From Polyangium spumosum (GTDB lineage: Bacteria; Myxococcota_A; Polyangia; Polyangiales; Polyangiaceae), in NCBI RefSeq assembly GCF_009649845.1, contig NZ_WJIE01000024.1, positions 1-64,000 of the forward strand: 64,000 nt of DNA. Reading direction: 5' to 3'. Positions 1-64,000 of the stretch are shown in pieces (the stretch's first letter is position 1; each line of letters starts with the position of its first letter). The position numbers were made by a program, and so were the translations under genes. The notes below the pieces were generated by a model that had not been told where the DNA came from, searched no databases, and saw only the letters and a list, made by a program, of their open reading frames with translations.

Positions 1-114
1 CCAGAAACCAGAGTGCGCCTCACGCCGCGGCGAAGACGCCGCGACGCGAGGCGCGAGCTGCCGCTGTTGTAGCCGCACCCTCATAGAATTCACGACGGCG
101 CTGTCTCGTTCGCG

Positions 115-996
115 TTGACACGTTCCGTAACGGCGGCTCCACAAGATCAGAGCATCGAGTTGAGACTCTCCTGCGGACAGACGATAGAGCTGCTTCAGGG
201 TATTGCGACTGCAATCTACAAGGGTGGAAAGCGGGTGGATGTCTCAAAGAAGATATCATGGGAGTGGAACAGCAAGAAACAGACAACGGGTCCTGTCGTG
301 AATGCACGCTCGTTGCTGGATCCTTTGACCGCACAGTTCAACGGCTCAAGCACGACGGTGACCATCAAAGCGCGCATCGAGGTCGGAAGTAAGCGCAAGT
401 TTGCGAGATTTCAGCTTGGGCTTTCCTGCGATGTGTCGAGCATCAAGGCCAAGCCCAAAGACACGGTTCTCCTCACGCGACTCATCTACGCCGAGGCAGC
501 AGACGCACCAACGGATGACGAGCGCGCTGCGGTGGGGTGGTCGATATTGAACCGCAAAGCCGCCATCAAAACGCACCCCAAGTCGACGATGGCCTCCTTT
601 GGTGCGAAAGACGACATCGGTACAGTCATCGCCCACGTCACGAGCCGGGGTCAGGTCCAGTACGAGTCTTATTCAAAAGGCATGAAGCAGCTCGAACGCG
701 AGCGCGCGAGCAAGCAGGCGGAGCCACGAGCGCAGGGGTGGAACCAGCTCGATCGTCCCGAGCAGTTGAATTGCAGCGAGTGCGCAAAGCTCAAGAAGTG
801 CGCCGAAATCGCCGAAGGCATCTTGAGCGGCACGATCAAGGGCCCATACGCCGCCGCTGGAGGTACTTACTTTTTCCATCTGGATCAGAATGGTGTCGCG
901 AGCGGCGAGCGTAAATACAACATCGTTCGTTTGCCCAAGAAGCCGAATTACGTACACTATTTCTGGACATACGACTTGTCGGAGCAAACGCAGTGA
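115..996 (+). CDS. SleB-like cell wall hydrolase (possible secreted effector)
   Basis: The C-terminal half (from about residue 120) reads as a SleB/Hydrolase_2-type peptidoglycan hydrolase: it has LLTRLIYAEA followed by an acidic stretch and ERAAVGWSILNR, the hallmark of that family, and the tail holds GTYFFH. The N-terminal 110 residues (IELRLSCGQTIELLQG onwards) are not recognised and have no signal peptide, so export by Sec is unlikely. That would fit delivery by a contact-dependent system, but this is inference. The start is a TTG at 115; an in-frame stop lies at 70 and no ATG or GTG fits the same frame near the 5' end. GC content is visibly lower than in most of the window. The next two genes are convergent with it. 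Confidence 0.6.
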   Translation: MTRSVTAAPQDQSIELRLSCGQTIELLQGIATAIYKGGKRVDVSKKISWEWNSKKQTTGPVVNARSLLDPLTAQFNGSSTTVTIKARIEVGSKRKFARFQLGLSCDVSSIKAKPKDTVLLTRLIYAEAADAPTDDERAAVGWSILNRKAAIKTHPKSTMASFGAKDDIGTVIAHVTSRGQVQYESYSKGMKQLERERASKQAEPRAQGWNQLDRPEQLNCSECAKLKKCAEIAEGILSGTIKGPYAAAGGTYFFHLDQNGVASGERKYNIVRLPKKPNYVHYFWTYDLSEQTQ

Positions 997-1282
997 AGTG
1001 CGCAGACCGCCGACGAGTCACGTCGGTATGTCAATCTAGCTAGGCGCCGGGGGAGGAGGAAATGCGGTTTGCCCTACGTGCTCGGGCAGGAGGGTCGCAT
1101 TCGCCGGACCCCCGTCCCGAGCGGGATCCCCAGCATCCCGTTCCCGTCTCGCTTCCCCATTCGCGTTCGCACTGCGCGGCATGACGCCGATACTGAAGAA
1201 ACACGTGCTTCGCGCGCCCTTGGCCTCCACTACCTCGTCAAAGCCAGCGCTCTCAAGCCATAAGTCCTCGCTCAGCACCGTC

Positions 1283-2737
1283 TCAGGGATTCAGTACGAC
1301 GACCCGAGCGACGTCAAAATCCTCAGCGTGTAGGTGATCTTCGTGAAAGGGGGTATACACCGTGTGTTGAAGTCCCCCCTTCCAGCCGCTGCTCCCCCTA
1401 CGGATTCTTGCAAAATAATGATCTCGCAGTGCATTGACCTTTAGCTGCTCATCGGCCTGCGTGGTCAGGTAGAGCGTATCTGCACTATCACCATTCGGGT
1501 GAGTCACACTCGGGTAGCTCGTCGCATCGTCGAAACACATTCCCGTGCACACGATATCGCCCCTGCCGAGCTGGATCAGCGCACCGAGGAAACCGGCAAA
1601 ACAACCTGGATTGCAGGATCTTCTTTCGGTGTTTTCGTAGGCAAACGTAGCCCACACCCTGTTTGTGCCCGTTTCCGCGTCGTAGTTTAGGTCGTTCGGC
1701 ATTTGTACCAAATCGACCATGTCAAGAGGATTATTTGGACTTGCCAGGTCGTACCTTTTGATGCCATACGTGGTGCCGGGTTTGCCTGTTGTAACGATCC
1801 CAAAGTATAGCCATCGCGGATCCTTGGTTGTCATGTCCGGCGGGGTGGCGGGCTGGTTGTAGTAGTAATTCGTATCGGCATCACCTCCCGGAGCGGCATG
1901 TGACTCTATATGTCCCGCTGGTACCGCGGTCCCAGTAACGGTTTGACCATTGGCCCGCCTCCTCACGCTGGTCTGCGGAACCTCACAGATCTCGTGACAA
2001 TTATCGATCCTGTTGAAAAAATAGTACTTCACCCTATCTGTGAAGTCGTTCTCGATGTGGGAGATCTTCTTCCGCACCGTCCTCCCGCTGTCTGTATACG
2101 TCGGCAAAAAGTTGTACGTATTGTCTCTGTGGTGGATTTCGTAGACCTTCTTGTTTTCTATTGTGAGCGGAAACTCCACCGCATTGGTGAAAGAAAAGCT
2201 CTCCCATGCGCAAGAGAGCTCGATCCCGATCGACGGCAGGTTCCGCCCTGCGTCTTGGATGTGCTCTGCCCAGACATCGAATTCGGCTCGCGCGTGAGGT
2301 CTAAGGGTCAGCTTGAAAATCGCCTTGTTGTTGAATTCGACCAAGTTGTTGTAGGCGCAGGCTCCCGTGTTGTCATTGAGCGCGGATGTTTCCCCTACCC
2401 GTGCGGTGAAACTCTCGACATCAGCGGTTCCATCGGTCACTCGCAGCACCTGCTGCGAAACGCCAGTGAGACGTTCGTCATTTGTTCTGAGCTTGATGGT
2501 CACACTTGCGCCGTGCCAGACATACGTGCACTCGACGACGACATAAACCACTCGTCCGAGAACATGCGTGTAGATTCTGTCCAGGCGAACCGTGGTCGTA
2601 CCGTCCGTCTCTGTCACGACTTTGGTTGCAAAGTAGGCACGGAGGGCCAGGACCTGGCATGCGGCGATCGAACCAATCGATGATATCGCGCCATCGTCGG
2701 TGCTGGGGGGTGTAGGGGAGGTGGTAAAGGAGTTCAT
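1283..2737 (-). CDS. Hypothetical protein, coupled to the gene upstream
   Basis: A protein of about 484 residues that I do not recognise. The start is placed at the ATG at 2737 because its codon overlaps the stop of the upstream gene (TGATG), indicating translational coupling. It is soluble with no signal peptide or membrane segment, is rich in aromatic residues, and carries a His/Asp-rich C-terminus (FHEDHLHAEDFDVA) that could bind metal. That motif recalls the metal sites of some murein peptidases, but I cannot assign the family. GC content is low for this genome. Together with the SleB-like gene and the upstream partner it may be part of an effector/accessory group; that is a guess from context. 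Confidence 0.6.
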   Translation of the reverse strand: MNSFTTSPTPPSTDDGAISSIGSIAACQVLALRAYFATKVVTETDGTTTVRLDRIYTHVLGRVVYVVVECTYVWHGASVTIKLRTNDERLTGVSQQVLRVTDGTADVESFTARVGETSALNDNTGACAYNNLVEFNNKAIFKLTLRPHARAEFDVWAEHIQDAGRNLPSIGIELSCAWESFSFTNAVEFPLTIENKKVYEIHHRDNTYNFLPTYTDSGRTVRKKISHIENDFTDRVKYYFFNRIDNCHEICEVPQTSVRRRANGQTVTGTAVPAGHIESHAAPGGDADTNYYYNQPATPPDMTTKDPRWLYFGIVTTGKPGTTYGIKRYDLASPNNPLDMVDLVQMPNDLNYDAETGTNRVWATFAYENTERRSCNPGCFAGFLGALIQLGRGDIVCTGMCFDDATSYPSVTHPNGDSADTLYLTTQADEQLKVNALRDHYFARIRRGSSGWKGGLQHTVYTPFHEDHLHAEDFDVARVVVLNP

Positions 2738-3501
2738 CACTGTGCTTCCTTCGAGATATCGGCCAAAGTCCGCTCCAACAGGAGCAGCAACGTGGATTCG
2801 AATCGCTCGGCGAGAGCGCTCGTATCCCTGACGCTCATGTCCGCCAGTGCCTGCTGCACGGCGGGATACAACCAATCACGCGAGATCCCGTGACCGAGCG
2901 CGAACATCGCCGTGACCAGGATAGTCTGCGCTCGCGCTCCATGGAGGCCGTAACCGCTCGCCTCCACCCTTCCGCGTCGGATCAGGCCCTGTAGTCTTTC
3001 CCGGCCGACATAGGCAGCCTTCTTGGGGAACGATGACGCCAACGCCTGCAGCATGTTCGCGTCAAAGTCGTCGACACGGGCCCCGCTGCTTCGCGCCAGA
3101 TCGATGAGCGCGGCCAGCGCATCGCGTAGATTCCTACTGCCCTGTCCCAGCACGACGGACTGGTACGCTACGATCTCGTCGTAGATGCGTTCGGCGCGGA
3201 CCATCTGATCGGTGCTCGCACTGAGCTGCGATGCAAAAACCGGGTATTGCGGGTCGGTATCAAAGTGAGCGCCGAACAGCAGCATGGTCTCCAAGAAGAG
3301 TCGTATCGGCCCCTTATTGGTGAATTCGTACACCCTGGCGCGATTGATCCCGTCTCGGACAGCCATGCGCAGTTGCCCATCGTCTATCTCGCGACACCGT
3401 CGCGGCGCAAAGGTTCTGATATGCGAGGTCATCTCCTCCTCGAAGCTGCGCTGGGCGCTGGCTTCGAAAGCTTGTATTTGATTTTGTGAAATCTTTAACA
3501 T
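2737..3501 (-). CDS. Hypothetical protein, 254 aa, effector-associated type
   Basis: The start is taken at the internal ATG at 3501, giving MLKISQNQIQAFEASAQRSF. This opening (short beta/Met-Leu, then QIxAFExxxxxxFEExM, then a Cys or Asp-Asp-rich helix) is one I recall from uncharacterised proteins that often sit next to secretion-effector genes in myxobacteria and Burkholderia; the name of the family is not known to me. It is mostly helical with no signal peptide; one hydrophobic helix (TILVTAMFALGHGI) occurs near residue 205. Its stop overlaps the start of the next gene, so the two are almost certainly co-translated. A role as adaptor or chaperone for the downstream protein is inference only. 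Confidence 0.6.
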   Translation of the reverse strand: MLKISQNQIQAFEASAQRSFEEEMTSHIRTFAPRRCREIDDGQLRMAVRDGINRARVYEFTNKGPIRLFLETMLLFGAHFDTDPQYPVFASQLSASTDQMVRAERIYDEIVAYQSVVLGQGSRNLRDALAALIDLARSSGARVDDFDANMLQALASSFPKKAAYVGRERLQGLIRRGRVEASGYGLHGARAQTILVTAMFALGHGISRDWLYPAVQQALADMSVRDTSALAERFESTLLLLLERTLADISKEAQ

Positions 3502-3793
3502 AGTACAGTTCGGCTGCCCTCGCGAGGCGCTCATGGCCGGGAAAGGAGTTGCTAGGCGCGGAACGGCAGTGGCCTGCGAATCGTCAGCCATTCACCGGCG
3601 CTACAGCCGAGAAAGCAACACCCAGGTCAGCGACCGTCCTCAAACTCGCCACAGACTCCCCCGTCAGCCTCTCCTCTCCACCTACGATACCCGTTCAACG
3701 AAGTGCGCAGCTTCTTGCTCGACTACCAGAAACAGTATCCTGCACCAACATGAAAGGCCGCATCCGGTTGTCTTGACGCAGGGGGCCTCCCCT

Positions 3794-4390
3794 TCACCCC
3801 TGAACCATCTCCTGCGTTACCATCCGAAACAAATACTCGCACCTTCCCCACGCCCAGCGCATGCTCTCGCGTACCTGCTCGATCTCCGCATCGACCTGCT
3901 TGCGTTCGCGCGGATTGTCCTTGCAATGCTCGAGCAGCCTCGCCAACGCCCCAGGATCCTCCGCCACCTGCGTCATGTGGAAAAATGCCCTCCGGACCGC
4001 CGCGATGTCCGGTAACATTACGTTTGCGTCGAGCGGCGCCCGCCCCCGCGCGAGATTCTCGAAAAAAAGGTTCACCGCCTCCTCGAATTGCACACACGCT
4101 TCCGAGTACGCCCTCGTGTTGACGTCGCCCCCCACGTACGTCGTCGTCTGTAGCTTCTCGCGCAAAATCACCAGCTCGGGATGATCCTTGAAATGGTGTA
4201 ACGCCGCCCAGGTCCGCGGCATGTGCCGTCGCATCCACGCGTCGCGCAGGTTCGCGTCCCGTGCCAATCGCTCGCCACTCTCGCCGCGTAGCGGCTTCTT
4301 GATGCTCCCAAAACAGGCTGCGAGACCGGCGTCGAAGGCTTTGGTCAACTTGGCTACGACGTTGTTGAAGACATGATCGCCTTTGCCCAT
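3794..4390 (-). CDS. Hypothetical helical protein, 198 aa
   Basis: A complete small helical protein with no recognised domain, signal peptide or membrane segment. It starts at ATG 4390 with a good ribosome-binding site (GAGGAG about 7 nt upstream). It lies 25 bp downstream of the DUF2169 gene on the same strand and is probably the last gene of the kinase / DUF2169 / unknown operon. About 290 bp between its stop and the start of the next minus-strand gene (3501) hold no convincing gene. A T6SS accessory role is suggested only by the DUF2169 neighbour. Confidence 0.65.
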   Translation of the reverse strand: MGKGDHVFNNVVAKLTKAFDAGLAACFGSIKKPLRGESGERLARDANLRDAWMRRHMPRTWAALHHFKDHPELVILREKLQTTTYVGGDVNTRAYSEACVQFEEAVNLFFENLARGRAPLDANVMLPDIAAVRRAFFHMTQVAEDPGALARLLEHCKDNPRERKQVDAEIEQVRESMRWAWGRCEYLFRMVTQEMVQG

Positions 4391-4415
4391 GACACGCTCC
4401 TCGTAGGCGACGAAC

Positions 4416-6839
4416 CTATGCGACCCCGCCGGACCTACCCACCGCCACCACCCGGAGTGCCCGCCCCCGCCCCTCGAATTGGTCCTGCTGCGGATGTACT
4501 TCCCCCACGATCCTCCCCCGCCACCGCCTCCACATCGGCACCTTCTTCCCCACCTCCTCCGGCAGATACCCCACGATCCCCGCCTTCTCCCCCGGCAACC
4601 AAATCAAACACCGCAAGAACCTCCCCCCGAACACCTCTCTCTTCTGGTAATGCCTCCCCCCGAGCAGCACCCTCTCCATCTGCTGCTCCAGATAATCCGC
4701 CGGCAACCCCTTCTTCTCCCGCGAAAACGCGTCCCTTATCCGCGTCGTCAACCCCTCGCACACCGCCGGTGCCGCCGATAACCCCGGCATCTGCACGAAA
4801 TCCTTCGCCACCCCGACCGCCGCCTTCAGCCCCTCATCCGCCGCCGTCACCAGCGGCGCCGCCGTCGACATCGCCGCCTTGAGCGCCTCCAGCTCGTCGA
4901 ACGGCATCTCAATCTCCCCGGCCAGCAACACCATCGGCGGGACAAACTTCCCGTCCTCCCCGATCGCGCCCTCCAGCGCCTCCTCCACACCCTTGCCGTC
5001 GGTCCGCGGCGCCTTGGCGAGGACCTGAAAAACCTCTTGCCGATCCTCGATCTCCCACGGCTCGCGCGCTCCATCCACGATCTCGATCTCTCGCGAGCGC
5101 GGGCTCCGCTCGAGCTCCTCGAATACCTTCTTCCACGCCGGCACCCGCCGCATTCGCGCTATGCTCTCGGGGTCGTACCACAGAAGCTGCAACATCTCCC
5201 GCGCCGGCTCGACGCCCGCGACCTCGTTCTCCGCGATCGCCGGACGCAAATCCCGCTTCGGCACGCTCCACGGCACCGCACCCGCCGCCGCATTCGACGC
5301 GGCTACCGCTCCCTCCTGGCTCGCTCGATCCACGCTCGGCGTCGCAATCGCCGCCGCAGCAGCCGCAGCAGCCGCCGCGGCCGAGCCAATCGTCTCCCTG
5401 GACGGCGCGGCCATGGCCGGAGCGCCCGCGTTCCATACGCTCTCCGCCGTCGCGCGCGGAGCCGCCACCGGCGGAGGAGGCGGCACGTACGCGGGAGGCG
5501 CAATCGGCGGCGCGCTCGCGGCCGGCGTCACAGCCTTCCTCGCCATGGGCGGAAGCAACGTTTGATCCCCCGCCACCGGCAGCGCCGCCGCCTCCAACGC
5601 CCGCAGCGCCGCCAAACTCGCCTGCTGCCCGAACGGCAATCCCGCCCCCGCCCCACGCGACGACGACGCGCCCCCCGACTCCGACGGCTTCGCTCCTCCC
5701 CAAAACGGCATCACCGGCCCCGCCGCCTTCCCCCCGAACGCTGGCACCAGCGTCATTGCCGCCAGATCCTCCCCCTCATCCCCCTCCCCTGCCGTCAGCG
5801 CCGTCGGCGGAATCGTCTCCAGCAAATCTTCCTCGATCTCCTCCGCGGCGACCTCCGCCCTCGAGGCCCCCGCCTCCTCCATCCTCACCACAATCCGCCC
5901 CGCCTCCTCCGCGCTCCGTAGCCCGATCCTCCCCCGCCAAACCACGCAGCACAACCCGCGGTCCGTGTCAATCCACAATGTATCCGCGACGAGCTGCACT
6001 TCTTCCCGCTCCCCCGTCGCCCGATCCACCACCACGCTCGGCCGCACCCCCGGCAAACTCGTCACCACCCGCGCATGCTCCGGATGCAACCCTTCCAGCA
6101 CGATCCGCTCGTTCGGCCGGATCTCCGCCACCTGCTGATCCGGCGGCGCCGCCTGGAAATATGCGGCATCCAGCCCCTCCGGCAGCGGCCGCTCCGCCCA
6201 CCCCGCCTGCGAAAACGTCCCCGCCAAACGCCCGAGCCGCTGCTTCCGCCCCGGCCACTCCCCTCCGACCGGGCCATAACACACCGGGGCATACGTATCC
6301 GACCGCTTCGACACGAACATCCCCGGCGGCTGCAAATTCGGGATCGGCACCATTCCATACGCATCCGGCGCCGCGTCGAACCTCATCCCCACGGGGTTGT
6401 TCGTCTCCGGCCCGCCCGCCGCTCGCTCCCACCGGAGCGGCATCTTCAAGAACCGCGGCCCTTCCAGCAGTTGCCCGTCCTGCACCCGGAACCCTCGATC
6501 ACACCACACCTCGATCGACTTATCGAGCTCCCCCACGACGAGCCGCGTCATCACCAATCGCACCGGCTGTTTCCCCGGCGCATACGCGTGCCCCACGAGC
6601 ATCACGTCCGCGCGTGGCTTGTACGGCGCATTGTCGCTCGGCGTGACCACGCTCCGCGCAGGATCGTCGTCCCAGCTTCCATCCTCCTCGTGCACCGGCT
6701 TCTGCTCCGGCGCGAGCGTGCAATGGCCCGGCGCTACCACGAAAGTAGCCTTGACAACCACCGTCAACGCATGCGCCCCGTTATGGGCCTGCCAGGCGAA
6801 CGTCGACGCGCGAAGGGGACAGAGACAAACGAGTTCCAT
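4416..6839 (-). CDS. DUF2169 family protein (T6SS-associated adaptor type), copy 1
   Basis: The N-terminal ~300 residues match the DUF2169 pattern: a beta-rich domain with TVVVKATFVV, YKPRADVMLVGHAYAP, DKSIEVWCDR and RERxxNPVGM-like NNPVGMRF. DUF2169 proteins are usually encoded beside VgrG/PAAR genes and are thought to help load spike effectors. The middle (about 370-530) is Pro/Ala-rich and contains a run of about 12 alanines. The C-terminal ~270 residues are a second conserved domain (LLWYDPESIARM, HYQKREVF, GEVHPQQDQF) that recurs in the other DUF2169 protein of this window (21236-23683). The gene starts 14 bp after the kinase stop with a GGGAG ribosome-binding site, so a phospho-regulated secretion function is possible. 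Confidence 0.8.
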   Translation of the reverse strand: MELVCLCPLRASTFAWQAHNGAHALTVVVKATFVVAPGHCTLAPEQKPVHEEDGSWDDDPARSVVTPSDNAPYKPRADVMLVGHAYAPGKQPVRLVMTRLVVGELDKSIEVWCDRGFRVQDGQLLEGPRFLKMPLRWERAAGGPETNNPVGMRFDAAPDAYGMVPIPNLQPPGMFVSKRSDTYAPVCYGPVGGEWPGRKQRLGRLAGTFSQAGWAERPLPEGLDAAYFQAAPPDQQVAEIRPNERIVLEGLHPEHARVVTSLPGVRPSVVVDRATGEREEVQLVADTLWIDTDRGLCCVVWRGRIGLRSAEEAGRIVVRMEEAGASRAEVAAEEIEEDLLETIPPTALTAGEGDEGEDLAAMTLVPAFGGKAAGPVMPFWGGAKPSESGGASSSRGAGAGLPFGQQASLAALRALEAAALPVAGDQTLLPPMARKAVTPAASAPPIAPPAYVPPPPPVAAPRATAESVWNAGAPAMAAPSRETIGSAAAAAAAAAAAIATPSVDRASQEGAVAASNAAAGAVPWSVPKRDLRPAIAENEVAGVEPAREMLQLLWYDPESIARMRRVPAWKKVFEELERSPRSREIEIVDGAREPWEIEDRQEVFQVLAKAPRTDGKGVEEALEGAIGEDGKFVPPMVLLAGEIEMPFDELEALKAAMSTAAPLVTAADEGLKAAVGVAKDFVQMPGLSAAPAVCEGLTTRIRDAFSREKKGLPADYLEQQMERVLLGGRHYQKREVFGGRFLRCLIWLPGEKAGIVGYLPEEVGKKVPMWRRWRGRIVGEVHPQQDQFEGRGRALRVVAVGRSGGVA

Positions 6840-6853
6840 GGCGACTCCCGATC

Positions 6854-8155
6854 CTACCTCTTCTTCGTCTTCGTGCCCTGCGCCTTCTCAGGCTCCTCGG
6901 GTTCGTCCTCGTGCGCGGGCTCCTCGATACACTTCGGCGGCGGCATCGCCGCGATCTCCGCCGTCGCGCTCGCGATGCCCCGCTCCGCCTTTGCGGGTGC
7001 CGGCGCCGGTCCGTGCATCCGATCCCCCACGATCACCGCCACCAGGATCAGCGACATCAGCCCGCCGAGCACGTTCAGCGCTTGCGACCCCGGACGCATC
7101 GCGACCGCCGCCGCGCTCGTCGACGCCGCCTGCGTTCGCACCATCGCCGCCGCCGTTGATCCTTCGGGCCGCGAGGGCAACGTCTCGGGGATCCACGAAA
7201 AGCCGTCGCTCCCGTGCCACGATTGCGTGATCCGTGGCTCCGGCGCCGCCCAGGGACGCGTCAAGCGCCCGGGCTCCACCATCAACATCGAGTCCGTCAA
7301 GCGTCGCGCCGTGCACGCGCGCAGCGCCAGGTACAGATCGAGCCGATCGGCGACCGTCGCGGCCTTCGCGATTCTTTGCTCGCGATCACGCTCCAGACAG
7401 TACGCCACCAGATCGTCGAGCTCGGGGTCCACGTTCATCACGTAATCCGAAACGCGCGGCGTCGGACGCGGTCGCAAGCCGTGGCCCTCCTTCAGCTCGA
7501 GTGGATAAACCGGACGCACGCCCGTCAGCATCTCGAACAGCACGACGCCGAGCGACCAAACGTCCGTGCGCGCGTCCACGTCGTGCGGCGATGCGAGCTG
7601 CTCCGGGCTCATGTACGCAGGGGTCCCGACGATTCCATTGCGCTCGGTCACCAGCGTGTCGCTTGCGTGGAGCAGCTTGGCCACGCCGAAATCGAGCACC
7701 TTGACGACGAACTCCTCGGTCCCGGGCTCTTGATGCAAGAAGACGTTCGACGGCTTGATGTCGCGGTGAATGACGTTCTTCGCGTGCGCCGCCGCGAGCG
7801 CGCGGGCGATGTCGCGGCCGATCCGCGCGACCTCCGCCTCTTTGAAGCGCCTCGCCCTGCGCAGCCGATCGGCGAGCGTCTCGCCGTGGAGGAGCTGCAT
7901 CACGACGTAGGGCTCGCACGCCTCCGTCTCGCCCGCGTCGTGCACCTCGACGACGTTGCGATGCGCGATGGCGCCGCAAAGGCGCGCCTCTCGCTGCAAG
8001 CGATGCCGGTGGCTCTCGGAGGGCACGCGGAGGACCTTCACCGCCACGCGACGCGATGTCGCGATGTGCTCGGCCTCCCACACGACTCCCATCGCGCCCT
8101 CTCCGAGCGGGCGTAACAAGCGGTACCTGCCTCCGAGTCGGCTCCCGGCGATCAT
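6854..8155 (-). CDS. Membrane-anchored Ser/Thr protein kinase (Hanks type)
   Basis: The start is placed at ATG 8155 (MIAGSRLGGRYRLLRPLGEG), directly before the glycine-rich loop. All catalytic elements are present: GEGAMGVVWEA, VAVKVL lysine, HRDIKPSNVFLH catalytic loop, DFGVAK, and YMSPEQ in the activation segment. A linker follows and then a single membrane segment (VLGGLMSLILVAVIVG) near residue 375, leaving a short Pro/Glu/Lys-rich extracytoplasmic tail. The kinase is therefore cytoplasmic and membrane-tethered. It is the first gene of a tight operon with DUF2169 and a 198-aa protein, which makes those products plausible substrates, although that is inference. Confidence 0.92.
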   Translation of the reverse strand: MIAGSRLGGRYRLLRPLGEGAMGVVWEAEHIATSRRVAVKVLRVPSESHRHRLQREARLCGAIAHRNVVEVHDAGETEACEPYVVMQLLHGETLADRLRRARRFKEAEVARIGRDIARALAAAHAKNVIHRDIKPSNVFLHQEPGTEEFVVKVLDFGVAKLLHASDTLVTERNGIVGTPAYMSPEQLASPHDVDARTDVWSLGVVLFEMLTGVRPVYPLELKEGHGLRPRPTPRVSDYVMNVDPELDDLVAYCLERDREQRIAKAATVADRLDLYLALRACTARRLTDSMLMVEPGRLTRPWAAPEPRITQSWHGSDGFSWIPETLPSRPEGSTAAAMVRTQAASTSAAAVAMRPGSQALNVLGGLMSLILVAVIVGDRMHGPAPAPAKAERGIASATAEIAAMPPPKCIEEPAHEDEPEEPEKAQGTKTKKR

Positions 8156-8256
8156 GCACAGGGCGCTAGCAGTGTTTTTTCGGAAAGGACAAGTTCGTAG
8201 CATGGTCAAACACGGAGCGCGCTCGCAGCTTCGTGTCGACGCTTGCGCGTGCTCGC

Positions 8257-9825
8257 TCAGAGGCCCGATGGAGAGAACTGGTTTTTGGACTTGTTCACGT
8301 TCCTGCACCCGACCCGGAGCGTCAGCGTGCACGGCGGCAGCGGCGTGTACGTCGCCGAAGGCTTTGCAGGCGGCACGGGCCGCGCAGAGGACGACGGCGG
8401 AGGCGCGACGTTGGACGAAGGCGCAGCGCTTGGCGCAGCCGTCAGCGTCGACGACGGCGTTGGTGGTGGTGCCGGGGATGTCGTCGGCGCCGCAGATGGT
8501 TTGTGCTCAAAATGAATCGCCGGCTTCGTGGTCGACGCGTCCGGGGCCGTCGACGATGCAGGTGCCTCGGTGGCCACCGCTCGCTCGCTCTCCGGCTGTC
8601 GCATCACGAGGACGAGCAAGACGAGGGCGAGCATCGCCGCCGCGCCGAGTCCGAACGACAGAAGACGGATCATCCGACCCTGCCGGCGACGAAGAACGGT
8701 CGTGCTCGTCGTCGCGGGCTCCTCGCGCACGATCGGCGGCGCTGTTGCTTCCGCGGCAGGCAAGGGGATACCCGCCGTCAACGTCGAGCTGCGCCGATGC
8801 GCGGAGAGCGACTCCTGCATCTCGCGCCTCCACGGCGGCAGCGGGTCGGGCACGGGCGCGTCCTTCTGCAAGAGCGCCGTTCCATCCGGCGTCGCGTCGG
8901 ACGCGACGAGCAGCGGAGACGACGATTGTGAAGGCCGCGCGACGGAGATCGCGGCGCTCGACGGCGCCCTCCAGATCCGGCTCGACTCCACGAGCGGCGT
9001 GAGCAACGCGGCGAGCTCGGCGGCGCTCGCGACACGCTTGTCGCGCTCTCTCTCGAGGCACCGCATCACGACGTCCTCGAGCTCCTGCGGCACGTCGCGC
9101 ACACGCGCCGAGATCGGCGGGATGGGCGCGACGAGCACCTGGCGCACCACATCCTGCAGCGACCCGGTGAAGGGACGAACGCCCGCGAGCAGCTCGTAGA
9201 GCAGGATCCCGAGCGACCAGAGGTCCGTTCGATGATCGATGTCGGCGCGAAGCCCGACCTGCTCGGGGCTCATGTATCCGGGTGATCCGATCACCATGCC
9301 CGTCACGGTCGCCTGCGTCTCCTCGGCGGGGCCGAGGCTCTTCGCGACGCCGAAGTCGAGCACCTTCACCACGAAGTCGTCCTCTCCCGCGCCCGGCGCG
9401 CGGTGCAGGAAGACGTTCGCGGGCTTCAGATCGCGGTGCATGATCTTCGCCTGATGCGCCGCTTCGAGCGCGTTCGCGATGTCGCGGGTGATCCGCGCGG
9501 CGACCCTCGGCTCGATGCGCCGCTTGGTCTTCAGCATGTCGGCGAGCGACTCGCCGGAGAGCAGCTCGAGCACGAGGTACGGCTCGGCGTCGTCGGTCTC
9601 GCCCGCGTCGAGCAGGCGCACGATGTTCGGATGCGACAGGCGAGCCGAGAGCCGCGCCTCGCGCAAGAACCGCTGCCGCAGCTCCGGCGTCGACTTCGAG
9701 AGCAACTTCAGGGCGACCTCGCGGCGCGTCCCGAGCTCCTCCGCGGCCCAGACCGTGCCCATCGAGCCCGAGCCGATGGACCGGACGAGGCGGTACTTCT
9801 TCCCGATCGTGCTTCCAGCTTTCAT
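8257..9825 (-). CDS. Membrane-anchored Ser/Thr protein kinase (Hanks type)
   Basis: A complete kinase: GSGSMGTVWAA glycine loop, VALKLL lysine, HRDLKPANVFLH catalytic loop, DFGVAK, and YMSPEQ, all within the first 280 residues. The Ser/Thr-rich linker leads to one membrane helix (LLSFGLGAAAMLALVLLVLV) near residue 395, and the extracytoplasmic tail is about 110 residues of low-complexity Ala/Pro/Ser/Thr ending in a Cys-containing segment (PCTLTLRVGCRN). Its stop is about 100 bp upstream of the next kinase start, so the two may be co-transcribed. It is divergent from the GTPase gene at 9983, separated by a 157-bp promoter region. Confidence 0.92.
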   Translation of the reverse strand: MKAGSTIGKKYRLVRSIGSGSMGTVWAAEELGTRREVALKLLSKSTPELRQRFLREARLSARLSHPNIVRLLDAGETDDAEPYLVLELLSGESLADMLKTKRRIEPRVAARITRDIANALEAAHQAKIMHRDLKPANVFLHRAPGAGEDDFVVKVLDFGVAKSLGPAEETQATVTGMVIGSPGYMSPEQVGLRADIDHRTDLWSLGILLYELLAGVRPFTGSLQDVVRQVLVAPIPPISARVRDVPQELEDVVMRCLERERDKRVASAAELAALLTPLVESSRIWRAPSSAAISVARPSQSSSPLLVASDATPDGTALLQKDAPVPDPLPPWRREMQESLSAHRRSSTLTAGIPLPAAEATAPPIVREEPATTSTTVLRRRQGRMIRLLSFGLGAAAMLALVLLVLVMRQPESERAVATEAPASSTAPDASTTKPAIHFEHKPSAAPTTSPAPPPTPSSTLTAAPSAAPSSNVAPPPSSSARPVPPAKPSATYTPLPPCTLTLRVGCRNVNKSKNQFSPSGL

Positions 9826-9982
9826 CGTTGGTCAGGGCGGACATGTCGGCAATGCTGCCGATGCCGGGCATGGTAGCGTACGAGGCGCGCCGTGTAACGA
9901 TTCGTGGTAAGATTTGTTGCCCGTTACCTGGTCTGCGTGATCTGATGCCACGAGCCAAACCCATGTCGGACGCGAGGGGCGC

Positions 9983-11203
9983 ATGACGACGGTCTTCATC
10001 ATCATCGGCATCATCATCACGGCGCTGGTCGTCGTTTTGATCGTCCTCGGCATGCGCGCTTCGAAGCTCACGGAGGAGCTCGAGGCGGCCGAGATGAAGC
10101 ATCAGTCGCTCGCCGCGGCGAACCGTGAGCTCCAGGCGCAGGTCACCACGCTCGGCGCCGAGAACCAGAAGAAGATCGGCTGGCTCGACCACATGGAAGA
10201 GGAGCTCAACTGGCACAAGGGCGAGCTCGAGAAGCGGCCGAAGATCGATCGCAAGGTCTACCGGATCCTGACGCTCGGCATGAAGGCGACGGGCAAGAGC
10301 TCGCTCACGCTGAAGTGGTCGAACCCGCTCGTGGATCTCGGGACGATCGAGGGGACGAAGATCGAGCGCTACGAGCGCACCGTGAGCCACGTGCGCAACA
10401 AGGACACGCTCGTCGAGCACGTGTTCGAGGTGCACGACTGGGGCGGCGAGCACATCGTGGACGCGCAGCAGGAGCTCATCATCGAGGAGATCCACGGGCT
10501 CTTGATGGTGGTCGACCTCGGCGGCAAGGACGCGCGTCAGGTCGACACGAACCGCATCGGCGAGCAGCTCAACGAGTTCAACCCGCAGGCGCTGAAGTAC
10601 TTCTTCAGCCCGAAGACGGTGGCGTCATGCAAGAGCGTGGTGCTCTTCATCAACAAGAGCGACCTCATCCCGGGCTCACCCGCGCAGGCGGAGGCGCAGG
10701 CGAAGGCGCTCTACGCGCCGCTCATCGACAGCCTGCGGCAGTACGCGACGCAGATCGACGTGAAGGTGCTCGTCGGCTCGGCGAGTTACGGGCACTCGAC
10801 GCACGTCCTGTTCTCGCACTTCGTCGAGCAGATCCTGCCGAAGTCGGCGTACGACAACCAGCTCCTGCAGCGCATGAAGAGTGAGTTCCGGTCGAGGGCG
10901 TCGACGATCACGCCGGGGATGAACGGGCCGACGTCGCAGTCGCAGCCGTCGTTCCCGGCGCCGCAGATCCCGCACGCGCTGCCGCCGTCGAACGGGCATG
11001 GGCAGATGCCGGCGCCGCAGCATTACGGGCAGGCTCCGCAGCACACGCCTGCGCCGCAGCCGCCGGTCGCGCCGCCCTTCGGCCCGCGGCCGGGGTTCGG
11101 GCAGAAGCTGAACGTCAAGGCGACGATGCCGCTCGAGGACCTCAACCCGATGGAGGCCACGGCGCCGCTCCTGAATCGCCAGCCGCCTCCTCGGCGGGGT
11201 TGA
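9983..11203 (+). CDS. Membrane-anchored small GTPase-like protein
   Basis: The 406-residue protein starts with a membrane helix (residues 3-23), then a charged coiled coil (about 28-85), then a Ras-like P-loop GTPase domain. Visible G motifs are G1 GMKATGKS (99-106), G3 DWGG (152-155), G4 NKSD (224-227) and a G5-like GSAS (265-268). The final ~90 residues are Pro/Gln-rich. The domain order TM-coiled coil-GTPase is unlike MglA or Era-type GTPases and suggests an inner-membrane switch facing the cytoplasm. An ATG at 9983 follows a GAGGGG ribosome-binding site. The partner gene begins 12 bp after its stop, so the two proteins probably work together. Confidence 0.8.
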   Translation: MTTVFIIIGIIITALVVVLIVLGMRASKLTEELEAAEMKHQSLAAANRELQAQVTTLGAENQKKIGWLDHMEEELNWHKGELEKRPKIDRKVYRILTLGMKATGKSSLTLKWSNPLVDLGTIEGTKIERYERTVSHVRNKDTLVEHVFEVHDWGGEHIVDAQQELIIEEIHGLLMVVDLGGKDARQVDTNRIGEQLNEFNPQALKYFFSPKTVASCKSVVLFINKSDLIPGSPAQAEAQAKALYAPLIDSLRQYATQIDVKVLVGSASYGHSTHVLFSHFVEQILPKSAYDNQLLQRMKSEFRSRASTITPGMNGPTSQSQPSFPAPQIPHALPPSNGHGQMPAPQHYGQAPQHTPAPQPPVAPPFGPRPGFGQKLNVKATMPLEDLNPMEATAPLLNRQPPPRRG

Positions 11204-11215
11204 GCGGAGGTGGAC

Positions 11216-12796
11216 ATGGACGAGACGCACGTGGTCACTGCGGGATACGAGGTCCCGACGTACAAGGTGCCCTACGGGGCGACCTGGTTCCACTTCCTCC
11301 ACGGCAACGTGCCGGGGCATCAGATCGACTTCATCTACCGGCCCGACGTGCCGCAGGAGCCGCTGACGCGCCAGCATTTCAGCCACCTCTCGCGCCTCGT
11401 GAAGTACATCGAGCCGCGGCACGGGAGCGCGTACGCGTTCGCGATCGGGAACCTGTCGCGCGACGACACGCAATACGAGGCGGGGCATGGTGGCCTCGCG
11501 TTCATCTTCGGCCTGCGAATCAAGGGCGCAAAGGACCACGCAGGGCGGCAAGACCCGCCGTTTTGCCATTCCGCGGCGATCATCGACCGGCACCTCGACG
11601 GAGAGACGATTTACGGGACGGCTTTGCAGTTTTACCAGAAGCTCTTGCCGGACGAGGAGTCGCAGGCGGAGGGGAGCGGCTGGTATCACACGTACGTGCA
11701 GCACGCGCAGAACCCGGATGCGCTGTTGCCGCTCTTGAAGATGTACCTCGAGGATTTCGAGGATTTGCACAAGCCGGGGCCGAGTGGACTTTCGTTCCGG
11801 TGGACGGTGGAGCACTCGACGCCGCCGAAGCGGGTGGTGATCGTGTACCCGGACCGGGTGGATTTCCCGACGCTGGCGTATTGCATGGCGCGGATCGCGA
11901 ACGTGCTCGTGGAGTCGGACATCAAGTGGACGGCCATTTCCAATGGGCGCGAGCAGGACGTGGTCGGAGGGTTGACGGTGCGCTTCGTGCCGCGGCGGGA
12001 GGCGACGGCGGAGCCTGCGGACGTGGTGCTGATGTATCTGGAGCAGGTGCCGGAGGATCCGGCGGAGATCGCGGCACAATTGTTCAATGCGCACGAGGTG
12101 CGGATCTCGCAGATGCCGGACCTGCGGATGAACTGGCGGTTCGTCCAGGAGCAGCAGGCGAAGCAGAATGGGGTGACGACGGGGCACGGCGCGGCGGCGG
12201 GGACGGCGACAGCGACGGGGAGTAATGGGATCGGTTCGGTGAGGCCGGGGCCGATGGAGGGAGCGCGGCCGTGGGCGCAGCCGGTGGAGGTGCCAGCGGC
12301 GGAGGAGCCGGCGGGGCTCGGCGGGCTGGTTCAGGTGGTGGAGAAGGCGGAGGCGGCGCCGGGGTTGGGGTTGGGGTTGCCGCAGGTGGATCTGGCGGCG
12401 GAGCTGAAGAAGAAGCAGCGGAGGAGTCAGTTCACGACGTTGATCGGGGTGGGGGTGTTCATTGCGGTGATGGGGGTGATTGCGGCGGTGTGGATTGGAT
12501 CGGCGCCGACGGTGCCGGTGGAGGAGCCGGGGGGCGTGGGGAGTGTGGTGCCGGTGGTGGGGACGGGGAAGCCGGAGCCTACTGCCGTACCGACAGCGAA
12601 GGCGACGGCTGCGCCGACGGCGACGGCGACGGCGAGCGTGAACGGGCAGGATGCGTCGGTTATTTTGGAGGAGCAGTCGGTGGGGGTGAGTGCGCCCAAG
12701 GCGACGGGGACGGCGGCGGGGACGGTGAAGGCACCGGCAGGGACGACGGGGACGAAGAAGAAGGATCCGTTCAAGAAGCCGTTGAAGTTACCGTAG
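11216..12796 (+). CDS. Membrane protein of unknown family, partner of the GTPase
   Basis: The ATG at 11216 is preferred over the upstream GTG at 11210 because GGAGG (11206-11210) then sits 5 nt away. The first ~310 residues form a globular alpha/beta domain I do not recognise (motifs YKVPYGATWFHFLHGNVPGH and GLAFIFGLRIKG). A low-complexity Gly/Ala/Glu linker follows, then one membrane helix (about residues 405-425, TLIGVGVFIAVMGVIAAVWI) and a Thr/Ala/Pro-rich exported tail ending in basic residues. The position directly after the GTPase suggests an effector, activator or GAP-like partner; no known GAP or roadblock motif is visible. Confidence 0.7.
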   Translation: MDETHVVTAGYEVPTYKVPYGATWFHFLHGNVPGHQIDFIYRPDVPQEPLTRQHFSHLSRLVKYIEPRHGSAYAFAIGNLSRDDTQYEAGHGGLAFIFGLRIKGAKDHAGRQDPPFCHSAAIIDRHLDGETIYGTALQFYQKLLPDEESQAEGSGWYHTYVQHAQNPDALLPLLKMYLEDFEDLHKPGPSGLSFRWTVEHSTPPKRVVIVYPDRVDFPTLAYCMARIANVLVESDIKWTAISNGREQDVVGGLTVRFVPRREATAEPADVVLMYLEQVPEDPAEIAAQLFNAHEVRISQMPDLRMNWRFVQEQQAKQNGVTTGHGAAAGTATATGSNGIGSVRPGPMEGARPWAQPVEVPAAEEPAGLGGLVQVVEKAEAAPGLGLGLPQVDLAAELKKKQRRSQFTTLIGVGVFIAVMGVIAAVWIGSAPTVPVEEPGGVGSVVPVVGTGKPEPTAVPTAKATAAPTATATASVNGQDASVILEEQSVGVSAPKATGTAAGTVKAPAGTTGTKKKDPFKKPLKLP

Positions 12797-12802
12797 GCAG
12801 GG

Positions 12803-13882
12803 TCATTGGCAGCGGCGGGGGAAGCCGGTGCAGTTGTTGCTGTTGCATTGGCCGGCGCTGACGCAGTAGGAGCCGGTCGGGAGCAGGCAGGCGAAAGTGT
12901 CCAGGTTGCACTTGGTGCCGGCTACGCAATCGGCGTCGGAGCTGCATTCTTTGCATTGATTGTCCACGCAGTTCCGGCTGCCGCATTGCGCGTTCCCGGT
13001 GCATGGAGCATCGATCGATAAACTGCACAGCTTGCCTTGGCACGTCCCCTCCGCACAATCCGCGCTGGCATCACACGGTTGCCCCAGGAGCGCCTTGCAG
13101 GAACCACCTTCGCAAGTGGCTCCCATCGCGCAGGCCAGCCCACCCGCGCGGCCGCAGCTCTTGCAGGTCTTGGTCGCGGGGTCGCACAAGTTCGAGAGGC
13201 ACTCCACGTCGTCGGCGCAGGGCTCGCCCGCGGCGGAGCGGCAGTAGGGCTTGCGGCAAGCACCGCTCGAACAATCGCTCGTTGCGAAGCAATTCGCGCC
13301 GAGCGCACCCTTACCGCCGAGATTGACGCACTCGCCCGTGGCACCACATGCCTTGATGTCTTCGCAGCCTGTGACCTGCAACCCATTCGCCATGCGCGTG
13401 CAGGCCCCCTCGGTTCCGGTCCGATTGCAAGATCTGCACGGCCCGGGGCATTCGACGTCGCAGCATATGCTATCAGCTTCGTCGCATACAGTGCTCTCGC
13501 ACTGGTCGCCAGCGGTGCATGCCGTCCCGTCACAGCGCGGCTTGCAGGCCTCGTCGGTACACGTCAGGCAACTCTGGCACCCTGCGGCTTCATCGCAGAA
13601 GCCACCGCTGCATACCGCGCCCACCAATGGTGTGTGGCACTCCCCCGCACCTATACGCTCATCCAGCGTGCACTCGTTCCCGTCGTCCTCGCACGGCTCG
13701 TGGCCACCCGCCCCGCCATTCCCACCGATTCCCCCACCGCCACTCGCACCACCATTCCCCGTCGACGCATTCTTCTCACTGTACGTGGCCGTATCGAACG
13801 GGTCGAACGAGCAGCCGTCCGCCACCAGGACAATTCCCACGAAAAGGATCCCAAGCCCCAGCGGCGCTCCATATCGCTTCAT
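12803..13882 (-). CDS. Cys-rich putative lipoprotein, copy A
   Basis: The start is set at ATG 13882, preceded by a GAGGG ribosome-binding site. The first 24 residues form a signal peptide ending in VLVADGC, an imperfect lipobox, so lipid attachment is likely but not certain. A Gly/Ser/Asn 'GGxGG' linker follows, then about 300 residues packed with regularly spaced cysteines (CEDDGNECTLDE, SSGAC, CADDVECLSNLC, CAEGTCQGKLC), typical of surface proteins of Polyangiales with several disulphide-bonded repeats. It is the downstream gene of a pair with the PEGA-type protein at 13927. It is closely related to 15027-16109, and the 3' halves are nearly identical at DNA level. Confidence 0.8.
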   Translation of the reverse strand: MKRYGAPLGLGILFVGIVLVADGCSFDPFDTATYSEKNASTGNGGASGGGGIGGNGGAGGHEPCEDDGNECTLDERIGAGECHTPLVGAVCSGGFCDEAAGCQSCLTCTDEACKPRCDGTACTAGDQCESTVCDEADSICCDVECPGPCRSCNRTGTEGACTRMANGLQVTGCEDIKACGATGECVNLGGKGALGANCFATSDCSSGACRKPYCRSAAGEPCADDVECLSNLCDPATKTCKSCGRAGGLACAMGATCEGGSCKALLGQPCDASADCAEGTCQGKLCSLSIDAPCTGNAQCGSRNCVDNQCKECSSDADCVAGTKCNLDTFACLLPTGSYCVSAGQCNSNNCTGFPRRCQ

Positions 13883-13926
13883 GCGCTTACCCTCGAGCAA
13901 CGACACAACCGATCGCCAACTCGCCC

Positions 13927-14937
13927 CTACCACACACCTTGCACGACGAGGCCGCCCAGCGTCGGGGCCACCATAAACGAAACTCGGGGTGGCTCCTTCA
14001 TGTCCGCGGACTGTTTTTCCCACGGTTTGGCGTAGATCAGCGTCGCCACACCAACCGCCCCCGCCCCGATGAACGAAACGAGCGACGTATACGCGAGCCC
14101 GACCCGCGTCGATACGTACTCGTCATGCCGACGTGCGCAGTCGATTTCGCAGCCGGCCGATAGGGCTTCTTGCTCCCGAGCGTGGATGACGTTCACCCCG
14201 ATCGCCGTGCCCGTTCCCAGGAGCACGAGGGCGCTGGTCAGACCGACCCCCGCATACACCAGACCGTTGCCTGTCGACGGGGGCTGCGCTTCCTCCTTTC
14301 GGTCTGGAAAGGGTCGCGTCGGCTTTTCGATCGGGACCAGCATCACTCCGACCAGCATCGGCTTCGTGTCCCCCTCCTCGAGCGTCACCCGGCGCTGCTC
14401 CGTGACAAACCCCGGCGCCGAGACGACGATGTCATGGCTCCCGGGATCGAGCATCCGTGGCGTGTCGAGCTGGCTACCGGAGATGTCGACGCCATCCACG
14501 GTGACTCGGACCGCTTCGGACGGGGCTCCGGTCACGCGCAAGTGGATGGAGGGGATGCGGGTATCGACCGCCTTCAGTAGCTCCGACGCTTCGGCCTGCG
14601 CCGCGAGAAATGCCGCATTGCCGTCGGCGGGCAGTCTCGAGACCTCCAGGAGAACATTGCGAGCCTCGACCAGCCGGCCAAGCTCCCCGTATGCCTTCGC
14701 GAGGTCGAGCCCTGTCGTGGGGACGTACATGAGCCCGTGGGCTTTCTGGAAGTGCTCGAGTGCCGCCTCCGCGTCGCCCGCAGCGAGTTTTTCGCGTCCC
14801 TCGATCAGTAGCTTGCGGGCGACGTCACGATCCGTCTGCGAAGGCTGACCGTGAGCCGCGGAGGAGACGAGGAGCCCCGCGGCGAGGAGCAGCATGAACG
14901 GAATGTGCGAACCCGTGAATGATGCGCGGTGTCCCAT
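13927..14937 (-). CDS. Periplasmic TPR/PEGA-type membrane protein, copy A
   Basis: The ATG at 14937 follows GGAGG and starts a Sec signal peptide (ending near SSAAHG). Residues about 35-110 form a TPR-like helical pair (ARKLLIEGREKLAAGDAEAALEHF), the middle is a PEGA-like beta domain (VTVDGVDISG, PGSHDIVVSAPGF), and the C-terminal third has two hydrophobic segments (GVGLTSALVLLGTGTAIGV and LVSFIGAGAVGVATLIYA) flanking a short Cys-containing loop. PEGA domains are usually found on the outer face of the membrane and bind surface structures. It precedes the Cys-rich lipoprotein by 44 bp and is paralogous to 16159-17154 and 53187-54179. Confidence 0.8.
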   Translation of the reverse strand: MGHRASFTGSHIPFMLLLAAGLLVSSAAHGQPSQTDRDVARKLLIEGREKLAAGDAEAALEHFQKAHGLMYVPTTGLDLAKAYGELGRLVEARNVLLEVSRLPADGNAAFLAAQAEASELLKAVDTRIPSIHLRVTGAPSEAVRVTVDGVDISGSQLDTPRMLDPGSHDIVVSAPGFVTEQRRVTLEEGDTKPMLVGVMLVPIEKPTRPFPDRKEEAQPPSTGNGLVYAGVGLTSALVLLGTGTAIGVNVIHAREQEALSAGCEIDCARRHDEYVSTRVGLAYTSLVSFIGAGAVGVATLIYAKPWEKQSADMKEPPRVSFMVAPTLGGLVVQGVW

Positions 14938-15026
14938 GAAAAACCTCCGGCGCGGATCGAGGCGCACGGGCAAGGGAAGCGCAGGCTTGGTGGGTTTGTC
15001 AAGAAAGTGGCGTGCGTGTTATGGTG

Positions 15027-16109
15027 TCATTCGCAGCGGCGGGGGAAGCCGGTGCAGTTGTTGCTGTTGCATTGGCCGGCGCTGACGCAGTAGGAGCCGG
15101 TCGGGAGCAGGCAGGCGAAGGTGTCGAGGTTGCATTTGGTGCCGCCAACGCAATCGGCATCGGAGCTGCATTCCTTGCATTGATTGTCCACGCAGTTCCG
15201 ACTGGTGCACTGCGCGTTCTCGGTGCAGGTTGCCTCGGTCGGTAGACTGCACAGCTTGCCTTGGCACGTCCCCTCTGCGCAATCTGCGTTGGCATCACAG
15301 GGTTGCCCCAGGAGCGCCTTGCAGGAACCACCTTCGCAAGTGGCTCCCATCGCGCAGGCCAGCCCACCCGCGCCGCCGCAGCTCTTGCAGGTCTTGGTCG
15401 CGGAGTCGCACAAGTTCGAGAGGCACTCCACGTCGTCGGCGCAGGGCTCGCCCGCGGCGGAGCGGCAGTAGGGCTTGCGGCAAGCACCGCTCGAACAATC
15501 GCCCGTATTGCTGCACGTTGCACCAAGCGCGCCCTTGCCGGCGAGGCTACCGCATGCCCCCGTCGCATCACACGCATCGCTGCCGTCGCAGTCGGGAACC
15601 TGCAATCCATTCGGCATCCGCGTACAGGTCCCCTCCGTCCCGGTCCGATTGCAAGATTTGCACGGTCCGGCGCATTCGACGTCACAGCATATGCCATCAG
15701 CATCGTCGCATACCGTGCTCTTGCACTGGTCGCCAGCGGTGCAAGCCGTTCCGTCACAGCGCGGCTTGCAGGCATCATCGGTACACGTCAGGCAACTCTG
15801 GCACCCTGCGGCTTCATCGCAGAAGCCACCGTTGCATACGGCGCCCACCAATGGCGTGTGGCACTCCCCCGCATCCGTACGCTCATCCAGCGTGCACTCG
15901 TTCCCGTCATCCTCGCACGGCTCTTGGCCCCCCGCTCCACCATTCCCCCCAATTCCCCCGCCACCGCTCGCCCCCGCCCCACCGCTACCGCTTGTGTTCG
16001 CCTCTTCATAACTCGGCATGGCAAACGGATTGGCCTCACAGCCATCTGCCGCAACCACCAACCCGACGAAAACGCCTCCCATCAAGAGCGACGCGCCATA
16101 CCGCCTCAT
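15027..16109 (-). CDS. Cys-rich putative lipoprotein, copy B
   Basis: A paralogue of 12803-13882. It starts at ATG 16109 behind GGAGGTG, has a signal peptide (LMGGVFVGLVVAADGC, imperfect lipobox), a 'GGAGASGGGGIGGNGGAGG' linker, and the same array of Cys motifs. The last ~190 codons of the two copies differ at only a handful of positions, while the segment between the linker and about residue 190 differs more, which suggests recent duplication or gene conversion. It lies 49 bp downstream of its PEGA-type partner and is likely the distal gene of the kinase / PEGA / lipoprotein operon. Confidence 0.8.
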   Translation of the reverse strand: MRRYGASLLMGGVFVGLVVAADGCEANPFAMPSYEEANTSGSGGAGASGGGGIGGNGGAGGQEPCEDDGNECTLDERTDAGECHTPLVGAVCNGGFCDEAAGCQSCLTCTDDACKPRCDGTACTAGDQCKSTVCDDADGICCDVECAGPCKSCNRTGTEGTCTRMPNGLQVPDCDGSDACDATGACGSLAGKGALGATCSNTGDCSSGACRKPYCRSAAGEPCADDVECLSNLCDSATKTCKSCGGAGGLACAMGATCEGGSCKALLGQPCDANADCAEGTCQGKLCSLPTEATCTENAQCTSRNCVDNQCKECSSDADCVGGTKCNLDTFACLLPTGSYCVSAGQCNSNNCTGFPRRCE

Positions 16110-16158
16110 TCGTGCACCTCCAACCCAAGAGAAGATCCGTCGTCCTCGCGCAACCTAC

Positions 16159-17154
16159 CTACCAAGTGCCCTGCACGACGATGCCCCCCACGGTCGGCAC
16201 AACGACGAACGAAGCCATCGAAGCCTCCTTCGTGTCCGCAGTCTGCTTCTTTCCGCTCAACGCGTGGATCAAAGTCACCGTACCCACCGCCCCCGCGCCG
16301 ATGAACGAGATGAGCGACGTGTACGCGAGCCCCTCCACCATTGAAGCGCGCTGTTCGTAGAGCGGCTTGCATTCTTGATCGCCGCTGCAACCAACGTTCC
16401 GCGCCGCATCGAACGCCTGGTCCTGAGCGACCTTCCCCCCGATCGCCGTCCCAATCCCGAGCAGCAAAAGCCCCCCACTCACCCCCGCCCCCACATACAT
16501 CCACGTCTTATCCTTCGGCGGCGGCGACTTCTTCCCCGGATCCACCGGATCCCCAACGAGCCCCCCTCCACCCCCCACCGCCCCAAGCTTCAGCGGCACC
16601 CCGACCTCCGCCCCCGCCGACAGCTCGAGACTCTGACTTGCCCCCTGAAACCCATCCTTCTTCGCCTCGAACGAATGCGTCCCCGGCGGCAAGAAAATCG
16701 GCCCTGGCAAAAGTTGCTTCTCGATCGGCCGCCCATCCACCAGCACCTCGGCGTCCGCCGGCTCGACCTTCATCGTGACCGTCACGATCTTCGGCTTTGC
16801 TTCCTTGATCAGCGCCTGGGCCGCTGCCACCTCCGCCGGGTCCGGATTCGGCTCTTCCCGCAGGAAATACTGCAGGTGCTCTGCCCCGGACAACGCGTCG
16901 CCCACCTTCACCTCGGCTCGACCCAGATTCAGAGCGATCTGCGGCAGCGGCCTCAACGCGAACGCCTTCCCGAACGCCGTCCGCGCCTTTTCCCACTGCG
17001 CGAAGCCTGCCGCGACCTGGCCCTCCTCGAAAAGCCGCTTGACTTCCGTGTTCACGTCGGGCTGCGCCGATGCCGCAGGTGCCGCCGCAGGCCCCTGCGC
17101 AAACGCAGGCACCGTCACGAGCAAGGTCGCCGCGATGAGTGTCGTCCTCAACAT
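16159..17154 (-). CDS. Periplasmic TPR/PEGA-type membrane protein, copy B
   Basis: The start at ATG 17154 gives a clear signal peptide (MLRTTLIAATLLVTVPAFAQ). A TPR-like segment follows (VNTEVKRLFEEGQVAAGFAQW), then a PEGA-like domain (VEPADAEVLVDGRPIEK, PPGTHSFEAKKDGF), a Gly/Pro/Lys linker, and two hydrophobic segments (VGAGVSGGLLLLGIGTAIGG and LISFIGAGAVGTVTLI) around a Cys-containing loop (NVGCSGDQECKPLYEQ). The C-terminal end (VVPTVGGIVVQGTW) matches copy A (VAPTLGGLVVQGVW). It sits 85 bp downstream of the kinase 17239-19080, so a kinase / PEGA / lipoprotein operon is likely. Confidence 0.8.
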   Translation of the reverse strand: MLRTTLIAATLLVTVPAFAQGPAAAPAASAQPDVNTEVKRLFEEGQVAAGFAQWEKARTAFGKAFALRPLPQIALNLGRAEVKVGDALSGAEHLQYFLREEPNPDPAEVAAAQALIKEAKPKIVTVTMKVEPADAEVLVDGRPIEKQLLPGPIFLPPGTHSFEAKKDGFQGASQSLELSAGAEVGVPLKLGAVGGGGGLVGDPVDPGKKSPPPKDKTWMYVGAGVSGGLLLLGIGTAIGGKVAQDQAFDAARNVGCSGDQECKPLYEQRASMVEGLAYTSLISFIGAGAVGTVTLIHALSGKKQTADTKEASMASFVVVPTVGGIVVQGTW

Positions 17155-17238
17155 GGTCCGCCGTTCGTCATGTGTTGCGCGTCGCGATTGTTCCGCAGTT
17201 TCAGCGCGTCCACAAGAGGCTAGCTCGGGAAGCACACG

Positions 17239-19080
17239 TCAGCCCGGCGAACACTTCCTGAACAGTCCCACGCCCGTGCACTTCGGGGGCGCCGCCGACT
17301 TGTAGACCCTCTTCGTGGCTGGCGCCTTGTACGTGGCCGGCGGAGCAGGCGCTTTCGCAGCAGCCGACTGCGCCACCGTGGGCGCAGCCGTCGCCACCTC
17401 CACCGTCGCGCTCGTCGCCACCATGGCGCTCGCCGCCACGACCGGCTCCGACGGTGCCTCCGCCGTCGCCTCCGCCTTCACCGGAGCCCTCGGCAACTCC
17501 GGCGCCGCCGCTGGAATCACCACCGCGCTCCTCGCGGCCTCCGCCCCTTCCTTCCCGCTCGCCGTCCCCTCCCCCGCGCCGATCTTCCCCGCGTTCACCA
17601 CCAGCAACCCGACCACCCCGATCGCCGCTGCCACCCCCGCGCCCATCACCCCGAACAACACGCCCTTCCCGCGCTTGCGCTTCCCCGCCATCGCTGGATC
17701 CACCAGCGGCATCGGCGGCGCGGGATAACCTCCCGTGCCGTGTGCGAGCGCGCCTGCGGCCGACGTCGTGCCCGACGGATCCATCGTCGGGATACGCACC
17801 ATCTGCGCCTCGCTCACCATCTGCGTCTGCCCGTTCGACGCTTGCTCCGGCACCACACCTTCCAGCGCGATGTGCGACTGCCGATGCGCTGCGATCGCCT
17901 GCTGCATCTCCTCCTTCCACGCGGGCGCCGGCGACGCGATCGGCAGGTTCGGCTGCAGGAGCTGCGTGCCCGTCGACGCGTCCTCCCCGCGCGCTGCCTT
18001 CGGCGCGCTCGGCCGCATGTCCATCAACATCCGACCCTGCAGCGGCAACGTCGCGGCGAGCTCACTCTCGTCGTCTACACTCTCCAGCGTCGCGCGCAGC
18101 GCTGCGCCTGGCAGCGGCGCGGTCACGTCCATCGGCGTGAGCGTCGGGATGCGTTGCGCGACCGCTGCCTGCGGGATCGGCTGATCCACGCCCGTGAACG
18201 TCGCCTTGCGCGTCATCGGCCGCGGCATCCCCGCGATCGCGAGCAACGTGTGCGCGAGCTCGTCCGTGCTCGGGAACCGCGCGTCACGCTTCGCCGCCGT
18301 GCAACGCGCGACGACCTCGTCGAGCTCCGCGGGCACGTCGCGCACCTTGCTCGACGGCGGCGGCACGGGCGTGATCAGGATGTGTCGGATCACGTCCTGC
18401 ACCGAGCCCGTGAAGGGACGGCTCCCCGTCAGCATCTCGTACAGCACGATCCCGAGCGACCAGATGTCCGTGCGGTGGTCGAGGTCCTTGCGCATGCCCA
18501 CCTGCTCGGGGCTCATGTACGCGGGCGACCCCACGGCTGTGCCCGTCTGCGTCGCGACGCTGTCGACCGAGTCGAGGTTCTTGCACACGCCGAAGTCGAG
18601 CACCTTCGCGAGGAACGAGTCCTCGGACAAACCCTCCTCGCGGTGCAGGAAGATGTTCGCGGGCTTCAGGTCTCGATGGATGACCTGCGCGGCGTGCGCG
18701 ACGGCGAGCCCACTCGCGACTTCGCCCGCGATACGCGCCGCGACCGCTGGCTCGATGCGTCGCTTCACCTTGAGCATCTCGCCGAGCGTCTGCCCGTGCA
18801 GCAGCTCCAGCACGAGGAACGGCTCTCCTTGCGGCGTCTCGCCCACGTCGAAGATCTGGACGATGTTCCGGTGCCGCAGCTTCCCGCACGCGCGCGCCTC
18901 GCGCAGGAGGCGCTGGCGCAGGTCGTGCGTCAGATGCTCCTTCTGCTGCGGCAAGATCAGCTTGAGGGCGACCTTGCGGTTCGTCGCGTGGTCGAACGCC
19001 GCCCACACGGCGCCCATCGCGCCCTTGCCGATCTCCTGTTCGAGCCGGTACTTGCCGCCGAGGAGGTCGCCCGATTTCAT
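17239..19080 (-). CDS. Membrane-anchored Ser/Thr protein kinase (Hanks type)
   Basis: The N-terminal kinase domain is complete: GKGAMGAVWAA, VALKLI, HRDLKPANIFLH, DFGVCK and YMSPEQ. A long linker of about 200 residues with scattered Thr-Pro and Ser-Pro sites follows, suitable for autophosphorylation. One membrane helix (VLFGVMGAGVAAAIGVVGLL) lies near residue 480 and the extracytoplasmic tail is Ala/Pro/Thr-rich, ending in a short Cys-containing basic segment (PPKCTGVGLFRKCSPG). The same 'Cys-pair end' is seen in the kinase at 8257. It is probably the first gene of the operon that continues into PEGA copy B and lipoprotein copy B, which would let it sense or act on envelope proteins. Confidence 0.92.
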   Translation of the reverse strand: MKSGDLLGGKYRLEQEIGKGAMGAVWAAFDHATNRKVALKLILPQQKEHLTHDLRQRLLREARACGKLRHRNIVQIFDVGETPQGEPFLVLELLHGQTLGEMLKVKRRIEPAVAARIAGEVASGLAVAHAAQVIHRDLKPANIFLHREEGLSEDSFLAKVLDFGVCKNLDSVDSVATQTGTAVGSPAYMSPEQVGMRKDLDHRTDIWSLGIVLYEMLTGSRPFTGSVQDVIRHILITPVPPPSSKVRDVPAELDEVVARCTAAKRDARFPSTDELAHTLLAIAGMPRPMTRKATFTGVDQPIPQAAVAQRIPTLTPMDVTAPLPGAALRATLESVDDESELAATLPLQGRMLMDMRPSAPKAARGEDASTGTQLLQPNLPIASPAPAWKEEMQQAIAAHRQSHIALEGVVPEQASNGQTQMVSEAQMVRIPTMDPSGTTSAAGALAHGTGGYPAPPMPLVDPAMAGKRKRGKGVLFGVMGAGVAAAIGVVGLLVVNAGKIGAGEGTASGKEGAEAARSAVVIPAAAPELPRAPVKAEATAEAPSEPVVAASAMVATSATVEVATAAPTVAQSAAAKAPAPPATYKAPATKRVYKSAAPPKCTGVGLFRKCSPG

Positions 19081-19260
19081 GGTCTCGCAAGCATTCCATG
19101 GAAGCGAGCAGTGTCACAAGATTTTTGTTTGGCGCCGTGCTCTGTTCACGAACTTCACAAGCACGTTTGACGTTTTCTAGACGTTGCCCGATTGGTCTGG
19201 GCACGCGTTCAGCAGCAACACATGTTCCCGGAAGGGGCGCCGCGCGGCGCCGCGAGCGAG

Positions 19261-20439
19261 CTACCTCGCCAAACCCAGGATCACGGCCACACCGACACCA
19301 AATGCCACGAGCGCGCTCACGGCGAGGCCCAGCATGGATGGGCGCCTCCGCTTCTTCGACGCCGGAGCGATGCTCGACGGTTCGACGGGCCTCGCCACGT
19401 GCTGCATGGACGGCGGCGGAGGGCTCGGTGGGGGCGTGGAGCGCTGCGCTTGCGCGAGCACCACACGCGCATCGATCATGAGCGCGGTCCCACGGGGACC
19501 CGTGATCGGTTTCGTGGGCTCTTTCCCGAGCTGGCTCACCGGAGCGGACACGGGAAGCGCCATGGCGCGCTCCGCGAGACCGACGTGAATCCGCGACCCT
19601 TCCTCGGGCCCCACGTAGGCCTGGAGCAGGCGCTCGACCACCGCGGCGGACGCAATCCGTTTGGCACGGTCACGCTCGAGGCACATGGCCACGACGTCGT
19701 CGAACGCCGGCTCCACGTGGCGCAGGCTCTCCGAAACGCGGGGGATCTTGCCGGTCGCGATCCGAATGAGCAGCTCTTGCCCCCCGCCTTGAAAGGGCCT
19801 CGTCCCCGCGAGCATCTCGAAGAGAACGACGCCGAGCGACCAGATGTCCGTGCGAGCGTCGAGATCCCGCGCGCCCCGGAGGGCCTCCGGGCTCATGTAT
19901 GCCGGGGACCCGACGGCGCCGCCGACGGCCGTCACGAGGGATTCGTTCGCCTCGAGGTTCTTCGCGACCCCGAAATCGAGGACCTTCACGACGAGCCCGT
20001 CGACCCCGGCCTCCTGATGGAGAAACACATTGGCGGGCTTGAGGTCCCGGTGGATGACGTTCACGGCGTGCGCTGCAGTGAGAGCGCGAGCGATGTCACG
20101 CCCGATCCGAGCGGCGAGAGGCTGCGCGAGTCGACGCTTTCGGCGGAGCAACTCGGCGAGCGTTTCGCCGGAGAGGAGCTGCATCACGAGGTAGGGCTCT
20201 CCCTCGGGTGTCTCCCCGGTGTCGTGAATCTCGATGACGTTCCGGTGCGCTATCGCTCCGCAAATGCGGGCTTCACGGAGCAGGCGATGCCGGAGATCGT
20301 CGGACGGTTTCGTGAGCAGCTTGATGGCCACGCGCCGCTGGGTAATTTCGTGCAAGGCTTCCCAGACGACGCCCATGGCACCTGCGCCAAGCTGGCGCAG
20401 TAGGCGGTACTTGTTTCCGAGTCGATCCCCGGCCTTCAT
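19261..20439 (-). CDS. Tail-anchored Ser/Thr protein kinase (Hanks type)
   Basis: The start is placed at ATG 20439 (MKAGDRLGNKYRLLRQLGAG). Catalytic motifs are GAGAMGVVWEA, VAIKLL, HRDLKPANVFLH, DFGVAK and YMSPEA. A proline-rich linker runs to a C-terminal membrane helix (MLGLAVSALVAFGVGVAVILG) that ends within four residues of the stop, so there is no exported sensor domain and the kinase is a simple tail-anchored enzyme. It is most similar in the catalytic region to the kinase at 6854-8155 (shared RxLREARxCGAIAHRNVxEIHD pattern). It lies 180 bp upstream of the next kinase on the same strand. Confidence 0.92.
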   Translation of the reverse strand: MKAGDRLGNKYRLLRQLGAGAMGVVWEALHEITQRRVAIKLLTKPSDDLRHRLLREARICGAIAHRNVIEIHDTGETPEGEPYLVMQLLSGETLAELLRRKRRLAQPLAARIGRDIARALTAAHAVNVIHRDLKPANVFLHQEAGVDGLVVKVLDFGVAKNLEANESLVTAVGGAVGSPAYMSPEALRGARDLDARTDIWSLGVVLFEMLAGTRPFQGGGQELLIRIATGKIPRVSESLRHVEPAFDDVVAMCLERDRAKRIASAAVVERLLQAYVGPEEGSRIHVGLAERAMALPVSAPVSQLGKEPTKPITGPRGTALMIDARVVLAQAQRSTPPPSPPPPSMQHVARPVEPSSIAPASKKRRRPSMLGLAVSALVAFGVGVAVILGLAR

Positions 20440-20899
20440 CCGGAGCGTCCTAACACCGTAAGCTCTGGTTCGACAAGTTTTGTGCAAGGGCCAACAGACG
20501 CGCAGCGCTCGATACCACGCCAATCACATGATCGCGAATGGGAGGAGTTGGCTCCATGCTCGACCGCGTCCGGGAAACGTTTCCGCCTTCGGCTACCATT
20601 GTCGCGCCTTGCGCCACTGCCACATCGTGTGCCCGCAGTCGTTCGTCACCGAAGCGATGGGCCCGCGCCAATTCACACGTGTGTCCGCAGGTCAAGAAAA
20701 ATCGACGCGCAGCGGCCAGACGATTCACGCGTGATGATATCCAGGATCCGAGCGTGGTAAAGGCTACCGATTGCGGACAATAACGCAAAGCGGCGTGGGG
20801 CAACCGACGGCAAAGTGTTCGACCTCGATTTTCGTGGGACTCGCCCCGCGCTACAGTCGCGCAGCGCTCTCGCGAGCCGGCACCAGAGGGAGGACCACC
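20440..20899 (+). other. Divergent intergenic region, 460 bp, no gene seen
   Basis: This spans the promoter region between the kinase at 19261 (minus) and the PAAR gene at 20900 (plus). Short open frames exist on both strands but lack ribosome-binding sites and protein-like composition. A 12-bp perfect palindrome, GGAAACGTTTCC, lies at 20573-20584 and could be an operator. GC content is somewhat lower than in the flanking genes. No sigma54 or clear sigma70 promoter could be assigned by eye. Confidence 0.5.
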
Positions 20900-21217
20900 T
20901 TGCCCAGCGTCTCGACCAAAGTCGACCTTTGCCAGGGACACGACGCGTGTACCCCCCGCCCGTTCAATACGTTCAGCCCCAGCGTCCTCGTCGAGGGCTT
21001 CGAGGTCGCGCGCGAAACCGACGTGTTCCAGGATCACGGCTGCCCCGATCACGTGCCACACAGCGCCGTCGTCACGCAGGGCTACCCGAGCATCACGGCG
21101 AACGGGCTCCGGATCGCCTACGTCGGCGCCCCCGTCTCCTGCCCATCGAGCGTCGTCGGCACGGGCCGACCCAGCGTCCTCGCTGGAGAGGGCTCCCGGA
21201 TCTCCTGGAGCCGCTGA
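20900..21217 (+). CDS. PAAR-type spike tip protein
   Basis: The TTG at 20900 is chosen because GGGAGG lies 7 nt upstream and translation from it gives the compact 105-aa PAAR fold. Metal-type positions typical of PAAR proteins are visible as Cys/His pairs (LCQGHDACTPRPFN, FQDHGCPDHVPH), and the repeated beta-strand pattern (SPSVLVEGFEVARETD, SPSV- and PSVLAGEGS-like turns) is present. PAAR proteins cap the VgrG trimer of the type VI secretion spike and carry or sort effectors. This copy has no toxin extension. It is the first gene of the plus-strand cluster ending with VgrG. Confidence 0.75.
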   Translation: MPSVSTKVDLCQGHDACTPRPFNTFSPSVLVEGFEVARETDVFQDHGCPDHVPHSAVVTQGYPSITANGLRIAYVGAPVSCPSSVVGTGRPSVLAGEGSRISWSR

Positions 21218-21235
21218 GGGAGCGAGGCGCCCATC

Positions 21236-23683
21236 ATGAAGGTTCGCTCGCTCGGACCACTCCCTGCGGACGCGCTCGTGTATCGTCCTCGCGACGACAG
21301 GTGGCGGCTCGCGATCGTCTGCAAATCGACGCAACGGCTGGTGCCTGGCCAGGCGACGCTCGCGACGGCCCAGGAGCCGCTCCACGCCGACGACCTCCTA
21401 CCGATCAAGCCGCGCGTCGATATCGTCCTCGTCGGCACCGCGCACGCGCCCCGTCGCGCTCCGGCTCGCTCGATTCCCGTGCGGCTCGTCGTGGGCGACC
21501 TCGAGAAATCCCTCGAAGCATGCCTCCCACGAACCGTCTGCCCGGACGGCGCGCTTCGGGAGGGCGCGCTCGTCCAATCGATCCCGCTCCGGTGGGAGCT
21601 CGCGGCCGGTGGGCCAGGCACGGCGAACCCCGTCGGCATGGCCCAGGACGTCCACCCGGCGTTCGGCACCCGCGTCCTGCCCCAGATCCAGCCCCTCGGG
21701 TGGTTCCCCGCCGAGCCGAGCGACGAGATCCCCATTGTCGGGTTCGGCCCCATCTCGCCGGCCTGGCCCGGCCGCAGGGACAGGCTCGGCGACCGCGCGG
21801 CGAGCTTCCGCCACGGCGACTGGTCGAACGAGGTCCTCGGTGACGGCTTCGATCTCCTGTACTTCCAGGCCGCGCCGCCCGATCAACAGCTCGAATCGTT
21901 GCGCCCCGACGAACGAATCATCCTGGAGAATCTGCTCCCCGACAGCCCGCGGCTCGTGACGAACCTCGCGGGGTTCATGCCTCGCGCCTTCCTCCACCGG
22001 AGCCCCGGCGGCATATCGCCGGTCGCGCTCCGCGCCGACACCCTCTGCATCGACGCGGATCGCGGCCTTTGCACCGTCACGTACCGCGGCCATCTGGATC
22101 TGGTGACACGCGCGGATCCCGGGATCGTCTACATCGTCCTCGAGGAGCCCGGGCAGCCCATCGGCGTCGAGGAGCTCGAGGCTCGGCTCGGAGCCCTCGC
22201 GGCGTCCGACATTTCCAGCGAGAGCTGGGCCGGGGCCCCTGTCCCCCCATCACATTCGGAGAATGCCGCCGCGGCGCAGATGCTCGCGGCGTTTGGCTCC
22301 AACGGGACGACCGAGATCGACCTCGACGCGCTCAGCCTGCCGCCCGCGCTGCCATTCCAGCCGAAACAACCCCGGGCGCCCTCGCGCGACGCGGATGATG
22401 ACGAGGCTCGCACGGCCGTGATGAATGTCGCCGGGCTCCGCGCCGAGGTCGAGCGGCGCTCCTCGCCCCCGGGATCGGCAGGAGAGCGGGACGAAAAAAC
22501 GGGCATGTTCCCGAATACAGGGCTCGGCCCGAGCCCCGTCTTGCCCTTTGTCAAGCCTGCCTCGCCGCCTGCGACGCCCGCCGTTCCGCCCGTGCCGGGC
22601 CCCCTGCCCGCGATGGCCCCGCCGCCGACGCCGCCGATGGCCGCGAGCCCGCCGCCCTCGGCGCCCACCTTCGGGCCGCCACCTTCGGCCATGCGCTCGA
22701 CGCCCACGTCGTTGCCTGCCTGGGTCGTCCCTCCCGCTCCCGTGGCGCCGATCCCAGTGGCTGCGGCGCCGGTCGCGCCCACGCCTGCGCCCACGCCCAC
22801 GCCTGCGCCGTGGGATCAGCGCCGCCTCGGCGCCGCCCCTGCGGCTCCGCGGCCCGACGCGTCCGAGCGCCCTGCGGGCAAATCGATCGAGCTCATCTGG
22901 TTCGACCCGGCGTTCATCGCGCGCATGAAAAAGCACCCGCAATGGGGACCCATGTTCAAGCCGGCCCCGAAGCCGCCGGCGCCCGAGCGAGGCAAGCCCC
23001 CCCCGCCGCCGCCCTCGCCGGAGGCGATCGAAGAGGCACAAAGGGCCGACATCTTCGGCATTCTTTCCTGCGCGGAGCCCTCGTCCCAGGGCGAGCTCGC
23101 GACCGGCGGCGGGAACGGGGCTTCGGAGGGCGCCCCGCTCCACCTCGTCGCGGGGACGCTCTCGTTCCCGCTCGACGATATCGAGCTGCTCAAGGCGACC
23201 ACCGCTGCCGCCGCCCCGCTCGCGACGACCGACAAGAAACTCAAGGAGCTGCTCGAGCTCGTCGAGGGCGTCCTGAAAATGCCGCTCGAGGGCGCGCCCG
23301 AGGTGGCGACGAGCTTCGTCCAGCGCATCCGCGAGGCGTGGTCGAGCGCCAACCGCATCCTGCCGCCCGATTACCTCGTGACGCACACGGAGTGGGTGCT
23401 CTTGAACCAGCGCCATTACCAGAAGCGCGAGCTGCTCGACCAGGCATGGGTCCGCGCGCTCTTTTCGGCCGAGGGCTCGAGCTCGCCGCTCCCTGCGTAC
23501 GTCTCCGCCAAGCTCTCGAAGCGCCTGCCGCTCTTCCGCCAGTTCCCCGCGCGCCTCGTCGTGGAGGTGCTCCCGCAGCAGGACATGTACGAATCGAGCC
23601 CGATCGCACTACGCGTCGTCGCCCTCGCGCGGCAGCTCGACGCGGCGACGCGGCAGACCAAAACGAGGAGCCAATCCACCTAG
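21236..23683 (+). CDS. DUF2169 family protein (T6SS-associated adaptor type), copy 2
   Basis: The N-terminal ~300 residues match DUF2169 (WRLAIVCKSTQRLVPGQATL, IKPRVDIVLVGTAHAP, RLVVGDLEKSLEA, TANPVGMAQD, FQAAPPDQQLESLRPDERI). A Pro-rich middle follows (about 400-540), then a C-terminal domain shared with copy 1 (IELIWFDPAFIARMKKHPQW, HYQKRELLDQ, EVLPQQDMYESS, ALRVVALAR). It starts at ATG 21236, 18 bp after the PAAR stop, and its own stop overlaps the ribosome-binding site of the next gene (TAGGAGGG), so these genes are co-translated. The family is thought to assist assembly of PAAR/VgrG-borne effectors; the common C-terminal domain has no known function. Confidence 0.85.
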   Translation: MKVRSLGPLPADALVYRPRDDRWRLAIVCKSTQRLVPGQATLATAQEPLHADDLLPIKPRVDIVLVGTAHAPRRAPARSIPVRLVVGDLEKSLEACLPRTVCPDGALREGALVQSIPLRWELAAGGPGTANPVGMAQDVHPAFGTRVLPQIQPLGWFPAEPSDEIPIVGFGPISPAWPGRRDRLGDRAASFRHGDWSNEVLGDGFDLLYFQAAPPDQQLESLRPDERIILENLLPDSPRLVTNLAGFMPRAFLHRSPGGISPVALRADTLCIDADRGLCTVTYRGHLDLVTRADPGIVYIVLEEPGQPIGVEELEARLGALAASDISSESWAGAPVPPSHSENAAAAQMLAAFGSNGTTEIDLDALSLPPALPFQPKQPRAPSRDADDDEARTAVMNVAGLRAEVERRSSPPGSAGERDEKTGMFPNTGLGPSPVLPFVKPASPPATPAVPPVPGPLPAMAPPPTPPMAASPPPSAPTFGPPPSAMRSTPTSLPAWVVPPAPVAPIPVAAAPVAPTPAPTPTPAPWDQRRLGAAPAAPRPDASERPAGKSIELIWFDPAFIARMKKHPQWGPMFKPAPKPPAPERGKPPPPPPSPEAIEEAQRADIFGILSCAEPSSQGELATGGGNGASEGAPLHLVAGTLSFPLDDIELLKATTAAAAPLATTDKKLKELLELVEGVLKMPLEGAPEVATSFVQRIREAWSSANRILPPDYLVTHTEWVLLNQRHYQKRELLDQAWVRALFSAEGSSSPLPAYVSAKLSKRLPLFRQFPARLVVEVLPQQDMYESSPIALRVVALARQLDAATRQTKTRSQST

Positions 23684-23691
23684 GAGGGACC

Positions 23692-24711
23692 ATGTCCGTC
23701 GGTCAGACGTCCGGGCGCAATACGACGAACTCGGCGCCAGCGCAGAACGCGAATCGGCCGCGCGTTCACTGGTGGCGCCGTATGGATTACAACAGCTTCG
23801 AGCGCAAGATCTCGCAGTTCGGGATCGAATCAGCGCGCGTCGGGAACAAGTACATCATCACGTCGAACAACATCCGGCTCGAGGTCTCTCCGATCGATTT
23901 TTCGGGGATCGTCGTCGCAGATTTCGATGCGATGAACGAGAAGATCAGCCGGTGGCGCCAGGCCAAGGTCAATGACGACCTGCTCGCCTACGGCGCGACG
24001 ACCGGCTCGCTGCTCGATCAGTCGAACGCTCAGGGCTACATGGGCAGCGAGCAGCACACGGTGTGGGCGATGGGCGCCTCGGCCCGCACGGGCTGCTTCA
24101 TCCCGCCGGAGTTCTTCTTCGAAAACGAGGGGTTCGGCGGCACCGCGGGCAATGGGCCGAACGTCTTGCCGCTCGGGAACACGGGCGAACCGATGTCGAC
24201 CATCGCGATGGCCCACGATTCCGACTGGATGATCGGCCGCCTCTTCAGCATGGGCCCGCTCGCGCGGCTGAACACCGTCACGCCGCACATGCAGTACCAG
24301 ATCCAGCGAATGGGCTCCGCGGGCCTGTTCGACGGGTTCCAGACGAACGAGCTCTTCGCGCGGGACAACCGATTTCCTCTCATCTCGGATCCGCGGACGC
24401 AACAGGAGCGGGAGATCAACGCCCGCATCACCTCGCTCCTCGACGCGGCCGGGGCGCAGGACACGTATTATCGCGAGAACGGGATCTGGCTGCGACAGGG
24501 CCGTTGGGGCTGGAACGTGAAATACACCCGGGCGCACGCGGCCTTCGATTTGCAGGTGAGGTGGCGCTCGTGGCTCCAGATCATCGGCGTATCGGGCACG
24601 GTGTACGATTTCGCGCCCGAGTACCTGTGGGATGGCAACGAGAGCGCGACGCGTGGAAAAAACGACGTGCGCACCCACAACGACGCGCGCGCGCCGGGGT
24701 TCCCGGAGTGA
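23692..24711 (+). CDS. Hypothetical T6SS-cluster protein, 339 aa
   Basis: It starts at ATG 23692 with the strong ribosome-binding site TAGGAGGGACC. The protein is not recognised. It has no signal peptide or membrane segment, is rich in Asn, Trp, Tyr and Phe, and shows several conserved-looking aromatic stretches (VHWWRRMDYNSFERKI, ENGIWLRQGRWGWNV). A compact middle (residues about 90-150) has many glycines. It sits between DUF2169 and VgrG with 13-bp and shorter gaps, so it is likely a structural or cargo protein of the spike. It might be an effector, since no other toxin gene is visible in the cluster, but this is speculation. Confidence 0.65.
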   Translation: MSVGQTSGRNTTNSAPAQNANRPRVHWWRRMDYNSFERKISQFGIESARVGNKYIITSNNIRLEVSPIDFSGIVVADFDAMNEKISRWRQAKVNDDLLAYGATTGSLLDQSNAQGYMGSEQHTVWAMGASARTGCFIPPEFFFENEGFGGTAGNGPNVLPLGNTGEPMSTIAMAHDSDWMIGRLFSMGPLARLNTVTPHMQYQIQRMGSAGLFDGFQTNELFARDNRFPLISDPRTQQEREINARITSLLDAAGAQDTYYRENGIWLRQGRWGWNVKYTRAHAAFDLQVRWRSWLQIIGVSGTVYDFAPEYLWDGNESATRGKNDVRTHNDARAPGFPE

Positions 24712-24724
24712 AGGACGGTCCCTC

Positions 24725-27700
24725 ATGAACGATGTCCAGAAATTCGCCGGTGCCACGACCTCGAAGCTCGGCGCGCCGACCCTCGGGGAGAACGCACGCC
24801 TCGGCTTCCCGGACCTGCCCGATGTGCGGCTCTCGGTCCGCGAATTCGAGGTCGAGGAAGGAATCAGCCGCCTCTTCACGATCCGGCTCGTGTGCGTCTC
24901 GCCCGCCGAGGATCTCGACCTCGCCGCGCTCGTCGGGGCGCGCGCCGGCTTCGAGCTCTCCTGGCGCCCCGATCGGGTCCTTCGTGGGCTCTGCGCGTCG
25001 GCGGAGCTCGTCCGGGTCTCCGACGACAAGGAGGGCCTCGCCACGTACGAGGTCGTCCTCGTGCCCACGCTCTGGCGGCTCTCGCAGCGCGTCCAGAATC
25101 GCCTGTTCCAGCACGTCACGATCCCCGAGATCGTCCGGACGATCCTCGGCGAGTGGAAGATCGAGCATACGTGGCGCATCCAGGAGCACGCGTATCCGCC
25201 GCTCGAGCTGCGCACGCAATACGGCGAGACGGACCTCGCCTTCGTGTCGCGCCTGCTCGAGGAGGCGGGGATCTCGTACTGGTTCGTCGACGAGGGCGCA
25301 GAGGCGAGCCGCCTCGTCCTGGGAGACGCCCCGCACAGCGGGGAGCGACGCGCCGGCGGGCCCATCCCGTTCGTGGACGACGTCTCGCTCGCGGCGCCCG
25401 CCCGGAGCGATCACCTGACGCACGTGCGATTGAAAGAGCAATCGCGCCCCGGGCGATTCTCGACCCGCGATTACGATTTCTTGCGGCCTCGGCACGCGCT
25501 CTTCGCGCAGGCGGACGCGACGCGCGCCGTCGAGCACGCGCACGAGCAATTCCATTTCGCCCCGGGCTTCGGCCTCGCGGAGAACCCCCTGCTCTCCGGT
25601 CGGACCTCGCAGACGCCCGTCGCCGACGACCTCGGCGTCGCCCGTCGCCGCGAGGAGTACGCGCAGGAGCGCCAGAAGCGCATGCTCGAGGCGGCGAGCG
25701 GCGAGCGGCGCGTCGCCACGTACGAGGCGAGCGTCTCGGATCTGTCGCCGGGCGCGGTGTTCTGCATGGGCCGGCACCCGCACCCCGAGCTCGCGGAGGA
25801 CAAGGCCCTGCTCGCCGTCCGGCACCGCATGACGGGCACGGTCGCGGATACGAGCTCGTGGCGCTTCGAGGGCGCCGCTGTCCACGCGTCCGTCCCCTTC
25901 CGGCCGCCACAGATCACGCCGAAGCCGCGGATCCACGGCCTGCAGACCGCGGTCGTCGTGGGCCCGGAGCCCTCGAACCTCGCGGCGCAGGTCTCTCTGC
26001 CGCGCGCGGTCGGGGCGGTGGAGAGGCTCGCGGTGGAGGGCGCCGCCTCGGCCGACGTCCTCGTCGACAACACCATTTACGTCGACGAGCACGGCCGCGT
26101 CCGCGTGCAGTTTCCCTGGGATCGCGAGCACGGCTTCGACCAGCGGAGCTCGGCGTGGACGCGCGTGAGCCAGGGCTGGGCGGGCGCGGGATATGGCCTG
26201 TTCACGATCCCGCGTGTCGGTCACGAGGTCCTCATCGCGTTCCTCGACGGCGACCCGGACCAGCCGCTCGTGGTGGGCCGCGTGCACAACGCGGCCGAGC
26301 CCACGCCCTACCCCTTGCCAGCGGCGAAGACGGTGAGCACGTGGAAGACCGCGTCCTCCCCCGGCGGCGAAGGCGCGAACGAGCTCCGCTTCGACGACGC
26401 CGCGGGCGCCGAGCATGTCTACCTGCAAGCGCAGAAGGACATGGATCACCTCGTCAAGAACGACCTCAAGCAGGCCGTCGGCAAGGACGCGACGCGGTTC
26501 GTCCAGGCCCACGACACACACGCCGTCGGCGGCAGCCGGACCGATTTCGTCAACTTGAACGAGGCGCGCGCCGTCGGGGTGAACAAGGCCGAGTTTGTCG
26601 GAATGAACCGTACGAGCCACGTCGGCGTCGACGACCAGACGGTGGTGGGCACGCGCTGGAGCGTGACGGTCGCGCGTGGCTTGACGAACCGGCTCGTCCA
26701 CGATCTCGAGGCCATCGCGGGCAACGTCGGCGACGTCGTGCGCAGCGCGGCGACGACCGTGCTCGGCGGCATCCCCGCGACGCCGCTCTCGGTCGCGGCG
26801 GAGTCGGCGCTCGCGAGCCTCGGGAGCGCGCTTTACGAAGGGCTGAAATCACTCGTCGAGCCGCCGAACCTCGGCTTCGAGACCGAACCCGGCCCGCCGC
26901 CCACGACGATCGAGGTGGTGGACCGGCAGATCAAATTCTCGACGGGCGAGGCGTCGATCATCCTCGACGGGCCCAACGTGACGATCAGCGCGCAGGGCAA
27001 CATCGTGCTCCACGCGATGGATCACGTCTCGGTGCTGAGCGAAAAAGAGGTCGCGATCGGCGGGCGGAGCAAGGTCGCCGTCGTCTCGGCGACGGACGAC
27101 GTGATCGTGCAATCGAGCAAGGACCTGCACCTGAACCCCTTCGCCTCGGGCGGCGGCCTCCCGAAGGCGCAGCGCCTCGATCCAGCGGCGCCCATGGCGA
27201 TCGGGCCCGAGGTCTGCGCGGTGTGCGGCGGCGAGCTCGTCGGCGAGGACATGTTCCGCCGCTCCTGCGCCGCGATGCTGGGCGCGCTCCCCGCGGGTCG
27301 CGCCTCGAGCCTGCCCACCTCCGCGGGCGCGGGCGGAGGAGATGGCGAGGCCTTCGCGAGCGAAGCGCGGAGCCTCCAGGTCGATCTGCAGCGCCACGGC
27401 TTCAAGGGCGACATCATGGAGCACGCGGTGGACGTCATCACGCGTGGCCTCGATGGCAGGTCGCCGGCCTACGAAGACGTGCTCGCCTGGCTCGCCGAGC
27501 AGCGCCACATCGACCGGCAGACGCACGAGCGCCTTCGCGCGATCACCCCGGCGGACGCGGCAGCGTTCAGCGGGATCTACCTTGGATGGTGGTCGCAAGG
27601 AGCCGAAGCGCCGGCGATGGCTGTGTGGTCGTGGGGCGGCGCAGCGTTGACGCCGGAGCCGATCGGCAAATGCCAGATCGATCTCGTCATCGGCCTCCCC

Positions 27701-27787
27701 ACGGGAGCGCGGGTCACGTTCTGCGATCGAAGGGTGCTCCAGGTTTTCATCGAGCTCATGCTGACCGGGACGGTGCGACATGTCTGA
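24725..27787 (+). CDS. vgrG: VgrG/TssI type VI secretion spike protein with C-terminal extension
   Basis: The ATG at 24725 follows GAAGGACGG and starts a 1020-aa protein. Domain order: gp27-like N-terminus (VRLSVREFEVEEGISRLFTI, DLAFVSRLLEEAGISYWF), gp5-like OB domain (GRVRVQFPWDREHG, RVGHEVLIAFLDGDPDQPLV), then the DUF2345 beta-helix region (ASIILDGPNVTISAQGNIVL, EVAIGGRSKVAV). After about residue 800 an extra ~200 residues follow, containing a CAVCGG Cys pair and an alpha-helical Lys/Arg-poor segment; this extension may be an effector or an adaptor-binding domain. Its stop overlaps the next gene by 8 bp. No TssB/C/K/M genes are in the window, so this is an orphan VgrG cluster. Confidence 0.92.
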   Translation: MNDVQKFAGATTSKLGAPTLGENARLGFPDLPDVRLSVREFEVEEGISRLFTIRLVCVSPAEDLDLAALVGARAGFELSWRPDRVLRGLCASAELVRVSDDKEGLATYEVVLVPTLWRLSQRVQNRLFQHVTIPEIVRTILGEWKIEHTWRIQEHAYPPLELRTQYGETDLAFVSRLLEEAGISYWFVDEGAEASRLVLGDAPHSGERRAGGPIPFVDDVSLAAPARSDHLTHVRLKEQSRPGRFSTRDYDFLRPRHALFAQADATRAVEHAHEQFHFAPGFGLAENPLLSGRTSQTPVADDLGVARRREEYAQERQKRMLEAASGERRVATYEASVSDLSPGAVFCMGRHPHPELAEDKALLAVRHRMTGTVADTSSWRFEGAAVHASVPFRPPQITPKPRIHGLQTAVVVGPEPSNLAAQVSLPRAVGAVERLAVEGAASADVLVDNTIYVDEHGRVRVQFPWDREHGFDQRSSAWTRVSQGWAGAGYGLFTIPRVGHEVLIAFLDGDPDQPLVVGRVHNAAEPTPYPLPAAKTVSTWKTASSPGGEGANELRFDDAAGAEHVYLQAQKDMDHLVKNDLKQAVGKDATRFVQAHDTHAVGGSRTDFVNLNEARAVGVNKAEFVGMNRTSHVGVDDQTVVGTRWSVTVARGLTNRLVHDLEAIAGNVGDVVRSAATTVLGGIPATPLSVAAESALASLGSALYEGLKSLVEPPNLGFETEPGPPPTTIEVVDRQIKFSTGEASIILDGPNVTISAQGNIVLHAMDHVSVLSEKEVAIGGRSKVAVVSATDDVIVQSSKDLHLNPFASGGGLPKAQRLDPAAPMAIGPEVCAVCGGELVGEDMFRRSCAAMLGALPAGRASSLPTSAGAGGGDGEAFASEARSLQVDLQRHGFKGDIMEHAVDVITRGLDGRSPAYEDVLAWLAEQRHIDRQTHERLRAITPADAAAFSGIYLGWWSQGAEAPAMAVWSWGGAALTPEPIGKCQIDLVIGLPTGARVTFCDRRVLQVFIELMLTGTVRHV

Positions 27788-28343
27788 GACGAAGAAGGCG
27801 CCCGAGCTCCTGCACGTCGCGCTCTTGCGCGAGGCCGACGATCTGCGGGCGCTGCACAAGCTCATCGGGTTGCGGATCGACGAGGACCCTTGGGAGTACT
27901 GGGACACCACCGGCGTGGCGCTCCCGAGCGCGGTGGAGAGCCTGCTCGGCGTCTGCGGTTTCGGCGGAAAAGCGCCGCCCGTGCCGGAGGTGCGTGTCCT
28001 CGACGAGACCGGCGTGAACGCGGTCCCGATGATGGGATTCACGGTCCCTGCGGCTGAATACGGCGCCGTGCGCGCGGCGCTCATGGCCTCGGCGCGTGGC
28101 CAGATCGGCGGGTTTTCCCCGATCGTCGTCGCGCTCTCGGGCTTCCACGACGCGGCGATCGACGTCTTCGCCCACGTCTGGAGCCTGTCCGGCAGGCCAC
28201 GCGTCTGGGTGCGGAGCGCCGCGCTCGGCACGCGCGGCAGCGCCGAGAGCGCGCCGCAGAGCTTGCTCCCCTTCGCAGGGCGCGACCCGAGCTTCTCGGC
28301 GAGCAGCTACATCCGTTCGCTCGCGCGCGCCGCCGGCGGCTGA
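27780..28343 (+). CDS. Hypothetical protein, 187 aa, downstream of VgrG
   Basis: The ATG at 27780 overlaps the last 8 bp of vgrG, so translation is coupled. The protein is soluble (no signal peptide), with an acidic N-terminal helix (EADDLRALHKLIGLRIDEDP), an aromatic motif (PWEYWDTTG), a Gly-rich middle and a C-terminal helix. It is not recognised. Position directly after VgrG is where cognate adaptors, effectors or immunity proteins usually lie. It ends just before a strong inverted repeat at 28345-28380 and is convergent with the 7TM kinase. Confidence 0.65.
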   Translation: MSETKKAPELLHVALLREADDLRALHKLIGLRIDEDPWEYWDTTGVALPSAVESLLGVCGFGGKAPPVPEVRVLDETGVNAVPMMGFTVPAAEYGAVRAALMASARGQIGGFSPIVVALSGFHDAAIDVFAHVWSLSGRPRVWVRSAALGTRGSAESAPQSLLPFAGRDPSFSASSYIRSLARAAGG

Positions 28344-28344
28344 C

Positions 28345-28380
28345 GATCCGGCGGGGCGGAGCTACAAAACCCGCCGGATC
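28345..28380. terminator. Candidate bidirectional terminator
   Basis: An 11-bp perfect inverted repeat, GATCCGGCGGG (28345-28355) and CCCGCCGGATC (28370-28380), with a 14-nt loop between convergent genes. It overlaps the last codons of the minus-strand kinase. There is an AAAA tract inside the loop but no run of T after the stem, so it may be a factor-assisted or weak intrinsic terminator. Confidence 0.55.
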
Positions 28381-31262
28381 ACGTCCACGACCTCCCTCGC
28401 CGTCGGCCGCGCGTCCGGATCCTCGGCGAGGCAACGTTCGAAGAGCGCCGCGAGCGAAGGGGGGAGCCCCGGCACCCGCCGCAGGTTGTCCGGAACCTCG
28501 ATGGGCCTTCCTTGCACGACGAGGAAGAGCGGCGGCATCGGGAAGGGTCGCTCCTCCGTCAGGAGCTCGTACGCGATGATCCCCAGGCTGAAGACATCGG
28601 AGGAAGGGCGCAAGGCCCGCGAGCGACGCGCGAGCTCGGGCGCCATGTAGCCCGGTGTCCCCACGAGCATCCCGGTCCTCGTCACGTTCATCCCGGCGGG
28701 TTTGTTCCTGGGCAATATCCTTGTTTTCTCGTCGTCATTCGCCTCGGTAGTTCCCTCCATCTCCTCGACGGTCGCGGCGATCGCGTCGTCGCCGGCGAGC
28801 GTCGAGATGCCGAAATCGGCGAGCTTGATGAGGGGCGTCCCGTCGGGCTCTAGCGTGACGAGCACGTTGCTCGGCTTGAGATCCCGGTGCACCACGCCGC
28901 TCGCGTGAACGGCGGCGAGCCCCTCGGCGATCTGCGCGAGCGTCGAGAGCGCGAACGCGACATCACCCCTGCGCCTCTCGTGTTTGTCGAGCGGCGCGCC
29001 GGCGACGAGCTCCATCACGAGGTAGAGGTGCCCCGCCTCGGTCACGTCGACGTCCGCGATCGACACGAGGTTCGGGTGGTTGAGGCGCGCGAGGATGTTC
29101 GCCTCGCGGATGAAGCGAGCGACCGCGGGTTTGTCCTTCGCGCCGGTGAGCAGCTTCAGCGCGACGCTGCGCCCGTCGGTGACCCGCGTCGCCTCGTACA
29201 CGACGCCCATGGCGCCCTCCCCGAGCTTGCGCACGACGCGATATCGAGCGGCGGCGACGTCGCCAGCCTTCAGCCGAGGCACGGGCGCGCCGCTCTCGTG
29301 CCCGAGCACGGCCGAGAGGAGCGTCATGGTGCGCGCCTCGATCTTGCGGCGCAGCTCGTCGTTCAGCACCTCCACCTCGGCGTTCTTCGCCTCGAGCATC
29401 TGGATCTTCGCCCGGACATCGCGGCGCATCCCTTCGAGCGCGAGCCCGAGCTCGGCGAGCTCGCTCCCGCCGTCCACCGCGATCGGCGTCTCGATGTCGC
29501 CCTTCGCCAGACGCGAGGCCGCGTCGAGCAGCGCCCCTTGCTTCTCGATGCGCCTCTCCTGGAGCGCGCTCATGAGCTCCAGGCGGACGGCGCGTGTCGT
29601 GACGATCGTGATGGAGAGCTGCGTCCCGAGGCCGAGGAGGATGGTGAGATCGGCGTCGTTGAAGGGCGCGCGCGACTCGTCCGCCTCGAGGTACACGACG
29701 CCGAGCAGCTCGTCGCGGATCAGTAGCGGCGCGGCCATGGCGCTCCGGCGCCGCTTGCCGCTCTGGCTGCGCGTGATGAGGGGGCGGCGCTCGGCGCGCA
29801 CGCGCTCGACGACGTCGGCTCGAAGCGCGAGGCCTTCGAGGCTCCTCGACATCTCCGCGGGGCCTGCGCCGATCGACGCCCCGGCCACGTCTCGTTTGGC
29901 GCGCAGCTCGAGCTCACCGGTCCGTTCGCCCTCGGTCCTCGTGAGGAAGAGCAGCGCGCGTTTCGCCTTGAGCAAGCGGATGAGCTCGTCGAGCGCGACC
30001 TGCGCCTGCTGCCCAGGCTCGAGCACGCGCGCGGACGCGAGGCTCAACCCGAGCACGGTGGAGTATTGCCCGAGCCGCTCCTGCACCTCGAGGAAGCGCC
30101 GCGCGAGGATGAGGCCCATGGCGAGTGTCAGGATGAAGAAGCCGATGTGCCCGAGGGGCAGGTTCGCCCGCGAGAGCACGCCCATCGCGCCGAGGACGTC
30201 GTAACAACCCGCGGTGGCCGCGGCGATGAACCCGGCGCCGAAGATCCGCGCGTCGGGGCTGCCGTCCCAGGCGCCGCGCACCGCGCGCGTGATGAGGACG
30301 ACGGCGGCGACGAGGAGCAGGACCTGGTAGGGCAAGAGCGTACGGAGGACGGGCACGACGCCGGCGGCGACGAGGACGGCGGCGAGGGCGGTGTATCCGA
30401 CGAAAGCGAAGCGGATCCACCGGACGAGCCCGAGCCATCCCCGGCCGAAGATATGCTCGAAATAGGCCGTCAGGAAGCTGCCCATGAGATAGAGGCAGAA
30501 GAGCTCGGCGTGGACCCAGGCGAGCGGCGCGTCGGCGACGAGCTGCCGGGAGGGCGATACGGCCGTGAAATAGGCGCCCGTGGAGAGCGCGAGGATGCTG
30601 TACGTGAGGTACGCTCTCTCCTTGCGGCGCGCGAGGAAGAGGCAAAACACGAACGCGCCGAGCGAGAGCATGATGAGGCCCATGCCGAGCGTCGGCAGGT
30701 CACGCTTGATGACGGCGGTCACGAGCGCCGATCGCTCCCCGAGCATCGGCTCGCCGAAGAGGCCGATGTTGACGTGATCGGAGTGGATCCGGAGCGCCAG
30801 GTGTTTCCCGTGAAACCCCTCGCCGAGCGGGAGGTAATGCGCCTTGTATCCGAGGAAGCGCCGGGCGCCCTCGCCCTCGAAGTTGCCGAAATGGTAGATC
30901 TGCTCGCCGTCGAGGTACGCTTCGAAGATCTGATCGACGCCGCGCAGGTACAGGGTATCGTCGCCGGGGGCGTCCCCGGAGAGCTTCGTGCGGAGCCAGA
31001 GGGTGGTGCGGCCCTCGCGTCCCGACGGTGAGCCCCTCGCGTCGAGCGCCAAAAAGCCCGGGGCGTCGCCAGGCGCGGCCCAGGCGAGTGATCCGTCGGC
31101 GAGCCGCGGCGAGTCCCCCCAGCGGTATTCCCAGGCGCCCGTGTAGAGCCGCACGGACTCGACCGGGGTCGAGACCTCTGCGCGCGCGTCCAGAGGCACG
31201 GCCAGCGAGAGCCCGAAGGTCACGACGAGCCATCGAAGGCCGAGCCGAGGTTTGGCGCGCAT
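28362..31262 (-). CDS. 7TM receptor - GAF - HAMP - Ser/Thr kinase fusion
   Basis: The start at ATG 31262 gives a signal peptide (LRWLVVTFGLSLAVPLDARA). A periplasmic beta-sandwich of the 7TMR-DISM extracellular type follows (about 30-200; DTLYLRGVDQIFEAYLDGEQ), then seven membrane helices (about 205-410). After a short coil comes a GAF-like domain (about 440-590; LGVVYLEADESRAPFNDADL), a HAMP-like segment (RLAKGDIETPIAVDGGSELA) and a coiled coil, then a Hanks kinase with GEGAMGVVYEA, VALKLL, HRDLKPSNVLV, DFGIST and GTPGYMAPE. The activation loop carries a 35-residue acidic/Thr-rich insert. 7TMR-DISM receptors normally join histidine kinases or cyclases, so an outer-signal-driven Ser/Thr kinase is less usual. 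It is divergent from the STAND gene at 31748. Confidence 0.88.
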   Translation of the reverse strand: MRAKPRLGLRWLVVTFGLSLAVPLDARAEVSTPVESVRLYTGAWEYRWGDSPRLADGSLAWAAPGDAPGFLALDARGSPSGREGRTTLWLRTKLSGDAPGDDTLYLRGVDQIFEAYLDGEQIYHFGNFEGEGARRFLGYKAHYLPLGEGFHGKHLALRIHSDHVNIGLFGEPMLGERSALVTAVIKRDLPTLGMGLIMLSLGAFVFCLFLARRKERAYLTYSILALSTGAYFTAVSPSRQLVADAPLAWVHAELFCLYLMGSFLTAYFEHIFGRGWLGLVRWIRFAFVGYTALAAVLVAAGVVPVLRTLLPYQVLLLVAAVVLITRAVRGAWDGSPDARIFGAGFIAAATAGCYDVLGAMGVLSRANLPLGHIGFFILTLAMGLILARRFLEVQERLGQYSTVLGLSLASARVLEPGQQAQVALDELIRLLKAKRALLFLTRTEGERTGELELRAKRDVAGASIGAGPAEMSRSLEGLALRADVVERVRAERRPLITRSQSGKRRRSAMAAPLLIRDELLGVVYLEADESRAPFNDADLTILLGLGTQLSITIVTTRAVRLELMSALQERRIEKQGALLDAASRLAKGDIETPIAVDGGSELAELGLALEGMRRDVRAKIQMLEAKNAEVEVLNDELRRKIEARTMTLLSAVLGHESGAPVPRLKAGDVAAARYRVVRKLGEGAMGVVYEATRVTDGRSVALKLLTGAKDKPAVARFIREANILARLNHPNLVSIADVDVTEAGHLYLVMELVAGAPLDKHERRRGDVAFALSTLAQIAEGLAAVHASGVVHRDLKPSNVLVTLEPDGTPLIKLADFGISTLAGDDAIAATVEEMEGTTEANDDEKTRILPRNKPAGMNVTRTGMLVGTPGYMAPELARRSRALRPSSDVFSLGIIAYELLTEERPFPMPPLFLVVQGRPIEVPDNLRRVPGLPPSLAALFERCLAEDPDARPTAREVVDVIRRVL

Positions 31263-31747
31263 GTCTCGTTCAACCCTGCGATCCCGGGGAGGAAGGCCCC
31301 GAGCCGCGCGAGGCGAAGCGGGCCTCTCCGTTGCAGAGGAGCCCTGCGAGATCGGCCGGGTCGAGTGCGTCCTGGTCGTTGCCCGCCACCATTGGTATTC
31401 TACCAGCGCGGACGGCTTCGCCGCAACGCCGATGGTGGGCGCGGAGGGCCGCGGCTGCCATGCGGTCCCGCACACGCCTTTTCGCGGTCGAGCGTGGACT
31501 CGCCTTCCTCGCAACCCGCACCGGCGACGAGACCGCGCCTTTGGTCCAGGCCATGCGCGGTCTCGTCGCCGCCCATTTGCTCACGCGTGGAGAAACGCCC
31601 GATCCGGCGCGCATCAACAGGGGATGGTTCCTGGGTGCGAATGCGAGGAGGCCGTCGCGTAGCATCGGCGTTTGGTCAATTCAGGCTCTGGCGGTCGCCC
31701 TCCCCAGCTCGGCACTTCCCTGATACGGTTCATCGGCGGCCTCCATC
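31263..31747 (+). other. Divergent intergenic region, 485 bp
   Basis: This region holds the promoters of the 7TM kinase (minus) and the CHAT-NACHT gene (plus). One short plus-strand open frame from about ATG 31460 (MRSRTRLFAVERGLAFLATR, about 87 codons) has a plausible composition but no strong ribosome-binding site or recognised family, so I leave it uncalled. No GG-N10-GC promoter resembling the sigma54 sites elsewhere in this window was found here. Confidence 0.4.
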
Positions 31748-34700
31748 ATGCCCATCGCCATGCCCTCCAAGATTCGGATCCTGTTCCTGGGAGCCAACCC
31801 CTCCGATACCACGCGTTTGGCGCTCGGGCGGGAGGTCCGCGAGATCACGCAGCGCCTTCGCGGAACACACGAAGGCGAGCGCTTCGAGATCGTGCAGGAG
31901 TGGGCCGTTCGTGTCGGCGACCTGCAGGCGGCGCTGCTCCGGCACAGGCCACAGATCGTCCACTTCTCGGGGCACGGGCGGAGCGAGCGGAGCGGCAGCT
32001 CCCCCGGTTCGATCGACGTCGCGCGGGAGATGTTGTCCGCCGATGCGTCGAGCGAGGAGGATCTCGACGGCGAGATCCTGGTCGAGGACGATGGTGGGAG
32101 AGCCAAGCCGATCCCCGCGTCTGCCCTGGCAAACTTGTTCGGGATCGTGGGCGGCGTTCGTTGTGTCGTGCTGAACGCCTGCCATTCTTCCGCCCAGGCG
32201 GAGGCGATCCAGCAGCACGTGGAGGCCGTCGTCGGCATGAGGCGATCGATCCATGACGCTGCGGCCGTCAGTTTTGCATGGGCATTCTACCAAGGGCTCG
32301 GGTTCGGAGCGTCGCTGAGCCAGGCGTTCGAGCTCGGCAAGAACCAGATCGAGCTGGCCGGATTCGGGGATGGTGAGGTGCCGAGGTTCCTGACACGGAG
32401 GCCCCCGAACATGCCCCGTGACTTCGGCGCCGCCGATTCCGTGCCGGCTCCATCTGCGTACGATGGGCCGGTTTCGAAGCGTGTCATGGTGGGTCGCGAG
32501 GAGGAGGACATCGTCGATCCATTCCTCACGCGTGTCGAGCGCATCGCGAAGCTGCGCCACCCGGGCGCGCGGATCACGCGCGGAGACGCGCCTTCACCGT
32601 TCGCGGGCGTGCTCGAAGTCGAGGTCGATGCCGGCGGTTTTTTCCGGATGAGCCTCGTCGCCGCGCTGGACCACGAGATCACGGAGGAGCTCGCGGCGCG
32701 TTTTTCCGCGGAGATCGACGGTCCCTTCCGCCGAGGCCATCCGCTGCTCCGCTCGACGCTGGTGCATCGTGGCCATGCCGCGCCGGTCGTGCTTCGCGCG
32801 GAGCTCGATCGCCGGGGCATCGAGCTCCAGACGTTCGACGGGTACCAGGGGCTCTTCGACCTCGAGCCTTATCTCGGCTGGCAGACGCGCGAGCTCGAGA
32901 GAAGCCCGGCGTACATCTCCACCACGTACGTCGATCCGCCTGCGTGGATCAAGATCGCGGGCAATCGCGAGCTCCAGCACACGGAAAACGCGCTGCAATC
33001 GATGTGGGAGCTTCTCGCGACGCCGGCGCAGCGGCGCTTCCTGCTCGTGCTCGGGGAGTTCGGGGCGGGCAAGACGTTCTTGCTCCGCGAGCTCTGCCGG
33101 CAGATGGTCGAACGCAAGCACCCCGTTTTGCCCGTGCTGCTCGAAATGAGCAAGCTCGAAAAACAGCACAGCCTCGCGGAGCTCATCGGCGCGCATTTCT
33201 CCCGCGCGGATGTCTCCGGGTACAACTACAAGGCCTTCGAGTACATGCTCGAAGAGGGGCGCGTCGCGCTGTTCTTCGACGGTTTCGACGAGCTCGCGGA
33301 CAAGGTCACGTACGACAGCGCGACCGGTCACCTCGAAACGGTGCTCTCGGCCGCGCGGGGGCAAGCGAAGGTGGTGCTCTCCAGCCGACGCCAGCATTTC
33401 CTGACGGAGGGTGAGATCCACAAGGCTGTGGAGCGTGAGTTCGCGCGGAAGGCCGAGAGCGCGGTGCACGGTGGGTATCGGCTCATCATGCTGGAGCCCT
33501 TCGGCGAGCCGCAGATCCGGCGGTATCTGCGTAACGTGCTCGTCGATGTACCGGCGGCCGAGGCGCGATACCGGTTGATCGACGAAGTGAAGGATCTGCT
33601 CGGGCTCTCGCACAACCCGCGTATGCTCTCGTTCATTGCGGACATCCCGGAGGAGTCGCTGCGGGAGGCAAAGGAGCGCTGGGGCGAGATCACCTCGGCG
33701 AGGCTGTACGAGCTCCTCGTGAAGCGATGGCTCGATGGGGAATACGAGCGCTCGCGGCGGCAAGGTTGGTCGAAAGGCATCTCGCGCGAGGCGCTCTCGC
33801 GGGGCGTGGCTTCGCTCGCCATCTCGATGTGGCACGCACGCGTGAAGACGGTCTCGAAGGACGAGATTCATGAAGGGATCGCGCAGGCGCTCGCGGCGCT
33901 CGGGGAGCCGGCGCTCGATCCGGCCGTGCTCATCCACCTCTTCGGCTCGGGGTCGCTTCTCGTGCGGGACGAGGAGGGTCGGTTCTCGTTCGTCCATCGG
34001 TCGGTGATGGAGTGGCTCGTCGCAAAACAAGCGGCCGACGAGCTCGTCCTGGGCCAGGATCCGCTGGCGCTCGTGGTCGATGAGATGAGCGCGCTGATGG
34101 CGGATTTTTTCGCGGCGATGGCAGGGAGAGACCGAGCCTCCACGTGGGCGCTGGAGAAGCTTGGCGGAGCGGAGGACGGCATCGTCCTGAGAAACCTGAC
34201 GCTCTTGCTCACGCGAATGGGCGCGTTGTTCGAGCGGGTGAACTTCGAGGGACAAGATCTCCGCGGGAGGGATTTTTCCAGGGTGGACTGGCGCGCCGCG
34301 AACCTTCGTGGCACGGATCTTCGTGGGGCGACGCTGAAGGGGGCGAACCTGCGGCGCGCCTCGCTCGTCGAGGCCAACCTATCTCGCGCGGACCTGCGGG
34401 GCGCCGACCTCGCGCGGGTGGATCTGGCGAGGGCCGATCTTTCGTTCGCCCGGGCGGCGAGCGCCGATTTTTCGGAGGCGAGGAACCTCGACCCTGCTCG
34501 ACTCCGCGGCGCGATCCTACTCGGGGCAAAAGGTATCCCGGAGGAACGGCACGAGGCCTTGCTCGCCGTGGGGGCCGTTCCCCCCGTTTTACGGAATGTC
34601 GAGCCGATGTATGCGGCAGCTTCGCCATGCAAGAGTGTCGCCTGGGCCCCGTCGGGTTCGCTGCTCGCTACGGCACACGGGGACGGTTTCATTTGGCTCG

Positions 34701-36616
34701 TGGATACGGTCGCGGGTAAGGTCCTGCGTATTTTGTCAGGACACACCAGCAAGGTACGCAGCGTCGCATTCAACCCTGATGGCAAGATGCTCGTCTCCTG
34801 TTCCGAGGACAAGACCGTTCGGCTCTGGGATGTCGTGAACGGCCGTGTCCTCCGCGTCTTCAATGGGCATAAGGCTGCCGTGTGGAGCGCACGGGTCTCC
34901 CGCGATGGGAAGACGCTGGCCTCTGGTTCGTCCGACAAAACCATTCGGCTCTGGGACATTGAGACGGGCCGTACTCTACACACCCTCGAGGGGGCCGAAG
35001 GGCATACGTCTGCCGTGAGAGACATCGCTTTCTCTCCCGATGGCAGGACGCTTGCATCTGTTTCCAACGACAGGACCGTTCGACTCTGGAGTGTCGCAAC
35101 GGGCCGCGCCCTGCAGGCTTTCAAGGGGCATACCGGGCATACGCACGCAGTTCTGAGCGTGACGTTTTCTCCCGATGGCAAGACGCTCGCCTCCAGTTCG
35201 GACGACGCTACCGTGCAGCTCTGGGATGTCGCGACCGGTCGTGTCCTGCTTGCTTTCGGGCGGCCTTTCGGGCGGCAGACGAGCGAACTATACGACTCCG
35301 CGTTCCAAGGGCATGCCGACGCTGTCTATACGGCTGCGTTTGCGCCTGATGGAAAGACGCTTGCCTCCGGTTCGCACGATAAGACCATCCATCTCTGGGA
35401 CGTCGCGACCGGCCGCGCCCTGCGCACCTTCGAGGGGCATGCAGCGGCGGTGAGAAGCGTATTCTTTTCCCCGGATGGTAAGACCCTCGCTTCCGGCTCG
35501 GACGACAAGTCCGTTCGGCTCTGGGACGTCACGACCGGCCGCGCCCTGCGCACCTTCGAGGGGCATGCGCCTTTCGTGTTGAGCGTCGCGTTTGCTCCCG
35601 ATGGCAAGACGCTCGCCTCCGGTTCGGATGACAAGATCGTTCGGCTTTGGGACGTCGCCAAGGGCGGCGCTCCACGCGCCGTAGGGGGGCATGCGTCGGC
35701 GGTGGGGTGCGTCGCGTTTTCCCCCGATGGCAAGACGCTCGCCTCCGCTTCGTCCGACAAGACCATTCAGCTCCGAGACGTCGCCACAGGCCAAGCCTTG
35801 CGTAGTCTCACAGGGCACGGCGATTCAGTCTACAGCATCGTGTTCGCCCCCGATGGCAAGACGCTCGCTTCCGGTTCGTATGACAGGACCGTTCGGCTCT
35901 GGGACGTCGTGGGCCGCGCACAGCGGGTCTTCAAGCATCATACGATGGGGGTGTTCAGCGTCGCGTTTTCCCCCGATGGCAAGACGCTGGCCTCCGGTTC
36001 GGCGGACAAGACCGTTCGGATCTGGGACATCGTGACGGGCCGCACCTTGCGCATCTTCGATGGGCATGGGGCTGCGCTATTGAGCGTCGCGTTTTCCCCC
36101 GACGGCAAGACCCTCGTCGCCGGTTCGGCGAACAATGCCGTGCGACTTTGGGAGGTAGCGACGGGCCGCGCCATGGGCGTCTTCGAGGGCGGGGCGACTG
36201 CTGTGAGGAGCGTCGCGGTTGCCCCCAATGGCAAGACGCTCGCCACCGCCTCGGATGACAAGACCGTTCGACTCTGGGACGTCGCGTCAGGCCGCCCCCT
36301 GCGTGTCTGTGAGGGACACATGTCCGCAGTATTGAGTGTCGCGTTTTCCCCCGATGGTAAGACCCTCGCCTCCGGTTCGTATGACAATACCGTTCGGCTC
36401 TGGGACATCACCACCGGCCAATGCCTCGCCATTCTCCTCACCACCCCCGAAGGCTGGGTCGCATTCACCCCCGACGGCCGCTACAAGCTCGGCGGCGACA
36501 TCGCCGGCTCCTTCTGGCACGTCGCCGGCCTCTGCCGATTCGAGCCCGGCGAGCTCGACGAATACCTCGATCTCCGCCTCCCCGACGACGCGCCGTTCCT
36601 CCCCGCCAAACCCTGA
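31748..36616 (+). CDS. CHAT protease - NACHT NTPase - pentapeptide - WD40 STAND protein
   Basis: A 1622-aa multidomain protein. Residues 1-230 are a CHAT (caspase-fold) protease with catalytic His76 in HFSGHG and Cys145 in LNACHSS. A conserved linker (about 240-425, with GREEEDIVDPF and RGIELQTFDGYQGLFDLEPY) leads to a NACHT NTPase with Walker A GEFGAGKT (436-443) and Walker B ALFFDGFDEL (507-516). Pentapeptide repeats follow (about 830-925, pattern A(D/N)LxxA), then 14 WD40 repeats (about 955-1560) and a short cap. This is the layout of STAND sensor-effectors: ligand binding to the WD40 array would trigger NACHT oligomerisation and CHAT cleavage of a target. The ATG at 31748 is used; ATG 31760 is an alternative. 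It is the only gene in its direction here and faces the C25-like protease gene. Confidence 0.9.
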   Translation: MPIAMPSKIRILFLGANPSDTTRLALGREVREITQRLRGTHEGERFEIVQEWAVRVGDLQAALLRHRPQIVHFSGHGRSERSGSSPGSIDVAREMLSADASSEEDLDGEILVEDDGGRAKPIPASALANLFGIVGGVRCVVLNACHSSAQAEAIQQHVEAVVGMRRSIHDAAAVSFAWAFYQGLGFGASLSQAFELGKNQIELAGFGDGEVPRFLTRRPPNMPRDFGAADSVPAPSAYDGPVSKRVMVGREEEDIVDPFLTRVERIAKLRHPGARITRGDAPSPFAGVLEVEVDAGGFFRMSLVAALDHEITEELAARFSAEIDGPFRRGHPLLRSTLVHRGHAAPVVLRAELDRRGIELQTFDGYQGLFDLEPYLGWQTRELERSPAYISTTYVDPPAWIKIAGNRELQHTENALQSMWELLATPAQRRFLLVLGEFGAGKTFLLRELCRQMVERKHPVLPVLLEMSKLEKQHSLAELIGAHFSRADVSGYNYKAFEYMLEEGRVALFFDGFDELADKVTYDSATGHLETVLSAARGQAKVVLSSRRQHFLTEGEIHKAVEREFARKAESAVHGGYRLIMLEPFGEPQIRRYLRNVLVDVPAAEARYRLIDEVKDLLGLSHNPRMLSFIADIPEESLREAKERWGEITSARLYELLVKRWLDGEYERSRRQGWSKGISREALSRGVASLAISMWHARVKTVSKDEIHEGIAQALAALGEPALDPAVLIHLFGSGSLLVRDEEGRFSFVHRSVMEWLVAKQAADELVLGQDPLALVVDEMSALMADFFAAMAGRDRASTWALEKLGGAEDGIVLRNLTLLLTRMGALFERVNFEGQDLRGRDFSRVDWRAANLRGTDLRGATLKGANLRRASLVEANLSRADLRGADLARVDLARADLSFARAASADFSEARNLDPARLRGAILLGAKGIPEERHEALLAVGAVPPVLRNVEPMYAAASPCKSVAWAPSGSLLATAHGDGFIWLVDTVAGKVLRILSGHTSKVRSVAFNPDGKMLVSCSEDKTVRLWDVVNGRVLRVFNGHKAAVWSARVSRDGKTLASGSSDKTIRLWDIETGRTLHTLEGAEGHTSAVRDIAFSPDGRTLASVSNDRTVRLWSVATGRALQAFKGHTGHTHAVLSVTFSPDGKTLASSSDDATVQLWDVATGRVLLAFGRPFGRQTSELYDSAFQGHADAVYTAAFAPDGKTLASGSHDKTIHLWDVATGRALRTFEGHAAAVRSVFFSPDGKTLASGSDDKSVRLWDVTTGRALRTFEGHAPFVLSVAFAPDGKTLASGSDDKIVRLWDVAKGGAPRAVGGHASAVGCVAFSPDGKTLASASSDKTIQLRDVATGQALRSLTGHGDSVYSIVFAPDGKTLASGSYDRTVRLWDVVGRAQRVFKHHTMGVFSVAFSPDGKTLASGSADKTVRIWDIVTGRTLRIFDGHGAALLSVAFSPDGKTLVAGSANNAVRLWEVATGRAMGVFEGGATAVRSVAVAPNGKTLATASDDKTVRLWDVASGRPLRVCEGHMSAVLSVAFSPDGKTLASGSYDNTVRLWDITTGQCLAILLTTPEGWVAFTPDGRYKLGGDIAGSFWHVAGLCRFEPGELDEYLDLRLPDDAPFLPAKP
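34237..34530 (+). repeat. Pentapeptide repeats within the STAND gene
   Basis: About 20 tandem 15-bp units encode A(D/N)LxxA-type pentapeptides (NFEGQDLRGRDFSRVDWRAA onwards, for example ANLRGTDLRGATLKGANLRR). They form a right-handed quadrilateral helix that probably separates the NACHT module from the WD40 sensor. Confidence 0.85.
34620..36430 (+). repeat. Fourteen tandem WD40 repeats within the STAND gene
   Basis: The array consists of units of about 126 bp encoding the pattern GH-(x)-V-S-VAFSPDGKTLASGS-DKT-VRLWD. I count 14, which would fold as two seven-bladed propellers. Neighbouring units share long identical DNA stretches (for example around 35585, 35720, 35965 and 36340), so they can be expected to expand, shrink or recombine. 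Repeat 1 is degenerate, and unit 5 contains an extra 15-codon insert. Confidence 0.85.
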
Positions 36617-36631
36617 AGACCCCGCCAACCC

Positions 36632-38317
36632 TCACGTCATCCGGCCGAGCGCCGCGCGTCCCGCGTCCACGAAGATGCCCACCCAGCGCTCGACCTCTTC
36701 ACGCGAAACACCGAAACGCGAAGCCACGGTCGCGGCCGTCGCCGTGCCCCGGAGCACCGCGAGCACCGCGTCTTCCCTGCGAACGCTCTCCTCCGTGCCC
36801 CTCGATGCCGCTCCTGCTGGCGCCGCATGTCGAATACCCGCAGGGCACCGCGCAATGGGCAGCCTCGCGGCCGGGTCGCCGAGCAGCACATAGGCCGCGA
36901 GATCCTGCCGTTGCATCCAGAGGTTGGCACGACGTACCCTGCTCGCCTGCTCCTCCACGAAATCGGAAGAGAGGCTCGCTCGATGTGCGCGCTCCTCGTA
37001 GGAGATCGTGAGCTCCGTGCTCACCGAACGAAAGAACCGCGCGATCTCGTGGTGCGCGACGCCGAACCGATGCCCGTGCACGAAGGCCTGCAAGATCCCC
37101 TGGAACCGTTCGGCGCGGCTCTTCGGGACGAGGCCTCCGCTTTCGAGGTCATAATCGAGGAAGCTCCATGTCCACGCGAGATCCACGTGACCCACCACGC
37201 CGAGCGGCCCCTCGGGGTTCGCGAGCGCGGCCTGCGGCAGGGCCGCGATGAAGGGCGGATCGCCTCGCTGGGGTAATGCGGCGAGCACCCCGTCCGCTGC
37301 GTTTCCGATCACGCCGAGCTCGTGGAGCCTGCTCAGCCAAGGCAAATACGCGCTGCGCGACGGCGTGCCAGCACCGTAACAAGCGAACATGAACCAGACG
37401 CCGCCGGGCAAAAACGGGCCGCGGCTGATGTCGTTCGCCGTGAGGAGGTCACCCTTGCGACCGAGGACCATCGCGCCCTGGTGAGCATGTTGCTCCTCGC
37501 GGGATCGCCATCCCGCCCTCGGAATCCCCGCGCCGTGGCTCATGGTGAAGAGCACCCCGGCGCGCGTGCGTGCCGCTTCGCGGAGCAAAACCCCGGCGGC
37601 GCTCGACAGGTCGAGCGCCGTACCCGCGGGATCCGTCGGGACCTCGACGATTTCCTCGGCGCCGAACGTGCCCGCGGCCTGGCCCTGCCGCGCCATTTCG
37701 AGGCTGGGTCGCACGAGATGGCGATCCCCCTCGACCATCGCCCGCGTGCCGTCCAGTACCGCATGATAAAGTGTCCGCGCGCGCGGCGCCTCCGTCGCGT
37801 CCGCCCAGCGGACCGCTTTATCGACGTAAGCCTCGTATCCGCGGTCGTCCCTGAATGCCAGTCGACCCACGAACACCTCGCCGCCGAGCATCTGCTGGAA
37901 GTCCCAGGAGATGAGCTCGGGGCCTCCGAGCAGGAGGAGATATCGAGGCCGCGCCGCCTCGCGCCGACCAACGGCGTCGCGATACTCTTTTTGAATCCAC
38001 GCCGCGACGGCGACGGGATCCATTCCGGGATCGACGCGGTACACGAGCGCGTCCTCCCCTTGCTCTTCCTCGCGCTTTTTTCGTAGCGGCTCGAGCAGGG
38101 AGAGCAAACGGTCGCCGGCGGGGCCTTTGGGGGCGACGAGGGCCCAGCGTTGCTCGGGCAGCGCGTCCGGCGGAGCGTGTACATTGGCCAGGCGGTGCAG
38201 AGCCTCGGGCGGCGCGCCCTGCGCGGGCGCGTCGAGCGTCGCGACGAGCGGGAGGCCTTCGTCGAGGATGGGGCGGTGATCGTCAGCGTGGGCGAGGAAG
38301 AGCTGGATATCGGTCAA
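36632..38317 (-). CDS. C25/caspase-fold cysteine protease with C-terminal HTH
   Basis: The start is a TTG at 38317 with GAGGG 5-7 nt upstream; no ATG fits without overlapping the upstream gene. The 561-aa protein has a His/Cys pair in the spacing of clan-CD proteases: TMSHGAG (about residue 255) and FMFACYGAGTPS (about residue 310), resembling gingipain (C25)-type enzymes. There is no signal peptide. The last ~45 residues (RREDAVLAVLRGTATAATVA, then FGVSREEVERWV) form a helix-turn-helix like those of transposase-type or effector-associated domains. It is convergent with the STAND gene and lies 110 bp downstream of the sigma54-driven lipoprotein gene, so it is probably co-transcribed with it. 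Protease activity is inferred, not certain. Confidence 0.65.
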   Translation of the reverse strand: MTDIQLFLAHADDHRPILDEGLPLVATLDAPAQGAPPEALHRLANVHAPPDALPEQRWALVAPKGPAGDRLLSLLEPLRKKREEEQGEDALVYRVDPGMDPVAVAAWIQKEYRDAVGRREAARPRYLLLLGGPELISWDFQQMLGGEVFVGRLAFRDDRGYEAYVDKAVRWADATEAPRARTLYHAVLDGTRAMVEGDRHLVRPSLEMARQGQAAGTFGAEEIVEVPTDPAGTALDLSSAAGVLLREAARTRAGVLFTMSHGAGIPRAGWRSREEQHAHQGAMVLGRKGDLLTANDISRGPFLPGGVWFMFACYGAGTPSRSAYLPWLSRLHELGVIGNAADGVLAALPQRGDPPFIAALPQAALANPEGPLGVVGHVDLAWTWSFLDYDLESGGLVPKSRAERFQGILQAFVHGHRFGVAHHEIARFFRSVSTELTISYEERAHRASLSSDFVEEQASRVRRANLWMQRQDLAAYVLLGDPAARLPIARCPAGIRHAAPAGAASRGTEESVRREDAVLAVLRGTATAATVASRFGVSREEVERWVGIFVDAGRAALGRMT

Positions 38318-38426
38318 GGGACCCTCGAATCGCTTCCATCGTCGTCGAGACGAGCGGAGCGCGCAACCCTCTTCGTGGCTTTCGTGCGCGCCCGGAGCGC
38401 GCGAGGGCCCCCATTGGATCGATCCG

Positions 38427-39197
38427 TCAGCCGCAGAAGCCGCTCCAGGACGACATGATGCCCGGAGGCGAGACGGACGCCGCGGACGAGCAGCTCGCGC
38501 CATAGCTTCCGCTCATCGTCACGCCATAGGTCCACGGGGTCGAGCAGACGAACCGCGACGAGGAATAGACCGGGGAGCAGCCGAAGTTCGTGCAGGCCTG
38601 CGCCGCGATCGTGAACGTCTGGCAGCCGCCGGTGCACGCGACCTGCGCGAGCGCGGCCGCGCCGTAGTACCCGGAGACGGCCGAGCTCGGGCCGGTATAA
38701 AAGCCGATGTTGCACGAGAGCGTCAAATTCGTATCGACCGGCGCAGCCGCGATGCTCTTCGCGGTCTCCTGGAGGTTCGCGAGCTGCGCCTGGAGCTGCT
38801 CGATCGCGTCGTCCACGGCCGGATCTTCCTCGACCTGCGCGGCGCTTCGCGCCTGGAGCTCGGAGAGCTCCTTTTCGGCTTGCTCGATCGCCCACTCGTG
38901 CCCCTCGGCGCCGACGACGATGCGGTTTCCGCCGTCCTCTGCCCCGTTCTCGAAGACGCCCGGGGCGAGCTCCTTCCACGCCGCGTTGGGCACGAGCGAG
39001 AGCGCCTCGCCTTCTCCCGTACGCTCGAGCCGCATTTCACTCCCCGTGGGGATGGCCAGCGCTTCGCTCTCGTCGATGAGCGACTCCTGGACGTTGTCGG
39101 GCCCCAACGAGGCGTCCATACAACCCGCCATCAGGGCGCTGCTGGCGATCAGGGCCGCGGAGAAGAAACGAATCGCGAAGGTCGAACGTGCATTCAT
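38427..39197 (-). CDS. Lipoprotein, 256 aa, under a sigma54 promoter
   Basis: It starts at ATG 39197 with AAGAGGAG upstream. The signal peptide ends in the lipobox LMAGC, so Cys26 should be lipidated. A coiled-coil segment follows (about residues 100-150, EQAEKELSELQARSAA, LQAQLANLQE), then a Cys-rich C-terminal domain of about 90 residues with Ser/Gly/Tyr-rich strands and eight or so cysteines (GCQTFTIAAQACTNFGCSPV). No family is recognised. A sigma54-type promoter (39251-39268) ends about 44 nt upstream. The C25-like protease follows 110 bp downstream on the same strand and may share the transcript. Confidence 0.8.
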   Translation of the reverse strand: MNARSTFAIRFFSAALIASSALMAGCMDASLGPDNVQESLIDESEALAIPTGSEMRLERTGEGEALSLVPNAAWKELAPGVFENGAEDGGNRIVVGAEGHEWAIEQAEKELSELQARSAAQVEEDPAVDDAIEQLQAQLANLQETAKSIAAAPVDTNLTLSCNIGFYTGPSSAVSGYYGAAALAQVACTGGCQTFTIAAQACTNFGCSPVYSSSRFVCSTPWTYGVTMSGSYGASCSSAASVSPPGIMSSWSGFCG

Positions 39198-39250
39198 GGT
39201 CGGGCTCCTCTTCTTTGCTCGGTCGCGTTTGCGGCCGCTTTCCCTCCTAT

Positions 39251-39268
39251 CTGCAGCGAGCGTGCCAG
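39251..39268 (-). promoter_or_regulatory. Sigma54 (-24/-12) promoter for the lipoprotein gene
   Basis: Read on the minus strand it is CCTGGCACGCTCGCTGCAG, with GG and GC separated by exactly 10 nt, matching the sigma54 consensus TGGCACR-N4-TTGCW at all but one or two positions. The predicted start is about 44 nt upstream of ATG 39197. Confidence 0.8.
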
Positions 39269-39310
39269 GCCTGCCGGGCCCCCCAGCGTTTCCCTTTTCG
39301 GGCGAAAAGG

Positions 39311-39391
39311 GGCGTGACGCCGGGCGCTGACGCGTCAGGAGCCGGATTGGCGTCTATCGAGTGGGATTGTCGCGTCAGCGCCCGCTGACGC
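39311..39391. promoter_or_regulatory. Dyad cluster, putative sigma54 activator binding sites
   Basis: Three dyads occur: GGCGTGACGCC (39311-39321), CTGACGCGTCAG (39327-39338, a perfect 12-bp palindrome), and GCGTCAGCG-CC-CGCTGACGC (39372-39391). They share the half-site GCGTCAG/CTGACGC. They lie about 45-125 bp upstream of the sigma54 promoter at 39251-39268, the usual place for an enhancer-binding protein. The last one overlaps the end of the activator gene and could alternatively be part of its terminator. Confidence 0.65.
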
Positions 39392-41087
39392 CTGAAGTCA
39401 CGAGGCCGAGCTCTCGCACGCGGCGCAAGAGCGCCCGCTCGGAGACCTCGAGCCGCTCGGCCATGCGCGCGAGATCACCGCCGAGCTCACGGTGGCATTG
39501 AACGATCTCCTGCTCCGTGAGGTCACCCGCGGTGCGGAATCCAGGAAGTCGCTCGATGATCATGTAGATGGCTGCCCGCGAGATGCCGAGCTTCTCTGCG
39601 GTCGCGGCAAAATCCCAGCGACACGAGCGCAAGGCCTCCCGGAGCTCGGCCTCGGTGACGTCGGCGGGCTTTCGGCGAGATGCGCTGCGTGAACGGGACG
39701 GGCCCTCGTCGCTCGGGGCCTTGATGGCGGCAGGCGGAGGATCGGGCGCGGGGGCTTTCGGGGGATCGGGGGGCGCCTGCGGGATGGGCTGCGGGTTCTC
39801 CGGCTCTCGTGGAGGTTGCTTCACGAGCAGCCGCTCCACGGCGGGCGTCATGTCCGCGCGATTGCGCCCACGATTGCCGACGACGATTTGCCGAATGACG
39901 TTTCGGAGCTGTCGCACGTTGCCAGGCCAGTCGTAATCGACGAGGCGCGCGACGAGGGACGCGGGGACCCACGGCTTCGCGCCGCCAGTCGGCGCTGCGA
40001 GGCGCTGCAATTCCCCGATCTCTGCGAGGTCCTCGCGCAAGAACCGCACGAGGAGCCGCCCGATGTCATCCCGACGCTCGCGGAGCGGCGGAATCCATAT
40101 CTCGTACGCCGCGAGCCGGTTCAAGAGCGGCGCCCGAAACGACCCCGACGCGACCTTTCCCTCGAGATCCGCGTCGGTTGCAGCGACGACACGCACGTCC
40201 GTTTTCCGGAGCTGCGTGGAGCCCACGGTCTGGATCTCGCCCGTCTCGAGCGTACGCAGCAGCGCGACCTGGAGCTCGACCGGTGCCTCGCCGATCTCGT
40301 CGAGGAAAAGCGTGCCGCCGTGCGCCTGCTCGAAATACCCGACCTGACGCCGGATCGATCCGGTGTACGCGCCCTTCTCCGCGCCGAAGAGCTCGGAAAC
40401 GGCGAGCGATGGTGCAATGGCACCCAGGTTGACAGCGACGAACGGTTTGTCACGGCGTGGACTCGCACGGTGAACCGCGCGGGCGACGAGCTCCTTGCCG
40501 CTGCCAGTCTCGCCGCGGAGCAGGACGGGCAGGTCGAGATCGGCGATGCTCTGAATGTCCCAGAGCACGCGGCGGAGGCCGTCGCTCGCGCCCACGAGCT
40601 CGCGCGATTCGTCGCCCACGCCTCCGTCGAGGACGCCTCCGGGCGTGCCGACGTGATGTGCGAGAAGGACAACCCGGTGGCCGAGCTCGATCACGACGCC
40701 GCGAGCGAGCTCCTTGGCAGAGAGCATCGTGCTCCCGACGACCCGCTGACCGCGCACGGACACCGTGGTGCTGCTGTCGCCGATATCGATACGGACGCTC
40801 CCGTCGGATGCGGCCGAGAGCAGGATTGGTTTGCGGCTGAGGTGCTCGTCGCCGAGGGGCTCGCCGTCCCCGAGGGCGTCGGGAGGCGCGAACGCCGGCA
40901 AGGTGCGAGACAGCGCGAATGGGCGCCCCGGAGCGCCGTCGACGAGGACACGATCCCCCACGCGGTCGAGGACCGGGTGGTAAAGGACGGTCAAGGCAAG
41001 GGTGGGGGCGTCGTCGCCGGATGTGGTGGCGGTGCCGCGACCCACGAGGGTGGTGCGGGTGAACCCGGTTCTCCTGCCAGTGGGCAT
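39375..41087 (-). CDS. FHA-type sigma54-dependent transcriptional activator
   Basis: About 570 residues. Residues about 40-150 form a degenerate FHA domain (LSRKPILLSAASDGSVRIDI, where the usual SRxH has Pro for His), so phosphothreonine binding is uncertain. The AAA+ domain has Walker A GETGSGKE, the sigma54-contact loop as GAYTGS instead of GAFTGA, and Walker B GGTLFLDE. A Pro-rich linker leads to two consecutive Fis-like helix-turn-helices (WDFAATAEKLGISRAAIYMI and GGDLARMAERLEVSERALLR). The ATG at 41087 is preferred to an upstream ATG at 41126; neither has a strong ribosome-binding site. It lies among three sigma54 promoters with the same palindrome, so it is the obvious regulator of them. 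Input by a Ser/Thr kinase is likely for FHA activators. Confidence 0.88.
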   Translation of the reverse strand: MPTGRRTGFTRTTLVGRGTATTSGDDAPTLALTVLYHPVLDRVGDRVLVDGAPGRPFALSRTLPAFAPPDALGDGEPLGDEHLSRKPILLSAASDGSVRIDIGDSSTTVSVRGQRVVGSTMLSAKELARGVVIELGHRVVLLAHHVGTPGGVLDGGVGDESRELVGASDGLRRVLWDIQSIADLDLPVLLRGETGSGKELVARAVHRASPRRDKPFVAVNLGAIAPSLAVSELFGAEKGAYTGSIRRQVGYFEQAHGGTLFLDEIGEAPVELQVALLRTLETGEIQTVGSTQLRKTDVRVVAATDADLEGKVASGSFRAPLLNRLAAYEIWIPPLRERRDDIGRLLVRFLREDLAEIGELQRLAAPTGGAKPWVPASLVARLVDYDWPGNVRQLRNVIRQIVVGNRGRNRADMTPAVERLLVKQPPREPENPQPIPQAPPDPPKAPAPDPPPAAIKAPSDEGPSRSRSASRRKPADVTEAELREALRSCRWDFAATAEKLGISRAAIYMIIERLPGFRTAGDLTEQEIVQCHRELGGDLARMAERLEVSERALLRRVRELGLVTSGVSGR

Positions 41088-41202
41088 GCGCCGCCGATGG
41101 TAGGACGGGGGGAGCGGCGGGGGCAAGGGGAAGCGGCAGGGGATGTCGACGAACGCGGGCGAATGGCGTGTCAGCCGCCCCTCCCGGCGTCACCTCCGTT
41201 CA

Positions 41203-41214
41203 CTGACGCGTCAG
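41203..41214. promoter_or_regulatory. CTGACGCGTCAG palindrome in the activator/lipoprotein intergenic region
   Basis: A perfect copy of the 12-bp palindrome. It lies about 116 bp upstream of the activator start at 41087 and about 187 bp upstream of the sigma54 promoter at 41400-41415, so it could serve autoregulation, activation of the plus-strand gene, or both. Additional half-sites (GTGTCAG near 41169, GGCGTCA near 41186) lie close by. Confidence 0.65.
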
Positions 41215-41399
41215 CGATCCCCGAGACGAGCCTTCTCGGGTCCGGAGCACCCGGAATGGAGCTTGCGGGCGGACGCGGCGCGGAGGAGTTCGTCATGCCC
41301 AATGTACTGGGGATGTTCATTTTCTCCCGCTGCTCGCGTTCCGCGAGGAGGAGAAGTGGTACGGCGCCGGGGCTTGATGGCCGACGGTCGCGACCAGCC

Positions 41400-41415
41400 A
41401 GGCACGGAAGCTGCT
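41400..41415 (+). promoter_or_regulatory. Sigma54 (-24/-12) promoter for the lipoprotein at 41459
   Basis: AGGCACGGAAGCTGCT: GG at 41401-41402 and GC at 41413-41414 with exactly 10 nt between. The core GGCACG-N4-CTGC equals that at 39251 and 47183. The predicted start (near 41426) lies 3' of the first ATG in frame (41423), which supports the downstream start codon at 41459. Confidence 0.75.
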
Positions 41416-41458
41416 CTGGGCAATGACAGGACAATCGACCCGTTCTCGAGAGGTAACC

Positions 41459-41959
41459 ATGCTCCACGACATTCGATACGCGATGATGCTCTGTGCCCCC
41501 TTCGCAGCGCTGGCCATGGGCTGCGGGACGACCGCCACCATAACTCGCATCAATGAACCCGAGATCGAGGGGAAGATCGTCTCTTCCGCGGACGACATGC
41601 TCCTCGTCGAGACGCGGGCAGGCAACGAAATGGTTGCGACACGGAACGTCACGGACATCGATCATCCGGGGAACGTGGCTGCCACAATCGGCACCCTGCT
41701 CACCGGCTACGGCGTCGCGAACATCGTCGTCGGCGCGCCGGATTGCGAAAGGGGCGGAGCGGCATACTGCTTCGGGGTATTCCTGCCGGCGACGATCGGG
41801 CTGCCGCTGATGGCCTGGGGCTTCGCGACATGGGGCCGATCCAAATACGCCGCGAGCACAGGCTCGAAGTCGAGCGACGTGAGCTTCAACGTGGTGCCCG
41901 CGGCGTCGTTCCAGAAAAACAACACTTTTCTGGGGGCGAACGCGACGGTCTCCTTCTGA
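41459..41959 (+). CDS. Small lipoprotein, 166 aa
   Basis: The ATG at 41459 follows GAGAGG and begins a signal peptide with a lipobox-like LAMGC (Cys22). An ATG at 41423 in the same frame is rejected because the sigma54 start lies beyond it. The mature part has a beta-rich domain (EPEIEGKIVSSADDMLLVET) and a hydrophobic Gly-rich segment that may insert in a membrane (AATIGTLLTGYGVANIVVGA, then FGVFLPATIGLPLMAWGFAT). No family is recognised. It is convergent with the TPR-CHAT gene. Confidence 0.8.
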   Translation: MLHDIRYAMMLCAPFAALAMGCGTTATITRINEPEIEGKIVSSADDMLLVETRAGNEMVATRNVTDIDHPGNVAATIGTLLTGYGVANIVVGAPDCERGGAAYCFGVFLPATIGLPLMAWGFATWGRSKYAASTGSKSSDVSFNVVPAASFQKNNTFLGANATVSF

Positions 41960-41993
41960 GCCGCTCTCGAGCTACGGCGTCACGTCGAGCGGC
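41960..41993. terminator. Candidate terminator between convergent genes
   Basis: GCCGCTC (41960-41966) and GAGCGGC (41987-41993) form a 7-bp stem around the stop codons of the convergent lipoprotein and TPR-CHAT genes. No T-tract is visible, so it may not be an intrinsic terminator. Confidence 0.35.
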
Positions 41994-44900
41994 GCGTCGT
42001 TGCCCGAGGCGATGAAGCTGGCCCAGTAAAACGGGTGCGCGCGGTCGGGCCGCTCCAGCATTTCGATCTGGCTCTGGCGCAGTGCTTCCACGCGACCGAC
42101 CCCGGCCAGGAGCTTCTCGTAGTAGGCCTCCATCAGCTCGCACGTCGCCGCATCATCGACGCGCCACAAGCTCATCACCTGCGTCTCTGCGCCGGCCATG
42201 ACCAGGGCGCGCCGCAGACCGTACACGCCGTCGCCGCTGGAAATCGTTCCCACCCCCGTCTCGCACGCCGACAAGACGACGAGCTTCGTCCCCATCAGGT
42301 CGAGTTGCGAGACTTCCAGCGCCGTCAAGATACCATCATTCTGATCGCCGTGCCGGCGGTTGGCGCAGGCCAACGCGATGCCCGAGCGTAAAAGCGGATT
42401 GTCGATGAATGATTTCGGGTGCGTCGTTCCACGCACCGCTGCGTCCACGTCGTCCGGCGGAGGCGGGAGGAAAAACCCGTGCGTCGCGATATGGAGGAGC
42501 TTTGGTCCGGCGAGCCTCGTGATGGCCGTCTTGGTCGCGGTCGTTCCCGCGAGGAGCGTGGCACCGGGAATCTTTCGTGCAAGGGCGCGGCCTTCCCGCT
42601 CAGCGAAGTGTAGCGGTTGAAACCCGGTCTCACCCGCGGCGTCGGTCGACTTGCCATAGTCGGGCGCTGCAACCACGACGGGACCTTGTCGCCAGGCGGC
42701 CTGTTTGGCCAGGCGCAACAGATCCCGGCCGCTCGCGAGGTAGTTGAATTGGTACCGCTCGACGAGGTAGCGCCCCTCCTCGTCCACCAGGGCGCCGAAG
42801 GGTACGAGGTTGAGCAGTCCATCGGGGCTCAGCAGGATCCGACGAGTCGGACCCAGCAACCGGCGGATGGGTTGCAGGAGCATCCGATCGAGCTCGCGTG
42901 CAGGTGCCCGATGATCCGCGATGGGCGTGCTCGAGACATCGAATTCGCGCGCAGGCGGCCTCGGAGCGGCGGCAGGGTTTCCAAGGGTCGAAGCCAGCTC
43001 GACGACCGCCCAATCGATGGGCTCAGCTTCGCCGAGATCGACCCAGGCGATCTCGCCCTGACGATGGAGCACGTAAGCCACATAGCGTGGTTTGCCCCAA
43101 AGATCCGTTTGGGGGTCGAATGGCCGGTAGCAAACCATGTCCACGAGGACCGCGCCCTCGGGAATCTCGGCCTGTACCTGCTCGATCGTGACGGGCAGCA
43201 GCTCACCCTGGCGCTCGACGGCGCGACGGCTGATGTCGGCCTCGAGATTCTGGCGCTCCTCATCGAGACGAGCCAGGGTCGCACGGTGGTCGCGATGCAG
43301 TGTATCGCCTGGCCCTCGCCACATGAAGGCACTGTACTCGGTGATGACGCATCGCAGCCGGTCAAGCCGCTCCTGATCCGCCACGGTGAGGCGACGGCGC
43401 AGCGCAGCGAAGCTGTCCGTCATCGCATCGAGCACCCGACCTTTGCGGTTCAGGATCGTGGTCAGCGCGAGCCGCGTCGCCTCCTGGGCGTCGGATGCGA
43501 ACTGGACATGCAGGGAGATGACCTGATGGGTGCAGCCTCGTAGCGTATCCATATAGGCACGCTTCTGCTCGTCCGATCCGGTCATCAACAGAACCGCGGC
43601 GTTGCGATCCTGAATCGCCGCGGCGCGCTCCATCTGTCGCATGGCCTCCGTGGTTTCACCAGCGGCCAGGAATAGCGCCGCGAGGTTGTTGCGCCAGGTG
43701 GCCACGCGGGGGTGGTCGGCCCCCCGCGTATTCTCCAGGGTAGCGATGGCGCGCAGGAGGGGCGGCTCCGCCTTGGCATAATCCCCTTTCCTGTAGTGCA
43801 GCATCGCGAGGTTGTGATGCGCGTTCGCTAGATCGTCGGGGTGCTGGGACCCCAGCGCATTCTCCAGGAGGACGATCACGCGTTGGTACATCGGCTCGGC
43901 CTTGTCGTAGTCCCCTTTTCGAACGTTCAGCAAGGCCAAGTTGCTGAGCGATTTGGCCACGAGGGGGTGCTCCGGACCCAGCGTGTTCTCCAGGAGGGCG
44001 AGCGCGCGCTGGTAGAGTGGCTCAGCCCTCGCGTGGTCCCCTTTCGTTCTATACAGCTCAGCGAGGTTGTTGAGCGATTCGGCCACGTCAGGATGCTCGG
44101 GTCCCCAGGCCTTCTCCCGGATGGCGAGAGCGCGTTGCCAGAGTGGCTCGGCCCTCACGTAGTCCCCTTTCAAGTAGTGCAGCCTTGCGAGATCGCCGAG
44201 CACAGTGGCCACGTCGGGGTGTTCGGGTCCAAATGCCTTCTCCACAATGGCGAGCGCGCGCTCATGGAGGGGTTCCGACCGGGCGTAGTCCCCCTTCTGT
44301 TCGTGCAGCATCGCAAGGCTATTGAGCGATTGGGCCACGTACGGATGGTGGGGGCCCAGCGCTCGCTCCCGAAGGGTGAGCGCGCGCTGATGAAGCGCCG
44401 CGGCCTTGGGGTTGTCTCCTTTCCAGTACCAGAGCATCGCCAGGCCGTTGAGCAATTGTGCCACATCCGTATGTTCCGGCCCGAGCGCACTCTCCAGAAG
44501 AGCGAGTTCACGTTCCGCGAGCGGGATAGCCTCATCATACTTCCGCTCTCCGTAGAGGCGGGCGACCATATCGTCGAGCTGCCGAGCCTCCTCGAGCGCG
44601 CTCGCCGGATCCCCCGCCCCACCGGGCAGCTCCGGTCTCGACGCCTTCTCCAGAATGGCGACGGCACGCTCGACCAGCGGCTTCGCTTTGTCCCCGTCCC
44701 CTTTTAACTCGTACAGCAGCGCGAGGTTGTTGAGCAGGGTCGCCACGACCGGGCTCTCCGGCCCCAGCGCATTCTCCAGAATCGTGAGCGCCCGCAAATA
44801 AAGCGGCTCCGCCTTATCGAGGTCCCCTCTCGTCCTGTGAAGGCCCGCAACGCTGCTGAGCGATCCGGCCACGTCGGGGTGTTCTGCACCGAGGGCGCTC

Positions 44901-45019
44901 TCCAGCATGGATAACGCCCGTTCGGCCAGCGGAATCGCCGCATCCACCCTCCCGACGTCGGCGAGCTCCATGGCCTCGTCGTGCAGCTTCTCGGCCTGCG
45001 CCACGAACGAAAAATTCAT
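41972..45019 (-). CDS. TPR-CHAT protease
   Basis: The start is ATG 45019 (GTGAGG upstream); the frame remains open further upstream but there it only overlaps the caspase gene. The 1015-aa protein has about ten TPR-type repeats of 42 residues (pattern AEPLxxRALAIxEKAxGPEHPxVA) over the first ~430 residues, a helical connector, and a C-terminal CHAT protease with His in LLHIATHGFF and Cys in LVVLSACETGVG, plus the typical LSPDGLLNLVPFGAL and SLWRVDD segments. TPR-CHAT is the layout of Csx29 and of many uncharacterised cyanobacterial and myxobacterial proteins, where the TPRs sense and CHAT cleaves a partner. It begins 8 bp after the caspase gene, so the pair is an operon. No CRISPR array is nearby. 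Confidence 0.9.
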   Translation of the reverse strand: MNFSFVAQAEKLHDEAMELADVGRVDAAIPLAERALSMLESALGAEHPDVAGSLSSVAGLHRTRGDLDKAEPLYLRALTILENALGPESPVVATLLNNLALLYELKGDGDKAKPLVERAVAILEKASRPELPGGAGDPASALEEARQLDDMVARLYGERKYDEAIPLAERELALLESALGPEHTDVAQLLNGLAMLWYWKGDNPKAAALHQRALTLRERALGPHHPYVAQSLNSLAMLHEQKGDYARSEPLHERALAIVEKAFGPEHPDVATVLGDLARLHYLKGDYVRAEPLWQRALAIREKAWGPEHPDVAESLNNLAELYRTKGDHARAEPLYQRALALLENTLGPEHPLVAKSLSNLALLNVRKGDYDKAEPMYQRVIVLLENALGSQHPDDLANAHHNLAMLHYRKGDYAKAEPPLLRAIATLENTRGADHPRVATWRNNLAALFLAAGETTEAMRQMERAAAIQDRNAAVLLMTGSDEQKRAYMDTLRGCTHQVISLHVQFASDAQEATRLALTTILNRKGRVLDAMTDSFAALRRRLTVADQERLDRLRCVITEYSAFMWRGPGDTLHRDHRATLARLDEERQNLEADISRRAVERQGELLPVTIEQVQAEIPEGAVLVDMVCYRPFDPQTDLWGKPRYVAYVLHRQGEIAWVDLGEAEPIDWAVVELASTLGNPAAAPRPPAREFDVSSTPIADHRAPARELDRMLLQPIRRLLGPTRRILLSPDGLLNLVPFGALVDEEGRYLVERYQFNYLASGRDLLRLAKQAAWRQGPVVVAAPDYGKSTDAAGETGFQPLHFAEREGRALARKIPGATLLAGTTATKTAITRLAGPKLLHIATHGFFLPPPPDDVDAAVRGTTHPKSFIDNPLLRSGIALACANRRHGDQNDGILTALEVSQLDLMGTKLVVLSACETGVGTISSGDGVYGLRRALVMAGAETQVMSLWRVDDAATCELMEAYYEKLLAGVGRVEALRQSQIEMLERPDRAHPFYWASFIASGNDAPLDVTP
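43600..44990 (-). repeat. TPR repeat array within the TPR-CHAT gene
   Basis: Repeats of about 126 bp encode 42-residue helical units with the motif ALGPEHPDVAxxLNNLAxLY(x)KGDYxKAEPL. About ten can be counted, one of them interrupted by a 30-residue spacer (near 44610). DNA similarity between units is moderate, lower than in the WD40 array. Confidence 0.8.
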
Positions 45020-45027
45020 GGACGTCC

Positions 45028-47025
45028 TCACGACCTCCCCCCGCCCCGCACGATCTCCACCATCACCATCGTGGCCCTCCACCACTCCGCAGGCTCCTCC
45101 TCGTCCGGCAACATCTCCCTCCGCGTGCTGCCCATCGCCTCCTCGAACGACTCCTTCACCCGCAAGGAGCCGAGATCCACCTCGGGTGACGCCGTCCCCA
45201 CGACGATGAGCCGATCGACATTGGAGGAGCGACCCGTCGAGACCCTGCACGAAAATGCTCGGCCGAGATGGCCTCGCATCCAGAACGCCTGCCGCCGCCA
45301 GGGCGCGACCTCGAGCTGCGTCTGTCCGAGGATCTCCACCCTCCCGCTCGCAGCGCAATTGATCACCTGCGCAAAGATGGGCGAAGACGAACGGTTCTCC
45401 ACGGAAAAACATACCGGTTGACCATCGACGAGCCGATACCGATACCGGTGCTCGGGATCGGGCTCCGCCTCGGGGAGCGGTGGGTCGGTAAACTCTTCGG
45501 GCATGAGCTCCCCTGCGTTCCGCGCGTCGAGCACCCGCATGCGCAGGATGCCCGGCCCGTCGTGGCATCGTCGGACGAGGCGAAGCGGCAGGTTGTAACG
45601 CGCATAATGCAAAAGACCCCGGAGGAGCGCGGATCGGTCGTCCCCCGGCACCCACGCGAGCGGGGGTTCCCCCTCGGATCCGGCCGCGCCGGGCCCGTAC
45701 ACCGCGTCGCCGATCCAGCGCCGCCCGTCGGGCGAACGACCCACGAAGACCTCGCACACACGCTCCCCACGCCCTTCGGCGGGCACGACCGAAAATGGTC
45801 CCTCCGCCGAGAGCCACCGCGCGAGCTCGGCGTCGAAGGGATCGAGGCCCACGACCAGGGCGTCCTCTCTCCCGGGTTTGACGAGACGACCCCTCGCCCC
45901 CTCGCCGAGGCGAAACGCTTCCCCGACGGGCCCCGCCAGGGCAGTCGAAAGGGTCGCGCTCTCGACGCTCAGGAGCCCGCGCCTCGCGCCGAGCTCCTCG
46001 GAAGAATGTAACGGAGGGAAAAACGATGGCGTCGGGCCGTAGATCGCGACCGTGGCCCCGCGCCCGAGGCCGACCAATGAGCCGGCCTGGATCCGATATT
46101 TTCCGTCGACCTCGCTGACCGAATACCCGGGGTCCTGCCTCCGGAAGGGTCCGCCGAACAGACGCCTCTCGTTCCGCCCGAGGAGACACGGGTGCTGGCT
46201 CGGAAACAAGGACGTGACGCGCGCGCGGAGGGCTTGCCAGACATCCGCCCAGCGGAGGGCATGGATCCTCTCGTCGGGCTCTCGGGCGAGCAAGTCGAGG
46301 AGCGCCGCCGTGAATGCCCCGTGACGAATGCCACCGGCATCGGGCCCCTCGTGCGCGGATTCGCTCGATTGCGCGGACGCGACGACCAGGAAACCAGGAT
46401 CCGAGGGATCAAACGACGAGAGGAGCCCCGCATCGAGGTCCCCACCGCGTCGCAAGGCGACCGGGGAAACCACGTCGGGGTCGTCGACGGCGCAGAACCG
46501 GACGGCGCTGTCCGACGGGCGCAAAGCGGAGCGCGTCGCGCCCGCGGAGCAACAACAATCCAGGACGACCGTGAGGTCAACGGTGCGCGCGGCGATACGA
46601 CGGAGCATGTCGTTGACCTCGTGATCGAAGAGCAAGCTCCCGCCCGCGAGCGCGTCGACCGGGACGAGCGCCTCGCGCGCGACCCTCGTGCCCCGCGGCA
46701 AGACCTGCGTGCCATGTCCCGAATAATGGATGAAGACCCGATCACCCGGACGGACCCGCTCCCCTGCGAGCGCTTCGAGCGCAGCGCGGAGGTTCTCCAA
46801 TGTCGGCTCGCCCTCCGGGAGCCGCGGTCGCCTCGATGACACCGGGTGACGCGCCACGAGCTTCGTGATCGAATCGGCTGGGATCGAGAGACGGTCGAGC
46901 AAGAGCGCCTCCAGCGCGTCGACATCGTTGGCGCAGCCGTAGAGCGGATCGACGCATGGATAGGCGTCGATGCCGACGAGCAGGACATGGGAGCGGGTTG
47001 ATTCCTCGCCGGAGTAGACGGTCAT
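45028..47025 (-). CDS. Caspase-family (C14) protease with long C-terminal domain
   Basis: The N-terminal ~240 residues are a metacaspase/C14 domain: SHVLLVGIDAYPCVDPLYGC opening, catalytic His in FIHYSGHG, catalytic Cys in VVLDCCCSAG. The following ~420 residues are beta-rich and unrecognised; they hold segments such as VEILGQTQLEVAPWRRQAFW that resemble the DUF4384-like domains often found behind bacterial caspases, though this is weak. The start ATG 47025 gives the usual 10-12 residues before the first strand; an upstream GTG at 47082 is possible. No signal peptide is present. It is translated just ahead of TPR-CHAT, suggesting a two-protease cascade. The dyads at 47113-47145 lie in its promoter region. 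Confidence 0.88.
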   Translation of the reverse strand: MTVYSGEESTRSHVLLVGIDAYPCVDPLYGCANDVDALEALLLDRLSIPADSITKLVARHPVSSRRPRLPEGEPTLENLRAALEALAGERVRPGDRVFIHYSGHGTQVLPRGTRVAREALVPVDALAGGSLLFDHEVNDMLRRIAARTVDLTVVLDCCCSAGATRSALRPSDSAVRFCAVDDPDVVSPVALRRGGDLDAGLLSSFDPSDPGFLVVASAQSSESAHEGPDAGGIRHGAFTAALLDLLAREPDERIHALRWADVWQALRARVTSLFPSQHPCLLGRNERRLFGGPFRRQDPGYSVSEVDGKYRIQAGSLVGLGRGATVAIYGPTPSFFPPLHSSEELGARRGLLSVESATLSTALAGPVGEAFRLGEGARGRLVKPGREDALVVGLDPFDAELARWLSAEGPFSVVPAEGRGERVCEVFVGRSPDGRRWIGDAVYGPGAAGSEGEPPLAWVPGDDRSALLRGLLHYARYNLPLRLVRRCHDGPGILRMRVLDARNAGELMPEEFTDPPLPEAEPDPEHRYRYRLVDGQPVCFSVENRSSSPIFAQVINCAASGRVEILGQTQLEVAPWRRQAFWMRGHLGRAFSCRVSTGRSSNVDRLIVVGTASPEVDLGSLRVKESFEEAMGSTRREMLPDEEEPAEWWRATMVMVEIVRGGGRS

Positions 47026-47112
47026 GAGCGTTCGATGAAAGCAAAGGACGAACCTCCCGTAAAGTGAGGAGACAGCGTTCACTCAGCGGTGAATTGACAC
47101 ACATCAAACCGG

Positions 47113-47145
47113 TTGACCCGTCAGCCTCGGTCACTGACGCGTCAG
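47113..47145. promoter_or_regulatory. Two palindromes, putative sigma54 activator sites
   Basis: TTGACCCGTCAG (47113-47124, imperfect) and CTGACGCGTCAG (47134-47145, perfect) have centres 21 bp apart, two helical turns, as expected for a pair of activator dimers. They lie about 40-70 bp upstream of the plus-strand sigma54 promoter, and also upstream of the minus-strand caspase gene. Confidence 0.7.
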
Positions 47146-47182
47146 CCGGTGCCACGCGGGCTGCGTTCCTGGGTGACAATCC

Positions 47183-47199
47183 AGGCACGAACGCTGCAT
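47183..47199 (+). promoter_or_regulatory. Sigma54 (-24/-12) promoter for the gene at 47261
   Basis: AGGCACGAACGCTGCAT: GG at 47184-47185 and GC at 47196-47197 with 10 nt between; the core GGCACG-N4-CTGC is identical to the other two sites. The expected start near 47209 leaves a 52-nt leader before ATG 47261. Confidence 0.8.
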
Positions 47200-47260
47200 G
47201 ATGGCCTGCTCATACGCGGCGCGATGAAGACGCGCCAAGCTCCGGACTGGAGGAAGGTTC

Positions 47261-47914
47261 ATGACGACGACGGGCCTGCTCGATCTCGGCGCTGCCGAGA
47301 TCATCGATCGAAGGACGGGAGAACCTCTCGGGTATGCATTCACCGTGGCGCACGGCAAAGGCCAGCTCCAGCGCTGGCTCCTGTTCCGGCACCCGCAGAA
47401 CGAGCTCGAGATCCGGCCGCCCCCCGCGTCCATGGCGAGCTGGTCCCTCGCCGACTGGCAGGCGAACGTGCCTGGCCTCTGGAGGCCCAATGGATTTTAC
47501 GTCTGGGCGCAGGCGGACGTGTACCAGCAAGGCGGCACGTATGACGGCGTGACCTGGACCCAGCTCCCGCCCGCCTCTCGCCTCCCCAAACCCACGTTCC
47601 CCGAGCGCCCCGGGAGCAACTACCAGCTCGATTGGACGGGCAAGGTCGTCGACGTGCTCCAGGAAGATTGGCGCGGCCGTGCCTTCGTCGTGCGGGGCTT
47701 GACGCAGGAATCGAGCATCGAGTACTGGTCCTTGCCGGCGCGATATCAGCCGGCAGGGAACACCCGTACCGCCGCCATCGCCGTCGGGGTCGAGGAAGCC
47801 TCCTCGCTCGATGTGTTCGTCGAGGAATGCAACAGGACGTGGAGCTCCGGTGGCACGTTCGTCATCACCGGCTGCATCAATTACCACGGCCCTGCGGCGC
47901 CCTTCGCGCCCTGA
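47261..47914 (+). CDS. Hypothetical protein, 217 aa, under a sigma54 promoter
   Basis: ATG 47261 follows GGAGGAAGG. The soluble protein is not recognised; it has no signal peptide, is rich in Trp, Tyr and Pro, and has repeated WxL-type beta strands (LQRWLLFRHPQNELEI, FYVWAQADVYQQGG, SIEYWSLPARYQP). A C-terminal segment carries two cysteines (VEECNRTW, VITGCINYHG). The kinase-ATPase gene starts 44 bp downstream on the same strand and is probably in the same transcript. Confidence 0.75.
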   Translation: MTTTGLLDLGAAEIIDRRTGEPLGYAFTVAHGKGQLQRWLLFRHPQNELEIRPPPASMASWSLADWQANVPGLWRPNGFYVWAQADVYQQGGTYDGVTWTQLPPASRLPKPTFPERPGSNYQLDWTGKVVDVLQEDWRGRAFVVRGLTQESSIEYWSLPARYQPAGNTRTAAIAVGVEEASSLDVFVEECNRTWSSGGTFVITGCINYHGPAAPFAP

Positions 47915-47958
47915 TCTGCCCCGTTGCATCGATCGCCGAGGCCAAGTACGCTCGGGGC

Positions 47959-50900
47959 ATGCCCCCGGCGGTCGACGCAGCCGCGACGCAGACGGAGAGC
48001 GAGCCACTCGAGGAGGACTCGTCCGCCGCGGCTCATGAAACGGCCCTGGCAGACACCTTCCTCGCCGATCCGCCAGAGCACGCAGAGGCCGCCTCCGCGA
48101 GCCTCGACGAACAGGGACGCACGATCGAGGATCGTTATACCCTCGTCAGGCACCTCGGCCGCGGCGCACACGGCGACGTATGGGCGGCCGACGATCGTAT
48201 CCTCGGCGAGCAGGTCGCGCTCAAGTGGATGCGCGTGGCCCATGGATCCATGCGGGCCCGTATTCGCCGCGAGATCACGACTTTGCGCATGCTGCGGTTT
48301 CCCGGCGTCGTGCGGCTGATCGACGAAGGCATCGCCGATGGAAGGCCCTTCCTCGTGATGGAGCTCGTCGAAGGCCGGCCTTTCCCGGGCGCGGAGAAGC
48401 CCCCCGGGACGCCGCGCCGCATACCATGGCGAACCCTCGCGGGTTCGGCGCTCGCGCTTCTGGAGACCCTCTCGCACGTCCACGCCGCCGGCGTCGTGCA
48501 CAGGGACCTCAAGCCCGAAAATGTGCTCGTGCGCCCCGACGGGCGCCCCGTCGTGCTCGATTTCGGTATTTCACGACTGCAGGCGCCCGGCTCCGAACGG
48601 TTGACGAGCGCAGGGCAGCTCGTGGGCACGCCGCTTTATGTCGCGCCCGAGCAGATTCTCGGTCGTACGGTCGACGCACGGACGGACCTCTACGCCATCG
48701 GCGTGATGCTCTATGAATCGCTCACGGGTCGCGTGCCCCACGAAGCGAAAGACGTGACTTCGATGCTGCGCGCCCGCCTCGTGAAGCCGGCGCTGCGTGT
48801 GGAGGAGCTCGCCCCGGAGCTGCCGGCCGTCGTGGCTCGGGTCATCGATCGATTGCTCGCGACACGCATCGAGGATCGATTCGGCTCTGCTGCGGAGGTG
48901 CTGGCAGCGCTTCGAGGCGAGTCGACGAACCCTTCCGCGAGGCTCCCGTGGCTCGGTCGTCGCACGGCCGTGCACGAGGTCGTCGACGCCGTACAGGCGG
49001 GGCGCTCCGTCGATATCGTGGGCCCTCGCGGGTCGGGCCGTTCGCGTTGCATGCAGGAGGCCTCCCGCGAGCTCGCGGCCCGAGGTTGGTCTGCGGCGTG
49101 GACGCGTCCCTCGCGGGCACCACTCGGCAGTATCCTCCCATTGCTGGGAGAACCAGCCGGCGGAGCCGAGCTGCGACTCGAAAGTGCGCTCGCATGGGCA
49201 GACGACGCGCTGTCGAGGGCGCTCGGCGAACGCGCCGTCCTGTTCGCAGATGACGCGGAGATGCTCGATCCCTGGTCCGCGAAGATCCTCGCGCGGTATC
49301 GGGAGGTCCCGGGCGGAGTCGTCCGCTCCCTCGTGTCGCGGCCTCCCGGGGTATCGTCCGACGAGGTCGTGGAGGTCGCGCCGCTCGACGAGGCCGTGCT
49401 CGCGCAGCTCTTTTCTGGCCCCGACAAGCTATTTCATCTGCGGGAGGACGCTGCGCGGGCGTTGTGGGAGCGGACGGACGGGCTCCCCGCGCGAATCGAG
49501 GCGGAGCTCCTCGCGTGGACACACCTGGGCCTCGCTCGCCGCGACGGTCCGCTCTTCGCGGTCGATCGTGACGCCCTGAGCCGGCTCCACGCGGGGCTCG
49601 TGGTCGTTCCGAGCGCGGCAATGACGGCGAACGACCTCGACGATCCCCTGCACGTCGAGGAGACGCTGCGCTGGCTCTCGCTCGCCGGTCGCCCCCTGAC
49701 ACTCATGCAGCTCGCGCGCGTGATGCAGTGCGCCCCGTGGCGCGTCGAGGCAGCCTGTGAAGCGCTCGTTCTTCGTGGTGCAGTAAGGCGCCAGAGGCAC
49801 GACAGCTTCGAGGGGCGCGGGCGCGTGGATTATCCGTGGAATGAGCTGCAGCGCGCCGAGGCGCACCGGGCCATCGCAGCCATCCTCGAGCCCGGCGACG
49901 AGGGACGGCTCCATCACCTGCTCTCCGCGGGGCTCGCCCGGGAGGCGGCGCGAGAAGCAGCCGTCGCCGCGCGGCGATATGCGGTCGAGGGAGACCTGGA
50001 CGCCGCGACGGCAGCGCTCGCCGAAGGCCTCCGGGCTGCGCGCGAACAAGGCGCCACGCCCGAAGAAGCGGAGATCCTGACCACATGGGCGAAGAGCGCC
50101 TTTGCGCAGTACACACCGCGCGCGCTCGATCGGGTCCTCTACGAGCTCACGCGCGCTCGAACACGCGGCGCTGAGCTGGATCGGCTCGAATCTCTGCTCC
50201 GCGCGGGGCTCGCTGCGCCGGGGGCAGGCGGGCTCCATGCCCTCGAAATGGCTGACGACATCGAACCGTTTCAGGATCCGGAGCTCGAGCGGCGACGACA
50301 TCGAATACGCATCACCGCGGTGGCGGCCCGCGCGTCGGCTTCACTCCTCGCGGAGGTGCTCGAGGAGGTCGAGGCCTGGGCAGAACAGAGCGGCCATCCG
50401 CTCGCCCAGCTCAGCCTGGTCGAGGGGCGCGCGCTCCAGCGATACCACGAGGGTCGTTTCCAGGAAGCAGCGGCGCTCCATGCCCAGGCCGCGACGCTCG
50501 AGCCATGGAAGACGGGGCGCATCTCGCTCACGCTGAACAGCGCCTCTGCATTGCTGGAAGCGTTCCGCCACGCCGAGGCAGCCGAGCGCGCCACGGAGGC
50601 GCGCGCGCTCGCAGCGCAATGCCGGGACCCCTACTGGGAAGGGCGCGCCGAATGGTTGATTCGCGCGGCGCGGTATCGAATGGGAGAGCTCGAGGGACCC
50701 GATCACGAGTTCGTCGACGCCGTCGCCCGGGTCGGCGCGCTGGACCTGGAAGCTCTCGTTTGCCTGAACGAGGCAGCAGCGGCCATGCGCGCGGGGATGC
50801 TGGGCGAGGGCGCGGCGCTCGCGGGACGGGCAGCCTCGGTATGGCTCGGGATGGGACGGCCTTTCGCGACGATGCTGGCCCGCGCGCTCGCCATCGCGTG

Positions 50901-51198
50901 TGGCGCGCCCCCGGACGCGGGAGAAGTGGAGACACTCGCGGAGCGGGCGGTGGCTTGCAAGGTCCCTGGCCTCGGGATTCAGGCGCTTGGCCTGCTGGGT
51001 CGAGTTTCCCCCGAAATGAAAGGTCTACGGAAGGATGCGATCGCGGGGCTCGTGCGGGAGATCCCGAGGACAAACTGGGATCGGCGGATGGATGTGCTCT
51101 CCGTGAACGAGTCGCTGGAGGGAGTCGTCGACACGCCGGGGGAGAGGGTCGGTGACGACGATGGCAACGACGGCCCGGAACGTCCCGCCGCTTGTTGA
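47959..51198 (+). CDS. PknK-like Ser/Thr kinase with AAA-type ATPase and helical repeats
   Basis: The start ATG 47959 gives 1079 residues. An acidic N-terminus (about 50 residues) is followed by a kinase domain with GRGAHGDVWAA, VALKWM, HRDLKPENVLV, DFGISR and GTPLYVAPEQ. A NTPase region begins near residue 335 (VDIVGPRGSGRSRCMQEASR), where the P-loop has Arg in place of the usual Lys, and Walker B-like VLFADDAEML follows, so ATP hydrolysis may be impaired. A winged-helix-like segment (about 560-620) and about 450 residues of helical repeats complete the PknK/STAND-type architecture. It is soluble. It probably shares the sigma54 promoter at 47183 and could phosphorylate the FHA activator, closing a loop; that is inference. 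Confidence 0.88.
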   Translation: MPPAVDAAATQTESEPLEEDSSAAAHETALADTFLADPPEHAEAASASLDEQGRTIEDRYTLVRHLGRGAHGDVWAADDRILGEQVALKWMRVAHGSMRARIRREITTLRMLRFPGVVRLIDEGIADGRPFLVMELVEGRPFPGAEKPPGTPRRIPWRTLAGSALALLETLSHVHAAGVVHRDLKPENVLVRPDGRPVVLDFGISRLQAPGSERLTSAGQLVGTPLYVAPEQILGRTVDARTDLYAIGVMLYESLTGRVPHEAKDVTSMLRARLVKPALRVEELAPELPAVVARVIDRLLATRIEDRFGSAAEVLAALRGESTNPSARLPWLGRRTAVHEVVDAVQAGRSVDIVGPRGSGRSRCMQEASRELAARGWSAAWTRPSRAPLGSILPLLGEPAGGAELRLESALAWADDALSRALGERAVLFADDAEMLDPWSAKILARYREVPGGVVRSLVSRPPGVSSDEVVEVAPLDEAVLAQLFSGPDKLFHLREDAARALWERTDGLPARIEAELLAWTHLGLARRDGPLFAVDRDALSRLHAGLVVVPSAAMTANDLDDPLHVEETLRWLSLAGRPLTLMQLARVMQCAPWRVEAACEALVLRGAVRRQRHDSFEGRGRVDYPWNELQRAEAHRAIAAILEPGDEGRLHHLLSAGLAREAAREAAVAARRYAVEGDLDAATAALAEGLRAAREQGATPEEAEILTTWAKSAFAQYTPRALDRVLYELTRARTRGAELDRLESLLRAGLAAPGAGGLHALEMADDIEPFQDPELERRRHRIRITAVAARASASLLAEVLEEVEAWAEQSGHPLAQLSLVEGRALQRYHEGRFQEAAALHAQAATLEPWKTGRISLTLNSASALLEAFRHAEAAERATEARALAAQCRDPYWEGRAEWLIRAARYRMGELEGPDHEFVDAVARVGALDLEALVCLNEAAAAMRAGMLGEGAALAGRAASVWLGMGRPFATMLARALAIACGAPPDAGEVETLAERAVACKVPGLGIQALGLLGRVSPEMKGLRKDAIAGLVREIPRTNWDRRMDVLSVNESLEGVVDTPGERVGDDDGNDGPERPAAC

Positions 51199-51203
51199 AT
51201 CTC

Positions 51204-51227
51204 GGCAGCCAGATCCTGGCTCCTGCC
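51204..51227. terminator. Weak candidate terminator between convergent genes
   Basis: GGCAG-CCAG-ATC-CTGG-CTC-CTGCC can form a bulged hairpin just after the kinase-ATPase stop and before the RCC1-repeat gene on the other strand. There is no T-tract, so this is only suggestive. Confidence 0.25.
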
Positions 51228-51324
51228 AAGGGGCACGATTGAGCCGGGCTCGGCGGGTCAACGAGCGCCGCTCGGCCCCGAGGCCCCGTCCCAAACGAAG
51301 CTGAAATCGGTGGTGCTCGTGGTT

Positions 51325-53184
51325 TCACCAGTTACTGGAGAAGAGTTTCACCGTGGGGAGCGCGTCGCCCATTTCGCCGGGGCCGTCGCCGCGGCTCTCG
51401 AAGTCTCCAAGGCCGAGTCGATTGCCGAGCCCCCAGCATTTGACGGCGCCGATGGAGAGGAGCGCGCAGGCGTGGAGGTCATTTGCCGTGATGGCCGCGG
51501 TCGTGAAGAGCGCGCCCTTGTCGTCCGCTCCGAGGGCCACGACGGGCAGGGCATCGCCCATCTCGCCCGGAGCGTCGCCGCGGTCGTTCAGGTCGCCGAG
51601 GCCGAGCGAGCCGTAATCGTTCTTTCCCCAGCATCTGACGCCGCCGCCCGGCCCGAGCGCGCAGGTCCCGTTGTTGCGCGCCGTGATGGCCACGGCCCAC
51701 GTTCCGTTCCCGAGCTTCACCGCGGGGAGGTTCGTTCCCATCTCGTTCGGCGCGTCGCCGCGATGTTCCGTGTCCTCCAGACCGAGCTGGCCAAACTCGT
51801 TGCCCCCCCAGCACTTGACCATGCCTTCGTCCAGGATCGCGCAGGTATGTGTATACCCGCCTGCCGAGATGCTCTTGACGGGCTTGTCGGTCCCGAGATC
51901 CACATAATCGAGGGCCGCGCCCAGCGTGCTGGGTGTATTGCCTCGGTCGTTCGTGTCGCCGAGGCCGAGCTGGCCATAAAAATTCCCTCCCCAGCATTTG
52001 ACCTTGTCGTTGAACAGGATCGCGCAGGTGTGCGTCGCCCCCGCCGTGATGGCCTTGACCTTGCCGCCAAGCTGCAGCTCGGGGAGCGCGTCGCCCATCT
52101 CACCCGGATCGTCGCCGCGGCGCTCGGTGTCGCCGAGGCCGAGCTGCCCCGAGTCGTTCAAGCCCCAGCACTTGACCATGTCGTTCGAGAGAATCGCGCA
52201 GGTATGGTAGACGCCCACGGCGACGGCCTTGGCCGTCAAACCCTGGCCGAGGTCCACGGCCGGGAGAAACATGCCCATCTGATTGGGCAGGTTGCCGCGG
52301 TGCGCAGTGTCGCCCAGGCCGAGCTGACCGAACTCGTTGGTCCCCCAGCATTTCAAGGCGCCGCCCTCGAGCAGCGCGCACGCGTGACCATTGACCTCGA
52401 TACGCGTGGCCACGCCGTCGAGATCCACCGGCGGCAGAGCGCTCCCCATCTCGTTCGGCTCGTCCCCGATGTTCATGCTGTGGCCCAGGCCGAGCGAGCC
52501 GTACGCGTTCAATCCCCAGCACTTGATCCGGCCGCCGCTCAGACGCGCGCAGGTGCCCAGGCCGCCCGCGGAGACCTCCAGGACACGCTGCTCCTTGCAA
52601 ACGGCGGAGCATGCATCGGCGTCCGACGTGCCCCCGTCGTCGCATTGCTCACCGTTGCCCGCCGAGACGATGCCGTCGCCGCATTTGCAATCGGCGCCCT
52701 CCTCCTCCACGAGCCCGTCGCAATCGTCGTCGACCCCGACCGTCGCGCACTTCTCGTCGTCGGGCAGCACCTCCCCCACGCACGCCCCGACGGGATTGCC
52801 CTGGGCATCACATTGCTGGATCCCGCTCTTGCAGGCGCCGATCCCCAGGGTGCCCGTCGACCCCCCGTAACAGGGCGCCGACGGCAGCGGGGCGTGGCTG
52901 GGGACCGAGCCCACACAACGATCCTCGGTGCAAGGATTGCCGTCGTCCTCCACGTCCGACTCGACGATGACGACCTTCACGTCTCCGTCGCCGTCACAGA
53001 CCACCTCGGTGCAATCACCCGCCGTCTGCTCGGGGAGCGCCGTCCCCTCGGCTTTGCCCTCGCAGAACGCGCTCCCCGTCGCACGCGGCTCTCCCTCGTC
53101 GATCCCCAGCACCGCATTGCAGCTCGCGACGGCAGCCGCCGCCGCAAAGGCCGCGCCGAGCCCACGCCATCGCATCGATCGCAT
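51325..53184 (-). CDS. RCC1-repeat, Cys-rich lipoprotein
   Basis: The start is ATG 53184, only 2 bp after the stop of the upstream PEGA-type gene; ATG 53175 is an alternative with better ribosome-binding-site spacing. A short signal peptide ends in a lipobox-like AVASC. About 190 Cys-rich residues follow (GDCTEVVCDGDGDVKVV, CDAQGNPVGAC, VDDDCDGLVEEEGADCKCGD), like the MopE/'Myxo-Cys' linkers of myxobacterial surface proteins. Then come seven RCC1-type repeats (CAxLxxGxVKCWGxNxxGQLGLGDT) that should form a beta propeller facing outwards, presumably as a binding module. The pair with the PEGA protein parallels the pairs at 13 and 16 kb. Confidence 0.85.
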   Translation of the reverse strand: MRSMRWRGLGAAFAAAAAVASCNAVLGIDEGEPRATGSAFCEGKAEGTALPEQTAGDCTEVVCDGDGDVKVVIVESDVEDDGNPCTEDRCVGSVPSHAPLPSAPCYGGSTGTLGIGACKSGIQQCDAQGNPVGACVGEVLPDDEKCATVGVDDDCDGLVEEEGADCKCGDGIVSAGNGEQCDDGGTSDADACSAVCKEQRVLEVSAGGLGTCARLSGGRIKCWGLNAYGSLGLGHSMNIGDEPNEMGSALPPVDLDGVATRIEVNGHACALLEGGALKCWGTNEFGQLGLGDTAHRGNLPNQMGMFLPAVDLGQGLTAKAVAVGVYHTCAILSNDMVKCWGLNDSGQLGLGDTERRGDDPGEMGDALPELQLGGKVKAITAGATHTCAILFNDKVKCWGGNFYGQLGLGDTNDRGNTPSTLGAALDYVDLGTDKPVKSISAGGYTHTCAILDEGMVKCWGGNEFGQLGLEDTEHRGDAPNEMGTNLPAVKLGNGTWAVAITARNNGTCALGPGGGVRCWGKNDYGSLGLGDLNDRGDAPGEMGDALPVVALGADDKGALFTTAAITANDLHACALLSIGAVKCWGLGNRLGLGDFESRGDGPGEMGDALPTVKLFSSNW

Positions 53185-53186
53185 CC

Positions 53187-54179
53187 TCACCACGCCCCCT
53201 GCACCCCGACCCGGGTCGGCGAAACCTCGAGCCCCCATCGAACCCGCCCCGTCTTCTCGGGTCCGCCCTTCGACGAGGGCGCCGTGATCAGCAGGACCAC
53301 GCCTCCCGCCGCCAGCACGCCGCCCACCACGAGCGCCGCCGTGGCCCCGTTCCCGAGCCCCACCGCCTGCCGTCGCAGATCGAGCCCCGTCTCGTCGCAC
53401 GTGTTCTGCGCGTCGCAATGCCCATCTTCATTGCTCGCGTTTTTTTTCCCCACGGCCAGCCCCGCGAGCAACCCGCTCGCCCCGAGCCCCGCGGCCCCGA
53501 CGACGATCGTCGCGATACCGACGGGCCGTTGCCAGGCGCGCGGCGCGGGCGCGGACGCGGCTCCGACGGGCGGAGCGGCCGCCGCCGCTTCGAGCATGGG
53601 CACCTTCAGCCGCTCGTTCACGCCGTCCGCGCCGATCACCACCTTGCCCGACCACGGGCGATGGCCCGGCGCTTTCACCTCGATCACGTGCTCGCCCTTG
53701 TCGACCGGCACCGCCGTCCCCCAGAGCGCCTCGCCGAGCGCGAGTTTGTCGCTCGAAATGGTGAGCCCGGGCAGGGCGCGCACCTCGTCCGGGACCTCCA
53801 CCGTCAACGTCGCGAGCAGCGGCTTCAAGGCCGCGACCTTCTTGCCCGCCTCGACGGCGCGTGGCGCTTGCCCGGCGCGGCTCGCCAGCGTCTCCAGGAG
53901 CCCGTATTGCGCCCACGCGCTCGCGAGGCGGCCCTGGGCCTCGTAACACCGGGCGAGCGTCTCCTTCGCGCCGAGGGCCTCGGGGAGCATCTTCGAGGCT
54001 TGTTCGAGCTTCGGACACGCGCTCGTGTAGTTCTTCGCGTCCATCTCCTCGACGGCCTGATCGAAGAGGGACTGGGCTGCGGCCATGACCTGGGGATCGG
54101 CGGACTGCGCCCTCGCCGCGACAGGGACGAACAGCAGGGCCAGGACGAGCGTGCAGGAGCGCAAGGGGAGACCAGGCAT
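53187..54179 (-). CDS. Periplasmic TPR/PEGA-type membrane protein, third copy
   Basis: The start is placed at ATG 54179, which begins a clean signal peptide (MPGLPLRSCTLVLALLFVPV). A TPR-like segment (AAAQSLFDQAVEEMDAKNYT), a PEGA-like domain (LTISSDKLALGEALWGTAVP, KGEHVIEVKAPGHRP) and two hydrophobic C-terminal segments separated by a Cys-containing loop (NEDGHCDAQNTCDETG) match the two paralogues at 13927 and 16159; the C-terminus ends VGVQGAW. No good ribosome-binding site precedes this ATG. The frame is open upstream for 108 more codons and encodes the start of a Ser/Thr kinase, so a fused product starting at 54452 or 54503 cannot be excluded. Confidence 0.75.
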   Translation of the reverse strand: MPGLPLRSCTLVLALLFVPVAARAQSADPQVMAAAQSLFDQAVEEMDAKNYTSACPKLEQASKMLPEALGAKETLARCYEAQGRLASAWAQYGLLETLASRAGQAPRAVEAGKKVAALKPLLATLTVEVPDEVRALPGLTISSDKLALGEALWGTAVPVDKGEHVIEVKAPGHRPWSGKVVIGADGVNERLKVPMLEAAAAAPPVGAASAPAPRAWQRPVGIATIVVGAAGLGASGLLAGLAVGKKNASNEDGHCDAQNTCDETGLDLRRQAVGLGNGATAALVVGGVLAAGGVVLLITAPSSKGGPEKTGRVRWGLEVSPTRVGVQGAW

Positions 54180-54452
54180 GACGAGGTTCACCAGAGGGTG
54201 GGACGCTTGCTCGGAGGGGGGGACGTAGGAGGGGGGGGACGTCGGCGGTCGCGCCGCCGGGCGCGCGGCGGACGCAGAGGCCGTGCTCGCAGCCGCAGGG
54301 GCGGGCGAGGGCAAGAGGAGCTTGATGGCGAAGAGCTCGCCGAGCTCCAGGTGGCGCGCCGCGACGACGCGGCCCATCCCGCCCTCTCCGAGCGAGCGCT
54401 CGACCCTGTACTTGCCGAGGAGGACGTCGCCGGGCTTGACGGAAGTGTCCAT
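54180..54452 (-). pseudogene. Ser/Thr kinase N-terminal remnant, in frame with the PEGA-type gene
   Basis: From ATG 54452 the frame encodes about 50 residues of a Hanks kinase N-lobe (PGDVLLGKYRVERSLGEGGM, then FAIKLLLPSP with the beta-3 lysine), then a short Ala/Pro/Ser stretch, and then runs in frame without a stop into the signal peptide of the PEGA-type protein. The C-helix, catalytic loop and DFG are missing. The simplest reading is a large in-frame deletion that removed most of a kinase gene which used to head this kinase / PEGA / lipoprotein module. Confidence 0.65.
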
Positions 54453-54664
54453 GGGGAAGGTGCGGATGGGGGCGAAGGAAGCGGGGCCTGGAGAGCCCTC
54501 CACGCCGACGGCGCCCGTATCCTACCAGCTAGGGGCTTCCGCACCAAGAGAAGCGAGGGGGGCGTTCTCGGGCGAGCGGGTTCCATTCCTCCCCCCTCGA
54601 GGGTCGGCGTGCGGTTGGAATGATGAGGGGGTGAGTCCACCGGTGACGGTCGCGTCGGCCGTAT

Positions 54665-55624
54665 TCACCGTCCAGCGCCATTTCTGGGCGCCTCGGCTCC
54701 CTGAGGGGCACGGCCGCGGGAGATTTTCAGCGCATACGTGATCGACGCTTGCAGGTTCGCGCACGTGACGATGCCCGAGAAATCGGCGCCGACCTCCACG
54801 AGGGTGCGGGCCACCTCGGCGCGAATGCCGCTCAGCACCATCTGCGCGCCGAGCAGGCGCGCGGCGTGTGCGATCCGGACGAGCGCGCCGGCCACCTGCT
54901 CGTCGAGGGCGACCACGCCGGTGACGTCGAGGATGGCCACGCGCACGCCCCCGCCGCTGATGCCCGCGAGGAGCACCTCGAGCGCCCGGTCGGCGCGGTC
55001 TGGATCGATCGCGCCGACGAGCGGCATGGCGACGATGTCGTCGCGGATCGGGACGAGGGGCGTGGAGAGCTGGCGCAGGCGCTCCTCGCTGGCCCGCAGC
55101 GCCTCGTACGCCCGTTTTTGCTCGGTCATGTCGAGGATCTGCGAGATGAAGTGGACGGGCTCGCCGCTCTCGTCACGCACGAGGGCGACGTGTAGCAGGG
55201 CGTGGACGATCGAGCCGTCCCGGTGGATGTACCGCTTCTTGAGCTGGTAGCGCGGGATCTCGCCGCGGACCGTCTTTCCGACGAGCTCGACGTCGATCTC
55301 GAGGTCGTCGGCGTGCGTGATGTCCTGAAAGCGCAGCCGCACGAATTCTTCGGGCGTGTATCCGAGCAGCTCCGCGAGCGCGCGGTTCACGCGGACGAAG
55401 CGGCCTTCCAGGCTGACGATGGTCATCCCTATCGGAGCACAATCGAACGTCTGCTGGAATCGCTCCTCATTGAGGTATCGCTCCCGATCGGCGAGCGCGT
55501 GGTCCTCGCTGAGCCGGCGCGCCTCCTCGACCTGGGCGCGGAGGGCCTGATTCTCCGCCGCAAGCTCGGCATTGCGGCTCCGTAAATCAGCGTAGGTGAA
55601 CAGCTGTGATGTGTCGTCGCTCAT
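54665..55624 (-). CDS. PAS-STAS regulator (RsbR-like)
   Basis: ATG 55624 is used as start. A coiled coil (about 12-45) precedes a PAS domain (about 55-180; APIGMTIVSLEGRFVRVNRA, FQDITHADDLEIDVEL, FISQILDMTEQKRA). The C-terminal domain is a STAS domain of the RsbR stressosome type: VAILDVTGVVALDEQVA and GIRAEVARTLVEVGADFSGI carry the two Thr positions phosphorylated in RsbR (DVTGV and ARTLV). Such proteins bind RsbS and RsbT-type kinases; none is encoded here. It is divergent from the NRPS gene across a 468-bp region, so a regulatory link is possible but unproven. Confidence 0.85.
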   Translation of the reverse strand: MSDDTSQLFTYADLRSRNAELAAENQALRAQVEEARRLSEDHALADRERYLNEERFQQTFDCAPIGMTIVSLEGRFVRVNRALAELLGYTPEEFVRLRFQDITHADDLEIDVELVGKTVRGEIPRYQLKKRYIHRDGSIVHALLHVALVRDESGEPVHFISQILDMTEQKRAYEALRASEERLRQLSTPLVPIRDDIVAMPLVGAIDPDRADRALEVLLAGISGGGVRVAILDVTGVVALDEQVAGALVRIAHAARLLGAQMVLSGIRAEVARTLVEVGADFSGIVTCANLQASITYALKISRGRAPQGAEAPRNGAGR

Positions 55625-56091
55625 GTCGCTATGATCCAAACGCTTTGTCAGGTTACACCCTACCCGCGCCTCGGGGAAACCTTCGTTTGTCATTTCGCAA
55701 GGCGACGTCCAGATGTCGACGTCTTCACAAAGTGCCGCTGGAGCGCCACCCCATCGCGGGTCCAGGCACAGCAGCTCGTATTTTATTTCGCTGTGTCAGC
55801 TTACCTGCGGCGTGCGATAACCATCGCCACAGGTAGCTGAATAGGCAAAAGTAAGGTTTGTAGTCTTCGAGTGGACGCTACCTAAGCGCCACAGCGCACG
55901 CGTCGCCATGTATTTGCTCGTCGGTTGACGTGCGCCCCCTCATCCCACCATGATGGCCTGGCACGCGGCGGCAACATGAAGTTTCTTCTTATCCGTCGTT
56001 CCAGAATTCCGATGACGACTCGTTCCTGAGGCGGCGTACCGTCGACCTGCGTCATCCATGCACGATTCGTGGGGGGGCAAGGAGCCGATGA
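55625..56091 (+). other. Upstream region of the NRPS gene, 467 bp
   Basis: No gene is seen. GC content is lower than in the surrounding genes. An inverted repeat, TCAGCT(T)ACCTG at 55796-55807 and CAGGTAGCTGA at 55830-55840, has 22 nt between the arms and one unpaired base, and may be an operator or transcription attenuator for the NRPS-PKS operon. A GC-rich patch with a G-run (56071-56077) and AAGGAG (56079-56084) precedes the start codon. Confidence 0.45.
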
Positions 56092-59000
56092 ATGAGCGTC
56101 GCCGACACGGGGTGCATCGTACCTGCAGCCTGGAATGACACTGCGGTCGCCTTCCCCGAACACGCCTGCCTTCACGAGCTCGTCGAGGCGCAGGTCGAGC
56201 GCACGCCGGGCAGCGTCGCCGTCATCTTCGAGGGTCGGGCGATTTCCTATCGCGAGCTCGACGAGAAGGCGAATCGCCTCGCCCACCGGCTCCGTCGCTC
56301 GGGCGTCGGCCCGGAGAGCCTCGTAGGCGTCTGCCTCGAGCGCTCGCTCGAGCTCGTCATCGCGCTCCTCGCCATTCTCAAGGCCGGCGGCGCATACGTG
56401 CCCATCGATCCCGAGTACCCGCGCGAGCGCGTGGCCTTCATGCTCGCCGATTCGGGGGTCTCGCTCTGTCTCACGCACGCTCGGCTCACCGGAGCTCTCC
56501 CCCCTTTTTCCGGCCAGTTCCTCGTGCTCGACGCCATGGCCGACGATCTCGCCCGCGAGAGCGTCGAGGGGCCGCCACGGGTCATCGGGCCGCAAAACCT
56601 CGCTTATGTCATCTACACCTCGGGGTCGACCGGGCGGCCCAAGGGCGTCCAGATCCCGCATCGCGCCGTCGTCAACTTCCTCGCGTCCATGCGCAAAAGA
56701 CCGGGGATCACGGAGCGGGACGTGCTTCTCGCGGTCACGAGCCTGTCGTTCGACATCGCCGGCCTCGAGATTTTTCTGCCGCTCGCGGCCGGGGCGTGCC
56801 TCGTGGTCGTGAGCCGCGCGGTGGCTGTTGACGGCGCGCGCCTCTCGGCGCTGATGGCGCAGCCCGGCGGCGGCGCGGGGGCCTGCACGTTTTTCCAGGC
56901 TACGCCGGCCACGTTCCGGCTCCTGCTCGAAGCGGGGTGGGAGGGGAGCCCCGCGCTCAGGGTGCTCTGCGGGGGCGAGGCCCTGCCGCGTGATCTGGCG
57001 TCGAAGATCCTCGACCGAGTGGGCTCGCTCTGGAACGTCTACGGCCCCACGGAGACGACGATATGGTCCACGCTCCATCAGATCACCTCGAAGACGGCGC
57101 CGATCCTCATTGGTCGCCCCATCGCGAACACGCAGGTCCACCTCCTCGACGCGCGCATGGAGCCCGTGCCCATCGGCGTGCCCGGGGAGCTGTTCATCGG
57201 CGGCGTGGGCGTGGCCCGCGGCTATCTGAATCGCCCCGAGCTCACGGCCGAGCGATTCCGACCCGATCCCTTCGCGCGCGAGCCGGGGGCGCGCATGTAC
57301 CGCACCGGCGATCTGGCGGCGTGGCAGGAGGACGGCAATCTCGCGTACCTGGGCCGTATCGACGATCAGGTCAAGATCCGCGGCCACCGCATCGAGCTCG
57401 GCGAAATCGAAGTGGTGCTGCGTGAGCATTCCATGGTGCGCGACGCCGTCGTGTGCGCACGCGAAGACACGCCCGGGGACAAGCGCCTCGTGGCCTATTT
57501 CGTCCCGAGGGCGCGAGGGGCAACAACCAACCTCGACGAGGAGCAAGTCGGCGCGTGGCGCGACATCTATGACGGGGCTTATCGCCAATCGAGAGCCGAG
57601 GATCCGACCTTCGACGTGACGGGCTGGATGAGCAGCTATACCGGCGAGCCCATCCCCGAGCCGACGATGCGCGTCTGGCGGGACAATACCGTCGCGCGCT
57701 TGCTCTCGCTCGGCCCTGCGCGCGTGTACGAGATCGGCTGCGGGACGGGCCTCCTGCTCCACCCGATCGCCCCCCATTGCCGGTCCTACGTCGGCGCCGA
57801 TTTCTCCGCCGCGGCCGTCGAGCGCCTCCGCACCGTCTCGACCGCTCGCGGCCTCTCCCAGGTCACCGTCGAGCAGCGCGAGGCCATCGATTTTTCCGGC
57901 ATCGAGCCGGCCTCCTTCAACCTCGTCGTCCTCAACTCGGTCGCCCAGTACTTCCCCGATCGCCATTACCTCGAGGCCGTCCTCTCCGGGGCCGCGCGCG
58001 CGCTCCGGCCCGGGGGCGCCATCTTCCTGGGCGACGTGCGCTGCCTGCCGCTCGCGGAGGCCTTCCACGCCTCGGTCGAGTTTTCCCGGGCGAGGAGCGA
58101 CGAGCCCGCGGCGGTCCTGGCCGAGCGCATCCAGCGCGCCGTCCGCGCGGAGGGCGAGCTCTTGCTCGCGCCGGGCTACTTCGAGTCCCTCCGGTCCGTG
58201 GTGCCGGAGATCTCCCACGCCGAGATCTGGCTCAAGCGGGGCCACGGTGCGGACGAGATGACCCGTTTCCGCTACGACGTGCTCCTCTTCGTCGGCGAGG
58301 TCGGAGAGTCCGTCACCGTCGCGACGACGAGGCGCTACGCCGAATCCTTTGGCAGCCTCGCTTCCCTGGAGCGATGGCTCGCGGACGAGCGGCCCGAGCG
58401 CGCGGAGATTCTCGGTATCCCGAACGCGCGTGTCCTCGCCGATTGTATCGCCGCGCAAAAGGCGCGGGGGCAGGAGGGGACCGTCCACGAGGTTCTCTCC
58501 GAGGCGGCGCGCGGAGCGACGGACGCCGTAGCGCCCGAGTCGTTATGGGAGATCGGCGAGCGGCTCGGTTATGGCGTTCGCGTCACGTACTCCCGCACCG
58601 CCGGGCCGAGCCACGTCGACGTGCTCTTCGAACCACCTCTCGAGCAGGGTCGACCGCGGCCCTGGCGCGTACCCCAGGGCGCGTCCGGCTCGCTCGACAC
58701 CCTCACCAGCCACCCCTCGCGCAAGCAACACGCGCCGCGCCTCGTCTCGGCGCTCCGGGCGTTCCTCGGAGACAGGTTGCCCGAGCCCATGATCCCCTCG
58801 ATATTCGTGGCGCTCGAGGCGCTCCCGCTCACTCCGAATGGCAAGATCGACCGCCGCGCGCTCCCCGCGCCGAGCGCGTCTCGCCCCGAGCTCGATCAGG
58901 GCTTCGTGCCACCCAGGACCCCGCTCGAAGAGACGGTCGCGAGCATCTGGCGAGAGATCCTCGACCTCACGCGCGTGGGCGTCGCCGACGATTTCTTCGA

Positions 59001-62000
59001 CCTCGGCGGGCACTCGCTCCGCGCCGTGCAGGTCCTCTCCCGCATCCGGCGTGACCACGGCGTCGACATCTCGCTCCCCGAATTCTTCGCCCGCCCCACG
59101 ATCGAATCCCTCGCGGCCCTCATCCAAACACGCGAGGGAGGCGCGCTGTCACCGGACGAGGTTCCCCTCGCGCCCACGCCGAGGGATGGGGATCTGCCGC
59201 TCTCCTTCGGCGAGGAGCGCCTTTACTTCCTCCACGCGCTCGCGCCGGAGAGCACGGCCTATAGCTGCCCCTTCTTTTTCCGTATCGAGGGCCCGCTCCA
59301 TGTCGAGGCGCTCGAACGAGCCCTCTCCGAGATCACACGCCGCCACGAGATTCTCCGCACGACCTACCACGAAGTCGACGGCAAGCCGATCCGGCGCATC
59401 GCAAAGCCCACCATCGTCCGCCTGGACAAACTCGACGTCGACGCCTTGCCCGGCGGCGGGCGCCCCGAGGAGCGAGACGCGCGCGTGCGACGGTGGATCG
59501 ATGCCGAGGCTGCGCGGCTCTTCGACATCACGCGTGGCCCGCTCATGCGTGCCGGGCTCTTGCGGCTCGGCGCCGCGGAGCACGTCCTCGGGCTGAACCT
59601 TCATCACATCGTCACGGACGGCTGGTCCATGGCGCTGTTCTTCCGCGAGCTCGAGGCGGTCTACGACGCATTCAAACGCGCCGAAGCCTCGCCGCTCCCG
59701 GAGCCGCGCCTCCAGTACACCGATTATGCAGCCTGGCAGCGGAGGACACTCGCCGGAGAGGCAGCCTCGCGGCTCGCAGGGTTCTGGAGGGAGAGGCTCG
59801 CGGGCGCGCCGCATTTGCTCGATCTGCCGGCGGATCGCCCCCGCCCCCCGGTCATGAGCTTCCGGGGCGCGAGGCGCGTTTTTCGCCTCGACGAGCGCCA
59901 GATCGCGCCCCTCCGCGAGCTCGTCGCGGAGAGGGGCATCACCCTCTCGATGGCCCTGCTCTCCGTGTTCGCGGCGCTGATCGGTCGCTACACGGAGCGG
60001 GAAGATTTCCTGCTCGGCATTCCCATCGCGGGCCGCGGGCGCGTCGAGCTCGAGGAGTTGCTCGGATTCTTCGTCAACACCCTTCCCGTCCGGATCGATC
60101 TCTCGGCCGATCCCTCATTCTCCGAGCTCCTCCTGCGGGTGCGCGAGGCGAGCCTCGGCGCGTATGCCCACGCCGCGCTCCCGTTCGAGCAGATCGTGCA
60201 GGAGCTGCGGATCGAGCGGAGCACCGCCAGCAATCCGCTGGTGCAGGTCGCTTTTGCCCCGCAGCCGCCTGGCGAGCGCGACCTCGGCCTCGCCGACGTC
60301 TCGGTCCAGAAGTTGACGGCCGCCACGAAATCGACCGTCTTCGATCTCACCCTGTATTGCTGGGAGGAGGACGACGGCAGCCTCGTCGGAGAGATCGAGT
60401 ATTCCACGGACCTCTTCGATGCATGGCGCATCGAGCGTATGGTCCTGCATTTCACGGCCCTCCTCCAGGGCGCGTCCGCGAGCCCGGGCGAGCCCGTGCT
60501 CGGGTTGCCCATCCTGACGGACCTCGAGCGGGATCAGCTCCTCGTGGAGTGGAACGATACGAGCACGAAGACCCCGCCGGATGAGCTGGTCCACGAGCTC
60601 ATCGAGGTCGAGGTGGATCGTGCGCCCGACGCGGAAGCCGTGAGCTCCGAGGAGCGCAGCCTGACCTACCGCGAGCTCGACGAGAGGGCAAACAGGCTCG
60701 CGCATCGCCTCGTCGCGCTCGGCGTCGGGCCGGAGACGATCGTCGCCTCGTGCCTGGATCGGTCGGTCGAAGTCGTCATTGCGTTCCTGGCGATCCTCAA
60801 GGCCGGCGGCGCCTATCTGCCCATCGATCCAGCGCACCCGAAGGACCGCCGCGCATTCTTGCTCCAGGACAGCGGGGCCTCCGTCCTGCTCACACGAAAG
60901 CGCCTCGACGCGGACGCGCCGCCCTTCGTGGGCAAGGTCCTCTGCCTCGAAGAAGAGGCGCGCGAGATCGCAGCGATGCCCGCAGAGCGGCCGCGCCGGC
61001 GGGCGTGCGCGACGAACGCCGCCTACATCATCTACACCTCCGGCTCGACCGGGCGCCCCAAGGGGGTCGTCGTCGAGCACCACAATGCCGCGCACCTCGT
61101 CCATGCGCAGCGCGCGCCGCTCGGCATTGGCCGGGGCGCGCGGGTGCTGCAGACGGCATCCCTCGGCTTCGACGCTTCGATCTGGGAGATGCTCATGAGC
61201 CTCACGGTGGGAGCGACGCTCTGCATTGCGAAGCTCCACGATCTCCTCCCCGGTGAAGACCTCGCCCGCACCCTGCGCCGCCGCCGTATCTCGGTGGCCT
61301 TCTTCCCTCCCTCGGTCCTGGCCCGGCAGCCTTTCGAGGAGTTTCCCGATCTCTCTTTGATCCTCGTGGGGGGCGAGGCTTGCCCAGCGGAGATCATCGA
61401 TCGGTGGGCCCCGGGACGCAGGGTGATCAACGCTTATGGCCCCACCGAGGGTACGGTCTTCGTGACCTCGACCGAGTGCGTGCCGGGGGAAGGCACGCCG
61501 GCCATTGGCAGGCCGATCGCCCATACGAGCGCTCACGTCCTCGATCCGCGGGGCCAGCTCACGCCCGTGGGCGTGGCCGGGGAGCTGCATATCGGCGGCG
61601 CCGGGGTCGCGCGAGGTTATCTCCACCGCCCCGAGCTGACGCGCGAGCGCTTCAAGCCGGATCCCTTCAGCGCCGCGCCCGGGGCGCGCCTCTACCGCAC
61701 GGGCGATCGCGCCCGGTGGCGGCAAGATGGCCGCCTCGAGTTCCTCGGTCGCGTCGACGAGCAGGTCAAGATCCGCGGTGTCCGCATCGAGCTCGGCGAG
61801 ATCGAGGCGATTCTGCGCGAGCACGCGGCGGTGCAGGACGTCGCCGCCGCGGTGCGGGAGGACGACGCCGGGGACAAACGCCTCGTGGCGTACGTCGTCC
61901 CGCAGTCCGCCGGGGGAGGAATGGACGCGGAGGACGGCGCGCTCGTGGCGGAGCAGGTCTCGGACTGGAAAACGCTGTACGAGGGGACGTACGAGCAGCG

Positions 62001-64000
62001 GGACGAGGGCGGCGACCCGACCTTCGACATCACGGGCTGGAACGATAGCTACGACGGCCGGCCCATCGACGCTGCGCTGATGCGGGTTTGGCGGGACAGC
62101 ACCGCGATGCGCCTGCTCGCCCTGAAGCCCGAGCGCGTCCTGGAGATCGGCTGCGGGACGGGGCTCTTGCTCCACCCGGTGGCTCCTCATTGCGATGAGT
62201 ATGTCGGCGTCGATTTCTCGAAAAAGGTCATCGACGCGCTCGGGTCCGCGGTCGCGTCACGCAATCTCTCCCGGGTGCGGCTCGAGCAACGTGAAGCGAA
62301 CGATTTCCGGGGGATCGCGCCGGAGCGCTTCGATCTCGTGGTGCTCAACTCGATCGTGCAGTATTTCCCGGACGCGGCGTACCTCCGCGACGTGCTCCTG
62401 GGGGCCGCGCGGGCCGTCCGCGACGGCGGGGCGATCTTCGTGGGCGACGTGCGTTGCCTGCCGCTGCTCGGCGCATTCCACGGATCGGTCGAGCTTCATC
62501 GGTCCCCGTCGCACCTCCCCGCTTCGATGCTGCGCGGGCGCGTGGAGCGCGCGATGGCGACCGAAGGCGAGCTCGTCCTCGACCCGGACTTCTTCCGGAG
62601 CCTCGTCGGCGAAATCCCGCGCCTCACGCATGCGGAGATATGGCTCGAGCGTGGCCACGGCACCGACGAGATGACGCGTTATCGTTACGACGTCCTGCTC
62701 TACGTCGGCGAGGCCCCGCCGCCCGTCGAGGTGGTGGATTCGCTCGATTTCACCCGGATGGAGGGTGGCCTCGACGCCATCGAGCGCGCCCTCGTCGGGC
62801 AGCCCGCTGCGGTCGAGATCCTGAACATCCCCAACGAGCGCATCTTTTCCGACTGGATCACATGGCAAAGGCTGCGCGCGTCGACCGGTCCGGAGACCTG
62901 CGGGCAAATCGCTGCCCTCGCGGAGCGTGACGCCCAGGGCGCGGTCGCGCCCGAGGCGCTCTGGCAGCGAGGGGAGGCCCTGGGTTACGAAGTGCGCCTC
63001 TCCCCGTCGCAAACCGACCCGAGCAGGTTCGACGCCCTGTTTCAGCGGGGCGCAGCGGCACAAGGGAGGCCCCGCCCCTGGACGCGCGTCACAAAGCCAT
63101 ACATCGCCCCCCTCGCGAACGATCCCCTCGCCGGCAAGCGGGCGCAGCGCCTCATCCCGGCGCTCCGTGCCTTCCTGCGAGCGAGGTTGCCCGATTACAT
63201 GGTCCCCGCGGATTTCGTCACGCTGGATCGGCTGCCGCTCACGCCGAATGGAAAGCTCGACCGCAGCGCTCTGCCCGCGCCGGACCGCGGGAAGAAGGAC
63301 GGCCTCGCGACGGCCTTCGTCGCGCCTTCCTCGGAGATCGAGCAATCCCTCTCGGCCATCTGGAGGGAGCTCCTCGCGCTCGATCGGATCGGGCTCGACG
63401 ACCCCTTCTTCGATCTCGGTGGCCATTCGTTGCTCCTTGCCCGGCTCCGGTCGGCCATCACGTCGCGTCTCGGCCTCGAAGTGAGCATGGTCGAGCTCTT
63501 CCAGTTCCCGACCCTCCGCCGCCTCGCGGCGCACCTCGAAGCGCAGCGGAGGGGCAACACCCCGAGCGAAGCCTCGCCGCGCCCCGTCTCGGATCATGCG
63601 GCGACGCAGCCTCCCGGGAGCTCCGCCGTTGCCATCATTGGAATGGCTGGCCGCTTCCCGGGGGCAAACGATATCGAGGTGTTCTGGGAGAACCTGCGGC
63701 GCGGCGTCGAGGGGATCTCTTTCTTCACGAGGGAGGAGCTGCTCGCCGCGGGGGTCCGCCCGGAGCTCGTCGACGCGAAGGAGTTCGTGCCGGCGATCGG
63801 GGTCATCGAGGACGCGATGGGATTCGACGCCGCATTTTTCGGGTACGGTCCCGCGGAGGCGCGGGTGATGGATCCGCAGCATCGCGTCTTCCTCGAATGC
63901 GCGTGGGAGGCGCTGGAGCGCGCGGGATACGATCCTTCCCGGGAAGGGCAGAGGATCGGGGTGTTCGGCGGCGCCGAGGCGCCTCGTTACTGGATCGAGC
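56092..64000 (+). CDS. Hybrid NRPS-PKS, 5' part (A-MT-PCP-C-A-MT-PCP-KS)
   Basis: Start ATG 56092, with AAGGAG 7 nt upstream; the frame is open to the window end (over 2630 codons). Loading module: A domain (YTSGSTGRPKG at 174-184, WNVYGPTETT at 314), interrupted between motifs A8 and A9 by a SAM methyltransferase (EIGCGTG near 547), A10 PLTPNGK ending at Lys918, PCP with Ser975 in DLGGHS. Extension module: C domain (HHIVTDG 1171-1177), A domain (YTSGSTGRPKG near 1648), inserted methyltransferase (EIGCGTG near 2018), A10 Lys2388, PCP Ser2446. A ketosynthase begins near 2512 (VAIIGMAGRFPG). By analogy to GrsA-Phe numbering the A1 pocket reads D-I-L-Q-L-G-V-I-W-K, near the Gly code; A2 reads D-A-W-F-L-G-A-V-F-K, weakly Leu-like. 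The product would start with N-methyl-Gly and an N-methylated residue, then a ketide. The MT target (N) is inferred. Confidence 0.93.
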   Translation, partial: MSVADTGCIVPAAWNDTAVAFPEHACLHELVEAQVERTPGSVAVIFEGRAISYRELDEKANRLAHRLRRSGVGPESLVGVCLERSLELVIALLAILKAGGAYVPIDPEYPRERVAFMLADSGVSLCLTHARLTGALPPFSGQFLVLDAMADDLARESVEGPPRVIGPQNLAYVIYTSGSTGRPKGVQIPHRAVVNFLASMRKRPGITERDVLLAVTSLSFDIAGLEIFLPLAAGACLVVVSRAVAVDGARLSALMAQPGGGAGACTFFQATPATFRLLLEAGWEGSPALRVLCGGEALPRDLASKILDRVGSLWNVYGPTETTIWSTLHQITSKTAPILIGRPIANTQVHLLDARMEPVPIGVPGELFIGGVGVARGYLNRPELTAERFRPDPFAREPGARMYRTGDLAAWQEDGNLAYLGRIDDQVKIRGHRIELGEIEVVLREHSMVRDAVVCAREDTPGDKRLVAYFVPRARGATTNLDEEQVGAWRDIYDGAYRQSRAEDPTFDVTGWMSSYTGEPIPEPTMRVWRDNTVARLLSLGPARVYEIGCGTGLLLHPIAPHCRSYVGADFSAAAVERLRTVSTARGLSQVTVEQREAIDFSGIEPASFNLVVLNSVAQYFPDRHYLEAVLSGAARALRPGGAIFLGDVRCLPLAEAFHASVEFSRARSDEPAAVLAERIQRAVRAEGELLLAPGYFESLRSVVPEISHAEIWLKRGHGADEMTRFRYDVLLFVGEVGESVTVATTRRYAESFGSLASLERWLADERPERAEILGIPNARVLADCIAAQKARGQEGTVHEVLSEAARGATDAVAPESLWEIGERLGYGVRVTYSRTAGPSHVDVLFEPPLEQGRPRPWRVPQGASGSLDTLTSHPSRKQHAPRLVSALRAFLGDRLPEPMIPSIFVALEALPLTPNGKIDRRALPAPSASRPELDQGFVPPRTPLEETVASIWREILDLTRVGVADDFFDLGGHSLRAVQVLSRIRRDHGVDISLPEFFARPTIESLAALIQTREGGALSPDEVPLAPTPRDGDLPLSFGEERLYFLHALAPESTAYSCPFFFRIEGPLHVEALERALSEITRRHEILRTTYHEVDGKPIRRIAKPTIVRLDKLDVDALPGGGRPEERDARVRRWIDAEAARLFDITRGPLMRAGLLRLGAAEHVLGLNLHHIVTDGWSMALFFRELEAVYDAFKRAEASPLPEPRLQYTDYAAWQRRTLAGEAASRLAGFWRERLAGAPHLLDLPADRPRPPVMSFRGARRVFRLDERQIAPLRELVAERGITLSMALLSVFAALIGRYTEREDFLLGIPIAGRGRVELEELLGFFVNTLPVRIDLSADPSFSELLLRVREASLGAYAHAALPFEQIVQELRIERSTASNPLVQVAFAPQPPGERDLGLADVSVQKLTAATKSTVFDLTLYCWEEDDGSLVGEIEYSTDLFDAWRIERMVLHFTALLQGASASPGEPVLGLPILTDLERDQLLVEWNDTSTKTPPDELVHELIEVEVDRAPDAEAVSSEERSLTYRELDERANRLAHRLVALGVGPETIVASCLDRSVEVVIAFLAILKAGGAYLPIDPAHPKDRRAFLLQDSGASVLLTRKRLDADAPPFVGKVLCLEEEAREIAAMPAERPRRRACATNAAYIIYTSGSTGRPKGVVVEHHNAAHLVHAQRAPLGIGRGARVLQTASLGFDASIWEMLMSLTVGATLCIAKLHDLLPGEDLARTLRRRRISVAFFPPSVLARQPFEEFPDLSLILVGGEACPAEIIDRWAPGRRVINAYGPTEGTVFVTSTECVPGEGTPAIGRPIAHTSAHVLDPRGQLTPVGVAGELHIGGAGVARGYLHRPELTRERFKPDPFSAAPGARLYRTGDRARWRQDGRLEFLGRVDEQVKIRGVRIELGEIEAILREHAAVQDVAAAVREDDAGDKRLVAYVVPQSAGGGMDAEDGALVAEQVSDWKTLYEGTYEQRDEGGDPTFDITGWNDSYDGRPIDAALMRVWRDSTAMRLLALKPERVLEIGCGTGLLLHPVAPHCDEYVGVDFSKKVIDALGSAVASRNLSRVRLEQREANDFRGIAPERFDLVVLNSIVQYFPDAAYLRDVLLGAARAVRDGGAIFVGDVRCLPLLGAFHGSVELHRSPSHLPASMLRGRVERAMATEGELVLDPDFFRSLVGEIPRLTHAEIWLERGHGTDEMTRYRYDVLLYVGEAPPPVEVVDSLDFTRMEGGLDAIERALVGQPAAVEILNIPNERIFSDWITWQRLRASTGPETCGQIAALAERDAQGAVAPEALWQRGEALGYEVRLSPSQTDPSRFDALFQRGAAAQGRPRPWTRVTKPYIAPLANDPLAGKRAQRLIPALRAFLRARLPDYMVPADFVTLDRLPLTPNGKLDRSALPAPDRGKKDGLATAFVAPSSEIEQSLSAIWRELLALDRIGLDDPFFDLGGHSLLLARLRSAITSRLGLEVSMVELFQFPTLRRLAAHLEAQRRGNTPSEASPRPVSDHAATQPPGSSAVAIIGMAGRFPGANDIEVFWENLRRGVEGISFFTREELLAAGVRPELVDAKEFVPAIGVIEDAMGFDAAFFGYGPAEARVMDPQHRVFLECAWEALERAGYDPSREGQRIGVFGGAEAPRYWIE

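Follow-up and report, generated by a model that had tools for sequence, protein, structure and literature searches.

Gene pair and encoded proteins

Two protease genes lie back to back on the minus strand of the window, by which we mean the whole stretch of 64,000 nucleotides that was analysed. G000 denotes the source genome, and G001-G005 are the five Polyangium congeners with which it was compared. The locus contains the following features:

39375..41126, minus strand: sigma-54 activator, syntenic flank
41423..41959, plus strand: 178-aa protein, convergent with the pair, syntenic with the caspase in G001, G003, G004 and G005
41972..45019, minus strand: TPR-CHAT protease, 1015 aa (TPR_12 in 8 stretches, TPR_10 in 10, CHAT at 274.9 bits)
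41999..42907, minus strand: CHAT domain (Pfam)
42263-42265, minus strand: TPR-CHAT C919 codon (1015-aa numbering)
42479-42481, minus strand: TPR-CHAT H847 codon (1015-aa numbering)
43674..44920, minus strand: TPR array, mostly of 126-nt (42-residue) period, repeat families D1-D3
45020..45027, minus strand: 8-nt gap from the caspase stop to the TPR-CHAT ATG, GGACGTCC
45028..47025, minus strand: C14 caspase, metacaspase-like, 665 aa (PF00656, metacaspase relatives in the PDB, orthologues in congeners)
45031..46158, minus strand: C-terminal region conserved across the caspase family, residues 290-665 (~375 aa), profile A2
46552..46554, minus strand: codon of caspase C158, the putative catalytic Cys, which all 8 rows of alignment A1 share
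46714-46716, minus strand: caspase H104 codon, its His likewise shared by all 8 rows of this alignment
47261..47914, plus strand: 217-aa protein, divergent from the caspase, found in the four caspase-bearing congeners and missing, like the caspase, from G002
47956..51198, plus strand: Ser/Thr protein kinase with AAA region, syntenic flank

The caspase gene runs from an ATG at 47025 to a TGA at 45030-45028 and the TPR-CHAT gene from an ATG at 45019 to a TAG at 41974-41972, which agrees with the 8-nt, back-to-back arrangement described in the first-pass annotation. An in-frame GTG at 45031 is a possible alternative TPR-CHAT start and would overlap the caspase stop. Because of the tight spacing we infer co-transcription, and the operon that had been proposed is supported by the sequence (8-nt gap, same strand). 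As a convergent gene lies downstream and a divergent one upstream, the transcription unit would consist of these two genes.

The caspase matches Pfam PF00656 over residues 12-283 (66.4 bits, cut-off 21.4), and its nearest PDB sequences are the metacaspases 9n3d, 8a53 and 6w8s. H104 and C158, presumably the catalytic residues as in the family generally, form a His-Cys motif that is present in 11/11 members of the caspase family. By domain score and dyad the protein is a peptidase of family C14, with predicted protease activity. In the partner protein, PF12770 (CHAT) was matched with 274.9 bits at residues 707-1009 of P0001, a version with two extra pre-ATG residues; H847 and C919 are presumably its catalytic residues. 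The His-Cys dyad is intact in both proteins. No SAVED domain was found in the TPR-CHAT protein by Pfam, and no PADLOC family matched it at E<=0.01, the SAVED_CHAT model included.

The part of the caspase outside the protease domain had been given as 420 aa, but actually comprises about 380 aa (residues 284-665). Sequence searches gave no clue to its fold: Pfam searches with 8 family members at E<=10 yielded no family for this region common to most of them, and a PDB sequence search with the region at E<=10 gave no match. An AlphaFold model of the region, built on a two-row alignment of the window sequence and L032, had a mean pLDDT of 29.7, too low to define a fold. Profile-profile alignment against ten DUF4384 rows resulted in a probability of 18% and an E value of 2.8e-4 in a single comparison with no control, and Pfam did not match a DUF4384 domain C-terminal to the caspase. 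The family is narrow: profile A2 found matches in 10/317 genomes of the class, at 11 loci. A wider scan of genome contigs yielded one locus, in Polyangium sp. y55x31, and in a phylum-wide draw 8/377 genomes had family matches, the 3 outside the class being weak and partial.

Origin of the pair in the source lineage

Orthologues of the caspase occur, with gene order retained, in 4/5 congeners (G001, G003, G004 and G005) and are missing from G002. In none of these four does a TPR-CHAT gene adjoin the caspase, and the conserved gene order on which the first-pass annotation had staked its proposal is thus not found for this pair (0/4 caspase-bearing congeners). These data are best read as an insertion of the TPR-CHAT gene beside a resident caspase in the source lineage only. 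Both ends of the inserted segment lie at the caspase stop codon, and one joint is still visible:

41960..41974, no strand assigned: left insertion joint, comprising the TPR-CHAT stop and a spacer of 12 nt, by comparison with G005

Together with the preceding CCG codon, 17/18 letters of this joint are identical to the caspase stop and spacer of G005.

A deletion in the congeners would be less parsimonious, since the same loss would be required in four genomes; it is disfavoured because G001, which clusters with G000 in a tree of the flank genes (support 100), would also need it. Alternatively, caspase and TPR-CHAT may have been acquired together, as one tract, from a donor outside the sample. 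Composition does not point to a foreign origin of the TPR-CHAT gene (GC3 of 0.78 vs 0.77-0.84 in ten neighbouring genes). A transposon origin was likewise rejected: a repeat scan of 41400-47300 returned the TPR repeats and, elsewhere, only short imperfect pairs, and no flanking duplication around the insertion was recognised in it.

A member of a Polyangium TPR-CHAT family may have come to lie downstream of the caspase through illegitimate or homologous recombination and may now use its promoter, with no mutual action of the two proteins, a passenger reading to which we give a considerable but less than even chance. It is in line with the restriction of the pair to the source genome and with the abundance of CHAT domains, of which there are 8 in G000 and 6-13 per congener. 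No caspase lies within about 6 kb of the four closest TPR-CHATs (two in G001, one each in G003 and G004) or of the two paralogues in the source genome. The locus also appears recombinogenic, as the caspase gene itself looks like a recombinant mosaic and the G001 locus carries two other insertions. However, the insertion is clean, with both reading frames kept and a spacing of 8 nt, and three different CHAT genes are found around this one caspase locus across the two sister genomes G000 and G001, which speaks against a passenger.

Second proteases and CHAT-caspase pairs in the class

At 7/11 loci of the caspase family, the caspase has another C14 or CHAT protease fused to it or encoded no more than 5 kb away:

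G000: TPR-CHAT
G001: divergent CHAT
G023: WD40-caspase, 28 nt downstream
G143: in-frame second caspase plus nSTAND1 (fused)
G257, two loci: second caspases and a SIR2-CHAT
G314: CHAT

Two paralogous loci of G257 carry one and the same pairing of caspase types. Simple tandem duplication was considered for these pairs and is not favoured: the partners are far more like their counterparts at the other locus (36% over 710 aa) than like their neighbours. The remaining family caspases, in G003, G004 and G005 (3/5 Polyangium loci) and in G043, have no C14 or CHAT gene within 5 kb, and the caspase can therefore presumably act alone. Across the family, the best reading is that the caspase is retained while the second protease varies. 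The general two-protease logic proposed in the first-pass annotation is supported by this gene context in the family and in the class, although the particular pair is confined to one genome.

Genomes of the class contain four more kinds of co-directional CHAT-caspase gene pair:

G001 and G003: CHAT959-casp2, CHAT first
G003 and G004: CHAT58-casp58, CHAT first
G257: ECF sigma-caspase-CHAT
G043: caspase-EAD5-CHAT, caspase first

The proposed search for conserved pairs elsewhere was therefore productive in part: the pairs are different ones, and two kinds are each conserved in two species. For the caspase casp58 of G003 the comparison value was 81.9%. Within 4 kb of a CHAT gene we found 6 of at least 69 caspases, where uniform placement predicts about 0.3; the total is a lower bound, as casp2 of G001 and G003 was missed by the Pfam search. 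This excess speaks against a passenger role of the CHAT gene. Among the subtilases listed, 2/150 were near a CHAT. When homologous pairs were collapsed, 5/68 caspases stood against 2/150 listed subtilases (Fisher p 0.03), so that the enrichment is modest. Genes for signalling and defence cluster anyway.

Possible function and known relatives

Since relatives pair similar proteases with other partners, a two-step protease switch is plausible, if unproven. The metacaspase-like gene would have been resident in the lineage and inherited vertically, and insertion of the TPR-CHAT gene at its stop codon would have created the two-gene operon. Binding of a ligand by the TPR array would turn on the CHAT protease, which would then cleave the caspase. 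The cut would probably fall in a linker of low conservation at about residues 165-215, after the catalytic Cys and before the second half of the caspase domain. The cleaved caspase would act as executioner, with CHAT as sensor and initiator. We put this scheme forward tentatively and regard it and the passenger reading as about equally likely.

Both proteases might also be produced from one promoter under the same stress and act on separate targets. The operon spacing and the two intact dyads fit such parallel action, and the 217-aa gene at 47261-47914, which co-occurs with the caspase in congeners, may encode a target or regulator of the caspase. Parallel action alone does not, however, explain why two proteases are fused in G143 or why caspases occur in pairs in G257, and we consider it unlikely.

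More broadly, Polyangia may possess CRISPR-free modules in which a caspase executioner is kept and a sensor-bearing second protease (TPR-CHAT, CHAT, WD40-caspase or caspase-STAND) is swapped by recombination, rewiring one death or signalling output; the source locus would be an instance of such a swap in which the joint can still be made out. This generalisation is doubtful at present. If CHAT does activate the caspase, SAVED-CHAT-like cascades would be a module of bacteria in general, with exchangeable sensors, and not a CRISPR peculiarity, and they would resemble animal initiator and executioner caspases. The family offers test sets for this, since one and the same caspase occurs alone, next to a CHAT and as a fusion with another caspase. 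Should the cascade idea prove wrong, the locus still serves as a dated example of how operons of this type come into being.

The nearest known logic appears to be that of SAVED-CHAT, a closer precedent than the Csx29-Csx30 couple to which the pair had been likened. In the type III-B system of Steens et al. 2024, the first target of SAVED-CHAT is reportedly a prokaryotic caspase. A CHAT protein with a sensor part would thus stand at the head of the cascade in both cases, but the window protein has TPRs and no SAVED domain. No cas gene was seen among the flanking genes scanned, and the Csm1-type Cas10 model TIGR02578 had no match in the source genome. The order of action could also be reversed, with the caspase cutting the TPR-CHAT protein and so activating or removing it. 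In its favour, the caspase gene precedes the CHAT gene in the window, at one G257 locus and, with EAD5-CHAT, in G043; against this, CHAT comes first in the CHAT959-casp2 and CHAT58-casp58 operons and is reportedly upstream in the SAVED-CHAT precedent, and the candidate sensing repeats are on the CHAT protein. The reversed order therefore seems improbable. That SAVED-CHAT of type III-B CRISPR starts a proteolytic cascade is described in PMC11417357 and PMC11229360.

Csx29 of the type III-E Craspase shares the order of TPR followed by CHAT with a dyad, and a profile of nine CHATs matches the Csx29 structures 7x8a and 8d9f weakly (E about 2e-4). The analogy is nevertheless the weaker one: of the ten proteins encoded between 31748 and 53418, none was recognised as Cas7-11, Csx30 or Csx31, and the partner here is a protease, whereas Csx30 is not known to be one. 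HetF of Anabaena likewise combines CHAT and TPR in one protein and, according to PMC8406250 and PMC12288457, is a CRISPR-free protease that cleaves PatU3; it differs in having a transmembrane part and a target that is not a caspase. The NTP-dependent conflict systems (VMAP/vWA, EACC1, EAD), in which caspases in VMAP and vWA components occur nearly always together according to PMC7159879 and PMC8195603, share the setting of multicellular bacteria and sensor repeats, and the related pair in G043 carries EAD5. However, the window pair has no VMAP, vWA, MoxR or EAD domain, and its caspase scores far below the cut-off of the EACC1-associated caspase model NF047832 (51.8 vs 140 bits). Among the flanking genes, the PADLOC matches of the sigma-54 activator to RtcR--CARF_AAA_HTH were confined to its AAA part.

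The two-gene unit and its conservation in Polyangium

The pair under study consists of two neighbouring genes:

47025..45028, minus strand: C14 caspase, 665 aa (Pfam PF00656)
45019..41972, minus strand: TPR-CHAT protease, 1015 aa (Pfam TPR and CHAT)

In the Pfam search, PF00656 spans residues 12-283 of the caspase with a score well over the cut-off, and the TPR and CHAT matches of the second protein are also well over it. Both proteins contain a His-Cys dyad. Metacaspases are the closest solved structures to the caspase in sequence comparison. The caspase gene comes first and is separated from the TPR-CHAT gene by 8 nt. The next gene downstream is convergent and the next one upstream divergent, which limits the unit to two genes. 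This spacing and these flanks bear out the first-pass annotation, which had described the two genes as an operon.

Conservation of the pair, for which the same annotation had proposed a search, was not found. Polyangium sp. y55x31 (L032) belongs to the same genus as the window's genome. Full-length caspase orthologues (75-85% identity) occur in four of the five congeneric genomes (G001, G003, G004 and G005; none was found in G002), and these four retain the order 178-aa gene, caspase, 217-aa gene, kinase. The 19-kb stretches around their caspases contain no TPR-CHAT match, and the caspase stop lies 9-13 nt from that of the convergent gene. In the congeners, the best relatives of TPR-CHAT lie either on a different contig or at a great distance, and no C14 domain was found within ~6 kb of the four that were examined. 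The caspase/TPR-CHAT pair is not conserved. The TPR-CHAT gene may be a passenger at this locus, a reading that we consider quite possible and about as likely as the initiator-executioner chain set out below.

Two further genes were observed in the window. Positions 31748-36616 encode a 1622-aa protein composed of CHAT (PF12770 match, motifs intact), NACHT-like NTPase, pentapeptide and WD40 parts, relatives of which lie at the same locus end in G003 and G005. The 623-aa protein of 36632-38503 is syntenic in the congeners; it matches Peptidase_C25 weakly, with a score under the cut-off, and carries an HTH in its C-terminal part.

Insertions at the caspase locus

The caspase ends in ..GRP-stop in G001 and G004, ..GGP-stop in G005 and ..GA-stop in G003, while in the window it ends in ..GRS-stop and TPR-CHAT in ..DVTP-stop. 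Taken together, the final six coding nucleotides of TPR-CHAT and the 12-nt spacer behind them agree with the G005 caspase end and spacer at 17 of 18 letters. On the simplest reading, TPR-CHAT would have been inserted within the last caspase codon, and the former Pro and stop codons of the caspase would now end the TPR-CHAT gene. The window's own genome (G000) and G001 are 93-96% identical in the flank genes and only 85% in the caspase, whose first ~110 residues in G000 are ~90% identical to G005/G003 and ~75% to G001. A tree of three flank genes joins G000 with G001 (support 100), whereas the caspase tree fails to resolve G000 (support 54). Because identities and trees of flank and caspase disagree, we infer that the caspase tract recombined in either G000 or G001; TPR-CHAT may have arrived together with it.

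In G001 the locus has two more insertions. One, flanked by the sigma-54 activator and 178-aa genes, comprises a 1248-aa ORF and an operon in which the genes of a 959-aa CHAT protein and a small caspase overlap by 4 nt; the other, flanked by the caspase and 217-aa genes, comprises a gene for a 416-aa CHAT protein and one of kinase-TPR type. With the window TPR-CHAT, the two sister genomes thus have three different CHAT genes at this one locus, each at a different position.

Proteases beside related caspases

A profile of the conserved C-terminal region matched 11 loci in 10 of 317 class genomes. In a sample of the phylum, which shares genomes with the class set, it matched 8 of 377, three of them by weak partial matches. 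A second C14/CHAT protease is fused or within 5 kb at seven of the 11 loci (G000, G001, G023, G143, G314 and twice in G257); at those of G003, G004, G005 and G043 there is none within 5 kb. In G023 a WD40-caspase gene follows 28 nt downstream, in G143 a second caspase and nSTAND1 share the reading frame (on a contig of only 4 kb), and in G314 a CHAT lies on the other strand ~2 kb away, with one gene between. Such a neighbour was found for 7 of the 63 other caspases of a 39-genome set (Fisher p 4e-4 versus 7/11, with four family loci coming from outside that set and inspected more closely, and relatives counted as independent); within the set alone, the figures are 3/6 and 7/63 (p 0.036).

The family caspase genes of G043 and G023 are each immediately preceded by a gene for an astacin-like metalloprotease (61% identical to each other; genomic stretches L047:7867-8832 and L048:11041-11823). 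The two G257 loci, 20 kb apart (L082:7477-15783 and L083:1605-7642), each combine a family caspase with the same type of second caspase, and one includes a SIR2-CHAT gene. The family caspases of G314 and G257 have a common N-terminal extension of ~370-400 aa (L081:6035-9289, L082:9056-12037), for which no Pfam family was reported.

The Pfam searches of the 39 genomes recovered 69 caspase and 92 CHAT domains. A CHAT lies no more than 4 kb from six of the 69 caspases (~0.3 expected under uniform placement); in the control, 150 listed subtilase matches out of 319, it lies that close to 2 (Fisher p 0.013; 0.03 with one homologous pair collapsed). When the loci of the 92 CHATs were scanned with a custom C14 model, 8 caspase genes turned up, none of them more than 4 kb from a CHAT and two of them missed by Pfam; a custom CHAT model found 85 domains, spread over 79 of 88 stretches.

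Some of these pairs recur, namely the co-directional CHAT959-casp2 in G001 and G003 (86% and 91% identity) and CHAT58-casp58 in G003 and G004 (88.5% and 82%; gaps of 17 and 19 nt). A casp58 relative (50%) in the window's own genome has no CHAT58 beside it. ECF sigma, caspase and CHAT genes are consecutive and co-directional in G257 (15 nt; L083:10968-14341). In G043 a caspase gene overlaps a co-directional EAD5-CHAT gene by 4 nt, and this caspase is related to casp2 at 46%; there (L203:264-6246) caspase, EAD5-CHAT, a further gene and a HerA/AAA NTPase gene are consecutive. Relatives of casp2 at E 1e-15 occur in 9 of 317 class genomes, and in the ~1.5 kb examined on each side a CHAT was seen in three (G001, G003, G043).

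A possible cascade

Among the ten proteins encoded at 31748-53418 no Cas7-11 or Csx30/Csx31 was recognised, the TPR-CHAT protein gave no SAVED match, and the genome gave none to a Csm1-type Cas10 model; on these searches the window pair fits neither Craspase nor SAVED-CHAT, the target of which is reportedly a caspase. In the proposed chain, TPR-CHAT would be the sensor-initiator protease and the caspase the executioner, acting after it. We hold this chain as a whole tentatively, at somewhat below an even chance. CHAT was chosen as initiator because it carries the repeat array, because the caspase stays constant while its partner varies, and because known CHAT cascades begin with CHAT. CHAT at the head of proteolytic cascades has been described (PMC11229360, PMC12288457), in type III CRISPR among others (PMC11229360), and so have paired caspases in VMAP systems (PMC7159879). 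No published description of such a TPR-CHAT/caspase pair was found in the literature searched, mostly at listing level. Gene order does not decide the direction of the cascade, since CHAT comes first in some pairs and the caspase in others.

A 217-aa protein without family (window 47261-47914) shares a 235-bp divergent region with the caspase. Its gene is co-present or co-absent with the caspase across the five congeners, and the protein is a candidate substrate or regulator.
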